From the IMG/VR virus record IMGVR_UViG_3300036766_002220, positions 1 to 48,528 of that record: DNA of 48,528 nucleotides; one strand, written 5' to 3'. The notes under the pieces are model-generated. The model worked only from the letters and a program-made list of their open reading frames with translations. It searched no databases and was not told the origin of the DNA. This document shows, one piece after another, positions 1-48,528 of the stretch. The DNA comes from a virus. A program made the position numbers and the translations under genes. How positions within the stretch are numbered: the stretch's first letter is position 1; each line of letters opens with the position of its first letter.

Positions 1-139
1 CGGCCTTGCTCCCCGCGACGCGCGAGTTGAACCCGAAGACGAAGCTGCCTCCGCCATTCGGTGGGGTGAAGCCCGCCGTGACGCCGCGTGCGATGTCGCC
101 TGCTGCGTCGCCGAAGAGGCCAAAGTCCGTCTCTGCCAT
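1..139 (-). CDS. Partial N-terminus of an unknown tail-region protein
   Basis: The first 46 residues of a gene that runs off the left edge; it begins MAETDFGLFGDAAG and contains a short proline/glycine stretch before a segment that could be a first beta strand (GSFVFGFNSR). The ATG at 139 is preceded by an AGGAGAG ribosome binding site, and it lies 14 bases beyond the stop of the FExGW-repeat protein, so it is the last visible gene of the tail operon. The family is not recognisable from this fragment. A tail fibre or structural role is inferred from position only. Confidence 0.6.
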   Translation of the reverse strand, partial: MAETDFGLFGDAAGDIARGVTAGFTPPNGGGSFVFGFNSRVAGSKA

Positions 140-153
140 CGGAGTCTCTCCTC

Positions 154-1611
154 TTAGATCGTCAGAGTCAGCGTCCAACCTGACTCGAAGTTCTCCGCGT
201 GGTCCTTGTAGCCTTCGAACACCACGGAGCCGTTCTTATCGTAGCCACGCTCGTCACCGAGGACGAGTGTAGCTCCATCGAACAGGGTGTGGAACTCGTA
301 TCTCGGATCAGCTGGGTTGATAGTCAATCCCACTTTCGTGATGACGGCGTCGACGTCGGTGTCCGCATCCACAAAGAAGATGGCCCCGCGCAACACCCCC
401 GCGGCGTCGGAGAAGGCAACGGCGAACTGGTTGGCCTCCGCGAAGGCAGCCGTGACTCGCATCCACAGGAGTGGTGAGAAGGCCGGCGACGTGAGCCCCG
501 GGTACTGGTGACGAGTGTAGGGCGGATAGCTGTCGTCCGCGAACACGTAGGTGGCAAAGCCACCCGATAGGATCTGACGCAGCGGTGGCACCGTGTCGTC
601 GCGGAAACGCCACTTGGTGCCGTCCCAGTACCTGGAGGATCCGATCTCGCAGTCCCTCCAACCCGAGTCGAAGTTCTCGACGATGCCCGTCTGTAGCTGC
701 GTGGCCTGCAAGAAGCGCCAGGGGCTCAGGTACTCGATCAGCTCAGCAGTGGCATCAACGGCTGGCTCGTCCACCACGAGACCCAGGACCTCGACGTCTG
801 TGTTGTTGAGCACGTTCACAATGATGTGGTCGCCCGAGTTCTTCGGCCCGCCGCCGATGCGGAGCGTCTTCCACAGATCGTCTGGCACGAACGACGCGTC
901 GCGCACGGAGATGCGACCCTTCTTCGTCGTGGTAGTCGCAAAGCCGATGATCCTCGTCGTGCCGATGACCACCACCAGATCGGTCACGGAGGAGTCGTAG
1001 TAGCGCTCCTTGAACTTGTCGTTTGTAGGAACGCTGTAACTCCCGGGGAGCTTCCAACCCTTCTCGAAGATCTCCCCACTAGGCACGCTCGCTTCGCTGC
1101 GGATGAGGCCCCAAGAGTACAAGAACTGCTCGTGCCACCGCGGCCACGACACCGTGCCCGAGCCCCAGATCGTGAAGCCCCAGATGCCCGTGCCCCAGAT
1201 GGACGTGCCGCCACCACCACTGTCCATATCGATCAGCTCGTCCTGACCGTCAGGCAGCAGCTTGCCCGAGGTGGCCATGTCCGGAACGGACCAGCCGCGC
1301 TCGAACCCCTCGTAGCCCAGGTCGCGGAAGAGTGCTGCCTCGCGCGTCGGCAAGTCGACGTGGGCAATGTCGTCCAGGTAGAGCGTGCTGCCCTCATTGC
1401 CACTGCCGTACGCATCCTCCCCATGCACGTACATGGGCATGTACCAGTAACGCTCGAAGACTTCGGCAGGGTCCCATGAGATCAACGTCGGCCCGAAGTA
1501 GTGCGCGTTGAAGACTGCGATGGCTTCCTGGATCGCCCGGGCGGTGGCAGACCACAGGTCTGCTGTGCCCTGCACCGTTCCTGCGGTCTCGAATGAGCGA
1601 TTGTTTGCCAT
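154..1611 (-). CDS. Tail-associated protein with five FExGW repeats
   Basis: A 485-residue protein without a recognised catalytic domain. The clearest feature is a short motif, F-[ED]-x-[GY]-W, at about residues 52, 103, 182, 314 and 475, each usually preceded by an acidic residue and followed by a turn-forming stretch. There are also three IWG triplets around residues 138-150 next to a GGGG linker. The last copy is almost at the C-terminus. Such tryptophan-anchored repeats suggest small beta modules in a tail fibre or surface-binding protein; this is inference. I chose the ATG at 1611, with AGGAG nine bases upstream; an in-frame TTG two codons earlier sits too close to that site. The gene follows the CXXX-repeat protein by 12 bases, in the same operon as the baseplate and fibre genes. 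Confidence 0.7.
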   Translation of the reverse strand: MANNRSFETAGTVQGTADLWSATARAIQEAIAVFNAHYFGPTLISWDPAEVFERYWYMPMYVHGEDAYGSGNEGSTLYLDDIAHVDLPTREAALFRDLGYEGFERGWSVPDMATSGKLLPDGQDELIDMDSGGGGTSIWGTGIWGFTIWGSGTVSWPRWHEQFLYSWGLIRSEASVPSGEIFEKGWKLPGSYSVPTNDKFKERYYDSSVTDLVVVIGTTRIIGFATTTTKKGRISVRDASFVPDDLWKTLRIGGGPKNSGDHIIVNVLNNTDVEVLGLVVDEPAVDATAELIEYLSPWRFLQATQLQTGIVENFDSGWRDCEIGSSRYWDGTKWRFRDDTVPPLRQILSGGFATYVFADDSYPPYTRHQYPGLTSPAFSPLLWMRVTAAFAEANQFAVAFSDAAGVLRGAIFFVDADTDVDAVITKVGLTINPADPRYEFHTLFDGATLVLGDERGYDKNGSVVFEGYKDHAENFESGWTLTLTI

Positions 1612-1623
1612 CTCCAAGCACTC

Positions 1624-2589
1624 CTAGAGGAGCTTCGGCCGTACTCTCTTCTTGTAGAACCCGCCCTCCTGGTAGATCTTCCGGGCCTGAAAAGGTCCTA
1701 CGGTCGACACCTTCGCGTAGGACCCACTCGCCCCGCTCGCCGCGCCGCTTCCCCCCAGGATGTCCGTCGCGGGCTCGACTAGATGCGCTGACGCCGGACT
1801 CGCGTGGAACAGTTTGATCCTGCCACCACCCCCACCGCCGCCACTGGCTCCCCCGGAACCCACGCCGCCATCGGGCGTGCCACCGGATGCACCAGAGCCA
1901 CCGGTCACGGCATCACCACCGCGGACGCTAATCGTACCACTGCTGCAGCTGACCTTGATGGCTTTGAAGAGCACGCCCCCACCGCTTCCACCCGAGCCGC
2001 CCGCCCCGCCGCCACCGCCGCCGCCGCCATGAGCCGTTGCGCTCCCTGTGCAGCTGCCGGTGCAGTCGCCCGTGCAGGTGCCGTAGCAGCCCGTGTAGCA
2101 AGTGCCAGAGCAGCTACCCGTGCAGTCGCCACCGCAACCGCCACAATAGTACAAGCAGGTGCCCGTGCAGCTGCCCTGACAGGTACCCGTGCAGAAGCCC
2201 GTGCAGTCCCCATTGCAGCCAAAGGTGCAGACATCACCGCAGCTCTTGACACAGCTGCCCGCGCAGCCGCCACCGCAGACACCCGTGCAGGACGTCTCGC
2301 AGCCGGTTGCGCACGAGAGGGTACAGTCGGACTCGCAGTGCATGGCGCAGGTACCGGTGCAGGTCTGGTAGCAAGAGCCCGTGCAGGTGTTGAAACAGCC
2401 ACCCGTGCAGTCGTAGGCGCAGGCCGCCGTGCATGTTGGAGCGCAGGTCAGATCACACGAGGTGTAACAGCCGCCCGTGCAGGTCTCACCGCACTGGAAC
2501 CGTTGAGGGGCGTCCTTGCGCGTCGGGTCATCGTAGATCCACGACGGCTGCGGCGGTTCCTCGTATGTGACCTGCGGATCGAGTTGCAT
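1624..2589 (-). CDS. CXXX-repeat protein with a polyglycine adhesin-like C-terminus
   Basis: A 321-residue protein in three parts. Residues 1-32 are a proline-rich, acidic leader-like segment. Residues 33-180 carry 38 cysteines: 30 at exact four-residue spacing (C33 to C149), one slip (C149-G-G-C152), then eight more at four-residue spacing to C180. About a third of the units are C-T-G-x. Residues 187-260 are glycine-rich, with a segment (FKAIKVSCSSG ... GGGGGGGRIKLFH) of the polyglycine/beta-strand type seen in phage adhesins and myxobacterial surface proteins; the tail is basic. It lies just downstream of a radical SAM/SPASM enzyme and a small partner gene, the setting of CXXX-repeat targets of radical SAM maturases. 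I infer a tail adhesin whose cysteine array is modified after translation. A metal-binding or disulfide-rich stalk is the alternative. Start ATG at 2589 with AAGGGG upstream. Confidence 0.85.
   Translation of the reverse strand: MQLDPQVTYEEPPQPSWIYDDPTRKDAPQRFQCGETCTGGCYTSCDLTCAPTCTAACAYDCTGGCFNTCTGSCYQTCTGTCAMHCESDCTLSCATGCETSCTGVCGGGCAGSCVKSCGDVCTFGCNGDCTGFCTGTCQGSCTGTCLYYCGGCGGDCTGSCSGTCYTGCYGTCTGDCTGSCTGSATAHGGGGGGGGAGGSGGSGGGVLFKAIKVSCSSGTISVRGGDAVTGGSGASGGTPDGGVGSGGASGGGGGGGRIKLFHASPASAHLVEPATDILGGSGAASGASGSYAKVSTVGPFQARKIYQEGGFYKKRVRPKLL
2050..2493 (-). repeat. 12-base repeat array encoding the CXXX units
   Basis: The coding DNA for residues 33-180 of the CXXX-repeat protein is a degenerate 12-base periodicity with a TGC or TGT codon every fourth codon. 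The phase slips by one codon at the C149-C152 unit. The copies vary in the other codons, so the periodicity is maintained at protein level and is not a recent tandem duplication. Confidence 0.85.
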
Positions 2590-2604
2590 CGCGAACCCCT
2601 TGAG

Positions 2605-2892
2605 CTACGGCAGCACCAGGAAGACCTCGCACGTCGCGAAGTCGATCCGCCAACTGGCCCCATCTATTGCCGTCCAGCCGTGCTTCTTGGCTGTCCTGTC
2701 CCACCAGGCCTGGAAGGCAGAACTCGTACGACCGAGATCGTCCAGGGCCTTCTCGTAGAGACGATCCATCGTCTCGAACTCGGACTTGCCGATGGTCCTG
2801 AAGAGCTCACCCAACGCCATCTTGCGCTGGTGCAGCTTTTCGATCTCGTCGCGTTCGGCGGCTTCGACCTTCCCAACCCGTTTCTCATTCAT
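2605..2892 (-). CDS. Small partner protein of the CXXX-repeat modification cassette
   Basis: A 95-residue protein beginning MNEKRVGKVEAAERDEIEKL: an N-terminal helical, charged region (to about residue 60), then a conserved-looking core with FQAWWDRTAKKHGW and a C-terminal IDFATCEVFLV strand. From memory this pattern, a small helical protein with a WWD motif and a terminal ID-x-x-TCE strand, fits the family named CXXX repeat peptide modification system protein, which accompanies radical SAM maturases of CXXX-repeat peptides; I could not run a search. The ATG at 2892 overlaps the end of the radical SAM gene by eight bases, so the two are probably translationally coupled. It may bind the substrate or the maturase, as a recognition element does in RiPP systems (inference). 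A longer reading frame upstream exists but overlaps the enzyme gene and is not needed. Confidence 0.75.
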   Translation of the reverse strand: MNEKRVGKVEAAERDEIEKLHQRKMALGELFRTIGKSEFETMDRLYEKALDDLGRTSSAFQAWWDRTAKKHGWTAIDGASWRIDFATCEVFLVLP

Positions 2893-4030
2893 GACTGCCT
2901 CTCTGCACCTGGTTGACATCGATCTGGGACCAGAATCGCTTGTTGGCCCGAGCTCGTGCCTTGTGCATCTTGCAAATGTGCGTGGCGCGATGAGCCAGCA
3001 CACCAGAATCGTCGTAGTTGAAGCCCTGACACCACGCGCAACCGCTGGCCACCTCACACTTCATGCACTCCTGAGTGCTCTGACCCGAGCGTGTCAGGTG
3101 CATGAAGGGCTCGAGCTTCTCGACATCTAGACCTCGCTCGACATCTCCCACGATCCAGGCAGGTTGTTTGGCCAGGCTGAAGCCGACGAAGCGCACGCAG
3201 GGGTAGAAGAAACCCTGCGCGTCGACGGCGAGCATGTACTTGCCAGCTCCGCACCAGTTCTGATCGTTGTCCGACATGAGCGGCTTGCCAACGTACTGGG
3301 AGAAGAACGAGCACTCATGTTTCCGCCAGAGGTCATCCTTGACCATGACATCGCCGAGGATGACCAACTGCTCCTCGAGCCGTTCGTCATCCCCCGGTTG
3401 CCAGACGTTCTCAAAGACAACATTCGCGTGCACGACAGCAATGCCGAGAGAGAACAGATACAAGATCGACTCGGCCACGAAGGGGAGTGTGTCATGAGAC
3501 ACCGTGACCTTGGTCGAGTGCTTGGGGAAACGCTTCAACCAGGCCGCGATGTTGCGAACGACGTGAGCATGCGTGCCACGACCATCAGGGAACAGACGCT
3601 CCCTGTCGTGGACATGCGCCGGACCGTCGATGGTCATGCCCACGTCGAAGCGATTGGGGTAGCGGTCGAGGAGTCGCTGGAATCGCGGGTCATTGTAGAG
3701 CACGCCGTTCGTACTCATGCCGAAGATGGCATTCTCGAACCAGGGATGATCGAGCTCGTAGGCACGAAGCAGCGTGTGGTCTACAACCTTCTCGATGAGA
3801 TCAATCTCGAGAAGCGGCTCACCGCCAATGAACTCCACTGTTCCATGCAGCTGCGGGATGACATCACGGTGCTCGAGCAGGTAGTCGATGGCGCGCTTGG
3901 CCACGTCGAAGCTCATGCGACTGCTGTGGTCCTTGCCGACCATGTAGCAGTAGCGGCAGCGGAAGTTGCAATCCTTCGTCACGACGAAGGTCACAGTCTT
4001 CCGGTCGAGCGTGTTCAAGTCGCGTGTCAT
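2885..4030 (-). CDS. Radical SAM/SPASM peptide maturase, CXXX-repeat target type
   Basis: A 381-residue radical SAM enzyme. The 4Fe-4S/SAM motif C-x3-C-x2-C is at C21, C25 and C28, after a first beta strand; the GGE motif is at residues 69-71. The C-terminal part is a SPASM domain for auxiliary clusters: C260-x12-G-x4-C278, then C322-x2-C325-x5-C331-x2-C334, and C353. Such enzymes make thioether, carbon-carbon or epimerised residues in peptides, or act on proteins as anaerobic sulfatase maturases. No sulfatase is present. The nearest cysteine-containing substrate is the CXXX-repeat protein two genes downstream, and a small cassette partner overlaps its 3' end. I infer post-translational modification of the adhesin's cysteine array inside the infected host. 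The start ATG at 4030 lies three bases after the stop of the glycine-rich gene, so translation is probably coupled. Confidence 0.88.
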   Translation of the reverse strand: MTRDLNTLDRKTVTFVVTKDCNFRCRYCYMVGKDHSSRMSFDVAKRAIDYLLEHRDVIPQLHGTVEFIGGEPLLEIDLIEKVVDHTLLRAYELDHPWFENAIFGMSTNGVLYNDPRFQRLLDRYPNRFDVGMTIDGPAHVHDRERLFPDGRGTHAHVVRNIAAWLKRFPKHSTKVTVSHDTLPFVAESILYLFSLGIAVVHANVVFENVWQPGDDERLEEQLVILGDVMVKDDLWRKHECSFFSQYVGKPLMSDNDQNWCGAGKYMLAVDAQGFFYPCVRFVGFSLAKQPAWIVGDVERGLDVEKLEPFMHLTRSGQSTQECMKCEVASGCAWCQGFNYDDSGVLAHRATHICKMHKARARANKRFWSQIDVNQVQRGSHE

Positions 4031-4033
4031 TTT

Positions 4034-4723
4034 CTACTCGTGTCCCGCTCCACCGGCTCCTCCAATGCCACCGGCGGCGGCGCCGGTGCCAGGGAACAAG
4101 CACGATCCGGACATGATGATCTTCCTCGCCGCTTCAATCCAGCAGGCTGAACCCGCTCCTCCTCCTATTCCCCCTGCGCTGGCTTGAGACCCCGCGCTGC
4201 CACCAGCCCCACCGCCCCCTCCACCACCTCCGCCCCCGCCCCCACCGCCGCCACTGCTTCCCACGGCGAGCTCCTCGCCGCTGCTTGTCCCGTACGTTGT
4301 TCCACCAGCGCCGTCTGAGGCACCAGCTCCCCCAGCTGCAGCTCCGGCGCCCCCGGCTGCCCCGCCGCCTCCTCCACCCCCTCCGGCTCCACCAGCGCCT
4401 CCGTAGCCACCGCCGCCGAAGCCGCCGCCCAGACCCGCCCCGACACCACCGGCCGTGCCGGGCAATCCGGTTGCTCCGGGGGCACCACCACTGCCACCAG
4501 GGCCGCCACCGCCTCCGACGTTGCCCAGGCCGGAGCCGTCCAGAGTGCCGAGGATCTGCGCCTCAACGCAGGCCACCTGGAGGTAGGCAGACACCGTGGC
4601 CGTCACGCCCAGGTTCACGCGAAAGATGCCGACCAGGGTGTGCACGCCGGCTATCGCAGTCGGGCTGGAGATGATCCAGTCCGCACCGTCGTGACTGCCC
4701 CCACCGGTGTTGGTCCAGGCCAT
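4034..4723 (-). CDS. Glycine-rich tail adhesin-like protein
   Basis: A 229-residue protein. Residues 1-70 are a beta-rich head (ADWIISSPTAIAGVHTLVGIF, then VSAYLQVACVEAQILGTLDG). The rest is mostly polyglycine with alanine and serine, interrupted near the C-terminus by WIEAARKIIMSGSCLF, which resembles another strand pair of the head. Polyglycine segments of this kind form packed polyglycine-II layers in some phage adhesins and fibres; that fold is inferred. It has the same glycine-rich module type as the CXXX-repeat protein but lacks the cysteine array (three scattered cysteines). It sits between the glycosyltransferase fusion and the radical SAM enzyme, three bases from each. It could be a second substrate or a partner subunit of the adhesin. 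Confidence 0.75.
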   Translation of the reverse strand: MAWTNTGGGSHDGADWIISSPTAIAGVHTLVGIFRVNLGVTATVSAYLQVACVEAQILGTLDGSGLGNVGGGGGPGGSGGAPGATGLPGTAGGVGAGLGGGFGGGGYGGAGGAGGGGGGGGAAGGAGAAAGGAGASDGAGGTTYGTSSGEELAVGSSGGGGGGGGGGGGGGGAGGSAGSQASAGGIGGGAGSACWIEAARKIIMSGSCLFPGTGAAAGGIGGAGGAGHE

Positions 4724-4726
4724 CTG

Positions 4727-6022
4727 CTAGTCCTTTTCCTTGACCCAGATCTCTGCCGAGCGGCCGTTGACCTTGTAGACCATGTCGTCACGTCGCACGA
4801 AGCCAGCAGCGGCGTAGGCCTTCTTGGCCATGACGTTGTTGACCCAGATGGCCACATGCCCGCGCCTGCCGGTCATGTAGAGCTCGACGACGCGACGACC
4901 AATGCCTCTGTTTCGCCACTCCGGCGCGATGAAAATCGGCATCTCGTAGCTACCGTTCATCCCCCGAGGGACGAAGAAGCCAACGATCTGCCCGTTGAAC
5001 TTGATCAAAACCGCCGGTGCTCTAGAGCTCACCGTTTGCAACGCCGGTGCGAGAATCTCGTCCGCGCGGGCGCCGGAGAGTAGAGACTCGGGCACGCACT
5101 CGTAGGCTGTCGCTTGCAACTGGATGTCTCTGTCGAGAACCGGGAAGTCCAACAAGTCCTCTGGCACCGATGAAGGAAACTCGGGAGAGTGCCCGAGCGG
5201 CTGCACGGGCGTCCACACCGGCAAGAGCTCGTGGTAGGGACGGTAGAGCAAGTCGGCCACGGCTTCGGGCACGTCGACCGGCGCTTGGTACTCGATGGCA
5301 GCCTTCCGGAATCCCTGATAGTGGAAGCACACCAGGGGGAAGATACCGTCGATCACAATGACACCGTTCACCGACTCGACCACGTGCTTCTTGACGTTCC
5401 ACGCTGCCAGGTTGATCCCTGGATGCTGGCAGATCTTGACGCCAGCAAACCGGTTCGGCTCGTCATGCAAAACGGTCAGGTAGCCTTCGTCGACAAACCT
5501 CCCACCGGACGCTGGCTCCCAGAGACACCACTCGACACAGCGCGCTTGCCACCAGGCGAGGAACGTGGCGCTGTTCTGATCTGCACGGCAGGCGACAAAA
5601 CCCGCGTTGAAGTAACTAAGAGGCGAGTCGTGATCTTTCCCGTAGGGCGTGACCAGGAAGGACGAGTCGCCAAGCTCGGTGCCCAACGCGGAGCAGGTAG
5701 ACCAGAACAACATGTCTGAGTCCACGTAGGTCAACGCGGCCACGTTGTACTTGACGAGGACATAGCTCAGCAAGAAAGACTTCAGCGACTGCACATAGGC
5801 AGCCCAGGGCCGCCCCGCCCGCGTGGCAGCGATGCTCGGATACTGTCCCTCCAGATCGCTCAGGACGACGGGAATCGCATGCTCCTTGCCTGCAAGCGCT
5901 TGCTCCACTGCCTCCTCGAGGCAGAGGACGTACACCGTGGAGCCCCCGTGGTCGAGAATGGACTGCAGGCAGACGAGGCCCTCTGGCGTGTGCTGCCTGT
6001 CAAACATCATCGCGAAGTCCAT
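4727..6022 (-). CDS. Glycosyltransferase-GNAT acetyltransferase fusion
   Basis: A 431-residue two-domain enzyme. Residues 1-270 look like a GT-A nucleotide-sugar transferase: a Rossmann-like start (FAMMFDRQHTPEGLVCLQSIL), a metal/sugar-nucleotide DxD motif in TYVDSDMLF (101-103), FNAGFVA (138-144), a WWQ-x-RC-x-EWC block, FVDEGYL and an HPGINLAAWN motif near 200-209. This set is typical of a hexosyltransferase family linked to surface polysaccharide synthesis. Residues about 335-415 are a GNAT domain with the acetyl-CoA loop R-N-R-G-I-G at 370-375 and a C-terminal AKKAYAAAGF. It is the first gene of the adhesin-modification cluster and abuts the glycine-rich protein. It may glycosylate and acylate tail adhesins, or alter host surface sugars. 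Start ATG at 6022 with GAGAGG upstream. Confidence 0.8.
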   Translation of the reverse strand: MDFAMMFDRQHTPEGLVCLQSILDHGGSTVYVLCLEEAVEQALAGKEHAIPVVLSDLEGQYPSIAATRAGRPWAAYVQSLKSFLLSYVLVKYNVAALTYVDSDMLFWSTCSALGTELGDSSFLVTPYGKDHDSPLSYFNAGFVACRADQNSATFLAWWQARCVEWCLWEPASGGRFVDEGYLTVLHDEPNRFAGVKICQHPGINLAAWNVKKHVVESVNGVIVIDGIFPLVCFHYQGFRKAAIEYQAPVDVPEAVADLLYRPYHELLPVWTPVQPLGHSPEFPSSVPEDLLDFPVLDRDIQLQATAYECVPESLLSGARADEILAPALQTVSSRAPAVLIKFNGQIVGFFVPRGMNGSYEMPIFIAPEWRNRGIGRRVVELYMTGRRGHVAIWVNNVMAKKAYAAAGFVRRDDMVYKVNGRSAEIWVKEKD

Positions 6023-6036
6023 GCTGACCTCTCGCC

Positions 6037-6879
6037 TTAGTTAGCGTAGACAGCGTAGATGTCGGTGTAGATGAGAGACACGCCTGTCCCACCAGTGCCT
6101 TGCTTCCTGAGCTGCACCTCGATCTCGATGAGGGTGTCTACTGGCTCGTTGCTGCCAACGATGGCCAGCGTGACAGCCCGAACGGCTTCCGTCGTCCCCG
6201 TGACGCTCATGGCCCCAGAGGTGTCCGTGCCGCCACTCCCCACGGCCAGCACGCGACACTCAGCGATCTCACTCTGACCCGAGGCCACCAGGCTGGTCAC
6301 GATGCGCCAGCTCGTGGGTGGCTTGGCCGAGTCGCGCACGATGCGAAAGCTCTTCTTGGTCACCCAGCCCGTTCCAGGCTCGACCAGGGTGGTATCGTCA
6401 GAGAAGACGAGCATCCGATCCAGAGTCCCAACGCCAGCGTCGGCGTACTCGAGATAGCTCTCGCCCGATGCCACACGGATGAACTTGCCCTCCTGCCCTT
6501 GAAAGCTGCCAGGGCCATCCCCGAGCTGCTGGAAGCCGAAGTAGATGTTGACAAGGTGTCGCGAGCCCGACTCCGGTACCACTCCGACGGGGACGTGGTA
6601 GTCGATGATCTCCCCAGGGCCATCGGTCAGGTCGACGAAGCGACTCACCCCACCACCGCCGCCACCGGCCTCCAGCGTCGCGACGCGCTCGCGCAAGCAG
6701 CCGGACGGCAGGTTGCCCGGCTTGCTCCCCACCTCGAGGGCAACCGACTGGAGCTTGTCGCGCATCGTATGGATCTGCGTGACATGGGTCGAGTCGATGG
6801 TGTTGTCCAGATTGGGCTGCACCGAGGAGAGCACGTCCTGCATTGCTGGGTAGTTGGTGCTCCACGTCTTGAGAGACAT
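6037..6879 (-). CDS. Tail fibre or baseplate-attached protein
   Basis: A 280-residue protein. The N-terminus (SLKTWSTNYPAMQDVL, followed by a helical segment ending LRERVATLEAGGGGGG near residue 80) has the pattern of phage fibre N-termini that attach to the baseplate: a short extended stretch, a helix, then a glycine hinge. The remainder is beta-rich and ends in YTDIYAVYAN. It follows the J-like baseplate gene by 10 bases, the usual place for fibre genes. The ATG at 6879 is preceded by AGGAGA; the reading frame is open for 67 codons further upstream, but that part overlaps the J gene and is out-of-frame shadow sequence. The receptor is unknown. Confidence 0.7.
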   Translation of the reverse strand: MSLKTWSTNYPAMQDVLSSVQPNLDNTIDSTHVTQIHTMRDKLQSVALEVGSKPGNLPSGCLRERVATLEAGGGGGGVSRFVDLTDGPGEIIDYHVPVGVVPESGSRHLVNIYFGFQQLGDGPGSFQGQEGKFIRVASGESYLEYADAGVGTLDRMLVFSDDTTLVEPGTGWVTKKSFRIVRDSAKPPTSWRIVTSLVASGQSEIAECRVLAVGSGGTDTSGAMSVTGTTEAVRAVTLAIVGSNEPVDTLIEIEVQLRKQGTGGTGVSLIYTDIYAVYAN

Positions 6880-6889
6880 TGCGGTTCTC

Positions 6890-8446
6890 CTACAGCGCTG
6901 CGCCCGAATCGGCGTCGGTGATGTCCACGCTGGACAACTTCGGAAACTCGATGGGCAAGAGCACCACGGAGGAACGCAGCCAGCCGCTGCCCGTGTTGAA
7001 GAGCAGGCCCTGAGCTCCCTCGTCGACTTTGCGAATGCCCTCCACATCGCGGATGGCGTTGAAGATGTCGCTCCAGGCAAGCTCGCCCTGAATGGTGCCC
7101 TCGACGTCCTTCAGGTTGGCGCCGAAGTCGATGTCCGGGTTGTCGATCCCCTCGGGCAACTGCGCCGCGAAGAAATCAGCCAGGGCGGCTCGGACGAGCG
7201 CGCCGACAGTGGCTCCATCAGCACCCTGCTTGAGATAGATGCGCGTGCGGATAGAGATCGCCTTGAATGCTGCCGCGTACATCACGTAGCTGAAGGTGAT
7301 CGTCGATGGCTTGTTCGTGTCGATCTCACTCTTGACCGCGTCGAGCAGCGATTGACTCGGAGAGCCGGCGGCGATCCGACCGGAGGCCAGCTTGGTACCC
7401 TGTGCCACGATGTAGAGCCGGCCCGTGTTCTCCTGGATGCCAGCGAACTCGTTGCTTGTCACCATGAGCGCGCGGGCCACACCGCGGACGCTCTTGGCCA
7501 CCGTCTCGAAGTCCTCTTTGGTCACCGTGCGTGTGAGCACGCGCAGTGACGCTGGAGCGAGCATTCTCGCTTCGGCCAGGGACATGCGGTCGGCACCACC
7601 GGAGGCTGCCTGCGCGTTCGTCACGCTCACCGGAGCCGGCTGTGAGTCGGAGTAGAAGACAGCATCCTCGACGATGGTGACATGGTCGGCTTCCACGTTG
7701 CCTTTCAGACCACCGCCGATCTTGTAGTTCACGGTGATCTCACCATGCGGGATAGCCCCCGTCACGCCATCGCCAAACTGGACGTAGCCGCGGTCGAGCT
7801 GGTCGACATCGAGCAAGAACACGCGGTCTGTCGACTTGCTACCGAGAAGTGTGTCCACTCTCACATAGGGACCATCCTCTGCAGTAACCTGTCCGGAGGC
7901 ATCCAGCGAGCCATCAAGAAATGGAGTGTGCTTGAGCGTGAAAGATTGGTTCGGCTCGTCGGTTGAGATGAAGGTATCGCTCCGCGCCTCCGACTGCTCG
8001 ATGGCCACAGTCACGCTCTTGGCCCCGACGCCGATCTCCTTGTATTCCGTGGTCTGGAACGGCAGCGGATTCTCCGGGTCGCTCGTGCGAAGCCGCGTGC
8101 CGATGTTGAGGATCACCTTCTTGGGCGCTGCAAAAGGCAGAGAGAACGTCTCCGACGTCGTAGCCGCTGCCGCACCACGCAGCTTGAAATTGATGAGACG
8201 TCCAAGTCGGATGGCCGAGATGCGCTGCTGGAGTGTGGGCCAGAAAGCCTCGGCAGCCTGCGAGTCCTGGTAGTAGTTCAAGATGTCGCCGACATGGGCA
8301 AAGAGCTCGAGCAGAATGTTGCCGAAGTTGGCAATGTTGAAATCGGTCCAGTCCGGGAACACTGAGCGAACGAGACCCTGGAGGCGCAAGCGAAGCGCAT
8401 CGAAGTCCCGCGTCGAGTAGTCGAAACTGCGCGGTAGGAGAGCCAT
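6890..8446 (-). CDS. Baseplate J-like protein (wedge)
   Basis: A 518-residue baseplate wedge protein of the gpJ/gp6 family, which forms the ring linking the central hub to the fibres in contractile tails. Supporting features are the N-terminus (DYSTRDFDALRLRLQGLV, then FNIANFGNILLELFAHVGDILNYYQD), the central SLAEARMLAPASLRVLTRTVTKEDFETVAKSVRGVARA block typical of the family, and a C-terminal domain with WSDIFNAIRDVEGIRKV. It overlaps the gp25-like gene by one base (TGATG), the classical gp25-gpJ arrangement, and is followed by fibre genes. Length is within the usual range. Confidence 0.9.
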   Translation of the reverse strand: MALLPRSFDYSTRDFDALRLRLQGLVRSVFPDWTDFNIANFGNILLELFAHVGDILNYYQDSQAAEAFWPTLQQRISAIRLGRLINFKLRGAAAATTSETFSLPFAAPKKVILNIGTRLRTSDPENPLPFQTTEYKEIGVGAKSVTVAIEQSEARSDTFISTDEPNQSFTLKHTPFLDGSLDASGQVTAEDGPYVRVDTLLGSKSTDRVFLLDVDQLDRGYVQFGDGVTGAIPHGEITVNYKIGGGLKGNVEADHVTIVEDAVFYSDSQPAPVSVTNAQAASGGADRMSLAEARMLAPASLRVLTRTVTKEDFETVAKSVRGVARALMVTSNEFAGIQENTGRLYIVAQGTKLASGRIAAGSPSQSLLDAVKSEIDTNKPSTITFSYVMYAAAFKAISIRTRIYLKQGADGATVGALVRAALADFFAAQLPEGIDNPDIDFGANLKDVEGTIQGELAWSDIFNAIRDVEGIRKVDEGAQGLLFNTGSGWLRSSVVLLPIEFPKLSSVDITDADSGAAL

Positions 8447-8865
8447 CAGATTGTCACCTCCTGCGTGATCGGAGGCAGAAGAACGCCAGGAGCGCCCCGC
8501 TCCGAACGCAGTGTCCAGGTCACTCTGGTGTACATCGCCGGATCGTCATAACGCTTCATGGTCGCGCACTGCCGAATGAGCGCTCGCGATTCGAAGCGCG
8601 AGATGGTCTGGGCCACATCGTTGCTGAGTCGTTGCTGCTGCGCCACGGACATGTTGCGATGCCGGTAGCGCTCGACATCGAGGCCAAAGTCGGGGCGCCA
8701 TGGGAGCTCACCTCGACGCGTTCCGCAGATTTGCGAGATCGACGCCTTCACCAACGACTCGCCGCATGCCGAGAGGAAGTCGTTGCTGCCGAGACGTCGC
8801 AGGGGGTGCACAAGCCCGTTACCAGTAACGGTTCGCTTGAAGGCGTCCAGGGTTCGAATGGCCAT
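8446..8865 (-). CDS. gp25-like baseplate wedge protein
   Basis: A 139-residue protein of the GPW/gp25 family, a baseplate wedge component that joins sheath and wedge. The family pattern is visible: short conserved N-terminus, RRGELPWRPDFGLDVERYRHRN (where the conserved tri-residue core of the family sits), a helix with DVAQTISRFESRALI, and a C-terminal strand. Members are related in fold to a lysozyme-like domain but generally lack activity. It sits directly upstream of the J-like gene with a one-base overlap. Start ATG at 8865 is preceded by AGGAGAG. Confidence 0.85.
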   Translation of the reverse strand: MAIRTLDAFKRTVTGNGLVHPLRRLGSNDFLSACGESLVKASISQICGTRRGELPWRPDFGLDVERYRHRNMSVAQQQRLSNDVAQTISRFESRALIRQCATMKRYDDPAMYTRVTWTLRSERGAPGVLLPPITQEVTI

Positions 8866-8875
8866 TGATACTCTC

Positions 8876-9700
8876 CTACGGATTGCTCAAGTTTGGGATC
8901 GAGGCCAGATCGAACGTGGTCGCGATGCCCAAGACGTTGGAGAGGAAGGCTTCAAGAGTGCCGATGAGATTGCGCAGCACCGTGAGCGCCTTGACAATTC
9001 CGCCAAGGGGTGGAAAGTCACCGACCCCTGGCACATTCGATCCGGCCTGGCCCAACGCCGACTTGATCTCGTCCAGCTTCTTGTCCATCCCCGGAACGAG
9101 TGCAGCAAAGAGCTCGAGGATGGAGAGAATGACGCCGATAAACTTTCCTACGACCGTCAAGATCAACTGGATGCCCTCGACCTGCTTCATCATGTTGTTC
9201 TTGGCGCAGTTCCCGATCTCCAAGAGCACTGGATCCTGATCGGTGGCCGCCTGCGTGAGCGTGTTCTTGATCGCCGAGATCTCCACGTCGATCATCGTCA
9301 CGACAGAGAGGATGTCGTCGAGCAGCACGCGGATGGCCACGAGGATGTCTCGCACCATGCGGATGTAGACGATGGGCGGGAAGAGTTCGATCAGGGCGGC
9401 AAATGCCTTGAAGAGCTTAGTGAAGCACGAGATGAGCGGCCCCGGCGAGAGCGTCATGAAGCACTTGGGGATCGCCGTAAGGCAGTTGAGAATGGCCTGG
9501 ATGATGTCCAGAACCTTCAGGATGGAGTAGACGGGTGCCAGCGCCGGGTTGATGCTGTTGAGGAGCTTGAGCACGAGTTCGGACGGCCGGGGGAACTTGT
9601 CGAGCGAGTCCCGCATGAAGTTGAGCTGGCCGACACCCGGCATCGTGAAGGTGAGCGTTCCCGGGATGTCGGGAATTTTGATGCAGACGGAAGTCGTCAT
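8876..9700 (-). CDS. Hydrophobic helical tail protein of unknown function
   Basis: A 274-residue protein, strongly hydrophobic and mostly helical, with repeated leucine/isoleucine-rich segments (about residues 38-75, 85-135 and 175-205) and cysteines at 73, 81, 92 and 164. There is no signal peptide; the N-terminus is a beta-like SVCIKIPDIPGTLTFTMPGVGQLNF. It lies between the tube-chaperone-like gene and gp25, a position often taken by hub or initiator proteins. It could be a baseplate hub plug or a membrane-interacting ejection protein. I do not recognise the family. Confidence 0.7.
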   Translation of the reverse strand: MTTSVCIKIPDIPGTLTFTMPGVGQLNFMRDSLDKFPRPSELVLKLLNSINPALAPVYSILKVLDIIQAILNCLTAIPKCFMTLSPGPLISCFTKLFKAFAALIELFPPIVYIRMVRDILVAIRVLLDDILSVVTMIDVEISAIKNTLTQAATDQDPVLLEIGNCAKNNMMKQVEGIQLILTVVGKFIGVILSILELFAALVPGMDKKLDEIKSALGQAGSNVPGVGDFPPLGGIVKALTVLRNLIGTLEAFLSNVLGIATTFDLASIPNLSNP

Positions 9701-9713
9701 TGATTCCCTATAC

Positions 9714-10388
9714 CTATTCGTCTTCAGTCGCGAGCTGACCGAAGCCGCTCTGAAACACCCGCGAGTATGTCATGAGACCGGACAAAACTTCAAGGAATTT
9801 GAGCTTGATCGTGTACTCGAGAGGCTCACCCTCTGCCGAGAAGCGCTCGTAGTCGAATGAGAGAGACTCCACGACGCCGGTGAAGGAGAGTGCAGCACGT
9901 GGCCAGTCCACATTTACCAGCGGCGGCGTCAGCCGGCGCCCGCATGGCACCGTGAGCGCAGCGAAGAAGTCGCGGTAGTAGAGCGCACCCTTCTCCTGCG
10001 CCTCCTTGGGCACCCAGTTCTTCTGGATGAAGACCTGCCAGGAGATCCACAGGTCCATCGAGATGATTCGCGAGGACGTGCGAATGTACTGAATGATCTC
10101 ATGCGACAGGCCGAGGACGCCGCGCTTGGAATACTGTGGCTCCCAGGATTCACTGAAGCTCGTCGGATTGACCAGAGCATGCTGCTCGACAGGTGTGTCG
10201 TCCTCAACCTCGGGACCCACTGGGTAGGCGCGGAAGAGGACCAGTCGCTCCTCATCGTGCCCTCGTGCGGCCAGGAACGCCGCGCTGTTGTCTGCCGAGG
10301 GAAGCGTTCCCATCTGACTCTGGATGCTACTCGGCAACCCGACGATGCCCGCATCGCCCGTCATCAAAACTTCTTTACCTGTCGCCAC
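9714..10388 (-). CDS. CIS-tube-type hub/tube chaperone protein
   Basis: A 224-residue protein with the pattern of the contractile-injection-system tube N-terminal domain: LVNPTSFSESWEPQYSKRG, then GLSHEIIQYIRTSSRIISMDLWISW, a CGRRLTPPLVNVDWP segment and a final FSAEGEPLEYTIKLKFLEVL. In injection systems this domain caps or initiates the tube and is often followed by a LysM domain; here the LysM module is a separate gene at 12389-12745. I chose the GTG at 10388, with AGGAG upstream. It is separated from the spike gene by a 106-base gap that carries a copy of a dispersed promoter-like element. Confidence 0.7.
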   Translation of the reverse strand: MATGKEVLMTGDAGIVGLPSSIQSQMGTLPSADNSAAFLAARGHDEERLVLFRAYPVGPEVEDDTPVEQHALVNPTSFSESWEPQYSKRGVLGLSHEIIQYIRTSSRIISMDLWISWQVFIQKNWVPKEAQEKGALYYRDFFAALTVPCGRRLTPPLVNVDWPRAALSFTGVVESLSFDYERFSAEGEPLEYTIKLKFLEVLSGLMTYSRVFQSGFGQLATEDE

Positions 10389-10403
10389 GTTCCAACTCCT
10401 GAC

Positions 10404-10466
10404 TTGACATCACCGCGCTTGTCCTGTAAGCTGATCGGCGGTGCGGGTGGGTTGATATTGTATATG
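10404..10466 (+). promoter_or_regulatory. Dispersed promoter-like element, copy 1
   Basis: In the 106-base gap between two tail genes the plus strand reads TTGACA, 17 bases, TAAGCT, then GGCGGTGCGGGTGGGTTGAT at 10437-10456 and an AT-rich TATAT. A second copy with the same spacing lies at 28757-28824. As a promoter it would fire against the tail operon. It may be a regulatory antisense start, a phage early promoter, or the scar of an inserted element. Confidence 0.45.
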
Positions 10467-10494
10467 CCATTCCTACAGTAGCCCGCCTGCTCTT

Positions 10495-11049
10495 TCAGAT
10501 CGGCCCTCCCACCATGGCCACGGGTCGCCCTCCGATGGAGATCCCCCCACCGGCAGCCGATAGGGTGATCGATGCCCCGCTGATGACGAGGTGGTTACGC
10601 GTCTTGAGGCTCATGGATCGGTCTCCCATGTCGAGCTCGATCTCCTCTTCCTTGTCCTTGGATCGAATGACGAGCTGCTTCTTCTCGTCGTTGATGAAGA
10701 TCTCGAAGAGGTCCGTCTCAAGAGCAACCACCCGGTGCACGGTCTCGACGGGTTCGGCTGACGCGGCACGAGGGACCTCAGACACACCTGTCGGGTTTGC
10801 CCACGGCCCGCAGAGGAAGAAGGGCATCGAGCTATCGGCCTGCACGAAGCCGATGAGCACGTTCGACTGCACGGGTGGCACGGCGAAGAAGCCGCGCTGC
10901 GGTCCACAGCCGGGGTAGCCGTAGGGCAAGGCCCATGCGGTCTCCGTCTTGATCGCGGGTATGTGGGCGCGGATGCGTCCGAGCTTCTTCGGGTCGTCAT
11001 TTCGCGTGACGGTGCCCTGGTAGAAGAGGCCGAGATTTACTTGTTCCAT
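10495..11049 (-). CDS. Baseplate spike protein (gpV/gp5-type, OB-fold)
   Basis: A 184-residue spike. Residues 1-90 form the OB-fold of gpV/gp5/VgrG proteins: YQGTVTRNDDPKKLGRIRAHIP, then PGCGPQRGFFAVPPVQSNVLIGFVQADSSMPFFLCG. After a linker, residues 105-184 are short beta repeats (FEIFINDEKKQLVIRS, EIELDMGDRSMSLKTR, HLVISGASITLSAAGGGISIGG) that fit a trimeric needle. The tip is short, so a separate PAAR-like cap may be encoded elsewhere. It follows the hub gene by six bases, the usual order. Start ATG at 11049 has AGGTAAAG upstream. Confidence 0.88.
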   Translation of the reverse strand: MEQVNLGLFYQGTVTRNDDPKKLGRIRAHIPAIKTETAWALPYGYPGCGPQRGFFAVPPVQSNVLIGFVQADSSMPFFLCGPWANPTGVSEVPRAASAEPVETVHRVVALETDLFEIFINDEKKQLVIRSKDKEEEIELDMGDRSMSLKTRNHLVISGASITLSAAGGGISIGGRPVAMVGGPI

Positions 11050-11055
11050 TGATCT

Positions 11056-12384
11056 TTACCTGGGTTCGCGCCGACCGCTGTAGTTGGCGCGCTTGGAGAG
11101 CTGCGCGGCCGGCGTCTGCTGGTTGGCCTTCGTCAGGGACTTACCCCCGTGCCCGGGTCCCTCGCGCTTGAGTCGCCCCTTCTTTTTCTTGCCCATCTCC
11201 TTGCTCGTCTGATTGACGATGGCGATGGTGCCAGTCTGAAACTCTTTCGTCTCTGGATTCCAGTAGACGAAGTTGAAGTACTTGATCGGAGCGGCCTTGC
11301 CGGGGATCACGTGCTTGAGCCCGACGTCGGTCGTGTAGCCTACGTTGTCGATGGTGTGCCGCACCGAACGAACAACCCAGTGGCCGTCTAGGAATGGACC
11401 GAAGTTTTTGAGATCTAGGGCCATGCCGCGCAGGACCTTGGGGTTACCGACGAGAGACGCGCGAACGAACCAGCGGTTGGAGCTGCGGTTGATGAGCCGC
11501 CTGGCTGCCGCCTGCCGTAGCTTGGCAGGCAGCGCGGTCATGACATCATGCTTCTCCATGTGCGTGGGCATGATCACGCCACCCTTGCCTGGCTCCACGT
11601 CGACGCTGGACATGGCACGCTTGTACGGATCGATAGCCTTGGCCCGCACCTTGCGCACGTTCATGTCGTAGTCGCCCTCGATGGTGAAATCGAGGAGGTC
11701 TGGCCCATAGAAGTACTCGATGGTCTCCGACCCGAAGCCCTTCCAGTTATCCTGATGGAAGTGAAACTCGTCGCGAATCGTGCGGAACTGAAAGCCAAGT
11801 TCGTCGGCAATGCGCGTGAGGAACTCGTGGCAGGTCTCGTGCTCGTTGATCGAAACCTCCTCGTACACCGCGTCGGGCTGTCCGCTGAGCGCGATGCCAT
11901 CCTGCACGAAGATCTTGGTCTCCCGAAAGCCTTGCTGGCGCGCGATCTGCCGCACGATGTCGGCGAGCTTCATGTTGCGGAAGGTGCCAACGTCGAGTTC
12001 TGGACGCCAGTGGAGCTTGGGCGTCTGCGGCAGACCCTCCATGTGAATGATACCCCAGGCACCAGGGGCTGGACTGATTGTTGATGGTGAGCGAACGGGA
12101 GCGGCTTTGATCTTAGTGATGGTCACGCGGAAGGGGCGGGAACGCAGCCCCTCGTAGCCAAATGTGATCTTCATCTGCAGTCCGACGAACAGCACGGCCA
12201 TATTCACGATCTTGCCGTCGGTGTTGTCGAACTGGAAGGTCATGATCGGCTTCTTCCGCGGCTCATCCACGTACTCGAAGTGCATGAGCCTCTGCTCCAG
12301 ATCCTTGCTCGTGATATTCGGCGGAGCCGAGACGAGCTCGAAGGTGACACTCGGAGCAGTGGGATCGAAGCCAGCGATACTCAT
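11056..12384 (-). CDS. Baseplate hub protein (gpD/gp27-like)
   Basis: A 442-residue hub protein of the late-control gpD/gp27/VgrG-N type, which forms the trimeric ring under the tube to which the spike attaches. Features are the N-terminal beta domain (VTFELVSAPPN ... MHFEYVDEP ... MTFQFDN), KLADIVRQIARQQGF, HETCHEFLTRIADELGFQFRTIRDEFHFHQ (the family's hallmark block) and a basic, disordered C-terminus (KKKKGRLKREGPGHGGKS) from about residue 400. It sits between LysM and spike genes, four to six bases apart. The basic tail is an extension beyond the usual hub fold. Confidence 0.85.
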   Translation of the reverse strand: MSIAGFDPTAPSVTFELVSAPPNITSKDLEQRLMHFEYVDEPRKKPIMTFQFDNTDGKIVNMAVLFVGLQMKITFGYEGLRSRPFRVTITKIKAAPVRSPSTISPAPGAWGIIHMEGLPQTPKLHWRPELDVGTFRNMKLADIVRQIARQQGFRETKIFVQDGIALSGQPDAVYEEVSINEHETCHEFLTRIADELGFQFRTIRDEFHFHQDNWKGFGSETIEYFYGPDLLDFTIEGDYDMNVRKVRAKAIDPYKRAMSSVDVEPGKGGVIMPTHMEKHDVMTALPAKLRQAAARRLINRSSNRWFVRASLVGNPKVLRGMALDLKNFGPFLDGHWVVRSVRHTIDNVGYTTDVGLKHVIPGKAAPIKYFNFVYWNPETKEFQTGTIAIVNQTSKEMGKKKKGRLKREGPGHGGKSLTKANQQTPAAQLSKRANYSGRREPR

Positions 12385-12388
12385 CCAA

Positions 12389-12745
12389 TCACTCCTCGGT
12401 GGCCAGGTAGTCGCTGCCCGCCCCGGCCAGTGCTGTCTGCACCGCGGACAGGGGAGGAATCAAGACGATCTCGCCGTCTTGCAACGCGATGGTCGGATCG
12501 TTGATGGGCTCTGGCTGAAAGTCGGCGATGACCCACCAGAGACGTGCGCCGTCCCCCGGCTGTCCGACGCTCTTGTAGTAGCGCATGGCCAGACTCCAGA
12601 GCGTGTCGCCGGTCTTGACGACATGCGCGCGCACGCCCTCGAGATCCTCCCAGAGCAGCCGCGTGCGGGCGGCAAAAGACAGACGCCCGGCCTCGTCCTG
12701 GAAGACATCGGACAGGTTATAGGGACTGGTCGGTGCGATGTACAT
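12389..12745 (-). CDS. LysM-containing tail protein (gpX/gp53-like)
   Basis: A 118-residue protein with a LysM module at about residues 40-98: HVVKTGDTLWSLAMRYY, LWWVIADFQ, then INDPTIALQDGEIVLIPPL. The N-terminal 35 residues are an extended segment, NLSDVFQDEAGRLSFAARTRLLW. Tail proteins of this kind (P2 gpX, T4 gp53, XkdP C-terminus) clamp baseplate wedges together; some may touch peptidoglycan. It is directly downstream of the tape measure gene and upstream of the hub gene, as in other contractile tails. Confidence 0.82.
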   Translation of the reverse strand: MYIAPTSPYNLSDVFQDEAGRLSFAARTRLLWEDLEGVRAHVVKTGDTLWSLAMRYYKSVGQPGDGARLWWVIADFQPEPINDPTIALQDGEIVLIPPLSAVQTALAGAGSDYLATEE

Positions 12746-12757
12746 GTTCTGCTCGTC

Positions 12758-15610
12758 CTATGGTGGCACTTCTTCTGTCGACTTGGGCTCCGGTTTACCC
12801 GTGGCCGGTGGCGGCGTGTCTCCGGCCTTGGGCTTCGTCTGGCGAACAGCTATCTCGACATTTTTGGTAGCCCGGATCAGAGCCGCCAACGTGGCCTTGC
12901 TGTCCCCCATGAGTCGGATGTAGCCCTCCGGCTCGGCTGCTCCCGGCCCGCCGGCCTTCTTGGCAGTAGGTGCCGGAGCCCCCGGCTGCTGTTTCAATGG
13001 ACCGTAGACGCCCTCACGCACCGCCTTCTCGAAATTCGCCGGAGTGATCTCCGTCGTCCGCAGGAACTGTCCGCCAATGGCAACAGCCTTGTCGGTCAAC
13101 ACCTGTGCACGGCGGAAGAGCACCGGGTCGAAGTGTGTGGTTGTGGTCTCTCCAGCCATCTTCGGCAGCCCGGTGTATTTTCCGATCTTGCCTTCCTGAT
13201 AGGCGCGCTCTTCGGGTGTCATCACGCGCTTCACACCGGTCTTGGCCGAGGCAAAGGCTTCTATCCAAGCCGCCTCAGCCTCCTTGGTAGCTACGGTGTG
13301 CCGCTGGCCAAGCACATCGGAGACCCGACCTCCTCCAGCCCAGGCCTCCTTGCCATAGGCCTGACGGGCGCCGAAGAGCTCCTGGCTCTCGAACAGAGCC
13401 TGATGCAGTGCCTTGCGCACACCGGCAAGCTGCTTGTCGATATTTTTCTGATCGACACCCGCCTCGAGACCGAAGGCGCGGATCATGCTGGTGATACCCT
13501 CGAGCCGGTTCTGCGCCTCCTCGACGATCTTGGGATCGCCGACACCGCCCTCCAGAATCTTGTTGAGATCGGCTAGGCCAGCACTGTACTCCTTCTGCGC
13601 CTCGATGTTGAGGAAGGGCGCTACCTTCTTGCCGGCAGCTTCGATCCCGGCCACGGACGTGCGAGAGAGTTCAGGGCGAACCAGCGGCTTCTTGAGCCCG
13701 AGACCATAGGCGGCCTCGCGCAGATCCTTGGATGCGTGGAAGAGCGACTCGACCGTATCCGAGATCTGACGATGGAACGCGTCCTCGAAGGCAGTCATCT
13801 GCTGCCAATAGACCTTCTGGTTGGCCTCGAACACCTTCTTCTCGTACTCGGCCCTCCCGGTCGTGACCCACTTCTCGTGCTTGGCGAGGCGCTCGTTGGC
13901 CTCGCTGAGCTCTCGGTAGACGTAGGCCAGGCCCTTGATCGCCCAGTAGACAGCCGCGATCACTCCAACGACCCAGATGAGCTTGCCGGCGCCAGATAGG
14001 AGCATGCGCGCGCCGCGCCACAGCCAGGTGCCAGCGCTCTTGGCGACTGTGGCCGCTGCTCCGCCCAGGCTGCCCAGGCTGCCGGCACCCGACAGGGCTC
14101 CACCGATGCCCCGGAGCAGGCCCCCACCGCCCGCTCGAGCGGATCGATAGCCCTCAGCCATGCGTCGGCCGAGTAGGCGCCCGGCGCCAATCTGCGGGCC
14201 TACCATCTCTCCGGCAGCACCGACAGCCTTGGATGCCGTGGCGAACGACAGCAATCCTCCTGAAGTGGTGGCAGCCGACTTCCCGAGCCACTCCATGGCC
14301 ACTGCCACCAGATGAATGGTGCCCTTGATCATCGCAAGCCCGGCGATGACGGCGACGTAGAGTCCACCTCCGATGGCCAGAGCGCCGAAGGTGTTGCGCA
14401 GGAACCAGGAGAAGGTACCCATCTCAGTGAAGGCCTTGCGCACCCAGTCTGCCATGGCAGCGAGGCCCTTGATCACCGGTGTCAGGATGGGCACGACGCC
14501 TTCCATGAGCGCGGCAAGCATGGCGTAGAAGTTGGTCGTGAGCACCGTGAGCTGAGCACCAAGCGGCTTGAGACCCTCCTCGTTCATGGTTTGGAGGATG
14601 TTGCCCGTCTCCGAGGATGAGAAGTTGAATTGGTCAAAGACATCCCGAGCGTTCTTGCCACCATCGGTCAGCGCTTGCAGCAGGGCCACGACGGGCTTGA
14701 CTGCTCGCTGGCCAAAGGCACGTGCAATGGCTGATGCGAAGCCGGTCAGGTTGCCTTCGTTGACCTTGAAGCTGTTGGCCATCTGAACGAAGACTTCTTG
14801 CAGATCGACTCCACCTTTGGGATTGGTAGCCGTTGCCAGGTTCACCCCGAGCTCTTGCAACGCGGCAGCACTACCTTTGGTCGGCTTGAGCAAGCTCACC
14901 ATCACGGACGACAGGCCCGTGCCGGCGCGGGCGGCATCGCGGAACCGCGAGACGGTCAGGGCGTAGACGGGAAGGATCTGGTCCCATGTGGAGCCAGAGA
15001 GCTGGGCCGCGCTGGCCATGTTGATGAGGCCCTTGTCCATCTGGTTGAGCTCTAGGCCCGCCGCACGTGCGGAGAGCACCCACTGACCAAGCGCTCGTGG
15101 GAGATCGTCGGCGCTCACGTTGTAGCTGCGGAGGATGGTAGAGGCCGCCTTGACCGTGCGCCCGATGTCCTTGTCGAAGTATGTAGACGCGAGTTCCATC
15201 GTCGGGATGAGAGCGTTTGTCGTCGCGCCGACGTTGCGCAGGGACATGTACAGGCTCTTGGCGCCCTCGATGGCCTCGGTGGGAGAGAAGGGTGTGACAC
15301 CTGCCGCCTTGATGGCCGCCTGGGACATCCGCCGGGTCTCGTCGGCATTGAGCCCTGCCGCAACGGCCATCCTCGTGTTGGCGTGCTCGACCTCTAGTGC
15401 CGGTTTGATCATGCCGGTGATAAACGTGGCCGCCTTTTTGGCCACGATCATGGCGTTGTAGGCACCGGCGAGCTCTTTGAAGGAGCCCTTGGTCTTCTTG
15501 GCTTGGTCTTCGAGTGCCTGGAGATCACTGGTGGCACTCTGCGTCGCACCCGTGAGCTGATTCTCGCCGCGAATGACGTAGCTGATCGTATTGGTGATAT
15601 TCCGTGCCAA
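12758..15610 (-). CDS. Tail tape measure protein
   Basis: A 950-residue protein that sets tail length and lies inside the tube until ejection. Residues 1-400 have the conserved TP901-type tape measure region (coiled start LTGATQSATSDLQALEDQAKKTKG; LNADETRRMSQAAIKAAG; LYMSLRNVGATTNALIPTMELAS; LPRALGQWVLSARAAGLELNQMDKGLINMA; ATATNPKGGVDLQEVFVQMANSF). Hydrophobic segments follow near 425-450 and 545-570, then a long charged helical region and a proline-rich C-terminus. By the usual rise per residue it would specify a tail of roughly 140 nm (estimate). The start is TTG at 15610, preceded by GAGGTAG. No lytic or peptidase domain is obvious. Confidence 0.92.
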   Translation of the reverse strand: MARNITNTISYVIRGENQLTGATQSATSDLQALEDQAKKTKGSFKELAGAYNAMIVAKKAATFITGMIKPALEVEHANTRMAVAAGLNADETRRMSQAAIKAAGVTPFSPTEAIEGAKSLYMSLRNVGATTNALIPTMELASTYFDKDIGRTVKAASTILRSYNVSADDLPRALGQWVLSARAAGLELNQMDKGLINMASAAQLSGSTWDQILPVYALTVSRFRDAARAGTGLSSVMVSLLKPTKGSAAALQELGVNLATATNPKGGVDLQEVFVQMANSFKVNEGNLTGFASAIARAFGQRAVKPVVALLQALTDGGKNARDVFDQFNFSSSETGNILQTMNEEGLKPLGAQLTVLTTNFYAMLAALMEGVVPILTPVIKGLAAMADWVRKAFTEMGTFSWFLRNTFGALAIGGGLYVAVIAGLAMIKGTIHLVAVAMEWLGKSAATTSGGLLSFATASKAVGAAGEMVGPQIGAGRLLGRRMAEGYRSARAGGGGLLRGIGGALSGAGSLGSLGGAAATVAKSAGTWLWRGARMLLSGAGKLIWVVGVIAAVYWAIKGLAYVYRELSEANERLAKHEKWVTTGRAEYEKKVFEANQKVYWQQMTAFEDAFHRQISDTVESLFHASKDLREAAYGLGLKKPLVRPELSRTSVAGIEAAGKKVAPFLNIEAQKEYSAGLADLNKILEGGVGDPKIVEEAQNRLEGITSMIRAFGLEAGVDQKNIDKQLAGVRKALHQALFESQELFGARQAYGKEAWAGGGRVSDVLGQRHTVATKEAEAAWIEAFASAKTGVKRVMTPEERAYQEGKIGKYTGLPKMAGETTTTHFDPVLFRRAQVLTDKAVAIGGQFLRTTEITPANFEKAVREGVYGPLKQQPGAPAPTAKKAGGPGAAEPEGYIRLMGDSKATLAALIRATKNVEIAVRQTKPKAGDTPPPATGKPEPKSTEEVPP

Positions 15611-15616
15611 GACGTT

Positions 15617-15832
15617 CTACCTCCTCGCAGCTCGGACGGCGGCTACCTCCTTGCTGCGAATCTCTTCAAGTCGGTTTGCCAGGCGGTCGCGCCAGCGCAC
15701 CGGAAGATCGAGAGCGTCCGACCAGCTGAGATTCAGGTTTGTCACGTGCGGATGCTGACCGCACACGTTGATCATCATCTCTAGCCAGTCTTCCTCCCCG
15801 TAGGCGCAAAGCGCTTTCGGCTCGAAAAGAAA
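15617..15832 (-). CDS. Frameshift extension of the tail assembly chaperone (DUF6760-like)
   Basis: The reading frame at -1 relative to the upstream chaperone gene. Entered at the slippery heptamer 15829-15835, it adds about 70 residues beginning LFEPKALCAYGEEDWLEMM and containing VRWRDRLANRLEEIR, giving a fusion of about 305 residues. The short C-terminal region resembles the small DUF6760-type proteins found beside gp26-like genes in contractile systems (from memory). An independent start at the tandem ATGATG (15778) just after the upstream stop is possible, but its nearest GGAGG is about 12 bases away. The location immediately before the tape measure gene is where many phages make two chaperone forms by frameshifting. 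Confidence 0.65.
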   Translation of the reverse strand, partial: FLFEPKALCAYGEEDWLEMMINVCGQHPHVTNLNLSWSDALDLPVRWRDRLANRLEEIRSKEVAAVRAARR

Positions 15833-16533
15833 CCCGCCTCGAAAGGGAGGACCACGCTCTGCACGTTGTGGCACTTCGGGCACTCAACGTCGAAGTCTGT
15901 CTTGACACCACCCTCGATCTCGTCGGTGGCGTCGAGGAGAGCGTCTGCGATCATGGACTCCATGTCCTCGACGAGCGAGACGATGTCGAACCAGGCCGTC
16001 TTGCCGTCGAGCTCGACGATGCGTCGGGCCAGATGGTTCGTGAGGACCTTGGACTCATGCTCAGGACCGAGGCCGGCGAAGAACATCTCGTCGTCACCCG
16101 TGAGCAGGCGACACTTGGCGATGCGTCCGTCCTTTAGGGTGATCGGGAATGAGGTGTGGGCCTTGGCCGCCTGCCGACCCGCATCGGACACGGGGATGAC
16201 GTCGAGCTTGTCGAGCTCGACACCCCAACCGAAGTTGTGCTGGCAGCCCGAGCACATCACGCGGAACTCATAGTCCTTGCCGTAGGACGCAATGCGAAGC
16301 TGGATGAGCGCGTGGGTTCGGTCGGAGGAGAGGGCCGAACCCCAGAGCATCTTGCCACTCTGAAGATCGTAGGGACCGGGGTCGTCCGTCTGGACCCAGC
16401 ACGACTCGAGGATGCGCGTGATGACCTGACCGGTCTTGGTGAGCTTGCGGTCGGTGAAGAGCTGCTCGTCCTTGACCTTCATGCCGCGGATGACACCGCG
16501 GAGCCCGGATGGGCAGGTGATCTCGTGTGCCAT
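15781..16533 (-). CDS. Tail assembly chaperone, gp26-like with zinc-finger cysteines
   Basis: A 250-residue protein resembling the T4 gp26/tail-chaperone group placed between tube and tape measure genes. It has an N-terminal ITCPSGLRGVIRGMKV segment and two cysteine pairs, MCSGCQHNF near residue 110 and ECPKCHNVQSV near 220, which could form one zinc ribbon. The helical part DEMFFAGLGPEHESKVLTNHLARRI lies between them. Such proteins guide polymerisation of tube around the tape measure. The ATG at 16533 follows AGGTAAAG; the frame is open for 19 codons upstream but without a ribosome binding site. Its last codons contain a slippery heptamer that gives access to the extension at 15617-15832. 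Confidence 0.75.
   Translation of the reverse strand: MAHEITCPSGLRGVIRGMKVKDEQLFTDRKLTKTGQVITRILESCWVQTDDPGPYDLQSGKMLWGSALSSDRTHALIQLRIASYGKDYEFRVMCSGCQHNFGWGVELDKLDVIPVSDAGRQAAKAHTSFPITLKDGRIAKCRLLTGDDEMFFAGLGPEHESKVLTNHLARRIVELDGKTAWFDIVSLVEDMESMIADALLDATDEIEGGVKTDFDVECPKCHNVQSVVLPFEAGFFSSRKRFAPTGRKTG
15829..15835 (-). promoter_or_regulatory. Slippery heptamer for -1 programmed frameshifting
   Basis: On the minus strand the sequence is G GGT TTC in the frame of the chaperone gene, an exact X-XXY-YYZ heptamer. Both tRNAs can re-pair in the -1 frame as GGG TTT. The -1 frame is then open from here to a stop just before the tape measure gene. Confidence 0.7.
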
Positions 16534-16564
16534 TCTCTTTACCTTTCTATACCTTATGTGTGAG

Positions 16565-16601
16565 AGAGGGCCGGGGAAGGAGGGTTTCACCCCGGCCCTC
16601 T
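16565..16601 (-). terminator. Strong hairpin downstream of the tail tube gene
   Basis: A perfect 12-bp stem (AGAGGGCCGGGG with its complement) encloses a 13-base loop, in the gap between the tube gene and the chaperone gene. No U-run follows in the minus-strand transcript, so it may be an mRNA 3'-end stabiliser or a partial terminator that gives more tube than downstream proteins. Confidence 0.6.
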
Positions 16602-16625
16602 GCTCACGGGTTCACCACCCACCGT

Positions 16626-17123
16626 CTAGATGGGTTCGCGGGTGAAGAAGTCGAAGCTGATCGTGAGGGACTCGATCACGACCTCGTCGACCGTGTTGTC
16701 CCACTCGCCGGCCACGAACTTCTGCACCCACGCGTTGTGCAGCCAGTACTTGGCCACCGGCTTATTCTCATCGGCGTCGCGGTCCATCTGGACGACCTCG
16801 ATCTGCTTGAGGTAGCCCGGGACCTTGTCGCCCCGACCTCTGGTCGGGAACCAGGTGATGGTGGCGTTGGCCACCTGCAGGCACCAGAGGTAGAAGGACT
16901 TGGACTTGGAGGCTCCGCGCTCCAACGTGATGTCGGCCACCGTGACACGCCCGGGGACCTTCCACGGGATGATGGAGCCACCCTCCCAGTACTCGATCTT
17001 AGCGATCTCGTAGGAGAGCTCCGAGCACTTCTGGAAACCGGCACTCCACGCGGGGTCCACGCGGACCAAGAAGAGGTGCTTGGGGAAGAGCTCTCGCTGA
17101 CTTCCGATGACGTTGATTTCCAT
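16626..17123 (-). CDS. Tail tube protein
   Basis: A 165-residue protein of the contractile tail tube family (T4 gp19-like). The pattern fits: an N-terminal strand region, WKVPGRVTVADITLERGASKSKSFYLW, then a central segment, IEVVQMDRDADENKPVAKYWLHNAWVQKFVAGEWD and the C-terminal ESLTISFDFF. The phrase on tube residues joining sheath-contact loop and final strand is typical. Hexameric rings stack inside the sheath. It directly follows the sheath gene and is followed by a strong hairpin, consistent with high expression. Start ATG at 17123 with GGAGGTATA upstream. Confidence 0.92.
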   Translation of the reverse strand: MEINVIGSQRELFPKHLFLVRVDPAWSAGFQKCSELSYEIAKIEYWEGGSIIPWKVPGRVTVADITLERGASKSKSFYLWCLQVANATITWFPTRGRGDKVPGYLKQIEVVQMDRDADENKPVAKYWLHNAWVQKFVAGEWDNTVDEVVIESLTISFDFFTREPI

Positions 17124-17176
17124 CTTCGTTATACCTCCCCGTCTGTGAGAGATTCACACGGCTGCCGTGGGACCTC

Positions 17177-19432
17177 TTAGACGGAAGCTAGCTCCTCTTC
17201 GAGAGCCCTTGTGTCCTTGGTGACCATGATGATGACGAACTCGGCCGGCGTGTTCGTGGCGAGCCCGATGCGCAGCTTGAGCTGCCCTGCTCGGACGAGC
17301 GACGGTGGGTTCAACCCAGGACCACAGTCGACGAAGAAGGCCGTCGCCGGATCGTTGGAGGCGAAGGAGCCCTTGAGCATCCAGCCGTAGAGCTCGGCGA
17401 AGACCTGCTTCTCCACGTCGGCTCGCAGCGTCGGCGTGTTGTTGCGGTGCCGAACCCACTGGAGCCCCGTGTTCATCAGGCGCTCGATGTGGCTCACGCC
17501 ACGGCGCTCTCCAACCGACGGGAAGTTACCGTCGCCCTTGAGCGTTCTGGCTCCGTCGATGAAGATGCCGTAGCCCTTGAGCGCCGTGATCGGGTTGACG
17601 CGCTTGGGGAAGATGAGGTCGCGCTTCGGCTCGAGCAGGACCTCGGCGTTCTCCAGGCCGACGAGGCCCGTCGGCTTGCCAGCCTCGACGCCGGCCGGCT
17701 GGTAGAACGGTCCCTCGGTCGCGGTCGCGTCGTTGCGAGCCATGACGCCCGCGATGTAGCCCGACGGGCAGACCGTGATGTTGGGATCGACGCCGTAGAC
17801 GGCCTGCGACGGGTTGAGGATGAGCACCCGCGGCCAGTAGAGAGCCGCGTACTCGAGGCCGAGCTCGCCCTCGAGCGTCTCCTTGTAGGTCTTGATCTGC
17901 AGCGCCGAGTAGCCGGCGGGCGGGTCGAGGATGGCGAAGACCATGCCCTGCTTGTTGGCCCGGCAGTACTCGATCATCGCCGCGTGGAAGGACGTCCCCG
18001 TCCAGTCCGGGCAGGCGAAGATGCTAATCTCGTCCGAGGTGTCGAAGGCGTAGAAGCCGGTCCCGGCTCCAACGTCTCCGATGAAGTCCCAGACGCCGAG
18101 GTTCGTGAGCCCATTGTCGCCCAGGGTGGTCATCGATGCGCCGGTCGTGTTGCCTGGGCGACGCTGGGCGTAGGAGCCCACGGCGAGCTGGTCGGTGAAG
18201 GCGAGCAGGATGGAACCGCTGTCCACGTTGTTCAGCACAGTCTCGCAGTAGCGACTCTGTGCCGGGTCCATGACCAGGTTCGGGAAGCTCTCCTTGACCA
18301 CCGTGCCGATGAGCACCTGCAGGTTGAAGGCCGCCGCGTCGCCATTCGAGGCGTCGGCGATCTTGACCTTGACGTTGTTGACGTAGGCACCTGGGGTCTT
18401 GCCTTCGGCGAGCAGCGTGTCCACCGCGACTCCCGAGGAGCCGTTGTGCAGCGAGTAGTCGGCGAAGCCGAGCTCGCTGTTGGCCGTGCCTCCGACCCGG
18501 ACCTGCAGGCTGGCCGTGCCACCCGTCGCGACGGTCGCGATGTGCAACTTGAGCCCCGAGGTCTGCGTGACGACGACGCCGGAGTTGTTTGTCCAGGCCG
18601 CCTCGATGCGCGCCTTCACCTCGGCGAAGGTCACGGAGCTGATGTCCTGCACATTGCCCGTGCCATCCGCCACCGTCGTGGAGAATCCGAGGGCCCCATT
18701 GGCCGTGCCGCCGTCGACCTTGACGTGGGAGCCCAGACCCTTCTTGTCCGAGCGGATGGTGACCTTGGCACCCGAGGAGCTGGTAATGGCCGAAGCACCC
18801 AGGAGCGACGAGTTGATCTTGGCCGCAACCTCCTCCGCTGTCGCTGCGGAGATGTCCACGAAGTCGGCGGTGTGGAAGGTGACCACCTGCGCGGTCGCCT
18901 GTCCGTCGATCTTGACCTGCAGGTCCCAGCCATCCGTGAGGTCGTAGGTCTCGCCGGTGGCGTTCTCGAGCGCGGCGGCGGCGGCCTGGAAGGTCGCCGT
19001 CTGGTCCCCGCCACCACCCACCGAGCCGACCATGGTGTCGTTCGGGTTGAGTGGCCACGAGCCGGAGATGGTGCCCTCGACGTAGGCTGGAGCGGGCGAC
19101 GTCGTGCCGGTCTGCAGCATGGCGTGCCCCTTGGTCGCCGTGGCCGTGCCCTTGTCGCGGTAGTCGGTGAAGTGGCAGGTGCGGGACACCCAGCACTCGC
19201 GGCCACCGTTCAGGAAGAAGGCCCGGACAGCCAAGGCGAGCTCCCGTCCGGCGACGAAGGACCCGAAGATCCTCTCGTACTCCTCGTAGGAGCTCACCAG
19301 GGTGCGCTCGGCGATGGGCCCGCGCTCTGCGATCCCCTGGATGCCGAGCACGGCGGTTGGAAGGGTGGGGAAGGACTTGATGTTCGGCTCTTCCTCACCG
19401 ACGATAACCTTTGAGGAAAGTAGCTCTGTCAT
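17177..19432 (-). CDS. Tail sheath protein
   Basis: A 751-residue contractile sheath protein, longer than most. The N-terminus (ELLSSKVIVGEEEPNIKSFPTLPTAVLGIQGIAERGP) and C-terminus (ALKGYGIFIDGARTLKGDGNFPSVGERRGVSHIERLMNTGLQWVRHRNN, then KQVFAELYGWMLKGSF) are the parts that interlock in the sheath mesh. Residues about 95-330 are an inserted beta-rich, threonine/glycine-rich region with apparent internal repeats (VTFHTADFVDISAATAEEVAAKIN; ISSVTFAEVKARIEAAW), probably surface-exposed decoration. Those inserted segments resemble DUF-type sheath insertions in other phages. It lies just upstream of the tube gene. Confidence 0.92.
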   Translation of the reverse strand: MTELLSSKVIVGEEEPNIKSFPTLPTAVLGIQGIAERGPIAERTLVSSYEEYERIFGSFVAGRELALAVRAFFLNGGRECWVSRTCHFTDYRDKGTATATKGHAMLQTGTTSPAPAYVEGTISGSWPLNPNDTMVGSVGGGGDQTATFQAAAAALENATGETYDLTDGWDLQVKIDGQATAQVVTFHTADFVDISAATAEEVAAKINSSLLGASAITSSSGAKVTIRSDKKGLGSHVKVDGGTANGALGFSTTVADGTGNVQDISSVTFAEVKARIEAAWTNNSGVVVTQTSGLKLHIATVATGGTASLQVRVGGTANSELGFADYSLHNGSSGVAVDTLLAEGKTPGAYVNNVKVKIADASNGDAAAFNLQVLIGTVVKESFPNLVMDPAQSRYCETVLNNVDSGSILLAFTDQLAVGSYAQRRPGNTTGASMTTLGDNGLTNLGVWDFIGDVGAGTGFYAFDTSDEISIFACPDWTGTSFHAAMIEYCRANKQGMVFAILDPPAGYSALQIKTYKETLEGELGLEYAALYWPRVLILNPSQAVYGVDPNITVCPSGYIAGVMARNDATATEGPFYQPAGVEAGKPTGLVGLENAEVLLEPKRDLIFPKRVNPITALKGYGIFIDGARTLKGDGNFPSVGERRGVSHIERLMNTGLQWVRHRNNTPTLRADVEKQVFAELYGWMLKGSFASNDPATAFFVDCGPGLNPPSLVRAGQLKLRIGLATNTPAEFVIIMVTKDTRALEEELASV

Positions 19433-19468
19433 TGCTCTGCCTCCAGGCTTCGGGCGACGGTGTCTACC

Positions 19469-20437
19469 CTACCACATTGAAATTGTTTCCACCAGAGTTC
19501 CCTGTAGTTTCTGTACCTCTTGGTGCATCGTCTCCACAGGCCAAGTCCGAAGACTCGGTGGCAGGTAGACGACCGGCACCCGGCGCACTTCAACGGTGGC
19601 CAGGAACGTGTTCAGGTTCGAGTTTCGGTCCCCAGCACCCATGGACGGTTCATCAGGCATCGCAAAGGGCATGCGGATGTTCACCCCGGCTGGCACGTCG
19701 GCGGGGATCACGATGTAGCCGTGCTTGCGCACGAGCTTGCGCGCGGCACTCATCAGGGCCAGGTACTCCACCTCGAAGTCCGAGGAGCCCATCACGTCGA
19801 AGATGACCGTGTGCATGGTGGGCGCTGGCCAGCAGAGAGCACTGCCGTCGGGCTGGAGTTCCCAGAAGTTCTCGTTCTCATACCCATATGAGTCTGGAAT
19901 CGCTCGGGTATTCGTGAGAAACAAAGACGGAACCTTGGCCTTGTTGATGACGATACCGTCAGGGGAGTAATCGGTCGAGACGTGGATGCCACCCTCGAGA
20001 ACGATCTCGCGCTTGATGAGCTGGATGATGGCCCGGGCGATGCGCGCGAAGGGCGACTCCTTGCCCATGGTAGGCATGCGGAGCGGCTCGCGCTCATAGG
20101 TGTAGGCCTCGGGGACGAGCACCTCCTCACCGGCAACGGGACTGCCAGCGTCGTCGATGTTCTGGACACGGACGTTGACCGGGGGAAAACGCAGGAGGTC
20201 TGCATCCAGCAAGCAGGGCGGCGGCTCGACGCCGAGCACGGTGCTCGACCACATGTTGACCGTCGGTGCGGCAAAGCCGCCGAAGAGCACGCGCACGGTT
20301 TCCAGCACTGGGCCGCCGATGTAGCCATAGGCCGGAGGGGTCACGAGCCGGAAGTTAGTCCCGACGATCTCGATGAAGTTCCCGCCCGCGGCAGCGCCGT
20401 GGTTGGGAGTGATCGAAGTGATGGTCGGCACAGCCAT
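19469..20437 (-). CDS. Tail terminator/completion protein with an IPT/TIG domain
   Basis: A 322-residue protein. Residues 1-95 look like an IPT/TIG Ig-like domain: PTITSITPNHGAAAGGNFIEIVGTNF, VRVLFGG, VNVRVQNIDDAGSP. From about residue 135 there is a tail-terminator-like fold: FARIARAIIQLIKREI, FDVMGSSDFEVEYLALMSAARKLVRKHG, and a closing TFLATVEVRRVPVVYLPP. Tail terminators cap the tube and bind the neck. The gene lies just before sheath and right after other completion proteins, which fits. The Ig-like extension would project from the neck. Confidence 0.7.
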   Translation of the reverse strand: MAVPTITSITPNHGAAAGGNFIEIVGTNFRLVTPPAYGYIGGPVLETVRVLFGGFAAPTVNMWSSTVLGVEPPPCLLDADLLRFPPVNVRVQNIDDAGSPVAGEEVLVPEAYTYEREPLRMPTMGKESPFARIARAIIQLIKREIVLEGGIHVSTDYSPDGIVINKAKVPSLFLTNTRAIPDSYGYENENFWELQPDGSALCWPAPTMHTVIFDVMGSSDFEVEYLALMSAARKLVRKHGYIVIPADVPAGVNIRMPFAMPDEPSMGAGDRNSNLNTFLATVEVRRVPVVYLPPSLRTWPVETMHQEVQKLQGTLVETISMW

Positions 20438-20438
20438 C

Positions 20439-21140
20439 TCACGTCACCGTCACGCCACTACCCAGAGTTTTGAACAGCACACGCTCGAACGATTGCACGA
20501 ACTCGTTGAAGAACAGGGTCTCGGCGTAAGCGTCGAAGACCATCTGCCAGAGCGGTCGCGCTTTGATCACCGTGGAGATTGTGTCTCCTGTCGGCTCATC
20601 TCCTTCATCCGTCTGCATGCGCCCACCAGCTCCCTTGACCCCCGTGGACCTGCCAAAGAGGATCATCAGGTAGGCTCGCATGCGCTTGGTCACCGGGAAC
20701 GTCCGGGTCCACCCTGTCTCGTGCATGACCGCGAGCTGGTCGAGCGTTCGTGCGCCCGAGGGGTTGTTGAACGCTACGGGCACACCGCCAGCGACTCCGA
20801 CGATATAATTGTAAGTGTTGACCTTCTCCCAGTCGACTGCTCGAGCCAGTTGACCCGAGCGCCAGAGGGGTTTGGTACCACCGCCGAATGGCGGAACCGC
20901 CGGCCAGGTGCCTTTCAGCTTGCCGAGACGTCGCTTGGCTCGAGTGAGCTTCGCGATGGTCGGCAAGCCCGCCTTTCGACCGTGTTGATAGGCCGACTTG
21001 ACCTCACGCGCAGCCACGCGTGCACAGCGCTTGAGACCTGCGTCGAGCGCGCGGCCATGCACGCGCTTGATGTGCTGCAAGATCTCTTGCATCTCATCCT
21101 GACTCTTGTCGATGGAGATGCTGAAGCTCCGCGCGGCCAC
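20439..21140 (-). CDS. Tail completion protein, virion morphogenesis (gpS/gpG)-like
   Basis: A 233-residue basic protein. N-terminal helices (ISIDKSQDEMQEILQHIKRVHGRALDAGLKRCARVAAREVKSAYQHG) are followed by LWRSGQLARAVDWEKVNTYNYIVGVAGGVPVAF and AVMHETGW, a pattern shared with Mu gpG/P2 gpS-type virion morphogenesis and HK97 gp10-like neck proteins. The start is GTG at 21140, overlapping the stop of the upstream gene (TAGTG) with GGGGGGAAG just before it; the frame is open much further upstream, but that is shadow sequence. Confidence 0.65.
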   Translation of the reverse strand: MAARSFSISIDKSQDEMQEILQHIKRVHGRALDAGLKRCARVAAREVKSAYQHGRKAGLPTIAKLTRAKRRLGKLKGTWPAVPPFGGGTKPLWRSGQLARAVDWEKVNTYNYIVGVAGGVPVAFNNPSGARTLDQLAVMHETGWTRTFPVTKRMRAYLMILFGRSTGVKGAGGRMQTDEGDEPTGDTISTVIKARPLWQMVFDAYAETLFFNEFVQSFERVLFKTLGSGVTVT

Positions 21141-21673
21141 TAGCTTCCCCCCTTCCGACGACGGGAGAGGAAGCAGATCTCCAGATCGTAGCCGTCGGGA
21201 CCGAAGCCCGGAGAGCCGGGTTGGACCTCGGTGATGTACATGCCTGGTGGCGAGAAGGGCACCGTCACGACGCCCGGCTCGTTCCACTTCTCGATGCAGG
21301 AGACCCTGTCGTCGACCTTGATCAAACAGGCTCTCGACTTGGTGTCGATGAGTCCGAGGTCCTCGAGGTCGCGACGCCAGAGCACGATGTGGAACGTAGT
21401 CTTCGGATCGTTTCCCTGCACCTCTTGCAGGAGCTCCTCGAACTTGGGCGTCTCGATCTGACAAGGCACGCGCACGGGCGGCAGTTCCATGCGTGTGTCG
21501 AGCCGCTCCTTCTCGTCGGAGGCCGGACCTCCGTCGAAGACAAGTGGCTCGCGGAAGTCCTTGTCGTAGCCCGCCGGCACGCCGGGGTACGGACGCAAGT
21601 CTTTGGTCGCCGCTGGGTTCAGCCGGTGGATGACAGCCGTCGACTTCTCGAGGACGAGGCCGAGGCGGAACAT
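21140..21673 (-). CDS. Neck or head-completion protein of unknown family
   Basis: A 177-residue protein starting MFRLGLVLEKSTAVIHRLNPA. It contains RVPCQIETPKFEELLQEVQGNDPKTTFHIVLWRRDLEDLGLID and ends in a basic LSRRRKGGS. The mid-part looks like the head-closure (Gp15/SPP1 gp16-like) arrangement of a small beta barrel, PPGMYITEVQPG, but similarity is weak. It lies between the connector and tail completion genes, which supports a neck role. Confidence 0.65.
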   Translation of the reverse strand: MFRLGLVLEKSTAVIHRLNPAATKDLRPYPGVPAGYDKDFREPLVFDGGPASDEKERLDTRMELPPVRVPCQIETPKFEELLQEVQGNDPKTTFHIVLWRRDLEDLGLIDTKSRACLIKVDDRVSCIEKWNEPGVVTVPFSPPGMYITEVQPGSPGFGPDGYDLEICFLSRRRKGGS

Positions 21674-21680
21674 CTTCCGG

Positions 21681-22787
21681 TTACCCTCCCGCCACGCCGA
21701 TATGGAACGGCCGGCAGTACTGCGCGAGGATGCTGTCGAGTCGGATGTCACCCGTGAGCGAGAGCGCACTCGGCTTGAGTGAAGAGAGCCCGATGGACTG
21801 ATCGCGCGTCTTGGCCGACTGCACGCGGTCGGGGAACCAGAGGAGTCGGTCCTCACCCATCGGGTCCTTGATGAACCGGTAGGCCAGGACGAGCACGACG
21901 TCGCGCAAGGGCTTCGGGATCTCGCCGAATGGGCCACCGTCGGGGTCTGTGTAGCCGAAGGCGCCGGTGATCTTGACGTTCTGCGAGCCGATAGGGAAGC
22001 GAGCCAGACCGTACTCGAGGAGCTCCTCGCCGGCAACGGGCAGGTACTCCACGATGGGATCGTCCCTGTCGTCAGGCGAGGTGACGCCCTGCAGGTGTCG
22101 GTTGTACGCGCGGATGCCTTGAAGCCCGATCTGCGTCTCGGTCATGATGCCGACGACGGGCGAGCCGCCGATGAGCATCATCTTGGAGATGCCGATGATC
22201 GGCATGTCGAGGAAGATCTTCCGCGTCTCGTGATGGATGGAGATGGCCATCTCGAAGTAGCGCGGGAAGAAGAACCGCATCGTGAGCCGGTCCACCTCGC
22301 GACAGGCCCGCTCGATTCCCATCTGGCGCTCGTGCAGGTCCCAGGCGGCGAGCTGCTTCTGCGTCGAGGGGATGTAGCTCAGGTAGCTGCCACTGGAGTG
22401 GAAGTACTTCGGGTCGAGCACCTCGAAGCAGTAGGACACCGAGCGCGTAGGCTGCGGCGGGTACCAGGGCGGAGGCGATGGCGGATACATGCTCATCCCC
22501 GTCGGGATCGGCGCCTGGAAGTGCCAGATGATCTCGTACGCCCCCGGGTCCATCTTCAGGGCGAGGGGGTCCAGCGGCGCCGCATAGTAGCCGGCGATGA
22601 CCTTGTCACCACCGTCCTGGCCAAGGCGCATGTCGATGACGCCCTCGGCCACCTTGGTCGCGGAGCCATAGGGGCGAACCTCCCAGCTCAGCGCCAGAAG
22701 GTCCTTGAGCATCCCCTGTTCCTGGTAGAAGAAGGGAAGGAGTGGATTGGACCACGAGGAGACCTCGCCTCTTACGATGCCAGGCAC
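21681..22787 (-). CDS. Head-tail connector/adaptor-like protein
   Basis: A 368-residue protein. The C-terminal third (RFPIGSQNVKITGAFGYTDPDGGPFGEIPKPLRDVVLVLAYRFIKDPM) has the pattern of gp6-like head-tail adaptors: a strand pair with GxxGY, then helices that pack on the portal. Residues 1-110 have a beta domain with YYAAPLDPLALKMDPGAYEIIWHFQ and a proline-rich loop. The middle (AWDLHERQMGIERACREVDRLTMRFFFPRYFEMAIS) is helical. It is larger than a minimal adaptor. Neighbours are other head-completion proteins. Confidence 0.65.
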   Translation of the reverse strand: MPGIVRGEVSSWSNPLLPFFYQEQGMLKDLLALSWEVRPYGSATKVAEGVIDMRLGQDGGDKVIAGYYAAPLDPLALKMDPGAYEIIWHFQAPIPTGMSMYPPSPPPWYPPQPTRSVSYCFEVLDPKYFHSSGSYLSYIPSTQKQLAAWDLHERQMGIERACREVDRLTMRFFFPRYFEMAISIHHETRKIFLDMPIIGISKMMLIGGSPVVGIMTETQIGLQGIRAYNRHLQGVTSPDDRDDPIVEYLPVAGEELLEYGLARFPIGSQNVKITGAFGYTDPDGGPFGEIPKPLRDVVLVLAYRFIKDPMGEDRLLWFPDRVQSAKTRDQSIGLSSLKPSALSLTGDIRLDSILAQYCRPFHIGVAGG

Positions 22788-23114
22788 CTAACCCTCCCGT
22801 GGTTTCGTCGAGCGTATCGCCTTCTTGATCCGCCGCACGCAGTCTGCGTGGCGCGCGCTTTCGGAGTTCGTGTAGTCGACCGAGTACTTGCCGATCTGCT
22901 GCTCGACGTCGAGGAACAGGAAGAGGAATTGCGGCGGTCTCCCGGGGCCACCCGCGCGAACCTCGACCATGTCCGCGATGACCATGTCACGCATGAGGCA
23001 GTAGGCGGCAAAGTCGAGATCGAAGACCTCAACCTTGCCATCCTCGAGGACGTGATAGGCCAGAGAACCCCCCGGGCGGAGCCCTCCTTTCGGCCTGGGC
23101 GACGAGCCCTCCAT
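22788..23114 (-). CDS. Small DUF5659-like virion-associated protein
   Basis: A 108-residue protein. FDLDFAAYCLMRDMVIADMVEV, QFLFLFLDVEQQIGKY and YTNSESARHADCVRRIKKAI follow the order of the DUF5659 pattern as I remember it; its role is unknown. I chose the ATG at 23114 because it lies 10 bases after the upstream stop, like its neighbours. An ATG at 23156 in frame would overlap the upstream gene by 32 bases and lacks a clear ribosome binding site. Its last codon abuts the connector gene's start. Confidence 0.6.
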   Translation of the reverse strand: MEGSSPRPKGGLRPGGSLAYHVLEDGKVEVFDLDFAAYCLMRDMVIADMVEVRAGGPGRPPQFLFLFLDVEQQIGKYSVDYTNSESARHADCVRRIKKAIRSTKPREG

Positions 23115-23124
23115 GACTCGGAGG

Positions 23125-23667
23125 CTACTCGCCTGGTTTGTCCTGGCCTCGGACATTGGGTCGAGCGGCTCCCTTCCGTCCGGCCATCACCTCGGCAGAG
23201 GTGACAGCGCCGGACTCGTTCGCGGTCCTCAGCTGCTCCCGTGGGGGTGGCAGGGCGGCGGCCCGACCGACCGGTGCCTCCGTGACCTCGGGGGCCGCGG
23301 TGACGACCGCCGGAGCGATCTGCTGCGCGGCCGGCCGGATGTCCACGGTCGGGGGCGGCGCGACGTCGCGCGGGGCGAGCTGCGTCCGGGCAGCGGCGCC
23401 CACGGACGCCAGGAACTCCTGCTGCTCCTGCGCCTCGATGAGCACCTTCTCCTCCCCGCTCACGATCTGGAAGAGGGGCTTGGAGTCGGGATTGTCGTGC
23501 TGCTGCAACTGGGGACGCAGCAGCTCGGCCAGCTCGGAGCTCACCCGGTACCAGTTCGGTCGCGGGCCGCCCATGTAGACCTGGCTCTGGAAGCTGTGCT
23601 TCTGCACAACGTATCCCCGACGAGGGGAGTAGGGGTGCAGCCTGGCATAGTTCTCCTGGTCGCTCAT
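23125..23667 (-). CDS. Head/neck protein with a disordered C-terminus, unknown
   Basis: A 180-residue protein beginning MSDQENYARLHPYSPRRGYVVQKHSF. Residues 1-75 have YVVQKHSFQSQVYMGGPRPNWYRVSSELAELL, a pattern seen in small phage proteins near capsid genes. From about residue 95 it is alanine/proline-rich and probably disordered. No enzyme motif is visible. The ATG at 23667 is preceded by GGAAAGGTATAG. It lies after a hairpin that separates it from the decoration-like gene. Confidence 0.6.
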   Translation of the reverse strand: MSDQENYARLHPYSPRRGYVVQKHSFQSQVYMGGPRPNWYRVSSELAELLRPQLQQHDNPDSKPLFQIVSGEEKVLIEAQEQQEFLASVGAAARTQLAPRDVAPPPTVDIRPAAQQIAPAVVTAAPEVTEAPVGRAAALPPPREQLRTANESGAVTSAEVMAGRKGAARPNVRGQDKPGE

Positions 23668-23707
23668 TGCTCTATACCTTTCCTTCACCGACGGGATGAG
23701 ACAGCGA

Positions 23708-23733
23708 CCCCCGGAGGCCGATTCCTCCGGGGG
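23708..23733 (-). terminator. 10-bp GC-rich hairpin after the decoration-like gene
   Basis: CCCCCGGAGG and its exact complement CCTCCGGGGG flank a six-base loop. A weaker stem (CTCTC/GAGAG) sits immediately to the right. Neither is followed by a U-run in the minus transcript, so an mRNA-stabilising role is as likely as termination. Confidence 0.55.
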
Positions 23734-23768
23734 CCGGTCTCTCTCGCCCAGAGAGGCCGACCGACCTG

Positions 23769-24086
23769 CTAGTAGCAGGCGCAGGTCAGCTTGAACGTCA
23801 CGCCGCTCAGGTTCGCGTGGTCCGCCGCCTCGACGCCGGTCGTGGAGACGACGCAGATCAGCTTGTCGTTGGCGACATCGTAGATCACGTCGTAGCCGCA
23901 CAGGCCCGACAGGACCACGAAGGCGATCTCCACGGCCCGGCCGAGCTTGGCCTGGAGCAGCGCCTTGAACAGCGTGCCACCGGTCCGGTAGTCGCCGTCG
24001 CCCGGGAAGCTGATCAGGATGAGATCGAGCGGCGCCGACGCCGACTTCTTCTCCTGGTTGGTGACCGTGATGGTTCCGAGTGCCAT
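23769..24086 (-). CDS. Capsid decoration-like or head-associated small protein
   Basis: A 105-residue beta-rich protein (MALGTITVTNQEKKSASAPLDLILISFPGDGDYRTGGTLFKALLQAKLGRAVEIAFVV...) just downstream of the major capsid gene and flanked by hairpins on both sides. The position and expression layout fit a capsid decoration or stabilising protein; this is inferred, as I do not recognise the sequence family with certainty. It ends in a cysteine-containing TCACY. The gene is followed by a GC-rich hairpin. Confidence 0.6.
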   Translation of the reverse strand: MALGTITVTNQEKKSASAPLDLILISFPGDGDYRTGGTLFKALLQAKLGRAVEIAFVVLSGLCGYDVIYDVANDKLICVVSTTGVEAADHANLSGVTFKLTCACY

Positions 24087-24119
24087 GGTTTCCTTCCTCC
24101 ATCTGCGGCAGGTGACTAC

Positions 24120-24150
24120 GCAGCCGACGGCCTACCGGCCCATCGGCTGC
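24120..24150 (-). terminator. Hairpin after the major capsid gene
   Basis: An 8-bp stem (GCAGCCGA/TCGGCTGC) with an inner GGCC/GGCC pairing lies between the capsid gene and the decoration-like gene. It lacks a following U-run. Together with the hairpins at 23708 and 16565 it marks the genes expected to be most abundant. Confidence 0.5.
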
Positions 24151-24193
24151 TCATCCCTCACCGCTCAAAAGGCAGCGACTGGCTCGAGGCCGG

Positions 24194-25117
24194 TTACGCG
24201 CCCTTGAGGTTGTAGCCGCGGACGAACATCAGCTCCTCGGCGACCTTCACGTCGAAACGCACGCTGGCGACGACGATGATGACGCCGGCGGAGATGTCCT
24301 CGGCGATCTTGATCTTCACCTGGCGGTAGAAGCCCAGGTAGATGGCCCGCGGGTCTCCCAGGATGATCTGGGTGTTGCTCGAGCCGTCGACCGGGAACTC
24401 CGGCACCGAGTTGATCGGGTAGTCCGACCAGGTGACCCGCCCGGCCGTCTGGACCATCGTGTCGCCGAGCGGCGTCGCGCGGTCCGACAGGGAGTCCTTG
24501 TAGTCCAGCCGCGCCTGGCGGTTGGTGAAGTACTCGAGGGCGGGGTTCTCCGCGAACTCGTCCGGCATCGTCCGGTACATGTCGCGGAGGATGGTCTTGG
24601 TCAGCTTGACGCTGGCGCAGTTGGCGGTGAAGCTCGTGATCTGCAGCAGGATGCCGTTGAGCTTGGCGAGGACGGGGTCGGGCGAGGTGGTGTCGCCGCG
24701 GAGTGCCACGTACTCCATGTCGCGGCCGATGGCCTTCGAGAGCTCCTCGATGAGCGTGTCGCGGAACACGCCGCGCTCGATCTGGTCCTCGAGGGCCTCG
24801 TCGGTCACACGCATCTCGGCCTTGAACAGCTGGGCGTCGAGCGTGATCATGCCGAGGTTGGGCTTGGACCAGGCGGCCTGCGGCAGAGCCGTGCCTTCCT
24901 GGCCAGCGCGGAGCACGCGGTTCGCGAACCGCATCTTGTCGCGCTCTTCCTTCATCGCCCTCATCGGCGTGACGGTGACTCGCTGAAGCAGGACGGGCTG
25001 CTTGATGGCGAGCCGGATGAACTTGTCCGTCTGGGCCGGCTGGAGAAGACCGCCGCTCGTGAAGTCAGCGACTGCGATCTCCGCCTTCCGCAGGAGGGTC
25101 CTGTTTTCCGATGGCAT
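24194..25117 (-). CDS. Major capsid protein
   Basis: A 307-residue HK97-fold capsid protein. The N-arm and E-loop region (MRAMKEERDKMRFANRVLRAGQEG, then LPQAAWSKPNLGMITLDAQLFKAEMRVTDEALEDQIERG), the spine helix IEELSKAIGRDMEYVALRGDTT, and the closing P- and A-domain strands (NTQIILGDPRAIYLGFYRQVKIKIAEDISAG) are in the family order. It is compact for an HK97 capsid protein. It follows the scaffold-like gene and precedes the decoration-like gene, with hairpins after it. The N-terminal 20-30 residues could be trimmed by the XkdF-type protease encoded upstream. Confidence 0.9.
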   Translation of the reverse strand: MPSENRTLLRKAEIAVADFTSGGLLQPAQTDKFIRLAIKQPVLLQRVTVTPMRAMKEERDKMRFANRVLRAGQEGTALPQAAWSKPNLGMITLDAQLFKAEMRVTDEALEDQIERGVFRDTLIEELSKAIGRDMEYVALRGDTTSPDPVLAKLNGILLQITSFTANCASVKLTKTILRDMYRTMPDEFAENPALEYFTNRQARLDYKDSLSDRATPLGDTMVQTAGRVTWSDYPINSVPEFPVDGSSNTQIILGDPRAIYLGFYRQVKIKIAEDISAGVIIVVASVRFDVKVAEELMFVRGYNLKGA

Positions 25118-25169
25118 TGCGTTATCTCCTTTGGACTCTTCGCTTTAGGGTTACCGCCACGAGCCGCCC

Positions 25170-26993
25170 TTACGCGGACTCACGCTTCGCGAGGGCCTCG
25201 CGGTAGGCGGGATCGTTGTAGTTCTGGGGGAACAGGAGGGCGTCGGTGTCCGGGTCCGGCTCGGTGCCGGTGGACGCCGGCGGCACCACGTCCTGGCGCG
25301 CCTTGGCGATCACCGCCTGCAGCTCCCCGACCTCCTTGAGCGCGTCCTCGAGGCGCTTGGCGACCGCGTCGAGGTCCTCCTTCTTGAGAGGGTTGGGGGC
25401 CGTCTGGGTCGGCGAGGTCGGCTTGGTGGTCTGCTCGGGGGCGACCACCGTGGTGGACCCGCCCGGGATGGACGACCCGCTCGCGGCGCCGCCCGGGGCT
25501 CCGCCCTTCTCCTCGGGCTTCATCTCGGGTGGCGGGGGTCCGCCGCCAGCCACGGTCTCGACCGGCTTGCCGCAGTAGGCGCAGAACTTGCTGTCCGGCT
25601 GCAGCTTGGCCTTGCAAGCCTTGCACTCCATGTTGTTGCCTCCTGCGGCCTTGGCCGCTTGCTCTTCCTCGAGCTTCTTCTTGGCCTTGGCTGCCGCCTC
25701 GTCCTCCTCGACCTTGGCCTTCTTGGCCTTCTCCTCCTCGGCCGCCTTTCGCTTCTTCTCGTTCTCCTGCTCCTCCTCGAGCTCCTCGGGAGTCTTGCCG
25801 GCCTTGGCGATCTCGTCCTCGATGTCGTCCAGGCGCCGGCTGGCATCCAGGAGCAGGCCGAAGTCGGACATCTCGACCTCGTCGGCCTTCTTCACGTTGG
25901 GGTACTTCTCCGTGAGTCCCTGGAGGAGGGTCACGAGGCTTCGGATCTCGCGCATGCCCTTCCCTGCCTCGAAGCCGGGAGCCTTGGCCTTGGAGGAGAG
26001 GGAGAGCGCGCGCTCGGACACCTCTCGAAGGGTCTTCGAGAAGGCGCCGCCTGCCGCCTTTGCCGTCTGCATCGGGCATCGCTCCTTCGCCGCCTTGACG
26101 AGGTCGTGCAACGCGCCGATCTCCGTCTTCACGGCATCTGATGGGTTCTTGCTGTCGGCCATCTTGGCCAAGGTGGTGGCGCGATCCGTCACCTCCTTCA
26201 GCACCTGGTTCATCGCCATCGCGTGGGCGAACCCCTCCTCGCCTTCCTCCGAGATGGGAGGCAGGTTCGGCTTGGACTCGTTCTTCGCGACGGAGTACTG
26301 CGCGCTCAGGCCGCCGAGCTCGTAGACCAGCGTCTCGATCTCGGCGTGGATGTCACGGGTCACGGCCTTCTCGGAGATGATCTTCTGCGAGGACTGCAGT
26401 GCCATCTCCGCCACGCCGATCATCTGGCTCCCGAAGTCGCCCTTGAGGGTGGGGTACTTGCTCGACACCCGCGAGTCCGGCTTGGGGTACTTGTTGGCCA
26501 GCTGGTTCAGCAGGCCGATGATGGCCGCGAGCTCGTTGGTCAGGTCGACGGTCGCGGGGTCGGTCTGCAGACCCTGGACGAGGGCCAGTGCCTTCTCGCC
26601 GATCTGCCGAAGCACCTGGCTCGCGGGCCCGATCTGGCCCTTGTCGACCGGGGCGTGAAGCCGCGTCGCCTCGGCGATGAGCTCTGCGAGCTTCTGGGGG
26701 TGGTCGTTCTGCGCGATGCCCTTCTTCCACTGCTCGATGGCAGAGGAGAGGTCCGAGAGCACCTGACTGGCCTTCTCCAGGTCCTCTGTGCTCACCACCA
26801 TCGGGTTGTGAAGCTCGTCGCCGACGACTTCGAGCTCCTGCAGAGCTGCTCCCGACATTGTTTCCTCCTTGATCACTAGATAGCGCCGCTTGTTAGCGGC
26901 CCTATCGACAAGAGCGACAGCCGAGGGAGCAATGTCCCGCAGGCGACGCTTACCTTTGTTTCGCGCGGCTAGTGTAGACGGATCGATGGACAT
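25170..26993 (-). CDS. Scaffold-like capsid assembly protein with a zinc ribbon
   Basis: A 607-residue protein between protease and capsid genes. Residues 15-42 (RRLRDIAPSAVALVDRAANKRRYLVIKEE) match a short segment common at the start of phage capsid-assembly proteins (VSLVDRPANKRxFLVVK type). Residues 60-395 are long helical repeats; 400-452 is an extreme lysine/glutamate/alanine coiled coil; 455-477 is a C-x2-C...C-x2-C zinc ribbon (CKACKAKLQPDSKFCAYCGK); the rest is disordered with a final helix (VAKRLEDALKEVGELQAVIAKAR). I infer a scaffold or internal head protein. The first ATG (26993) has AGGTG upstream; an in-frame ATG at 26858 has a near-perfect AAGGAGGAAAC site, so two forms may be made. 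Confidence 0.7.
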   Translation of the reverse strand: MSIDPSTLAARNKGKRRLRDIAPSAVALVDRAANKRRYLVIKEETMSGAALQELEVVGDELHNPMVVSTEDLEKASQVLSDLSSAIEQWKKGIAQNDHPQKLAELIAEATRLHAPVDKGQIGPASQVLRQIGEKALALVQGLQTDPATVDLTNELAAIIGLLNQLANKYPKPDSRVSSKYPTLKGDFGSQMIGVAEMALQSSQKIISEKAVTRDIHAEIETLVYELGGLSAQYSVAKNESKPNLPPISEEGEEGFAHAMAMNQVLKEVTDRATTLAKMADSKNPSDAVKTEIGALHDLVKAAKERCPMQTAKAAGGAFSKTLREVSERALSLSSKAKAPGFEAGKGMREIRSLVTLLQGLTEKYPNVKKADEVEMSDFGLLLDASRRLDDIEDEIAKAGKTPEELEEEQENEKKRKAAEEEKAKKAKVEEDEAAAKAKKKLEEEQAAKAAGGNNMECKACKAKLQPDSKFCAYCGKPVETVAGGGPPPPEMKPEEKGGAPGGAASGSSIPGGSTTVVAPEQTTKPTSPTQTAPNPLKKEDLDAVAKRLEDALKEVGELQAVIAKARQDVVPPASTGTEPDPDTDALLFPQNYNDPAYREALAKRESA

Positions 26994-27005
26994 GAGTCAA
27001 CACCT

Positions 27006-27034
27006 ATTCAGCGCATACATGTATTAGAAGTCAA
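27006..27034 (-). promoter_or_regulatory. Possible promoter for the scaffold and capsid genes
   Basis: TTGACT (27034-27029), 17 bases, CTGAAT (27011-27006) in an AT-rich pocket just upstream of the scaffold-like gene. The -10 is poor (about half of consensus). A separate promoter here would raise capsid output relative to the long polyprotein gene upstream. Confidence 0.3.
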
Positions 27035-27121
27035 GGAGATTCTTCACGGAAGCGGAGGAAGCATCCTCATGGCCCTAACGGTTCCTTCTCGAGGAGCCGC
27101 GAAGACCCTGGTTTCGCGATC

Positions 27122-30100
27122 TTACCGTAACTCTTGAACTAGGGCTGTCCCCTCGATGCTCCATCCGGTGAGCCGGCCGTCCTTGATCGCCTCCCACAGC
27201 TTCTGATCGAGGATGTGCGCGCCGAGCATCCAGGTGCCCTTCTTGACGGGCTGGCCTTCAATCTCGAAGTCGACCGGCGCGATGTAGTTTTCCAGCACCT
27301 CGTACTGCGAGGACTGAAGTAGCGACTGATGCTGCAGACCCAGCATGTGGTTCTGCCGCATGAAGTGGAAGGCAGCCTGTCGGATGACTTCGGCGTCGTA
27401 GATGTCACCCTGCGAGTCGACCGTCTCGGGCTCCAGGACCACGCCGAGGACATACTGCTCGTCGGGCTTGTCCTTGTCGCTCGTCTTCTTCATGATCTCG
27501 AAGCGACCCTGGAAGTTCTTGACCATGTGGTCGAAGATCTCGTCCGCCGACTTCTTGATCTCGCTGTCGTCGAGGAGACCCATGATCTCCTTGAGACCGG
27601 AGGGCCGCTCGGCCGTCTTGTCGATCACCGTGGGGGTGAAGCCGCGGAAGCGCTTCTTCTCGGGGTTGGACTCATCGAGGAGCATCTCGGTGACTTCGAT
27701 GCGCACGACGTCACCCACCTTCGCCGCGATCTTGGTGTTGAAGGTCTTGCCGGCCTTCACGTAGATCTTGCCCTTGACCTCCACCGTCTCGGTGAAGCGC
27801 TTGGCTTCCTCGACTGACACAGGGCCAATGGCGTACATGAAATTGTGCACGCCCGGCGAGTCCTTGACGGGATGCGCGTCCCAGACGATGCCGCGAATCT
27901 CGCGGATCATCTTGAGCTTGGCCATCGAGTCTGTCTCGCGCAGCGTGACCGTGGCCTCGGCGCTCTTGAGCATCGCGCCCTCGGAGCCGGGCACCTTCCT
28001 GGCCCACTCGATGGCAGCCAGGCACTCCTTCTTCGTGTGCACGAGCTTGTGCGGCGTGAGGACGAGCCGGGTGTGCTTGCCCTTGAGGAACGCGGCCAGG
28101 ATGGGCAACCGCTCCTTGAGCGGCAAGGCCATCACGTTGCCCTTGCCCGGATCGTAGAGGATGTCGAAGACGTGCACGCGCACGTTGACGTCGCCCTTGG
28201 GTGAGGTCGAGCGGAAGTCGGCGAGCTCGCGTCGAGGCACAGGCGCGCCTTCGGTGGTGACGGCCATGAACTCGCCGTCGATCACGTAGGGTCCCTTGAG
28301 CTTGCCGAGCTCTTCCTTCAGCCCGGGCAGGTGATCGAGGAAGTTCGCTGGCGCGCCCTTGGCCCGCCAGATATCCTCAGAGATCATCAGCTGGCGACCC
28401 TTGGCGTCCTTCTGCATCGAGGCCCTGAAGCCGTTCCACTTGGGCTCGATGTAGATGCCGACCTTGAGCACGGCCTCGGTGGCAAAGTCCTTGAAGAGCC
28501 GCTCCATCTCCGTCGAGTGGAACTCGTTGGTCGCCCGCGGCGCGACCTTCATCGGCTTGTAGAAGGCCAGTGGACGAAGGCGCTCGCGGTCGTGCGTCTT
28601 GTCGTCGCTCGGCTTGATGTTCGCCGGGTCCCAGACCTGCACGTCGGCGAGCTTCTGCCCACCGGCGAGTGTCATCGTGCGGATGCTCTCCTTCTTCTCG
28701 ACAGGGTCCTTGCCCCGACAATTCGTGCATGGTTTCTTGCCCTTGTCAGTATCATCTTGACCAGTCCTCGGATGTTCTATATCCTGACTGGCGGTGCGGG
28801 AGGGTTGATGCTTATGTAGTATATCCCCTTGTGCCCCGAGGTCAGCCGAGAGGTAGTATTTTGTGATCACACGCTTGAAGGTGTGATCTACCATCCTCAC
28901 GTTCGAGTCGTTGAAGAAGCCCTCGGACACGAGCTCATCGCGGATGCCTTTGCGCTCCTTCTCGTCCTTGGCGTGCCAGTACTGCCACTGCTTGGGCACG
29001 GCCGACTTGAGCCCAGGCGGCAAGCAGGCCCAGCCCTGGGGTGGAATCCGACCGACGGTGACCGCGCGTCGCTTCACGACTGACGGCACGAGGCTCTTGG
29101 TCAGCATCGCGATGTAGTAACTCTCGCCCTCGGGCGTCTTGCGCCCGGCCTCGGCCTCTGGATCGTGCGCCGGTCCGTGACCGGAGATGATGCGGAAGGT
29201 GAGCAGGCCGAAGAACTTCGGGTCGTGCTCGAGGAACCACTCCTGGAAGTAGGGCTCGGTCGTGCCGCGGGACACCGTCGGCCTCGCCAGGGACACCATG
29301 AAGGCCTTCTTGAGCCGCGTCGCACCGACCGTGCCTGGAGCGAACTCCTCGGCGTTGATCCGCAGCCACTCCTCGGGCTCGGGCGCCTTGGGCGTCGCGT
29401 AGACGCGGGCGTTGACCAGGGGCTTGTTCCACTTCGAGCCGTCCCTGTCGAAGCTCGAGACGAAGGCCTTGGCCTCGGCGAGCGTCTCGAACTCGTGAGA
29501 GACCCCTGGCTTCTGGATGGCCAGCGTGTAGCCGGCGAGCATGGCGCCCTGCTTGATGCGCAGGTCGCCGTGGATCGACTTGCCGCGGATGTGAGCCTGC
29601 AGGACGGCCGGGAAGGTCGTCTCCTTGGCCGGGAGCCTGGTGTTGAGGTCAGCAGCCTTTTCGAGCATGACCTCCAGCGGGTCGTAGAGCATCCCCGCGT
29701 CGCGCATCTCGATGACGGCGCGGGAGTCGTCGCGGCGTCGGACGACGAGGTCGTAGAGCGGCACGTGGGCGGCGAAGGGGCCAGCGGCCGAGACGTCGCT
29801 GGCTGGCGCGTCGGCGCCGTGGTAGCTCGTGCGGGATGAGAGCTCCGGCGGCAGCATGCGCCCCAGGCGCACCTTGACGATGTGCGCCGTGACCGGGTCG
29901 AGCGGTCCCTTGATGAGGATGTCTAGGTCGTTCTGCGACTGACCGTTGTTGGCCACGCCCCCGACGATGTGGATGAAGGGCGAGCGGATGAGGAACTCCT
30001 CGTGGAAGTGCGGCAGGACCTCCTCGAGGTGGATCGTGCTGGGCTCGTCGTCGCCCTCGGCCAGGTAGGACTCGCCGCTCGCGCGGCAGGGGGCGTAGCG

Positions 30101-32677
30101 GTTGGACGGCCCGGCCTTCTCGGTGGGCAGGGGCACACCGCGGCGGCGCATCTCCTCGACGATGACCTGCCGCGCGGTGGTCGCATCCTCCGGCGAGAGC
30201 CCACCGATGGGCGACGACTCCTTGCCCTCGGCCGTGCTGAGGATGCGCTCGAGCTCGAAGAGCAGCCGCTTGAGCTCGTCGTCGTGCAGGTTGCGGAGCT
30301 TGTCCGGCGAGATGCCACGCCAGGTGAGCGCCGGCAGCTGGTTGCCCTCCGGAGAGTTCTGGTGGGTGGCCAGGGGCGGCACGTCGGTGGTGGCCACGGC
30401 GCCACCACTGTGGGGCTCGTCTCCGGAGCTGTTGTTGCCGATGAGGAAGGCTCCAGAGTCAGTGTCGCCGCGCTTGGCCAGGGCATCAGGGAGCGTGACG
30501 GCCGGCCCGAAGCGACGAGAGGCCACGGGCTGCTTGAGTCGGAGCGGCGGGTCGTAGGACGCGATGAGCCGCAGCCGCATGAAGAAGACAGGCGACTCGG
30601 TCGAGAACTCCTCACGGGAGAAGGGGTCGATGCCCTCGCGCATGTCGTCGGGGATCTTGGAGAGGTCCGCGAACTTGACCGCGTTGTCAATCGCGACAAC
30701 GCCCCAGACGTACTGGCCGTCGGCCTTGGTGGGCTCGAGTTCGTTGACCAGGAACTGCCGCTCGCCGGCGCGGCCCGTGCGCTCGAGGCGGGAGAGCATG
30801 CCCGTCTCGCGCTTCTCGTGCAGCAGCTTCATGTTGAAGGCCGGGTCCGGGAGCTTGAGCGTGGGCAGGCTGCCCTCGGGCTTCTGGAACTTCGAGACCT
30901 CTTCCTCGCTGCGCATGACCTCGGTGCGTGCCGCGACGGGGTCGCTGCTGTAGAGGTCGGAGCGCGGGCCGCGGTTCTCCGAGCCGGCCCCGTAGGGCGT
31001 CAGCTTGTCGTCCCACGGCGAGGTGGGGATCAGCGAGTCGCCCTCGCGGTACTCGGCGTCCAGATCCGAGAACTGCTGCAGCACCTTGATGGCGTTCTCG
31101 GTGATCGAGGCGAGGCGGGTCTTGGGCGGCAGGAAGGTGAGCGTCTCCTTGAGTCGTTGGAGCAGTCGCTCGACCTGGATGAAGATGCTGTAGTCGGCCA
31201 GCGGCTCGACGCGGTCCTGCTCGGACTGGGCCGGGCGCAGCTTGCAGATCTTCGCGTACTCCTCGATCACAGACTTGATGACGTGCGGCACACGCGCCAT
31301 CAACTCGATGACCGGTCGGGTGACGGGCATCAGCTTGGGAGCCCGGCGGGCGAAGAGGTCTGCGATGGGCAGCACGCCCTCGGCGATGACGCGGATGCCG
31401 TGGGTCTGCTTGATGACCTCGACGGGCAGCTTCTCGATCTCGTCATCCCGAAGGTCTCGCTTGAACCGGGGCTCGTCCACGACGCCCCCGTTGCCACTGG
31501 GCCGCTGCCATTCTCGTGGCTCAGGGAACGCGGTCACCTTCTCCACCTGATGCGCGAAGAGGCGCCGGGCCGTGGGCCAGAGCTTCTTACGCTCCTCTTC
31601 GGTGATGCAGTGCTCCTTCTCCCGCCGACGGAACTCGGCGATGGAGATGACCTTGTGGCGTGACAGCTTGACGACCCCGTGGACGTGGCTGTCATCGGCC
31701 ATGTAGAGCTCGTTGCCGCCGACGTCGATGGGGAGAGTCTTGACGACGAGCGTCTTCTTGCCCGCGATGATCATCCGCGCATGATGCGACGATAGGATCA
31801 AGGCGTGCTTGGGCCCCTGCGCCGCGGGACGAGTGGTCTTCACCTCCTCGAGGGAACGGGCAACCTCTCGCGCCTTCTCCGCGAGCTCCGTCAGTTTGTC
31901 GAGAGCGCTCATCGCTTTCCTTTCGCTCGGTGCCAGCTGGCCCCGCGTGAGACTGAAGACCGCCCCATCGCGGGCGAGGTAGATGGTCACGTGCGGCGCT
32001 GCCTCGTGGAACATCTTGCGCGCGCCCGTCTCGCCAGCCTCGGTGATCCAATCGCCGAAGTGCGAGAAGATGGCCTGCTTCACACCGTGCTTGCCCACCC
32101 AGCCGAGCTGCGTCGTGATGGACGTGTGGCCCACGACCTCCCCGCGTAGACGACGCACCATGCCCCCATGGAAGTAGGAGGCATCCCCGAGGTACACGTC
32201 GAGCCCCTTGAAGAATTGCTGACCGAGACCGACGGAGATGACGTCGGAGACCCAACCGATGATGCCATCTTCTGCGGTCTCGATCTTCAGGGCGATGGAC
32301 GGGGCCCTGGTGGAGTGCTGCGTGTGGTACGCGGTGACGGTGAGGTGGTCGATCTTCTGCGGAACGCCTTCCTTCAGGATGCGCCGATCCTTGATGCCCT
32401 CGTAGCCCACCTTCAGCGCAGCGTCCGTCGACTTGGACATGAAGACCGGCACGTCGACGGCTTCTCCCTTGAGACCCTCGACATGGTCGGAATGGGCGTG
32501 GGAGAGCACGATGGCCGTGGGCGCCACTCGCTTCAGGTCACCCTGGTGGTTCTTGCCGAAGTCGAAGAGGACGCGCTCCTTGCCGCTCTCCAGGAGCCAG
32601 GCCGTGTTGCCGTGGTGCAGACTTGTGCCTGTGACCGTCTCGTCGCCCTTCGTCCCGAGGAAGGTGATGCGAACCAT
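27122..32677 (-). CDS. Polyprotein: MBL-fold, ASCH, NTase, LigD-like ligase and XkdF prohead protease
   Basis: An 1851-residue multi-domain protein between portal and scaffold. In order: a metallo-beta-lactamase fold (HAHSDH near 60-65, later GDAS and SHFGDW, residues 1-250); an ASCH-like domain (HALILSSHHARMIIAGKKT, about 290-385); a long helical linker; a nucleotidyltransferase-like motif (IVGGVANNGQSQNDLDILI, about 900-920); a LigD phosphoesterase-like block (QAHIRGKSIHGDLRI, about 1026-1040); a linker with CTNC and a dispersed DNA element; an ATP-dependent DNA ligase with OB-fold (EPKWNGFRA near 1410, IDGEF near 1465, FDILY, EGAMLKS near 1564, LKM near 1588); and a C-terminal XkdF-type prohead protease (YVLGVVLEPETVDSQGDIYD near 1741, GLQHQ, GWSIEGTA). 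The start is ATG at 32677 with GAGG upstream. The protease may cut the chain so that repair enzymes end up in the capsid (inference). Confidence 0.85.
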   Translation of the reverse strand: MVRITFLGTKGDETVTGTSLHHGNTAWLLESGKERVLFDFGKNHQGDLKRVAPTAIVLSHAHSDHVEGLKGEAVDVPVFMSKSTDAALKVGYEGIKDRRILKEGVPQKIDHLTVTAYHTQHSTRAPSIALKIETAEDGIIGWVSDVISVGLGQQFFKGLDVYLGDASYFHGGMVRRLRGEVVGHTSITTQLGWVGKHGVKQAIFSHFGDWITEAGETGARKMFHEAAPHVTIYLARDGAVFSLTRGQLAPSERKAMSALDKLTELAEKAREVARSLEEVKTTRPAAQGPKHALILSSHHARMIIAGKKTLVVKTLPIDVGGNELYMADDSHVHGVVKLSRHKVISIAEFRRREKEHCITEEERKKLWPTARRLFAHQVEKVTAFPEPREWQRPSGNGGVVDEPRFKRDLRDDEIEKLPVEVIKQTHGIRVIAEGVLPIADLFARRAPKLMPVTRPVIELMARVPHVIKSVIEEYAKICKLRPAQSEQDRVEPLADYSIFIQVERLLQRLKETLTFLPPKTRLASITENAIKVLQQFSDLDAEYREGDSLIPTSPWDDKLTPYGAGSENRGPRSDLYSSDPVAARTEVMRSEEEVSKFQKPEGSLPTLKLPDPAFNMKLLHEKRETGMLSRLERTGRAGERQFLVNELEPTKADGQYVWGVVAIDNAVKFADLSKIPDDMREGIDPFSREEFSTESPVFFMRLRLIASYDPPLRLKQPVASRRFGPAVTLPDALAKRGDTDSGAFLIGNNSSGDEPHSGGAVATTDVPPLATHQNSPEGNQLPALTWRGISPDKLRNLHDDELKRLLFELERILSTAEGKESSPIGGLSPEDATTARQVIVEEMRRRGVPLPTEKAGPSNRYAPCRASGESYLAEGDDEPSTIHLEEVLPHFHEEFLIRSPFIHIVGGVANNGQSQNDLDILIKGPLDPVTAHIVKVRLGRMLPPELSSRTSYHGADAPASDVSAAGPFAAHVPLYDLVVRRRDDSRAVIEMRDAGMLYDPLEVMLEKAADLNTRLPAKETTFPAVLQAHIRGKSIHGDLRIKQGAMLAGYTLAIQKPGVSHEFETLAEAKAFVSSFDRDGSKWNKPLVNARVYATPKAPEPEEWLRINAEEFAPGTVGATRLKKAFMVSLARPTVSRGTTEPYFQEWFLEHDPKFFGLLTFRIISGHGPAHDPEAEAGRKTPEGESYYIAMLTKSLVPSVVKRRAVTVGRIPPQGWACLPPGLKSAVPKQWQYWHAKDEKERKGIRDELVSEGFFNDSNVRMVDHTFKRVITKYYLSADLGAQGDILHKHQPSRTASQDIEHPRTGQDDTDKGKKPCTNCRGKDPVEKKESIRTMTLAGGQKLADVQVWDPANIKPSDDKTHDRERLRPLAFYKPMKVAPRATNEFHSTEMERLFKDFATEAVLKVGIYIEPKWNGFRASMQKDAKGRQLMISEDIWRAKGAPANFLDHLPGLKEELGKLKGPYVIDGEFMAVTTEGAPVPRRELADFRSTSPKGDVNVRVHVFDILYDPGKGNVMALPLKERLPILAAFLKGKHTRLVLTPHKLVHTKKECLAAIEWARKVPGSEGAMLKSAEATVTLRETDSMAKLKMIREIRGIVWDAHPVKDSPGVHNFMYAIGPVSVEEAKRFTETVEVKGKIYVKAGKTFNTKIAAKVGDVVRIEVTEMLLDESNPEKKRFRGFTPTVIDKTAERPSGLKEIMGLLDDSEIKKSADEIFDHMVKNFQGRFEIMKKTSDKDKPDEQYVLGVVLEPETVDSQGDIYDAEVIRQAAFHFMRQNHMLGLQHQSLLQSSQYEVLENYIAPVDFEIEGQPVKKGTWMLGAHILDQKLWEAIKDGRLTGWSIEGTALVQELR
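28757..28824 (+). promoter_or_regulatory. Dispersed promoter-like element, copy 2
   Basis: Inside the linker of the polyprotein gene the plus strand reads TTGACC, 17 bases, TATCCT, then GGCGGTGCGGGAGGGTTGAT at 28790-28809 and TATAT. The TTGAC box is exactly 33 bases from the GGCGG block, as in copy 1 at 10404, and the 20-base block differs by one base. The surrounding linker is AT-richer than the flanking domains. Confidence 0.45.
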
Positions 32678-32687
32678 GGGTGCCTCG

Positions 32688-33077
32688 CTAGGTAGGCGAC
32701 CAGAGCTTCTTGTCGCCGGCGGCCGGGTCGTACGTGACGCCGTCGAGCTCGCAGCGCAGCGCATGCGCCATCAGGTCGACGGTGCGCTCCATCGAGTAGC
32801 CGAGGTCTCCACGAGCGTGGCGCACCCAGGCCTCGCAGATGCGGAAGCGGCGCTTGATCTCGTCCCTGGTGGGGTGGATCGTCTTGAAGGGCTCGCGCTG
32901 GGCGTCCTCGGCGAAGCTCCGCCAGATGACGTGCTCCGTGGCCACCATGAAGACCTTCAGCTCCTCCGCGTTGCGGTAGAGGGCCGCGAAGGGCTTGTGG
33001 TCGATGTCGGCCACGTGACCGGCAAGCTCTGCCGGTGTGAGGACCATCCTCCCCTCTTCCTTCTTCTCGTCGCTCAC
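32688..33077 (-). CDS. Small conserved-position protein of unknown function
   Basis: A 129-residue protein starting at a GTG that overlaps the portal stop (GTGA), so it is translationally coupled to the portal. The N-terminus is charged (MSDEKKEEGRMVLTPAEL), followed by helices (KPFAALYRNAEELKVFMVATEHVIWRSF; PTRDEIKRRFRICEAWVRHARG) and a C-terminal KKLWSPT. No motif is recognised. AGGTATAG lies upstream. Its location between portal and protease suggests a head-assembly role. Confidence 0.65.
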   Translation of the reverse strand: MSDEKKEEGRMVLTPAELAGHVADIDHKPFAALYRNAEELKVFMVATEHVIWRSFAEDAQREPFKTIHPTRDEIKRRFRICEAWVRHARGDLGYSMERTVDLMAHALRCELDGVTYDPAAGDKKLWSPT

Positions 33078-34951
33078 GGTTCCTCTCCTATACCTGCTAG
33101 GTCACCTCCGATGGGAGGCAACGCGCGCCCCACCGGGCGCGGCATGCGCGGCACCTGCTGGCCGCCGTTTCGAGTCTTGGTCTTGCCTGTGTCCTTGCCC
33201 CCCCGACCGCCATCGTTGCGCGTGGGCCGCGGGCGCTCGTCCATGTCCTCGTCGGCCGGTTGGTTCGCCGGCGGTTCCGACTCCAGCGCGTAGACGTCGC
33301 CACCGCCGCGAAGCTGCGCGAGGAGCAGCGGGAGCGGCCGGTTCGACCACTCCTCGGAGACCACGGCGAAGGCTCTGTTGAAGATGTCTGCGGCGAGCTG
33401 ACGAGCCTCGGACGGCAGGAGCACGCCGACCTTCATGAGGCGCTCGATCATCATCGCGGTGGCCTCCGGATCGCGCACGAGCGGCGAGTTCGAGCGGAAG
33501 GTCCAGAAGGTGATGCCGAGCTCGGCCATGATGTGCCGATCCATCCACACGTCGAAGCTGTGGCGCTCGGGCTCGAAGACTTGCTCCTCGGCGAACTTGA
33601 GCGAGGCGATGGCCGTCGCCCGGTTGATGTGCTGATCGTCACCGCGGAGCAACCGTGGGAGTCGGAAGCTCTGGGCGATCTTCATCTCGTTCGCCTTGTC
33701 GTAGTCCTGGAACAAGGCGTCCTGCAGCTGCGTCTCGCGCAGCGGCACGAACTGGATCTTGGGAACCTGGCGCGGCATGGCATCGCCGCCCGAGCCCTTC
33801 TGCGACTCGGCCTCGATGACCAGGATGCGATGGATACCCTTCTTGCCCTTGAGATGCTCGTCGATGTACTCCTCAATCCGCTGCGCGACGCCCTTGCCGA
33901 AGCGACCTCCAGAGCAGAGCAGGGCGAGCGGCGGCACGACGTTGTTGTGGAAGTAGTTGAGGTTGACCTCGTCGAGCTCACGGGATCCCAGTACGGCCGG
34001 CAGGTTCGAGATCCAACGCGGCACGCCGTAGTCGTCGGCGGGCGTCGGGATGTTGAAGTGGACGAGCTCCGTGCCCGGCAGCGCGTTGCGCTCCTTCTTG
34101 AGCATGTCCTCTTCCGATGCGTAGAAGGCACCCGTCTGACGCGACATCACGCGCGGATCGCCGTACTCCTTGAAGTAGACGGGCTTGCTCTTCTTGCGGA
34201 TCAGCATGTACTTGCGGAACCGGCGGAAGCGCTTGACCTCCATCCAGCTGATGTCGGTGACCTTGATCTTCTCAACGATCTCCACGTCGGCTTCGCCCTC
34301 GGGCATGAGACGGATGAAGAGAGGCTTGACGTAGTAGATGTTGGCGAGTTCCTTGAGCCGGTTGCGGGTGATCTCCCAGAAGGCGTTGCCTGTCACCTCG
34401 AGGTCCTGGCGCGTGCGCCGACGGAGCTCGACGAAGGAGAACTGCGGGCAGACATAGTTGAAGAAGGCACGGAGGCGCGCGTACTCGAGCCGGGCAACGC
34501 GCTGCAGGCCCGTCTTGCGCTCCTCGACCTCGGCATCGGTCGGCTCGATGACCTTGTCCGCGCTGATCTTGTTGTCACGCTGCGCGAGAACACGCTCGTA
34601 GAAGATTGCGTCGCGAACGCGGGTGTCCGCCTCGAGCTTCGACGACAGATCGATGGCCGGCATGAAGTGATGGCCGAAGGAGTCGATGTTCGTCAGGTAG
34701 GCCTCGACGCAGGGGCGGAGCCATGACGACGACTCGTAGATTCTGTAGAGCTTGACGAAGTCGTAGGGTGGCGAGAGCGCGCCGCCAGGCAGCCTCCGCT
34801 CGTCGTTGAAGACCATTTCGACGATGGAGGTGATGTCGACCCGGGAACCCTCGAGGACGTCCGCCTTCACCACCACGTCCCCCCGGTCGCGGGATGCTGC
34901 CGCGGATTTTCTGACTGGTTTGGCTGCCTTCGTAGACCTATTAGTCGCCAC
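33074..34951 (-). CDS. Portal protein
   Basis: A 625-residue portal of the PBSX/XkdE-like group, the dodecameric ring through which DNA enters and leaves the head. The family order is visible: an early YESSSWLRPCVEAYLTNIDSFGHHF, FSFVELRRRTRQDLEVTGNAFWEI, VHFNIPTPADDYGVPRWISNLPAVLGSRELDEVNLNYFHNNVVPPLALLCSGG, and the barrel region QVPKIQFVPLRETQLQDALFQDYDKANEMKIAQSFRLPRLLRGDD. The C-terminus from about residue 560 is disordered and rich in arginine and glycine. The start is GTG at 34951, with GGGAG nine bases upstream; it is the first gene after the operon promoter. Terminase genes are not in this window. Confidence 0.92.
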   Translation of the reverse strand: MATNRSTKAAKPVRKSAAASRDRGDVVVKADVLEGSRVDITSIVEMVFNDERRLPGGALSPPYDFVKLYRIYESSSWLRPCVEAYLTNIDSFGHHFMPAIDLSSKLEADTRVRDAIFYERVLAQRDNKISADKVIEPTDAEVEERKTGLQRVARLEYARLRAFFNYVCPQFSFVELRRRTRQDLEVTGNAFWEITRNRLKELANIYYVKPLFIRLMPEGEADVEIVEKIKVTDISWMEVKRFRRFRKYMLIRKKSKPVYFKEYGDPRVMSRQTGAFYASEEDMLKKERNALPGTELVHFNIPTPADDYGVPRWISNLPAVLGSRELDEVNLNYFHNNVVPPLALLCSGGRFGKGVAQRIEEYIDEHLKGKKGIHRILVIEAESQKGSGGDAMPRQVPKIQFVPLRETQLQDALFQDYDKANEMKIAQSFRLPRLLRGDDQHINRATAIASLKFAEEQVFEPERHSFDVWMDRHIMAELGITFWTFRSNSPLVRDPEATAMMIERLMKVGVLLPSEARQLAADIFNRAFAVVSEEWSNRPLPLLLAQLRGGGDVYALESEPPANQPADEDMDERPRPTRNDGGRGGKDTGKTKTRNGGQQVPRMPRPVGRALPPIGGDLAGIGEEP

Positions 34952-34989
34952 TTTGCATTTCTCCCGCGATCTGATACAAGGCTCGTGGT

Positions 34990-35019
34990 ATCATAGGGGC
35001 CCCGAGGGGCGCAAGTCAA
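34990..35019 (-). promoter_or_regulatory. Sigma70-type promoter of the structural operon
   Basis: TTGACT (35019-35014), 18 bases, TATGAT (34995-34990), reading toward the portal gene. The spacer holds a GC-rich inverted repeat, GCCCC-GA-GGGGC (34999-35010), centred between the boxes, which could be an operator. A leader of about 30-35 bases precedes the portal GTG. Confidence 0.65.
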
Positions 35020-35029
35020 ACGAAACTCG

Positions 35030-35059
35030 TTGTGTTCCCTGGTGGAAGCAATGTAATCT
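35030..35059 (+). promoter_or_regulatory. Possible plus-strand promoter, divergent from the structural operon
   Basis: TTGTGT (35030-35035), 18 bases, TAATCT (35054-35059), 25 bases before the ATG at 35085 and back to back with the portal promoter. The -10 is imperfect. It would start the plus-strand virion gene cluster. Confidence 0.4.
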
Positions 35060-35084
35060 ACTGCGGAACTCAGGAGAAACAAAC

Positions 35085-35561
35085 ATGACCGTGATCCTGC
35101 CACGCCACGACAGACCGGTAGCCATCCGACACCAGCTCAAGGCCGGCAACGACTTCGAGGGGCTCGCGCCCGCGGACGGTGCCACGCCACTCGTCCCGAG
35201 CTTCGACCACGACACCTGGAAGTACGCCGACGGCACCCACGGGGGCCTCTTCGACCCCTATCAGGACCCCTTCACCTGGCAGAAGCGGGACTCGCTGCTC
35301 ATCGCCGGCGTGGAGCTCAAGCTCGGTGGGCAGAGCGCCTGGAGCTTGGCGCTCGTCGACCCCTTCGGCACCGAGACCGTGCTGCGTAAGGGCACCAACG
35401 AGACCTCGTTCGTCCAGGGCGTTCACGAGCTTGGCGCGGTCGTCATGCTCTGGGGCTCCATGTTCAAGCTGACGACGACCGGTGCCTCGGGCGCCATGGT
35501 GGCCACGCTGAAGTTCGGCCCGAACGACCGCTGCCTGGGCATGTCGCCGGCCGGAGAGTAG
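35085..35561 (+). CDS. Beta-rich virion-like protein of unknown family
   Basis: A 158-residue protein, first of the rightward genes. The N-terminal MTVILPRHDRPVAIRHQL is followed by beta segments including FTWQKRDSLLIAGVELKLGGQSAWSLALVDPFGTETVL and a final GAVVMLWGSMFKLTTTGASGAMVATLKFG, which looks like a jelly-roll or carbohydrate-binding-like sandwich. No signal peptide. The ATG at 35085 has CAGGAG upstream and a divergent promoter. A minor head or fibre protein is inferred. Confidence 0.65.
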   Translation: MTVILPRHDRPVAIRHQLKAGNDFEGLAPADGATPLVPSFDHDTWKYADGTHGGLFDPYQDPFTWQKRDSLLIAGVELKLGGQSAWSLALVDPFGTETVLRKGTNETSFVQGVHELGAVVMLWGSMFKLTTTGASGAMVATLKFGPNDRCLGMSPAGE

Positions 35562-35600
35562 CGGCTCTGCTGTTCCGCTGCTCCGAAGGGGTCGAAACGC

Positions 35601-35783
35601 ATGCGGCTCGCGCCGGGCATCCGTCGGCAGTTCACAGCCCTGGAACGCCTCGGCTCGGGGGACTCCACTCTCCTGCCCCAATCGATCCTAACGCTTTCTC
35701 CTGACGACGGATTTTCCTGGAAACAAGCTGACCTCCTGCTGTATGCTACCGGCACCGGCAGTGCAATCGGGAGGCGCGCGTGA
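35601..35783 (+). CDS. Doubtful small ORF in a 218-base gap
   Basis: A possible 60-residue protein (MRLAPGIRRQFTALERLGSG ... AIGRRA). In its favour: AAGGGG nine bases before the ATG and a GTGA overlap with the next gene. Against it: no recognisable family and AT-rich, leader-like DNA (around 35690-35750) with a weak -10-like TATGCT at 35742. The gap 35562-35779 may simply be an untranslated leader. Confidence 0.3.
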   Translation: MRLAPGIRRQFTALERLGSGDSTLLPQSILTLSPDDGFSWKQADLLLYATGTGSAIGRRA

Positions 35784-36070
35784 TCCTCCAGCCCGTCGCT
35801 ACATCCGGCTCGGGGCTCTCGCGCTTTCGCCGAAACGTCCCGCTGCTCGGGGAGAAGAATGGGACCAACCACGTCTACACCACCCCTGAGAAGTTCTTGC
35901 GCTCCCCTTTTCAAGAGGTGGTGTACTACAACGGCTCGGCGCAGATCGAAGGATTGGGCAACGACTACGTGGTCAGCGAGAGCGCTCCAGGTACAGGTTA
36001 TGACACGGTCACCTTCTCGATAGCCCTGAAGAGCTGGGAGAACCTGACCATCGACTACTTGAGGGCCTAG
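35780..36070 (+). CDS. Small virion-associated protein of unknown function
   Basis: A 96-residue protein starting at GTG with GGGAGGCGCGC upstream. It is beta-rich: NHVYTTPEKFLRSPFQEVVYYNGSAQIEGLGNDYVVSESAPGTGYDTVTFSIALKSWENLTIDYLRA has the pattern of a small tail or head spike domain with a conserved aromatic end (DYxxA). It is 24 bases upstream of the 647-residue protein. Confidence 0.6.
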   Translation: MILQPVATSGSGLSRFRRNVPLLGEKNGTNHVYTTPEKFLRSPFQEVVYYNGSAQIEGLGNDYVVSESAPGTGYDTVTFSIALKSWENLTIDYLRA

Positions 36071-36094
36071 TCAGCTCGCAAAGGAGAAAAGGCA

Positions 36095-38038
36095 ATGGGT
36101 CGCAACATCTTTCGGCAAGACACGCAGATCAGAAAGTCGGAGAGCTACACCGACAACATCGCGCCGAGCGAGGCCAACTACGAGACCGCGCCGGCCAACA
36201 TCAACGACGATCTCAACACGCTGCGGTCGCAGGCGCACAACTTGCTCAAGAATCAGGCGGGCAAGTGGTACGACGATCTCAACGTGCCGTCGACGCTCGA
36301 GACCGGCGCCCAGCGCGGTGTGAACGACCTGAACTCCGCGCTGCACCTGATCGAGAAGAAGCGCGTCCTTCGCGATGTGACCAACGTCGGCGTCGACGTC
36401 ACGGTCCCGGCGCAGGCGAAGTCGACCGCCAACCTGCTGCTCAACAGCGCTCCTCTCGATCAGGAGCTGGTGACCATCGGCACGAAGTCCTACAAGTACG
36501 TGACGGCCGCCCCGTCGGCCGAGGGCGAGGTCCTGATCGAAGTGACCGCCAGCGACTCGCTGGACAACCTCATCGCCGCGATCATGCACACCTCGGCGCC
36601 CGGCAAGTACCAGGCCGCCGCGGTGCATCCCGATGTCGTCGCCGCCGCTGGCGCGGGCGACTCCATGGACATCACGGCCAAGGTCTTCGGCAGCGCGGGC
36701 AACACCATCGCCACGTCGGAGACGCTCAGCGATGTGGCTTCCGTGTGGACCCAGACCCCGGCCACCCACATGATCAACGGCGCTGGCGACGTTGTCGTCC
36801 TCCAGGCGGGTGAGCTCCCCGACAAGAAGACCGCGGCGGTCGGCGTGGTGGCGACACTTGGCACTGTGCTCGCCTACAACGTGAACTTCACGGCGCAGTC
36901 GCTGGCCGAGGTCGCCGGTGGCACCAACGCCCTGAGCCCTCGCAACCTGATGCTGATCGTCGACGCGGAGACGGGAGATCCCCTCCTGTCCGGCGGTCGT
37001 GAGATCTGGGGCCTCTTCCAGTCCGAGTCGGCCACCGACGGCCACACGCTGACGGGGAACGTCGGCACCCGCGCGCAGATCACCTTCGTGCGGCCCACCG
37101 CCACCTTCGACGACCTCGAGTTCGTGCCCATCGCCGACATCGCGGGCAAGATCGTCAACTACACCACGCGCGAGCGCGTGCGCCTCGAGGACCTGACCGA
37201 GTTCGACTTCCTCCGCGGCGCCGTCGTCGACGTGGGCTCCGGCTCGGGCGTCATCGACCGGCAGCACGCCTACGACAACCAGGGGACCACCCCGGTCGAG
37301 CTGGCGGTCAACGCCATCCTCGATCTCAACGCGGCCGGCATCCACTGGGAGATCCGCGACCTGGCGAACGCCATCCTCCTCGACATCATCGAGGGCTCGG
37401 CCGGCAACAGCACCTTCCAGGTCGGGGCAGCCGTCGGCACCTTCGACATCAACGCCGTCCTCAACGACTTCCTGAACGGCATCGCGGTCGACACCGGCGC
37501 GGCCGGCACCAAGATCCAGGTCGGCGTCACGCCGAACCAGATCGACAGCGGCGGGGCACTGAACATCCAGACCGCAGCGGCCGGGCTGCTCAGCCTCCTC
37601 TCGGGCGGACAGCTCTCCTTCGCCGACAAGTGGATCCACGACTGGACCCCCGGCGCCCTGCAGCTCTCCGACTCCGCCGCCGAGTGGACCGCCTTCGAGG
37701 CTCAGTTCGGCGAGGTCTCCCTGCTCAACGCCATCACGCAGGCCGCCGCCGGCGGCGCGCTTCGCAAGGTCCACGCGACCGTGACCGCCATCGTCAACGC
37801 CACCAACAACGTCAGCCTCGCCGACGCCAACGTCGACGTCGCCTGGGGAGATCTCTCCAAGGGCGACTTCCTCGAGGACTACGACGTCTTCGTGAACGGC
37901 GCCTACAACCGCCCGGCCGCGGGCGCGACCGAGGACGTGTACCCCGGTTCCACCCTGGGGCCGCCGCAGGGCAAGCTCAAGTTCACCTACAAGCTCCACG
38001 TCGGTGACGAGATCGCGCTCTTCGACCGCGCCGCGTAG
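36095..38038 (+). CDS. Large virion structural protein, probably abundant
   Basis: A 647-residue protein. Residues 1-85 are helical (MGRNIFRQDTQIRKSESYTDNI, then INDDLNTLRSQAHNLLKNQAGKWYDDL and LNSALHLIEKKRVL), like an attachment domain. The rest is beta-rich with alanine, threonine and glycine, including ITFVRPTATFDDLEFVPIADIAGKIVNYTTRERV and a closing PPQGKLKFTYKLHVGDEIALF. No catalytic motif is seen. A perfect 12-bp hairpin follows the stop, and a strong AAAGGAGAAAAGG precedes the ATG, so high expression is likely. It may be a head fibre, collar or decoration protein. Confidence 0.7.
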   Translation: MGRNIFRQDTQIRKSESYTDNIAPSEANYETAPANINDDLNTLRSQAHNLLKNQAGKWYDDLNVPSTLETGAQRGVNDLNSALHLIEKKRVLRDVTNVGVDVTVPAQAKSTANLLLNSAPLDQELVTIGTKSYKYVTAAPSAEGEVLIEVTASDSLDNLIAAIMHTSAPGKYQAAAVHPDVVAAAGAGDSMDITAKVFGSAGNTIATSETLSDVASVWTQTPATHMINGAGDVVVLQAGELPDKKTAAVGVVATLGTVLAYNVNFTAQSLAEVAGGTNALSPRNLMLIVDAETGDPLLSGGREIWGLFQSESATDGHTLTGNVGTRAQITFVRPTATFDDLEFVPIADIAGKIVNYTTRERVRLEDLTEFDFLRGAVVDVGSGSGVIDRQHAYDNQGTTPVELAVNAILDLNAAGIHWEIRDLANAILLDIIEGSAGNSTFQVGAAVGTFDINAVLNDFLNGIAVDTGAAGTKIQVGVTPNQIDSGGALNIQTAAAGLLSLLSGGQLSFADKWIHDWTPGALQLSDSAAEWTAFEAQFGEVSLLNAITQAAAGGALRKVHATVTAIVNATNNVSLADANVDVAWGDLSKGDFLEDYDVFVNGAYNRPAAGATEDVYPGSTLGPPQGKLKFTYKLHVGDEIALFDRAA

Positions 38039-38054
38039 TCGAAGTGCAACAAAC

Positions 38055-38093
38055 CTCGAGGGGACCGAGGAACTGTCCTCGGTCCCCTTCGAG
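38055..38093 (+). terminator. Strong hairpin after the 647-residue structural gene
   Basis: A 12-bp perfect stem (GGGGACCGAGGA/TCCTCGGTCCCC) with the stable-looking loop ACTG; outer CTCGA/TTCGAG bases extend it with one bulge. No U-run follows, so it may be a 3'-end protector as much as a terminator. Confidence 0.6.
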
Positions 38094-38114
38094 CACAGGT
38101 AAAGGAGATTCACC

Positions 38115-38705
38115 GTGACCATCGAGAAGGCAGAGATCAAGCAAGCCACCTACAAGGAGGTCGGCGTCAGGGTCGAGGAGATGCTCGACCAGACGGAGCG
38201 TGCAGGGCATGAAGCAGCTGGCGCGCGCAAGGCGCTGCTGGCGCACCTGCAGAACCTGATCGGCATCCAGGCGGCCACGGACGCCGAGCTCGAGAAGAGC
38301 ATCCCCGACGCAGCCACCCTCAAGCTGATCAAGGAGTGGCTCGGCAAGACCATCATCTCCACCCAACAGTTCTCTCGCCACTGGGGCAACGTGGAGCTGC
38401 AGATGGCCGGCGAGGCGGCCGGGCACAAGGCCACGCACGACATGCTGCAGAAGCTGATCACCATCTCCGAGGGTCAGCAAGAGACACTCAAGGAAGCCAT
38501 CGCGCAAGGCGACGTGAAAGTGGCCGAGGATGGCGAGCTCGAAGCAGTCCCCGGCGCCCATCGTCCGGTCGGCGTGCGACCCATGAGCATGATGCAGCAG
38601 CGTCGAGCCGAGGAGACCGCGGCATCTGCAACGCCCCCGGCCGAGGCGCAAGAGGCGAAGTCCCGACAGGGCAAGGGCAAGGGCAAGGAAAAAGGCAAGA
38701 AGTAG
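38115..38705 (+). CDS. Helical virion-associated protein with a basic tail
   Basis: A 196-residue protein starting at GTG (38115) with AAAGGAG upstream. It is largely alpha-helical: YKEVGVRVEEMLDQTERAGHEAAGARKALLAHLQNLI, LKLIKEWLGKTIISTQQFSRHW, AAGHKATHDMLQKLITISEGQQETLKEAI; the end is a lysine/glycine-rich tail (GKGKGKEKGKK) that could bind nucleic acid or polyanions. There is no known domain. It lies between two virion-like proteins. Confidence 0.6.
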   Translation: MTIEKAEIKQATYKEVGVRVEEMLDQTERAGHEAAGARKALLAHLQNLIGIQAATDAELEKSIPDAATLKLIKEWLGKTIISTQQFSRHWGNVELQMAGEAAGHKATHDMLQKLITISEGQQETLKEAIAQGDVKVAEDGELEAVPGAHRPVGVRPMSMMQQRRAEETAASATPPAEAQEAKSRQGKGKGKEKGKK

Positions 38706-38707
38706 TG

Positions 38708-39745
38708 ATGAGCCCGACTCCCGACAGGCACCCAGGTACGCTCGAGGAGGAGCGGCTTCGTCTCACCTACGACGAGGGCAAGACCGCAGACGTGCCTGGA
38801 GATGTCGTCTTCGACGGCACCAGTTTCTCCATGCGTGATGCAACAGGTGCGTTCAACCCGCGGCTGGCCGGAACGCTCTGGAAAGTGGATGGGGGAGACC
38901 TGGCGCCGCTGAATGATGGACGCGGGGTCATCCTGACGCACTCGGACGGTGTGCAGAAAGCGCTCATCAAGCGAAACGGCGGGAACCTCGAGATCACGGT
39001 CTACGGGACGGACGCCCAGGCGCTCTACAAGAACACCCGCGCGGAGGTCACCCAGCTCGGGGGGAATGACGACTCGGTCTACTTCCGCATCCAGAACTCG
39101 GACGACGACGTTTGCGCGGAGGTCTACGGGGACAAGTCCGCCCGCTTCTATGGACCGCTGACTCAGGGCAACGCCGGGTCACTGGCATCCGCCCCGGACT
39201 CCTTCGCTCAGGGGACCGACAACTCGGCTGAGGGGGATGCCTCTCATGCCCAAGGAGTCGCTAGCCGTGCAACCAACCACACCCAGCATGCGTGGGCAGG
39301 CGGCTGTCTGGCAGAAGCGGGAGACGCCCAGGCTTCACACGTGGTCCTGCGTGGAGCGACGCCGGGTGTCGCGGTTGGAGAAGAGATCGAACTTCACTTC
39401 GGAGCAGCTGGTACTGATCGGCTTGGACTCCCACCGCGGGCCTGGAACATTCTCATCGAAGCCGTGGCGTCCAGCGGGGACGACCGGATGTGTATCAAGC
39501 AGATGCTGCTGGCGAAGTCCTGGATCGGCCCGCTCTTTCGCGCCGGATTCTCGGTGTCCGCATTCGGGATGCAGGAGAAGTTGTACACGGAAGACGCCAC
39601 GAGCTGGACCTTGAGGGTCGCCGCGATTCCATTCCCAACCAACCAGACGCGGATGGGAGTACTGTTCTGCACGGGCGCATCGCAGGCAGCGGTCAACGTG
39701 GTCTGCAACATTCGCATGATCGAGATCAACGAGCCGGGACATTGA
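38708..39745 (+). CDS. Fibre-like protein with a YadA-like repeat segment
   Basis: A 345-residue protein. Residues 1-160 are beta-rich repeats (VVFDGTSFSMRDATGAF, GVILTHSDGVQKALIKR, ALYKNTRAEVTQLGG, SVYFRIQNSDDDVCAEVYG). Residues about 163-195 (LASAPDSFAQGTDNSAEGDASHAQGVASRA) show the x-A-x-G-x-x-S-x-A-x-G pattern of YadA-type trimeric left-handed beta-roll heads. The C-terminal 130 residues form a globular beta domain ending VNVVCNIRMIEI. Such proteins are trimeric tail or head fibres; the C-terminal part could be a chaperone-like or receptor-binding tip. The ATG at 38708 follows the previous stop by two bases and has a weak site. Confidence 0.68.
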   Translation: MSPTPDRHPGTLEEERLRLTYDEGKTADVPGDVVFDGTSFSMRDATGAFNPRLAGTLWKVDGGDLAPLNDGRGVILTHSDGVQKALIKRNGGNLEITVYGTDAQALYKNTRAEVTQLGGNDDSVYFRIQNSDDDVCAEVYGDKSARFYGPLTQGNAGSLASAPDSFAQGTDNSAEGDASHAQGVASRATNHTQHAWAGGCLAEAGDAQASHVVLRGATPGVAVGEEIELHFGAAGTDRLGLPPRAWNILIEAVASSGDDRMCIKQMLLAKSWIGPLFRAGFSVSAFGMQEKLYTEDATSWTLRVAAIPFPTNQTRMGVLFCTGASQAAVNVVCNIRMIEINEPGH

Positions 39746-39746
39746 C

Positions 39747-40514
39747 ATGCTGATCACTGCCTCCTCTCAGCTTCCAGAAGTGACCGTTGACCGAGAGATT
39801 GGGATGAACACGGTGCTCAACAAAACGCTCTACTTCATCCCGCTAGGGGAACACTTCCTCGATGCAGAAAGCGAGACAGAGCTGGACTACGGTGGGGCGA
39901 CTCACTATCCAGGGGACGGCTTCTACTCCCACGTTCATCGGAGCATGTCCCTTTGGATGAACGTCACCGATACCATGATCGGCATCGCCCTGACCACACC
40001 TCCCCCAGCCGGGGTGGCGCTCAAGCTGCGCTGGAAGCAGCGGCTCATCCTTCATACACCTCCGTCGGTTCTCCTGGTCCATTGCCACCAGGTCGGTGGT
40101 GTCTGGGTCCCAGACTACACCGTCGCCGGGTGGAGGCAGGATGATCCGCTTCTAGCGCCGAATGCCATCCAGGTCGCGCTTCCCCCGGAGGGCTACGCGG
40201 TCGAGTGGTGGAGGCTGACGAGGCAGAAGGGCGGTGACCATGGAGCGGGAACAGGCTACCGCGCCGGCCGGCGCTACCTGCCTGTTTACCGAGGGCCAGC
40301 CGCCGGTACTGACAATGCTGGACTGTTCCTGCGCGACCAGTTCGACCCGGCTTCTGACTCAGCTCCCTGGAGGCACTACCGAGTGTGCTACTACAACTTG
40401 ACGAATGGAGCACGAAGCTCTCTCTCGTCTGAAATCATCATCTCAGCAGGAACACATCCAGATCAGCACAACGGGCGTGGTCCTAGTAGATACAACCTTT
40501 GGATCAACAGATGA
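39747..40514 (+). CDS. Virion-like protein of unknown family
   Basis: A 255-residue protein, beta-rich in its first half (GMNTVLNKTLYFIPLGEHFLDAESE; YSHVHRSMSLWMNVTDTMIGIALTTPPPAGVALKLRWKQRLIL) and polar in the second. Tryptophans and prolines are frequent. No signal peptide. It follows the YadA-like gene by one base, so it may be its partner, such as an adaptor or tip protein. No motif is recognised. Confidence 0.6.
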   Translation: MLITASSQLPEVTVDREIGMNTVLNKTLYFIPLGEHFLDAESETELDYGGATHYPGDGFYSHVHRSMSLWMNVTDTMIGIALTTPPPAGVALKLRWKQRLILHTPPSVLLVHCHQVGGVWVPDYTVAGWRQDDPLLAPNAIQVALPPEGYAVEWWRLTRQKGGDHGAGTGYRAGRRYLPVYRGPAAGTDNAGLFLRDQFDPASDSAPWRHYRVCYYNLTNGARSSLSSEIIISAGTHPDQHNGRGPSRYNLWINR

Positions 40515-40523
40515 GGTGGTCGC

Positions 40524-40643
40524 TTGAACCCTGCAAGGAGAGTCTCGCCGTCAGTAACGATCCTGTGCGGAGTCTGCAATAGGCCGCTTGCGCCGTCTAT
40601 TCCTTGCAGGGTTGAGGCGATCACCGAAGAGAGGAAGCTATGA
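40524..40643 (+). CDS. 39-residue zinc-knuckle-like protein with TTG start
   Basis: A tiny gene starting at TTG (40524) with GAGGTGG five bases before it and ending in TGA overlapping the next ATG (ATGA). The product has LCGVCNRPL (C15, C18) and C28, a possible zinc knuckle or treble-clef fragment. A 13-bp inverted repeat runs through the gene (40527-40613), so it might instead be a structured RNA leader. The coupling to the next gene and the ribosome site favour a coding role. Confidence 0.5.
   Translation: MNPARRVSPSVTILCGVCNRPLAPSIPCRVEAITEERKL
40527..40613 (+). repeat. 13-bp inverted repeat around a tiny gene
   Basis: AACCCTGCAAGGA (40527-40539) and its exact complement TCCTTGCAGGGTT (40601-40613) enclose 61 bases. 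The RNA would form a long stem that starts just after the TTG start codon, so folding could control translation of the tiny gene and, by coupling, of the gene after it. Confidence 0.65.
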
Positions 40644-40891
40644 AGGTCACACTGTCCAAGCCGGTCTCGTGCAAGAAGACCGTGGTGGGAGAAGTCACCG
40701 AGGCCGAGATCGTCTCCTTCACCGACGACTCGATCAACCAGCGGGTGACCTGCGTGTGCCGCCTTGGAAGTCAGAGGCAGAGCATCCTTCTATGGGAGAA
40801 GGAAGCCTATGCCGCGGCGGGGCAGTACACCGACACGATGGTGGCAGCTCGGCTGGACGAGCTTCTGACCGCTGAGCTGCCGCCGGCGTGA
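40640..40891 (+). CDS. Small unknown protein
   Basis: An 83-residue protein, MKVTLSKPVSCKKTVVGEVTEAEIVSF ... LWEKEAYAAAGQYTDTMVAARLDELL, with an N-terminal beta part containing three cysteines (C11, C38, C40) and a C-terminal helix. No signal peptide is evident. GAGAGG and the overlapping stop of the tiny upstream gene precede the ATG. Function unknown. Confidence 0.55.
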   Translation: MKVTLSKPVSCKKTVVGEVTEAEIVSFTDDSINQRVTCVCRLGSQRQSILLWEKEAYAAAGQYTDTMVAARLDELLTAELPPA

Positions 40892-40897
40892 GGCACT

Positions 40898-41110
40898 GTG
40901 CCGCCCAAGACGTTCGTGCTGGAAGGCTCGGTGTGGACAGTTAGCGTTCTGACGTGCGGCTACTTGGCCACCTGTGCCGCGCCGAAGCTGTTAGTGGCAA
41001 GTGAGACCATCGGTGGCTTGTTGGACGCGGCGTGCGATGCCCTAGGCATCTCGAGGGTGACGCTGACCGAAGCGGTCACGAGAGTTGAAGGAGAGGAACC
41101 AAAATGCTGA
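40898..41110 (+). CDS. Small cysteine-containing protein, unknown
   Basis: A 70-residue protein starting at GTG with GAGG upstream: MPPKTFVLEGSVWTVSVLTCGYLATCAAPKLLVASE, then a helix, then VTRVEGEEPKC. The cysteines at 20 and 26 and the C-terminal cysteine could pair or bind metal. Its last codons overlap the next start by seven bases. Confidence 0.5.
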   Translation: MPPKTFVLEGSVWTVSVLTCGYLATCAAPKLLVASETIGGLLDAACDALGISRVTLTEAVTRVEGEEPKC

Positions 41111-41280
41111 TCCTGCTGTTGGTCCTATTGGCCTCCGCCCTCATGGGCGGAGTCTGGGGGCATTCCCGTTGGGGCTACGCCGGATGGTCTCCCCCTTGGG
41201 GTGCTCTTGGTGATCTTGGTGATCCTATGGCTCACGGGAAATTTGGGCCATCTGCACTGCGGACGTTGGCGGTGAGGTGA
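41104..41280 (+). CDS. Small DUF3309-like membrane protein, probably frameshifted
   Basis: As read here, a 58-residue protein: MLILLLVLLASALMGGVWGHSRWGYAGWS, then a non-hydrophobic tail. The start matches the small membrane-protein pattern (DUF3309-like: hydrophobic helix, GHSRWGYAGWSP, second helix). In the +1 frame after the C5 run at 41191-41195 the expected second helix appears (LGVLLVILVILWLTG), ending at 41275. So either the phage uses a +1 slip at CCC-CCT, the gene has decayed, or a base is missing or added in the sequence. It may act in lysis or in the envelope. Confidence 0.5.
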   Translation: MLILLLVLLASALMGGVWGHSRWGYAGWSPPWGALGDLGDPMAHGKFGPSALRTLAVR

Positions 41281-41284
41281 GGAC

Positions 41285-41683
41285 ATGGCGCAGCTGATCG
41301 AAGCTCAGGGGAACGCGACCCTGGCCAAGTGCAAGGGCGCGGCGGTCATCATCACCGCGGTGACCGGACTCGTGCTGGGCGTCCTAAACCACTTCCGTGA
41401 GGTACGGGACCCGCGCGTGAAGGACAGCTACACCGAGCTCTCCAAGCAGGTCCAGCTCGTCTCCAAGGACGTGCAGAAGCTCGACGAGGCCATGCGCCAC
41501 CAGCAGGAGCAGATCGACGCCCTGATGGGCTACGCCTTGCAGAGCAAGGCCGACGAGGTCAAGGTCGCCGCTGCGAAGACCAGGCTCAAGGCCGTCGTCG
41601 TGCACCGGCCGCAGGCGCCGGCCAAGCCACCGCTGCGCTCTCCCGAGTCCTGGAACAAGGTCAGCAAGGGAAGGGCCGACTGA
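41285..41683 (+). CDS. Single-pass membrane coiled-coil protein
   Basis: A 132-residue protein with one hydrophobic segment at about residues 19-35 (AAVIITAVTGLVLGVLN) followed by a charged coiled coil (YTELSKQVQLVSKDVQKLDEAMRHQQEQIDALMGYAL) and a basic, proline-containing C-terminus. The arrangement suits an inner-membrane spanin-like or holin-accessory protein, but also a general phage membrane protein. It overlaps the next gene by one base (TGATG). Confidence 0.55.
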   Translation: MAQLIEAQGNATLAKCKGAAVIITAVTGLVLGVLNHFREVRDPRVKDSYTELSKQVQLVSKDVQKLDEAMRHQQEQIDALMGYALQSKADEVKVAAAKTRLKAVVVHRPQAPAKPPLRSPESWNKVSKGRAD

Positions 41684-41886
41684 TGCACTGCCGGTGCGAC
41701 TACTGTGGGACAGTCGAGAGGAACGATACGACGTCATCCTACCCCGTCGGCTGGCTCACCAGGTTCATCTACAAGCCCGATGGGACGAACCGGGTGCTGC
41801 ACTTTTGCAGCACGCGCTGCGCGTTCCTCGAGCAGGAGCGGGCGCTCTACATCGCGCCGAAGGAGCAGCCGTGCCCACGACCATGA
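41683..41886 (+). CDS. Small zinc-finger protein
   Basis: A 67-residue protein with MHCRCDYCGTVE (C3, C5, C8) and FCSTRCAFLEQERAL (C42, C46), a likely treble-clef or MYM-type zinc finger with a C-terminal helix. Start and stop overlap neighbouring genes (TGATG, ATGA), a tightly packed operon. No further function can be given. Confidence 0.6.
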   Translation: MHCRCDYCGTVERNDTTSSYPVGWLTRFIYKPDGTNRVLHFCSTRCAFLEQERALYIAPKEQPCPRP

Positions 41887-42293
41887 CCAAGGCCCCGCTG
41901 ACCAGCTACGAGTACGAGGCTCAGGTGCTTCGCATCGTCGACGGTGACACCGTCGAGCTCTACCTGACGAAGACCTTCGAGACCATCGCCGACTTCGGCT
42001 TCCGCATCTACCACCGGATGCAAGAGACCGTCTCGACGCGGCAGAACTTCCGCCTGGCTGGCATCAACGCGCCGGAGCTCAAGGGCGCCTCGCACGCCGC
42101 TGGCGTGAAGGCATCCGAGGCACTCAAGAAGCTGCTCGATGTCGGCGCAGTCCGCGCTGAGACCTTCAAGCCGGACAAGTATGGGCGCTGGCTGGTCCGT
42201 CTCTACGTGAAGCAGCCGGACAACACCGAGCTCTGCGCCAACGACGAGATGATCAAGAACGGCAACGCAGTGCCCTACATGGAGAACGAATGA
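41883..42293 (+). CDS. Staphylococcal nuclease-like (thermonuclease) protein
   Basis: A 136-residue protein of the SNase-like OB-fold: VLRIVDGDTVELYL (calcium-binding strand and the D-G-D signature), FRLAGINAPELKG (the R and E of the active site, as in the R-x-x-G-I-x-x-P-E motif), and DKYGRWLVRLYV (second active-site arginine). No signal peptide is seen, so it would act in the cytoplasm or after release. It may degrade host DNA or process nucleic acids. ATGA overlaps link it to both neighbours. Confidence 0.8.
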   Translation: MTKAPLTSYEYEAQVLRIVDGDTVELYLTKTFETIADFGFRIYHRMQETVSTRQNFRLAGINAPELKGASHAAGVKASEALKKLLDVGAVRAETFKPDKYGRWLVRLYVKQPDNTELCANDEMIKNGNAVPYMENE

Positions 42294-43162
42294 TCGCTTC
42301 GGTGAACATCAAGACCGGCGATGCTGAACCCATCGAGGTCTCGATCACCGACTTCTTCGGTGCTCCACTCCCCGGCTTGACCACGATCAAGGCCAGGGTT
42401 CGCCGACTCTCTGACCTCTTCTACTTCGACTGGACCGACAACACCTTCCGCGCCGGAGGTTCGGTGGCCCGGATGCTCGAGGCCCTCACCCCGGTCAACC
42501 CTACCTACAGCCGAGGCGAGTACCATCTCAACACGGTCGACCACCCTGGCGCCTGGGACACCTCGAAGATTGCCAACCCGGCTGTCGACGACATCTACCA
42601 CGTGACTGTGATCGAGGACGGCAGCAGCCTGGCCGGGAACGTGCCCCAGGTCGGCGAGATCAAGGTCGGTCGCTGGGTCGACCTGGTCGACGTGTCCGTG
42701 TCGTCCAGGGCCAGCCCCTCAGAGGTGCAGGCCGAGCTCCGCTCCATTCGTCTGCACACCCTGGTCTCGGTGAACCCAGGCATCGTGCCGCCCGCTACCG
42801 GCACCTACGTCCGGCAGATTCTCGACAAGGAGGATCGCCTGCTCGTCGGCGGCGACGTCTGCGTGCTCAAGCAGAGCTTCGCCTACGACCCCATCGCCGA
42901 GAAGCTCACCGGGCAGATCTGGCTCGAGAAGAACAACGCCGTCGTGCTGACCGCCGTCTCGGCAACGGTGAGCTGGTTCGACGCCGACGGCGTGCTCCTC
43001 TTCACGATGACCGACGCCGGAGCCGACCCGCAGGGCTTCTTCAAGGTGGAGAAGCCAACGCCGGGGCTCGTGCGGAACCGCTCCTACTACTCGGTGGCCA
43101 CCGTGGCACTGCCCGGACTGGGCAACGTGATCAGCGGCAAGGGCGCGCTGACCATCGGGTAG
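42290..43162 (+). CDS. Beta-rich phage protein, unknown role
   Basis: A 290-residue protein with a repeated Ig-like pattern: VNIKTGDAEPIEVSITDFFGAPLPGLTTIKARVRR in the first part and LTGQIWLEKNNAVVLTAVSATVSWFDADGVLLFTMTDAGADPQGFFKVEKPTPGL in the last. There are no catalytic motifs. The sequence style resembles phage upper-baseplate or fibre-support proteins (BppU-like N-domains). It overlaps the SNase-like gene by four bases. Confidence 0.6.
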   Translation: MIASVNIKTGDAEPIEVSITDFFGAPLPGLTTIKARVRRLSDLFYFDWTDNTFRAGGSVARMLEALTPVNPTYSRGEYHLNTVDHPGAWDTSKIANPAVDDIYHVTVIEDGSSLAGNVPQVGEIKVGRWVDLVDVSVSSRASPSEVQAELRSIRLHTLVSVNPGIVPPATGTYVRQILDKEDRLLVGGDVCVLKQSFAYDPIAEKLTGQIWLEKNNAVVLTAVSATVSWFDADGVLLFTMTDAGADPQGFFKVEKPTPGLVRNRSYYSVATVALPGLGNVISGKGALTIG

Positions 43163-43170
43163 CAGTCGCC

Positions 43171-43695
43171 ATGCAGCTACGTCTCTACAGCGACCGGGCC
43201 GCGCAGATGCTGCACCTGTCACCCCACCTCTGGGGCGACACGCTCATCATGCCCTGCGACGTCGAGACGCAACCGCTCTGGCTCCAAGTCGTCGTCTCTG
43301 TCTACTACCCGGATGCGTGTCACAAGCTGGTCGTAGCACCGGATGCCCAGCGCGCGCTCTACATTCAACCCGAGGCGCTCGAGGGGCTGCGCATCTCGCC
43401 CGACGCCGTCAAGCACCTGCGAGATCAGGGCTACGCAGAAGTAGCGCTTGCCATCGCGCCAGACGCCTCTGTTATAGTGAGGCTCAGCACCGAGAACTTC
43501 GCGGAGAAGCAGTTGATGATCGGCGACCAAGCCAGAGCGCGAATCAGGCTGCTCCCCGACGGGTCGGCAGAGCTCTCGGTGGATCAAGACGCGGCCATCC
43601 GCGTTGGGGAGAGCCTCGAGGGTGAGAAGGCGCTCGAGGTCAAGCCAGACGCCACGGTGACGATCAAGCTCGACCTCTGCGACGAAGATGAATAA
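43171..43695 (+). CDS. Small beta-rich protein, unknown
   Basis: A 174-residue protein: short beta segments built on repeats of the type P-D-A-x-x-x-L (VAPDAQRALYIQPEALEGLRISPDAVKHL, IAPDASVIVRLS, LLPDGSAELSVDQDAAIRV, VKPDATVTIKL). This could be a solenoid or short beta-fibre. It ends in an acidic LCDEDE. It lies between two Ig-like proteins. Confidence 0.6.
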   Translation: MQLRLYSDRAAQMLHLSPHLWGDTLIMPCDVETQPLWLQVVVSVYYPDACHKLVVAPDAQRALYIQPEALEGLRISPDAVKHLRDQGYAEVALAIAPDASVIVRLSTENFAEKQLMIGDQARARIRLLPDGSAELSVDQDAAIRVGESLEGEKALEVKPDATVTIKLDLCDEDE

Positions 43696-43704
43696 GGAGA
43701 CGGC

Positions 43705-44103
43705 ATGAGCGCCCAGTACGACATCACGGCCGAGTACCTCATCCGGTCCAGCTTCCGTCCCATTCATGCCGGCGACGACTACGACCACTCGTTCATGGTG
43801 GAGCGCCCGCCCGGAACGCCTCTCGAGCTGACCGGAGCCAAGATCTGGTTCACGGTCAAGCAGGAGGTCAGCCAGTCGGACGAGGAGGCCTTGCTCCAGT
43901 ACACTACGGACGACAACAGCCAGATCGAGATCATCGATGCTCCCGGAGGAGCCTTCGTCATTCATCTCAAGAGCGATGACACAGGCGAGATGGCAGGAAG
44001 CTGGATCTACGACATCCAGGTGAAGCTCGGCACGGGGAAGGTCATCACCATCGCTCGGGGCGTGATCGAGTTCCTGCCACAGGTCACGCAGAACAAAACG
44101 TAG
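43705..44103 (+). CDS. BppU-like upper baseplate/fibre N-domain protein
   Basis: A 132-residue protein with the fold pattern of phage BppU/tail-fibre N-terminal domains: GDDYDHSFMVERPPGTPLELTGAKIWFTVKQE, ALLQYTTDDNSQIEIIDAPGGAFVIHLKSDDTGEMAGSWIYDIQVKLGTGKVITIARGVIEFLPQVT. This is the order of strands of an Ig-like sandwich used to attach receptor-binding proteins. AAGGAGACGGC precedes the ATG. It may work with the two beta-rich proteins upstream. Confidence 0.7.
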   Translation: MSAQYDITAEYLIRSSFRPIHAGDDYDHSFMVERPPGTPLELTGAKIWFTVKQEVSQSDEEALLQYTTDDNSQIEIIDAPGGAFVIHLKSDDTGEMAGSWIYDIQVKLGTGKVITIARGVIEFLPQVTQNKT

Positions 44104-44117
44104 AAAGGAGTCTCATC

Positions 44118-44735
44118 ATGAAGACCAGACACATTGCACTGCTCGCCGCGCTGCTCCTGGCTGCTCCAGCATCGGCCGACGAGACCAAGAAGGTCGAGGT
44201 GAAGGCTGGCAAGACCGTCAAGGTCGAGCTCAAGGTTCCCAGCAAGACCGAGGTGAAGATCTCCCCCACCGCACCGGTCACGCCCGCTGTGCCAAAGGCC
44301 GTGCCGGCGCCGGCCCCCGCGCCGGTGAAGGTGATCGCGCCCGCGAGTCAGCCCGCCATCCCGGTGGTCGACCCGGACGACCTGGGCGGTATCCTCAAGC
44401 AGATCTTCGCCTCGGCCAAGGGCAGCAAGTGGGCCCTGCTCGTCGGCTTCATCGTGATGCTGCTGACCTGGTTCGTGAACCGGATGCTCAAGCAGAAGAT
44501 CCCGACGAACGTCCTGCCCTGGCTCGCCATCGGCCTGTCAACTGTCGCCTCGGTCGCCTTCGCCCTGGCCACAGGAGTCGGATGGCTGAATGCCATCATC
44601 GTCGGATTCCAGCAAGGGCTCGTGGCCGCAGGCAGCTGGTCGGCGGTGGGCAAGTACATCCCCGGGCTCAAGAAGAAACCCACCCCCGCGCCAGTCGAGC
44701 AACCAGCACCGCCTGACGAGAAGGCTGTCGGATGA
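44118..44735 (+). CDS. Holin-like membrane protein with signal peptide
   Basis: A 205-residue protein. Residues 1-20 look like a cleavable signal peptide (MKTRHIALLAALLLAAPASA). A basic and then proline-rich segment spans about 22-85. Three hydrophobic spans follow near 110-127 (WALLVGFIVMLLTWFV), 136-154 (LPWLAIGLSTVASVAFALA) and 158-175, then a proline-rich tail. The C-terminal half has the pattern of phage holin-like proteins (WALLVG ... NVLPWLAIGLS ... GWLNAIIVGFQQGLVAAGSW). It lies next to a lipoprotein and near a transglycosylase, so a role in lysis is likely. AAAGGAG precedes the ATG. Confidence 0.65.
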   Translation: MKTRHIALLAALLLAAPASADETKKVEVKAGKTVKVELKVPSKTEVKISPTAPVTPAVPKAVPAPAPAPVKVIAPASQPAIPVVDPDDLGGILKQIFASAKGSKWALLVGFIVMLLTWFVNRMLKQKIPTNVLPWLAIGLSTVASVAFALATGVGWLNAIIVGFQQGLVAAGSWSAVGKYIPGLKKKPTPAPVEQPAPPDEKAVG

Positions 44736-45043
44736 CGCGTATCATCCTCCTCTGCGCGCTGCTCAGCGCGTGTGCGCCCTTCCAGCTCCGGCCGCTGCGC
44801 TCGCGACCGGCCGCGGTGGCAGCAACACCAGACTGCCAGCGCAACGCGAGGCTCTACCTCCTGTATGGAGGCATCGCGGCCGGCGCGAGCACGCTTGCCG
44901 GGGCCAGTGGGTTGAGCACGCTGGCCAGCTCGGATGATCGCGTGCATCTTGGCTTGAGCATCACCTCCATCGCGCTGGGCGCCGTTGGCGCCGCAGCGAC
45001 CTTCCTCGCCGGCTACTACGCCTCGACCTGGACGAAGTGTTAG
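44732..45043 (+). CDS. Small lipoprotein, possible outer-membrane lysis protein
   Basis: A 103-residue protein with a lipoprotein signal, LLCALLSAC (lipobox cysteine at residue 14), then two hydrophobic segments (about 45-63 and 76-95) and a C-terminal cysteine. It overlaps the holin-like gene by four bases (ATGA type). By position it could be an outer-membrane spanin, though two hydrophobic segments are unusual for that family. Confidence 0.6.
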   Translation: MTRIILLCALLSACAPFQLRPLRSRPAAVAATPDCQRNARLYLLYGGIAAGASTLAGASGLSTLASSDDRVHLGLSITSIALGAVGAAATFLAGYYASTWTKC

Positions 45044-45072
45044 TGACGTCGACGACGGCGACATGCTAGAAT
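45043..45072 (+). promoter_or_regulatory. Extended -10 promoter upstream of the coiled-coil membrane gene
   Basis: TAGAAT (45067-45072) is directly preceded by TGC, an extended -10, with GTGACG 18 bases upstream. It lies 33 bases before the ATG at 45106 and could provide a late lysis transcript. Confidence 0.5.
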
Positions 45073-45105
45073 GGGTAGAGCCGACCGCCCACGGAGTAGG
45101 CGACC

Positions 45106-45789
45106 ATGAGCTCGCAAGACGATGACAACGGCGAAGAACTAGGGTTGCCTTCCGATAAGTTGAGCATGATCTTGGTGCACGTAGGGGAGACCCGAAAGGG
45201 CATCAAGCGCCTCGAGGGCGACGTCCGCGAGGTCAAGGAGTCCATCTCCACCCTGCAGTCGAGCACCGTGCGCAAGGACGAGTGCGCACAGCGCCACGTG
45301 GTCGTCGCGCAGAGCATCAACAGCCTCGACACGGACCTCAAGGAGATCCGCGACGGCGTGCGCGAGATCAAGAAGAGTGGCACCGGAACCGGCTACGCCG
45401 CAGTGGACGTGCAGCCGCCGGCTCCGGCTCCCCTACCACCTGCGCCCACCACCTCGGGTGTCTTCACACCGCCCAAGGAGGTCGTTGAGGAAGTCCTCGA
45501 TCAGCGCCAGGAGAAGACGCGCAAGAACCTGACCTTCTGGCTCGCCACCATCGGCACCGTCGGAAGCCTGCTGAGCGCCGGCGCGGTCGGCATCTACAAG
45601 CTCGTGAAGTACCTCGACCGCGTGGACCGAATGGTCGAGCTCAACACCAAGGAGTCCGAGGCCACCCGGCAGGAGATCAAGGAGCAGCTCAAGCGCGAGC
45701 TCCAACCCAAGGTCGTCTACGTGAGAGCCGGCACGTCGGACGCCGGTGTGGCCCCTCCACCCAAGCGCCCGCGGCGTCGGGTTCCCTAG
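45106..45789 (+). CDS. Coiled-coil single-pass membrane protein
   Basis: A 227-residue protein: a long N-terminal coiled coil (about residues 20-92), a proline-rich linker (105-125), a charged segment, one transmembrane helix near residues 144-164 (LTFWLATIGTVGSLLSAGAVGIY) and a second charged helical region. This is a plausible inner-membrane spanin-like or XhlA-like protein of the lysis set. Its stop codon shares the palindrome CTAG with the stop of the convergent transglycosylase gene, so the two overlap by four bases. Confidence 0.6.
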   Translation: MSSQDDDNGEELGLPSDKLSMILVHVGETRKGIKRLEGDVREVKESISTLQSSTVRKDECAQRHVVVAQSINSLDTDLKEIRDGVREIKKSGTGTGYAAVDVQPPAPAPLPPAPTTSGVFTPPKEVVEEVLDQRQEKTRKNLTFWLATIGTVGSLLSAGAVGIYKLVKYLDRVDRMVELNTKESEATRQEIKEQLKRELQPKVVYVRAGTSDAGVAPPPKRPRRRVP

Positions 45790-46400
45790 CTCGTCTCCGG
45801 CACGTGGTAGAACTGCTCGAGCAGCCACCGGTAGGTGCCCTCGACGGTCACCTTCTTCGTGCTCGGGCTGCCCTTCTTGACCTTGTATCCCCACTTCAGG
45901 TGTGACCACCACGGGTGGTCGGCCGGGTGCAGCAGCTCCATGGTACAGCTCCAGGGCTTGCCGTCCGCACCGCCGTAGCACACCTTCACCCGCACCTCAC
46001 ACTCCCGCTGGTGGTAGCCTCGCCACATGGCTGCCAGGCGCGCCCACTCCCGGATGTTGGTCTGCGGGTCGTAGAGCTCAGCCTCGCGCCCCAGGAAGGT
46101 CGCCGAGCCGCGGGCCGCGACATGCACCTGGGTGAGCCCGAAGTCATTGGTCTTGCTCCGCAGGCGCGGGTTCCAGTCGCTCTCCTCATGGATGAAGGAC
46201 ACCAGGAGAAACACGTCTATCTTCCGACGCTTGGCTTCCCGCTGGATGATGCGGGCAAGGTGTCGAGCCCGCCGCGGGCTGACCCGGTGGGGGGCCAGCC
46301 GGCGGATGGCGTCTCGGATCACCGGCGTGGGTGGCGGGCTCGTCTCGAACACCAGGTCGCCAGACAAGAGCCCGAAGAGTATCAGTGCGAAGAGGTCCAT
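45786..46400 (-). CDS. Lytic transglycosylase-like endolysin with N-terminal anchor
   Basis: A 204-residue enzyme. An N-terminal hydrophobic segment (MDLFALILFGLLSGDLVFE) acts as a signal or anchor. The SLT-type core has the catalytic glutamate in FIHEESDWNPRLRS and the following FGLTQVHVAARGS, then TNIREWARLAAMWRGY and CYGG, which match the ES..GLMQ..N..Y arrangement of soluble lytic transglycosylases. It cleaves peptidoglycan for lysis or DNA entry. No ribosome site is visible; the promoter lies 7 bases before the ATG, so translation may be leaderless. A GTG at 46421 in frame is also possible. Confidence 0.75.
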   Translation of the reverse strand: MDLFALILFGLLSGDLVFETSPPPTPVIRDAIRRLAPHRVSPRRARHLARIIQREAKRRKIDVFLLVSFIHEESDWNPRLRSKTNDFGLTQVHVAARGSATFLGREAELYDPQTNIREWARLAAMWRGYHQRECEVRVKVCYGGADGKPWSCTMELLHPADHPWWSHLKWGYKVKKGSPSTKKVTVEGTYRWLLEQFYHVPETS

Positions 46401-46407
46401 GCGCGCT

Positions 46408-46437
46408 AGACTAACGCACACAAAAGAGTGAAGGCAA
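46408..46437 (-). promoter_or_regulatory. Promoter placed for a leaderless transglycosylase mRNA
   Basis: TTGCCT (46437-46432), 18 bases, TAGTCT (46413-46408), then seven bases to the ATG at 46400. The transcript would begin at or next to the start codon, and no Shine-Dalgarno sequence is present. Confidence 0.4.
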
Positions 46438-46449
46438 GATCAAAAGCGT

Positions 46450-47076
46450 TTAGGAAGCCGGTGTGGCACCGACGGCGTGGGAAGTGCTGGAGATGATGGC
46501 GATCAGCATGCCACGGACTTCCTCGTGAAGGTCCTCGAGAGACCTGTCGTTCAGGATACGAAAGTCCCAGTCCGTGAAGTGGTCGAGTGAGGTCTCGGAC
46601 GCGTGCTGGTCCTCCTCTGCTGAGGTCGCCGGCGGGACGAGCTCAACCGGCCGGTCGACCAGCACCACATAGCCGCCGAGCCGCCGGAGGCCTTCCACCT
46701 CGCTCGGGAAGCGCACGTCCGAGAGCAGCACTGAGGTCTCCAGGTCGGCCGCCGCCCGACGCTCCACGGTCTGAACCCAGATGTCCTGCCCGAAGGTAGC
46801 TCTCATCGCCTCAGTGCCCCCACGCTGCAAGATGTCGCGCGGCGTGAGGCCCCAGAACTCGTCGACGGTGAACTTGGCCTCACCGTAGAGCTGCTCGTCC
46901 GAGAGCCCGAAGACGCCTCTACCGATGCCCTCCTTGAGCGACGCCGCGAAGGCGTCGAGCCGGACCTTGTAACCCCACTCCTCGAGGAGCTCCTTGGCCA
47001 TCTGGCAGCAGGTGTCCTTGCCCCGACGGCGTTTGCAACCGAAGCCTATGATGAGCCGAGGACCCATGGCCGTCAT
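46450..47076 (-). CDS. Deoxynucleoside monophosphate kinase (T4 gp1-like)
   Basis: A 208-residue kinase that phosphorylates dNMPs for phage DNA synthesis. The P-loop is at the N-terminus: IIGFGCKRRRGKDTCCQMAKELL (G13 to T22, the GKDT ending typical of phage dNMP kinases and T4 gp1). The middle has the LID-type TPRDILQRGGTEAMRATFGQDIWVQTV and LLSDVRFPSEVEGLRRLGGYVVLVDRP, the latter shared with the family. It overlaps the ribbon-helix-helix gene by four bases (ATGA), so the two are co-transcribed. Confidence 0.85.
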   Translation of the reverse strand: MTAMGPRLIIGFGCKRRRGKDTCCQMAKELLEEWGYKVRLDAFAASLKEGIGRGVFGLSDEQLYGEAKFTVDEFWGLTPRDILQRGGTEAMRATFGQDIWVQTVERRAAADLETSVLLSDVRFPSEVEGLRRLGGYVVLVDRPVELVPPATSAEEDQHASETSLDHFTDWDFRILNDRSLEDLHEEVRGMLIAIISSTSHAVGATPAS

Positions 47077-47330
47077 CGCGCCGCCACCCGCGGGATGTCG
47101 ACCACCATCATCTCCTTGCGATGCGGCAGGTCGACCAGGACGCGCCCGCCTCTGGACACGAAGTCCATGAGCTCGGCGATCTTGCGCACCGAGTAGCGGA
47201 TGGCCTCCGAGGCTGTGGTGGCACGGAGACCCGTGCGGATGCGCTCGGCATCCTGTTGACTCTGCGGGTCGAGCATGAAGGTTTTCCGCTTGGCGGACGG
47301 CACCTTGGTGGGTGCTACCTTGGACTTCAT
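47073..47330 (-). CDS. Ribbon-helix-helix DNA-binding protein
   Basis: An 85-residue protein. A basic N-terminus leads to a strand (KTFMLD, residues 16-21) and two helices (PQSQQDAERIRTGL; TTASEAIRYSVRKIAELMDFV), the layout of Arc/MetJ-type regulators. The C-terminal part (GGRVLVDLPHRKEMMVVDIP) may be a small beta extension. It sits first in a leftward unit with the dNMP kinase, next to a divergent promoter region, so it may control that region. Start ATG at 47330; upstream codons in frame overlap the promoter. Confidence 0.65.
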   Translation of the reverse strand: MKSKVAPTKVPSAKRKTFMLDPQSQQDAERIRTGLRATTASEAIRYSVRKIAELMDFVSRGGRVLVDLPHRKEMMVVDIPRVAAR

Positions 47331-47358
47331 AGGAAGAAGCTCCTTTCCTGGTTCGAGA

Positions 47359-47387
47359 ACACTAGTCCGAAGGTCGCAAGAGGTCAA
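47359..47387 (-). promoter_or_regulatory. Promoter for the ribbon-helix-helix/dNMP kinase genes
   Basis: TTGACC (47387-47382), 17 bases, TAGTGT (47364-47359), about 30 bases before the ATG at 47330. It lies back to back with the rightward promoter at 47434, in an AT-rich region of about 140 bases. Confidence 0.45.
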
Positions 47388-47433
47388 GAAAATTGATCAT
47401 ATTTTCAGCGAGTAAAAGGCAGCAAAAATATGC

Positions 47434-47461
47434 TTGACTTTCCACTCGCCGCGCGTATAAA
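47434..47461 (+). promoter_or_regulatory. Rightward promoter placed for a leaderless regulator mRNA
   Basis: TTGACT (47434-47439), 16 bases, TATAAA (47456-47461), then seven bases to the ATG at 47469. The transcript should start at or next to the ATG, like the lambda cI mRNA from PRM. Confidence 0.55.
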
Positions 47462-47468
47462 TACACGC

Positions 47469-47840
47469 ATGATGACCGACAAGCCGCACCTGCCAACGCC
47501 CAACCTGGAAGTCGGGTCGAGGACTACAGTCCGCCCAGATCGCAAGGGATACGGTGTAGGCCGCTCCACTCGCCGCAAGGAAGAGGACGTGCCCGCCGTC
47601 GACTACCTCGACAAGATGTTCGTCTTGGGACCCCGCGACGGCGAGAGCCTGCTCGCCTTCACCAAGCGCATGGCTGCCATCAAGGCCGGACGCCGGTTCG
47701 TGCTCGACGCCTGGAGGAGCAACCCCGACAAGGCGCGCGTGTCCATCGCCATCGGCGTACCACGCAACACGCTCGCCTACGAGCTCCGGGTGATTGGCCT
47801 GTCGGCTGAGCTGCTCGACGCAGGAGGAATCGATGAGTGA
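47469..47840 (+). CDS. Fis-type HTH regulator, likely leaderless
   Basis: A 123-residue protein. Residues 88-111 (KARVSIAIGVPRNTLAYELRVIGL) fit the Fis/NtrC C-terminal helix-turn-helix, which binds DNA as a dimer. The N-terminal 70 residues are basic with no known domain. I chose the ATG at 47469 because the -10 box ends seven bases upstream; an ATG at 47430 lies before the promoter boxes. It is the first gene of a rightward unit and may be a phage switch or early regulator. Confidence 0.6.
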   Translation: MMTDKPHLPTPNLEVGSRTTVRPDRKGYGVGRSTRRKEEDVPAVDYLDKMFVLGPRDGESLLAFTKRMAAIKAGRRFVLDAWRSNPDKARVSIAIGVPRNTLAYELRVIGLSAELLDAGGIDE

Positions 47841-48051
47841 GAAGAAGACACGCAAGCCGCAGGTTTCAGTCCGAGGCGAGACCTACGACAAGCTCAAGAA
47901 GCATTGCGACAAGAGCAAGACGACCGTCACCGCCTTTGTCGAGGAGCTCTGCGCGGCCTTCTTCGGCAAGGACGACGACCGGACAGCCAAGAAGAAAGGC
48001 AACGGCAAGAGCAAGAAGGAGACAGCCGATCACCGCACGGTGAAGTGGTAG
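47833..48051 (+). CDS. Small ribbon-helix-helix-like protein
   Basis: A 72-residue protein with a strand and two helices (QVSVRGETYDKLKKHCDKSKTTVTAFVEELCAAFF), similar in layout to RHH antitoxin or regulator proteins, then a lysine-rich C-terminus. A perfect AGGAGG precedes the ATG, which lies eight bases inside the regulator gene. It may bind DNA or partner with the upstream regulator. Confidence 0.6.
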   Translation: MSEKKTRKPQVSVRGETYDKLKKHCDKSKTTVTAFVEELCAAFFGKDDDRTAKKKGNGKSKKETADHRTVKW

Positions 48052-48528
48052 ATGAGCTCCTACCCCTACATCGTCTCCGATCTCGATGGGGTGCTCATCG
48101 ACCTCGTGTCCGAGGCCTGCTACTGGTTCTGGCAGCGCTTCCGCGTCGTCGTGCCGCCGATGGCCATCTCGACCTTCGAGATCACTGACTCCATCTACGA
48201 GCTCATCCGTGAGAAGAACATCGAGGTCTCGAAGGCCTCCCCACCCTACACCAAGGAGGCCTTCCAGGACGAGGTCAAGCGCAAGCTCTGGCAAGACCCG
48301 GCCGTCTACATGCGGGCCAAGCCGCACTTTGCCATCTGGCGTGCCTTCCTCGAGTGGCCGGGGCATCTGAGCTTTGCCACGAATCGACCGCAGTCCTGGG
48401 GCATCCGCAAGACCACCCAGGACTGGCTCGCCCTGCATGGCTTCGGCGAGGAACTCCACGAGATCAATTTTTGCCACGCGGACTACGCCAAGAAGGACGT
48501 GGTCAGCTTCCTTCGGGAATGTCTCATC
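48052..48528 (+). CDS. HAD-type phosphatase, 3' end outside the window
   Basis: The first 159 residues of a HAD-superfamily enzyme. Motif I is DLDGVLID (D10 nucleophile, D12 acid-base); motif II is LSFATNRP (T110); a lysine in AKKD near 147 fits motif III. A cap region with WQRF and tyrosine-rich helices lies between. Similar phage enzymes are deoxyribonucleotidases or kinase-phosphatases in nucleotide metabolism, which suits a neighbourhood with a dNMP kinase. It starts one base after the previous stop (TAGATG), so translation is coupled. Confidence 0.75.
   Translation, partial: MSSYPYIVSDLDGVLIDLVSEACYWFWQRFRVVVPPMAISTFEITDSIYELIREKNIEVSKASPPYTKEAFQDEVKRKLWQDPAVYMRAKPHFAIWRAFLEWPGHLSFATNRPQSWGIRKTTQDWLALHGFGEELHEINFCHADYAKKDVVSFLRECLI

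Follow-up and report, generated by a model that had tools for sequence, protein, structure and literature searches.

The closest counterpart of the locus described here is the CXXX cassette of Bacteroidales, which comprises a TIGR04114 target, a TIGR04115 radical SAM maturase, a second maturase (TIGR04119) and a TIGR04116 partner protein. A twin-arginine-like SRREFFKK leader is found on 31 of 32 Bacteroidales-type targets, and the maturases group as a clade of their own. Covalent strengthening of a phage virion is known from HK97, whose capsid is cross-linked by isopeptide bonds that form autocatalytically; the strengthening that we propose below differs in relying on a radical enzyme and in concerning a tail component. 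Repeated Cys motifs are cross-linked by the SPASM enzyme PapB, which forms Cys-Asp/Glu thioethers in Cys-X3-Asp/Glu motifs and also accepts spacings other than three residues (Cys-Xn-Asp, n = 0-6; PMC9413430). In published papers, mainly open-access ones, there was no match for TIGR04114, TIGR04115, TIGR04116 or 'CXXX repeat', and searches linking radical SAM enzymes to phages, tails or thioethers found no described case; the first-pass annotation of this DNA had likewise known of none in a tail. The cassette type is known, and its variant in phage tails is apparently undescribed so far.

The window, that is, the whole 48,528-nt stretch IMGVR_UViG_3300036766_002220, holds a cassette whose genes all lie on the minus strand in its ORF list, each at the position first reported for it. 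The cassette and its surroundings are as follows (scores with cut-offs in brackets; L288 is a related contig).

154..1617, minus strand: tail-fibre-like protein with repeated F-E-x-G-W motifs, left flank; homologous to L288 6875-8653
1624..2589, minus strand: target of 321 aa with Cys at every fourth residue, a 38-Cys array and then a polyglycine module (from ORF, spacing and codons)
2605..2892, minus strand: TIGR04116 CXXX-repeat modification system protein, 95 aa; 79.6 bits (50); 8-base overlap with the maturase gene
2885..4030, minus strand: TIGR04115 radical SAM/SPASM maturase, 381 aa; 473 bits (350); motif Cys intact
4034..4723, minus strand: glycine-rich adhesin-like protein, 229 aa, judged by composition; absent from L288
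4727..6022, minus strand: fusion of a glycosyltransferase-like part (by eye) with a GNAT acetyltransferase (PF13508), 431 aa; absent from L288
6037..6879, minus strand: short tail-fibre-like protein, right flank, with the ATG of MSLKTW as its assumed start; N terminus common to L288
6890..8446, minus strand: Baseplate_J protein (context); PF04865, 51.9 bits (21.1); phrog_6 baseplate wedge

The cassette occupies the fibre end of an operon from a phage with a contractile tail, and the sheath, tape measure, baseplate wedge and Baseplate_J genes upstream bear out the tail-operon setting that had been proposed for it. In L288, the nearest baseplate relative, the cassette is absent at the same junction and both flanking genes adjoin directly: the homologue of the right flank (L288 6260-6427, 56% identity over 57 residues) is followed straight away by that of the left flank. 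The stretch 1624-6022 therefore looks like one accessory segment, and judged from this comparison its 4.4 kb look like an exchangeable tail-fibre module. The cassette was not seen in 19 further Baseplate_J relatives, several of which are short contigs. Neither the glycine-rich protein nor the N-terminal half of the 4727-6022 product had a family match in Pfam, PHROGs or NCBIfam. The latter protein had been described as a glycosyltransferase-GNAT fusion; its GNAT domain stands (PF13508, residues 340-409, 31 bits, cut-off 27), whereas the other half merely looks glycosyltransferase-like by eye (YVDSDMLFW).

Maturase and partner both exceed the curated NCBIfam cut-offs of the families found in Bacteroidales, in agreement with the family naming of the first-pass annotation. 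The TIGR04115 match spans residues 11-366 of the maturase and positions 2-359 of the 359 in the profile. In an alignment of five relatives, the CX3CX2C motif of the radical SAM domain (C21, C25 and C28) and the SPASM Cys (C260, C278, C322, C325, C331, C334 and C353) are invariant, and the maturase of contig L125 is 56% identical. Most of the runner-up NCBIfam models describe maturases whose substrates are Cys-containing peptides or subunits (PapB, CcpM, quinohemoprotein maturase, SCIFF), the second best being the PapB ranthipeptide maturase NF047865 at 196.2 bits, below its cut-off of 340. By sequence, the nearest solved structure is 5wgg/5why (E 1.5e-23), which we take to be CteB, the thioether-forming SCIFF maturase; unlike that system, the window has no SCIFF peptide, and TIGR03974 (SCIFF) gives 112 bits against a cut-off of 425. 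The first-pass annotation had named a grouping with anaerobic sulfatase maturases as grounds for giving up its reading, and such a grouping was rejected at 71 bits for TIGR03942 against 473 for TIGR04115. In the partner, the TIGR04116 match covers residues 6-92 (profile 2-90 of 90). Its predicted structure (pLDDT 92) consists of a strand, three helices and two strands. The model was examined for a PqqD-like RiPP recognition element (winged-helix RRE); against the PDB it had no convincing match, with a best Foldseek E-value of 2.6 and a best VIA-align Z of 7.3, to an unrelated small protein; missing from these hits carries no weight against any fold.

The target contains 39 Cys (32 TGC and 7 TGT codons), of which 38 form a single array with steps of four residues in 97% of cases and three in 3%; spacing count and ORF thus confirm the 38 Cys at four-residue spacing and the polyglycine module reported earlier. 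As in the Bacteroidales cassette, Cys stand at every fourth residue between Ser/Thr/Gly spacers. Those of the window are rich in Thr, Gly, Ser and Asp, yet varied. Only one short stretch of tandem DNA lies inside (2155-2206, period 12, about 4 copies), so the array is not a recent DNA repeat. The window maturase resembles PapB as a SPASM enzyme associated with repeated Cys motifs. Asp/Glu are uncommon in the window spacers, unlike in PapB substrates, and the exact Cys-X3-Asp bond of PapB therefore cannot be general here. The phage version also departs from that of Bacteroidales in its tail-operon location, its gene order and its target, whose N terminus, MQLDPQVTYEEPPQPSWIYDDPTRKDAPQRFQ, contains no RR and thus no twin-arginine leader. 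Searching by phmmer with the TIGR04119 protein of locus L002 found relatives in nearly all Bacteroidales loci, but none in either the window or the loci from phages. The array is of low complexity and gives no good alignment. The CXXX-repeat target model TIGR04114 scores 12.3 bits on this protein, below its cut-off of 20, and we count this score against a cross-linked tail fibre.

The first-pass annotation had suggested looking for the gene set in other phages. With the window maturase alone as query, no relative turned up in viral contigs, and an alignment-based query was needed to recover them. The TIGR04115 cut-off was then exceeded by 44 of the 50 viral records tested, and a Cys-array ORF adjoined 64 of 68 distinct viral maturases, compared with a single case among 46 radical SAM loci of unrelated kinds (p=7e-26). 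The median gap in these viral loci is 330 bp and the median array has 40 Cys; targets have a median of 277 aa and reach 160 Cys. The record MT837480.1 carries tat genes and is a piece of bacterial DNA despite its filing as a phage; we counted it with the bacteria. The loci considered include a prophage-like element of Neglectibacter timonensis (L229). Tail-fibre proteins are the commonest annotated neighbours of viral maturases. PHROGs searches with 141 neighbour proteins assigned 17 of the 25 most-matched families to tail, fibre or baseplate, in a scan that counts families over loci and in which related contigs are not independent. Where a record has a Baseplate_J gene, it lies on the same strand, 2.1-5.7 kb from the maturase, in 10 of 13. 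One Cys array is fused to a tail-protein match (L059) and others are parts of larger proteins (L050, L143 and L186); most phage targets also carry a fused helical domain, for which the PDB gave no match. A distant form of the module occurs in cultured jumbo phages. SPN3US, phiEaH2, CR5, Phobos, Kwan and Asesino carry two tandem Cys-array genes, about 2-3 kb upstream of a TIGR04115-like enzyme and adjoining a virion structural protein gene. For one of their radical SAM genes, which belong to phrog_1802, TIGR04115 is the best NCBIfam model, although at 125.6 bits, far below its cut-off, and a second radical SAM gene stands in place of TIGR04116. Unlike that of the window, these arrays have 20-23 Cys, in 127-143 aa, and annotators missed 11 of the 12 genes, among them both of SPN3US (L004 5097-5489 and 5500-5904); gp163-gp167 are not named in the main text of the SPN3US proteome papers. 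The number of distinct phages with the module, many of them unrelated, is thus at least in the tens, and its earlier portrayal as the property of one odd phage understated its extent.

Cys-rich frames can also arise without meaning. A DNA pattern of nine Cys at four-codon steps matched at least 119 stretches in viral contigs, and these matches were left out of our counts because the majority come from repetitive DNA and have no maturase with them. By extension, the target ORF could be a by-product of repetitive DNA next to a cargo maturase that acts on a host protein. The adjacency counts, the varied spacers and the scarcity of tandem DNA in the window array make this highly improbable, as do the jumbo-phage arrays, in which Cys are 97% identical against 55-57% for other residues (57-60% within the repeat) while synonymous change (TGC/TGT) is seen in 39-44% of the Cys-Cys codon pairs.

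We consider it quite unlikely that the target is a RiPP-like effector, a bacteriocin or superinfection-exclusion product, for which the tail genes would merely be a late-gene cargo slot. Bacterial cassettes with exported-looking, leader-bearing targets served to define the families, and the short jumbo-phage arrays would suit such a product; the size of most phage targets, the fusions to tail-protein or other large domains, the recurrence of tail-fibre genes as neighbours and the missing leader and TIGR04119 all argue against it. The modified array is probably a virion part.

A structural tail part might still be held together by disulfides or bound metal, with the maturase minor or acting elsewhere, for instance on the glycine-rich protein encoded immediately upstream. 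Arrays of Cys could in theory coordinate metal or, once the cell has lysed, become linked by disulfides. The pairing of this maturase subfamily with Cys arrays, together with its resemblance to thioether maturases in family scores and nearest structure, renders this explanation unlikely, if worth weighing, and makes it very likely that the window maturase acts on the window array.

As a whole, the data are best explained by a cassette that installs Cys-to-residue cross-links in a tail-fibre component, to which we assign a probability of roughly 0.6. Late in infection, in the host cytoplasm and before virion assembly, the maturase with its small partner would modify the array of the 321-aa protein. 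The Cys sulfurs would be joined to carbons of spacer residues, most likely as thioethers, a bond type that the comparisons somewhat favour. A flexible Thr/Ser/Gly-rich array would thereby become a rigid, reduction-proof rod, and the baseplate or fibre apparatus would take up this rod, together with the polyglycine module, as a stalk or as part of an adhesin, for which we infer a mechanical role. The first-pass annotation had proposed such links in a receptor-binding stalk, a reading that our results support in part.

Since a radical enzyme probably cross-links the array, the fibres with which viruses bind their hosts may be stapled chemically by the viruses themselves. We regard it as an even call whether phages of many lineages staple the Cys-array stalks of these fibres by radical SAM chemistry, with the module of phages and the peptide cassette of Bacteroidales exapted from one another. 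The cultured and genetically tractable jumbo phages such as SPN3US carry a distant version of the module. If true, our reading would account for Cys-array genes overlooked in annotation, and enzymatically stapled repeat rods would be useful for protein engineering. It would also give a function to a widespread, uncharacterised radical SAM subfamily, add virion proteins to those matured by radical chemistry and reveal a chemical route by which viruses harden their tail fibres.

The first-pass annotation had placed a CXXX-repeat radical SAM cassette at 1624-6022, inside a phage tail adhesin operon, and the ORFs of the window bear out all of its gene positions. Tail genes of this 48.5-kb virus record read leftwards, with the cassette lying beyond Baseplate_J.

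Main features of the window
24194-25117, leftward: head protein
17177-19432, leftward: tail sheath
12758-15610, leftward: tape measure
11056-12384, leftward: tail/hub protein
8446-8865, leftward: gp25-like wedge
6890-8446, leftward: Baseplate_J
6037-6879: short tail-fibre-like protein between Baseplate_J and cassette (start assumed at the ATG of MSLKTW)
2885-4030, minus: TIGR04115 radical SAM maturase, CXXX-repeat family (473 bits, curated cut-off 350)
2605-2892, minus: TIGR04116 CXXX-repeat modification system protein (79.6 bits, cut-off 50)
1624-2589, minus: Cys-array target (39 Cys, 38 within a single array)
154-1617: 487-aa protein beyond the cassette

The maturase match spans positions 2-359 of the 359-position TIGR04115 profile in the NCBIfam search, and its runner-up model, PapB, reached 196 bits against 473. 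Within the array, 97% of Cys steps are of four residues and 3% of three; spacers prefer Thr/Ala/Gly/Tyr at position 1, Gly/Thr at 2 and Thr/Ser/Gly/Asp at 3. Cys codons of the target are TGC (32) and TGT (7), and the sole tandem DNA repeat inside the array is short (12-base, 2155-2206). The TIGR04114 repeat model scored 12.3 bits on this target, below its cut-off of 20.

Since the maturase resembles PapB and SCIFF, which bond the sulfur of Cys to a carbon atom, the most plausible guess is that it staples the array through thioethers, which would give a rigid, reduction-proof rod within a putative fibre or adhesin. PapB follows a Cys-X3-Asp rule, whereas the window spacers have too few Asp/Glu for such a rule; carbons of Thr, Ser or Gly would be the likelier acceptors.

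TIGR04114/TIGR04115/TIGR04116-type families are already known from bacterial genomes. Bacteroidales targets carry a conserved twin-arginine-like leader (31/32), and TIGR04119 is present in their cassettes as a second maturase, whereas the window has neither; a phage target would exit the cell by lysis, making an export signal unnecessary. MT837480.1, despite its Bacteriophage sp. label, is a piece of a Bacteroidales-type chromosome holding TatA-like and TatC-like ORFs and a complete CXXX cassette.

Searching with an alignment of five maturases returned 248 viral relatives, from which 80 loci were kept; 44 of the 50 records scored, a subset of those of the kept loci, exceeded the TIGR04115 cut-off. 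Counting each distinct maturase once, a same-strand Cys-array ORF lay within 4 kb in 64/68 viral members versus 1/46 unrelated radical SAM loci from a genome scan (p=7e-26, related contigs being not fully independent). Contigs <5 kb account for two of the four maturases lacking such a neighbour. Viral pairs have a median gap of 330 bp and a median of 40 Cys (maximum 160). Among 141 neighbour proteins from 49 loci, tail families were the most frequent PHROGs matches (17 of the 25 commonest were tail/fibre/baseplate families, and another one was radical SAM), and Pfam added collagen repeats, Phage_tail_fib, Mu Gp48 and Prophage_tail. In 10 of the 13 records with a Baseplate_J above cut-off, that gene and the maturase share a strand and are 2.1-5.7 kb apart. 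Some arrays belong to larger proteins: one matches tail protein phrog_21973 (locus L059, E 2.9e-11), one ends a protein downstream of ORFs that look terminase-, portal- and capsid-like by eye (L050), and one runs on into a glycine-rich region (L186).

At six loci (L171, L175, L180, L191, L201, L202) maturase matches cross 1-5 in-frame TAG codons, resembling phages that decode TAG as an amino acid; TAG readthrough may extend to their Cys arrays. The cultured bacterium Neglectibacter timonensis carries a prophage-like copy of the module (L229, 8487-11218) whose neighbours resemble those in the phages.

Cultured jumbo phages have a more distant version. The SPN3US-like enzyme has TIGR04115 as its best NCBIfam model, but with a score of only 125.6 bits. 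SPN3US, phiEaH2, CR5, Phobos, Kwan and Asesino each carry a pair of tandem ORFs (127-143 aa, 20-23 Cys per ORF), flanked on one side by a gene for a virion structural protein and on the other by the radical SAM genes (5097-5489 and 5500-5904 in the SPN3US record, L004; same position in the other five, L283-L287). Eleven of these 12 ORFs have no in-frame annotation. SPN3US_0166 as annotated is a different frame of the second SPN3US array, and that array would therefore escape a proteomic search based on the annotated proteins. Across the six phages Cys positions are 97% identical, although the aligner itself favours placing Cys on Cys, and other residues 55-57% (57-60% within the repeat). Since Cys is kept while codons differ in 39-44% of aligned Cys-Cys pairs, the comparison points to selection acting on the protein.

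A related record, L288, has a Baseplate_J 60% identical to that of the window. Its 6230-6871 and 6875-8653, counterparts of window 6037-6879 (56% identity across 57 residues) and 154-1617, directly adjoin, and the junction lacks the glycosyltransferase-GNAT, glycine-rich, maturase, TIGR04116 and Cys-array genes. Because its flanks abut there, 1624-6022 appears to behave as a single accessory unit in a fibre slot; these genomes would fit insertion in the window or loss in L288 equally. The cassette was seen in none of 20 Baseplate_J relatives in the DNA examined, several being short. The protein at 154-1617 repeats an F-E-x-G-W-like motif (FERYW, FERGW, FEKGW, FDSGW, FESGW), found no family match in Pfam, PHROGs or NCBIfam, and has similar motifs in its L288 counterpart (FEEYW, FEEEDW).

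In a quick, unrooted tree, compatible with either direction of transfer, the window maturase groups with that of the phage L125 (SH-aLRT 98%), where TIGR04116 is again the partner, the target has 160 Cys and a glycosyltransferase-like ORF lies downstream. Bacteroidales cassette maturases form their own clade (support 99), and a different clade of 57 rows holds 53 phage members (support 100). Next to their cassettes, the two phages of this closest-maturase pair each carry a glycosyltransferase-like gene (window 4727-6022, GNAT-fused; L125 11846-14551), an arrangement hinting that the same tail part may be decorated with sugars.

TIGR04116 occurs at 26 loci and a helical domain fused to phage targets at 65, but never both at one locus. 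This suggests alternative routes by which the maturase recognises its target, although the exclusion tracks clades and so reflects one or few events. The helical domain (~80 residues, ELK..V..E..RR; for example L126 11197-12285) was found only in Cys-array proteins, at either end, and its predicted fold had no PDB match. The TIGR04116 model is confident (pLDDT 92), with no convincing PDB match. The L125 maturase (9995-11455) carries a second TIGR04116-like domain fused C-terminally, suggesting that maturase and TIGR04116 work as a complex.

We found no description of CXXX families in phage tails in the openly accessible literature. Stapling of tail fibres would be surprising and widespread, and is immediately testable in cultured phages.

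What the first reader, a model, noticed from the sequence alone, without database searches (positions are those of the whole stretch)
27122..32677. DNA repair-like polyprotein fused to the prohead protease
One 1851-residue frame carries an MBL-fold nuclease-like domain, an ASCH-like domain, an NTase motif, a LigD-type phosphoesterase-like block, an ATP-dependent DNA ligase and, at the C-terminus, an XkdF-type protease. Bacterial end-joining and single-strand repair use the same parts as separate genes or as LigD. Inference: the protease carries the repair enzymes into the prohead and frees them by cleavage, so that they are ejected with the DNA to repair or circularise it, or to resist host DNA damage responses.
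Basis: partly seen in the sequence, partly recalled or inferred. Interest (0 to 1): 0.85.

Follow-up and report, generated by a model that had tools for sequence, protein, structure and literature searches.

The report
Head protease fused to DNA-repair enzymes
A virus of microbes makes its head-building protease as the tail end of one very long protein that also carries a set of DNA-mending enzymes, probably so that these are built into the virus particle and delivered with its DNA.

Summary
The frame is real and intact (27122-32677, minus strand, 1851 aa). Pfam supports the XkdF protease, the ATP-dependent ligase and, at cut-off, the MBL fold. A confident AlphaFold model places the PE block with LigD 3'-phosphoesterases. 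The Pol-beta-type NTase rests on its motif, the ASCH on a weak profile match.

It is not a one-off. Of 89 XkdF relatives with a complete start, 63 carry 150 or more residues before XkdF. Payloads vary: adenine methyltransferase, ligase, 2H phosphoesterase, uracil-DNA glycosylase, pyrophosphatase. NTase, PE and full ligase occur together in 24 distinct proteins, 21 with XkdF. The gene lies between portal and scaffold/major head protein.

Best reading: a polyvalent protein (Iyer et al. 2017) whose C-terminal head protease carries a LigD-like end-repair kit into the prohead, frees it, and lets it leave with the DNA. Entry is well supported by context; cleavage and ejection are inferred. The class, with assemblin-like peptidases at the C-terminus, is published; the ligase/PE/NTase payload appears new. 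A cultured phage (Arthrobacter phage Laroye gp18, 2H-XkdF) allows a direct test.

The parts
27122..32677 (-). Polyvalent protein gene, 1851 aa: MBL-ASCH-(helical)-MID-NTase-PE-ligase-XkdF
31841..32677 (-). MBL-fold hydrolase, residues 1-279, HxHxDH motif at 60-65
   Evidence: PF12706 at cut-off; residues kept in 3 of 3
31514..31828 (-). ASCH-like domain, residues 284-388
   Evidence: profile match to 2dp9/1wk2, E 0.004-0.006
30488..30880 (-). Conserved block MID, residues 600-730, function unknown; in 7 of 88 proteins
29699..30010 (-). Pol-beta-type nucleotidyltransferase, residues 890-993
   Evidence: motif and weak Pol X profile match
28850..29608 (-). LigD-type 3'-phosphoesterase domain with C-terminal extension, residues 1024-1276
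   Evidence: AlphaFold model and fold search
27623..28588 (-). ATP-dependent DNA ligase with OB fold, residues 1364-1685; motif I lysine K1413
   Evidence: PF01068 E 1e-15
27143..27463 (-). XkdF-type head protease, residues 1739-1845; H1783, E1796, S1840
   Evidence: PF14550 E 4e-26; kept in 85 of 85 proteins with the residue aligned
32683..32686 (-). GAGG ribosome-binding box before the start at 32677
   Evidence: present in L002 too
33074..34951 (-). Portal protein gene upstream
   Evidence: phrog_12 E 2e-25, PF04860 E 9e-13
25170..26993 (-). Scaffold-like gene opening with AVALVDRAANKRRYLVIK
   Evidence: scaffold role inferred from place
24194..25117 (-). Major head protein gene
   Evidence: phrog_1623 and phrog_10

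Best explanation
A phage polyvalent protein whose carrier is the head maturation protease. (1) It is made late, with the head genes, as one 1851-aa chain (inferred from operon position). (2) Its C-terminal XkdF protease must enter the prohead core to do its job, so the N-terminal enzymes go in with it (inferred from family function and gene order). (3) On maturation the protease cuts linkers and frees or trims the enzymes inside the head (inferred). (4) They leave through portal and tail with the DNA (inferred). (5) In the new cell the Pol-beta-type NTase, LigD-type 3'-phosphoesterase and ATP-dependent ligase heal and seal nicks, gaps or ends of the entering genome, which would help circularisation or survival of nuclease attack; MBL and ASCH add trimming, signal-cleaving or recognition functions (least certain). 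NTase + PE + ligase works like LigD, with a Pol-beta-type enzyme in place of the LigD polymerase and with no Ku in the records searched.
For: Fusion intact in relatives. XkdF His/Glu/Ser kept. Portal upstream in 63 of 70, major head protein downstream in 73 of 75, scaffold-like gene in 71 of 75 loci with 2.5 kb or more on that side. No other S78-type protease in 4 of 4 records. 63 of 89 complete XkdF proteins have 150 or more residues before XkdF. NTase, PE and full ligase together in 24 distinct proteins, 21 with XkdF, in two orders. PE fold is LigD-type. Same enzymes without XkdF next to a portal gene in ANMV-1 and L051. No conserved internal start that would give free XkdF. Same idea proposed for assemblin-like peptidases at C-termini of polyvalent proteins (PMC5512222 section 8).
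Against: No proteomic or cleavage evidence. No cleavage motif found beyond weak enrichment. A start codon with a Shine-Dalgarno-like box lies 36 residues before XkdF in the window (not in L002), so some free XkdF could be made. Six of 37 PE-seeded loci have no XkdF. PE position 1145 is Gln in the window where 11 of 25 rows have His. A chain of 1851 aa is large cargo for a head.
Confidence: 0.58

Rival explanations
1. Repair during packaging: the enzymes enter the prohead with XkdF and mend nicks and gaps in DNA as or after it passes the portal, so that intact genomes are packaged; they need not be ejected.
For: Place next to portal and scaffold. T4 needs DNA ligase for encapsidation, a claim seen only as a cited title (Zachary and Black 1981) in the reference list of PMC10893049.
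Against: Many relatives carry methyltransferases, a 2H phosphoesterase, InPase or uracil-DNA glycosylase instead of ligase, which fit action in the host better than packaging.
Confidence: 0.15
2. Cytoplasmic polyprotein: the chain is cut before or during assembly and the enzymes work in the infected cell in late replication or repair; fusion to XkdF is only a way of cutting them out.
For: The fusion or cassette ligase is the only ATP-dependent ligase in 9 of 10 ligase-positive records, with no NAD+-dependent ligase in 9 of 9, so it could serve replication.
Against: Head proteases act inside proheads (established for the class); position in the head gene block; an early need for ligase fits a late gene badly. 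In the record of L061 a separate ligase exists.
Confidence: 0.12
3. Counter-defence effector: the delivered domains chiefly act on host defences (MBL on cyclic-nucleotide signals or RNA, ligase and NTase on nuclease damage) rather than on routine genome repair.
For: MBL matches a cyclic-nucleotide phosphodiesterase model at E 8e-7 and RNase Z at 2e-5, all far below cut-off. Methyltransferase, 2H and InPase payloads fit the counter-defence view of polyvalent proteins (PMC5512222).
Against: The most constant core is NTase-PE-ligase, an end-repair set; the MBL is rare, 3 of 88.
Confidence: 0.12

Closest known systems
Phage polyvalent proteins with a C-terminal assemblin-like peptidase (Iyer et al. 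2017, PMC5512222; sections 8, 12, 20, 33 and passages read)
   Same: Several unrelated enzymes in one chain, phage head gene context, peptidase always at the C-terminus, proposed processing in virion assembly; 2H and InPase also occur there.
   Different: No 'DNA ligase' and no 'glycosylase' in its main text; Pol-beta NTases limited there to conjugative elements. LigD-type phosphoesterase + ligase payload and the breadth before XkdF not described in what I read.
LigD, the bacterial end-joining ligase
   Same: LigD-type 3'-phosphoesterase fold and ATP-dependent ligase in one chain.
   Different: No match to the LigD polymerase; a Pol-beta-type NTase instead; no Ku in 16 of 16 records; a head protease at the end.
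ANMV-1 virus protein AJP62006
   Same: NTase, ligase, PE and a second PE-like domain in one chain, directly after a portal gene.
   Different: Order NTase-ligase-PE, no XkdF.
Arthrobacter phage Laroye gp18 (YP_009603008.1)
   Same: Payload in front of C-terminal XkdF, after portal and MuF genes.
   Different: 373 aa; payload is a single 2H phosphoesterase.
T4 internal head proteins with capsid-targeting sequence and prohead protease (PMC10893049, passages)
   Same: Proteins placed in the prohead, prohead protease cleavage of head proteins, ejection of internal head proteins with DNA.
   Different: T4 uses a separate targeting sequence; here the protease itself would be the carrier.
Mycobacteriophages that use Ku with host LigD for circularisation (recalled; one search gave only a listing)
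   Same: End joining used on an entering phage genome.
   Different: There Ku is phage-made and LigD host-made; here PE and ligase are phage-made and no Ku was found.

Membership tests
XkdF / Peptidase_S78_2 | Pfam model over curated cut-off | tested here: met
   PF14550 91.8 bits against 24
XkdF / Peptidase_S78_2 | His/Glu/Ser active residues (triad roles inferred from invariance and the class) | tested here: met
   H1783, E1796, S1840 in 85 of 85
XkdF / Peptidase_S78_2 | Place between portal and scaffold/major head protein | tested here: met
XkdF / Peptidase_S78_2 | Proteolytic activity in the prohead | not testable with these tools
   needs bench work
Polyvalent proteins (phage type) | Two or more domains of unlike activity in one chain | tested here: met
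Polyvalent proteins (phage type) | Phage gene with portal-terminase context | tested here: met
   portal met; a terminase was not found in the window's scanned genes
Polyvalent proteins (phage type) | Delivery into the host with the DNA | not testable with these tools
   needs virion proteomics
LigD | 3'-phosphoesterase domain | tested here: met
   fold; one active-site position differs (Q1145)
LigD | ATP-dependent ligase domain | tested here: met
LigD | Archaeo-eukaryotic-primase-type polymerase domain | tested here: not met
   no match; a Pol-beta-type NTase instead
Bacterial NHEJ | Ku partner | tested here: inconclusive
   0 of 16 records, many of them fragments
ATP-dependent DNA ligase | Motifs I, III, IIIa, IV, V | tested here: met
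   Lys of motif I in 25 of 26; KxNG not KxDG in 22 of 26
Pol-beta-type NTase | GS/GG motif with DxD and a third Asp | tested here: met
   window has all; D in 13, 13 and 16 of 19 rows; profile match weak
ASCH | ASCH profile match | tested here: inconclusive
   no Pfam match; E 0.004-0.006 to TTHA0113
MBL-fold hydrolase | HxHxDH metal motif | tested here: met
   H60, H62, D64, H65, H121 in 3 of 3; PF12706 at cut-off

The most novel reading that the evidence does not exclude
The head maturation protease is a general, swappable carrier for virion enzymes: phages attach DNA-repair or DNA-modifying enzymes in front of it, and one widespread lineage carries a Ku-independent LigD analogue (Pol-beta-type NTase + LigD-type phosphoesterase + ligase) that is packed, freed and ejected to mend or circularise the genome in the first moments of infection.
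Probability: 0.4. Interest if true: 0.87.

Novelty: new variant of a known kind. Interest (0 to 1): 0.75.

Why it matters
If true, virions of many uncultivated phages carry a ready-made DNA end-repair kit, which bears on genome damage, circularisation and nuclease attack at entry. It would also give a simple rule (what is fused in front of the head protease goes into the head) for reading virion contents from sequence. And it yields a set of phage LigD analogues and an immediate test in a cultured phage.

Tried and rejected
Assembly artefact or broken frame: rejected; L002/L003 and L004 carry intact relatives.

Chance fusion: rejected; 63 of 89 XkdF proteins with a complete start have 150 or more residues before XkdF (near-duplicate contigs counted; 38 of 50 after thinning at 50% identity). 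Of 37 loci fetched with a PE alignment 31 end in XkdF, but the PE seeds were themselves three fusions: the 30 nearer loci are all fused, only 1 of the 7 distant ones (L170-L176) is.

Naming it LigD or NHEJ: rejected as membership; the LigD polymerase is absent and no Ku was found.

First AlphaFold job (NTase+PE, 3 sequences): useless, pLDDT 33, not used. Ligase profile against PDB: no match at E 0.01. PE profile against PDB: none at E 1.

Cleavage motif: 25 proteins, 14957 linker residues; best pattern KA.D in 18 of 25 against a maximum of 16 in 20 shuffles, partly due to the first XkdF strand; inconclusive. A KAGPS segment is shared only by window, L052 and L054.

Archaeal genomes: the PE profile in 292 genomes of the phylum of L051 gave 2; not followed further.

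'DNA methyltransferase' label of PaP1 gp048: 156 aa, nearly all XkdF, so no evidence for a fusion.

Co-occurrence P values ignore kinship, and ANMV-1, L012 and L051 were fetched by payload similarity; without them 9 of 9 full ligases still have a PE (lists).

Not-in-print claim: searches showed no paper that describes a ligase or LigD-type phosphoesterase fused to a head protease; only listings were seen for most, only open-licence PMC papers are held, and supplements were not readable.

Full report
OBSERVATION. The window is an IMG/VR virus record of 48,528 bases, with no completeness estimate and possibly a fragment. The frame 27122-32677 (minus) is intact; it stays open up to an ATG at 32764, but the ATG at 32677 has a GAGG box and is the start shared with L002. 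Neighbours are a portal (33074-34951), a scaffold-like protein (25170-26993), a major head protein (24194-25117), tail sheath and tape measure, so this is the head region of a contractile-tailed phage.

DOMAINS. Pfam gives XkdF (1735-1846, E 4e-26) and ATP-dependent DNA ligase (1405-1589, E 1e-15) well over cut-off, and an N-terminal metallo-beta-lactamase fold exactly at cut-off. NCBIfam's best MBL matches are a cyclic-nucleotide phosphodiesterase and RNase Z, far below their cut-offs. The PE block has no PDB match by sequence, but an AlphaFold model from 12 relatives (pLDDT 89.7) has only LigD 3'-phosphoesterases as its seven best Foldseek rows, with VIA Z 9.4-13.8 against 3.1 for the next row. 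A second PE-like domain found in most relatives (XTRA) matches LigD phosphoesterases by sequence at E about 1e-4 (many SUMO rows in that list match one short stretch, most at about 0.2 and one construct at 9e-5, which I take as chance). The window has no separate XTRA; its XTRA call I take to overlap the PE. The NTase rests on its motif (GGVANNGQSQNDLDI ... PLYDLVV) and a weak match to Pol X (E 0.19-0.25, below a designed protein, Peak6, at 0.16). The ASCH rests on E 0.004-0.006 to TTHA0113.

ACTIVE RESIDUES. XkdF His/Glu/Ser are kept in 85 of 85 proteins; in the larger set one of 103 rows has Gln for Glu. The ligase lysine is kept in 25 of 26 rows, but motif I reads KxNG in 22 of 26, a family trait. 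NTase carboxylates are Asp in 13, 13 and 16 of 19 rows; some weak NTase rows, such as L088, look spurious. The window PE keeps H1029, H1036, D1038 and R1040; position 1145 is Gln in the window and His in 11 of 25 rows.

RELATIVES. A scan with the whole protein found L002 and L003 (full length, 59% in the best segment) and L004 (43%, no MBL). Two scans with the XkdF domain gave 34 loci, and the best 80 of 157; I used 95 rows from both. Of 89 with a complete start, 63 have 150 or more residues before XkdF and 41 have 300 or more. After thinning at 50% identity 3 of 50 have more than 60 residues after XkdF, so it is nearly always the C-terminus. I scanned 35 of these proteins, mostly chosen for long extensions, against Pfam: 15 carry a D12 adenine methyltransferase, 6 a DNA ligase, 5 a class-11 methyltransferase, 2 a 2H phosphoesterase, 1 a uracil-DNA glycosylase and 1 an InPase (some carry two); 11 have no payload over cut-off.

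MODULES. In 88 distinct proteins my profiles find PE in 22, NTase in 19, ligase in 14 (12 full) and MBL in 3. All 12 full ligases have a PE and 10 have an NTase (PE and XTRA are related, so a PE call may be an XTRA-like copy). With the PE-seeded loci added, 24 of 113 distinct proteins have NTase, PE and full ligase, 21 of them with XkdF (17 representatives at 90% identity), in two orders: NTase-PE-ligase and NTase-ligase-PE. The three without XkdF are ANMV-1, L012 and L170. The ANMV-1 protein lies directly after a portal gene; so does the ASCH-MBL-ligase protein of L051, on a contig labelled Thermoplasmata. No portal was found near L012.

CONTEXT. Where 2.5 kb or more is held on the side in question, the XkdF gene has a portal upstream in 63 of 70 loci, a major head protein downstream in 73 of 75 and a scaffold-like gene in 71 of 75; the figures are alike for long and short forms. 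The scaffold-like gene opens with a segment like EVSLVDRAANKRRFLVVK in 73 of 90 by a strict pattern (one of the 90 is the XkdF protein of L007 itself). In PHROG 3017 that segment (positions 2-32) stands before XkdF (33-156) in one protein, so protease and scaffold belong together. No S78-type protease was found in 4 of 4 records.

MECHANISM. A head protease has to act inside the prohead. When it is the C-terminus of an 1851-aa chain next to the scaffold gene, the simplest reading is that the whole chain goes in. No conserved internal start would give free XkdF, although the window alone has one candidate. Release by cleavage follows from what such proteases do, and PMC5512222 (section 8) proposes it for assemblin-like peptidases at the C-termini of polyvalent proteins. 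In T4, internal head proteins leave with the DNA (PMC10893049, passages). Shown here: the parts, their fusion, its recurrence and its place. Inferred: entry, cleavage, ejection, repair.

RIVALS. Repair during packaging cannot be excluded, and a cited title on T4 ligase and encapsidation supports it. A cytoplasmic role cannot be excluded, since the fusion or cassette ligase is the only ATP-dependent ligase in 9 of 10 ligase-positive records of 16 searched; the tenth (the record of L061) has a 429-aa ligase elsewhere; no NAD+-dependent ligase was found in 9 of 9. Payload variety favours delivery to the host.

KNOWN OR NEW. The class is known: polyvalent proteins, some with a C-terminal assemblin-like peptidase. 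The ligase + LigD-type phosphoesterase + Pol-beta-type NTase payload, and the breadth of payload swapping before XkdF, I did not find in print. PMC5512222 has no 'DNA ligase' in its main text and limits Pol-beta NTases to conjugative elements. Mycobacteriophages that use Ku with host LigD are recalled; one search gave only a listing.

TESTABILITY. Arthrobacter phage Laroye gp18 (373 aa) is a 2H-XkdF fusion in a cultured phage, downstream of portal and MuF genes, so virion proteomics can test carriage and cleavage at once.

Noticed in passing
L002:8793-9884 (and L003): An in-frame insert of about 360 aa in the ligase OB region, starting with Ser and ending HN before Thr; weak match to Pfam Intein_splicing (E 9e-4), so probably an intein at a conserved ligase site.
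   Followed up: partly
25170-26993: The scaffold-like protein carries a zinc-ribbon-like stretch at residues 456-478 (best E 7e-5, below cut-off).
   Followed up: no
25170-26993, and the gene after XkdF in the related loci: A conserved opening segment (EVSLVDRAANKRRFLVVK-like) starts the scaffold-like gene in 73 of 90 by strict pattern; it is the segment that precedes XkdF in single-chain forms. Its role is unknown.
   Followed up: partly
41694-42293: Staphylococcal-nuclease-like protein (PF00565 E 7e-10); HHTV-2 has an SNase-like gene near its head genes too.
   Followed up: no
36071-38149: A 692-aa frame upstream of the portal with no PHROG or Pfam match.
   Followed up: no
32688-33077: A 129-aa frame between portal and the fusion gene, without Pfam match; L004 has a frame of similar ending (WxPT) at the same place.
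   Followed up: no
L138 (Pseudomonas phage PaP1 gp048, 156 aa) and other Pseudomonas phages: Stand-alone XkdF proteases are labelled 'DNA methyltransferase' in many records, perhaps a label carried over from methyltransferase-XkdF fusions.
   Followed up: partly
L044:4822-6069; L086:4677-8360; L012:6871-10596: Further payloads: uracil-DNA glycosylase before XkdF, inorganic pyrophosphatase before XkdF, and a pyrimidine-dimer glycosylase in front of NTase-ligase-PE without XkdF.
   Followed up: partly
44118-44735; 46450-47076: Holin-like protein and deoxynucleoside monophosphate kinase.
   Followed up: no
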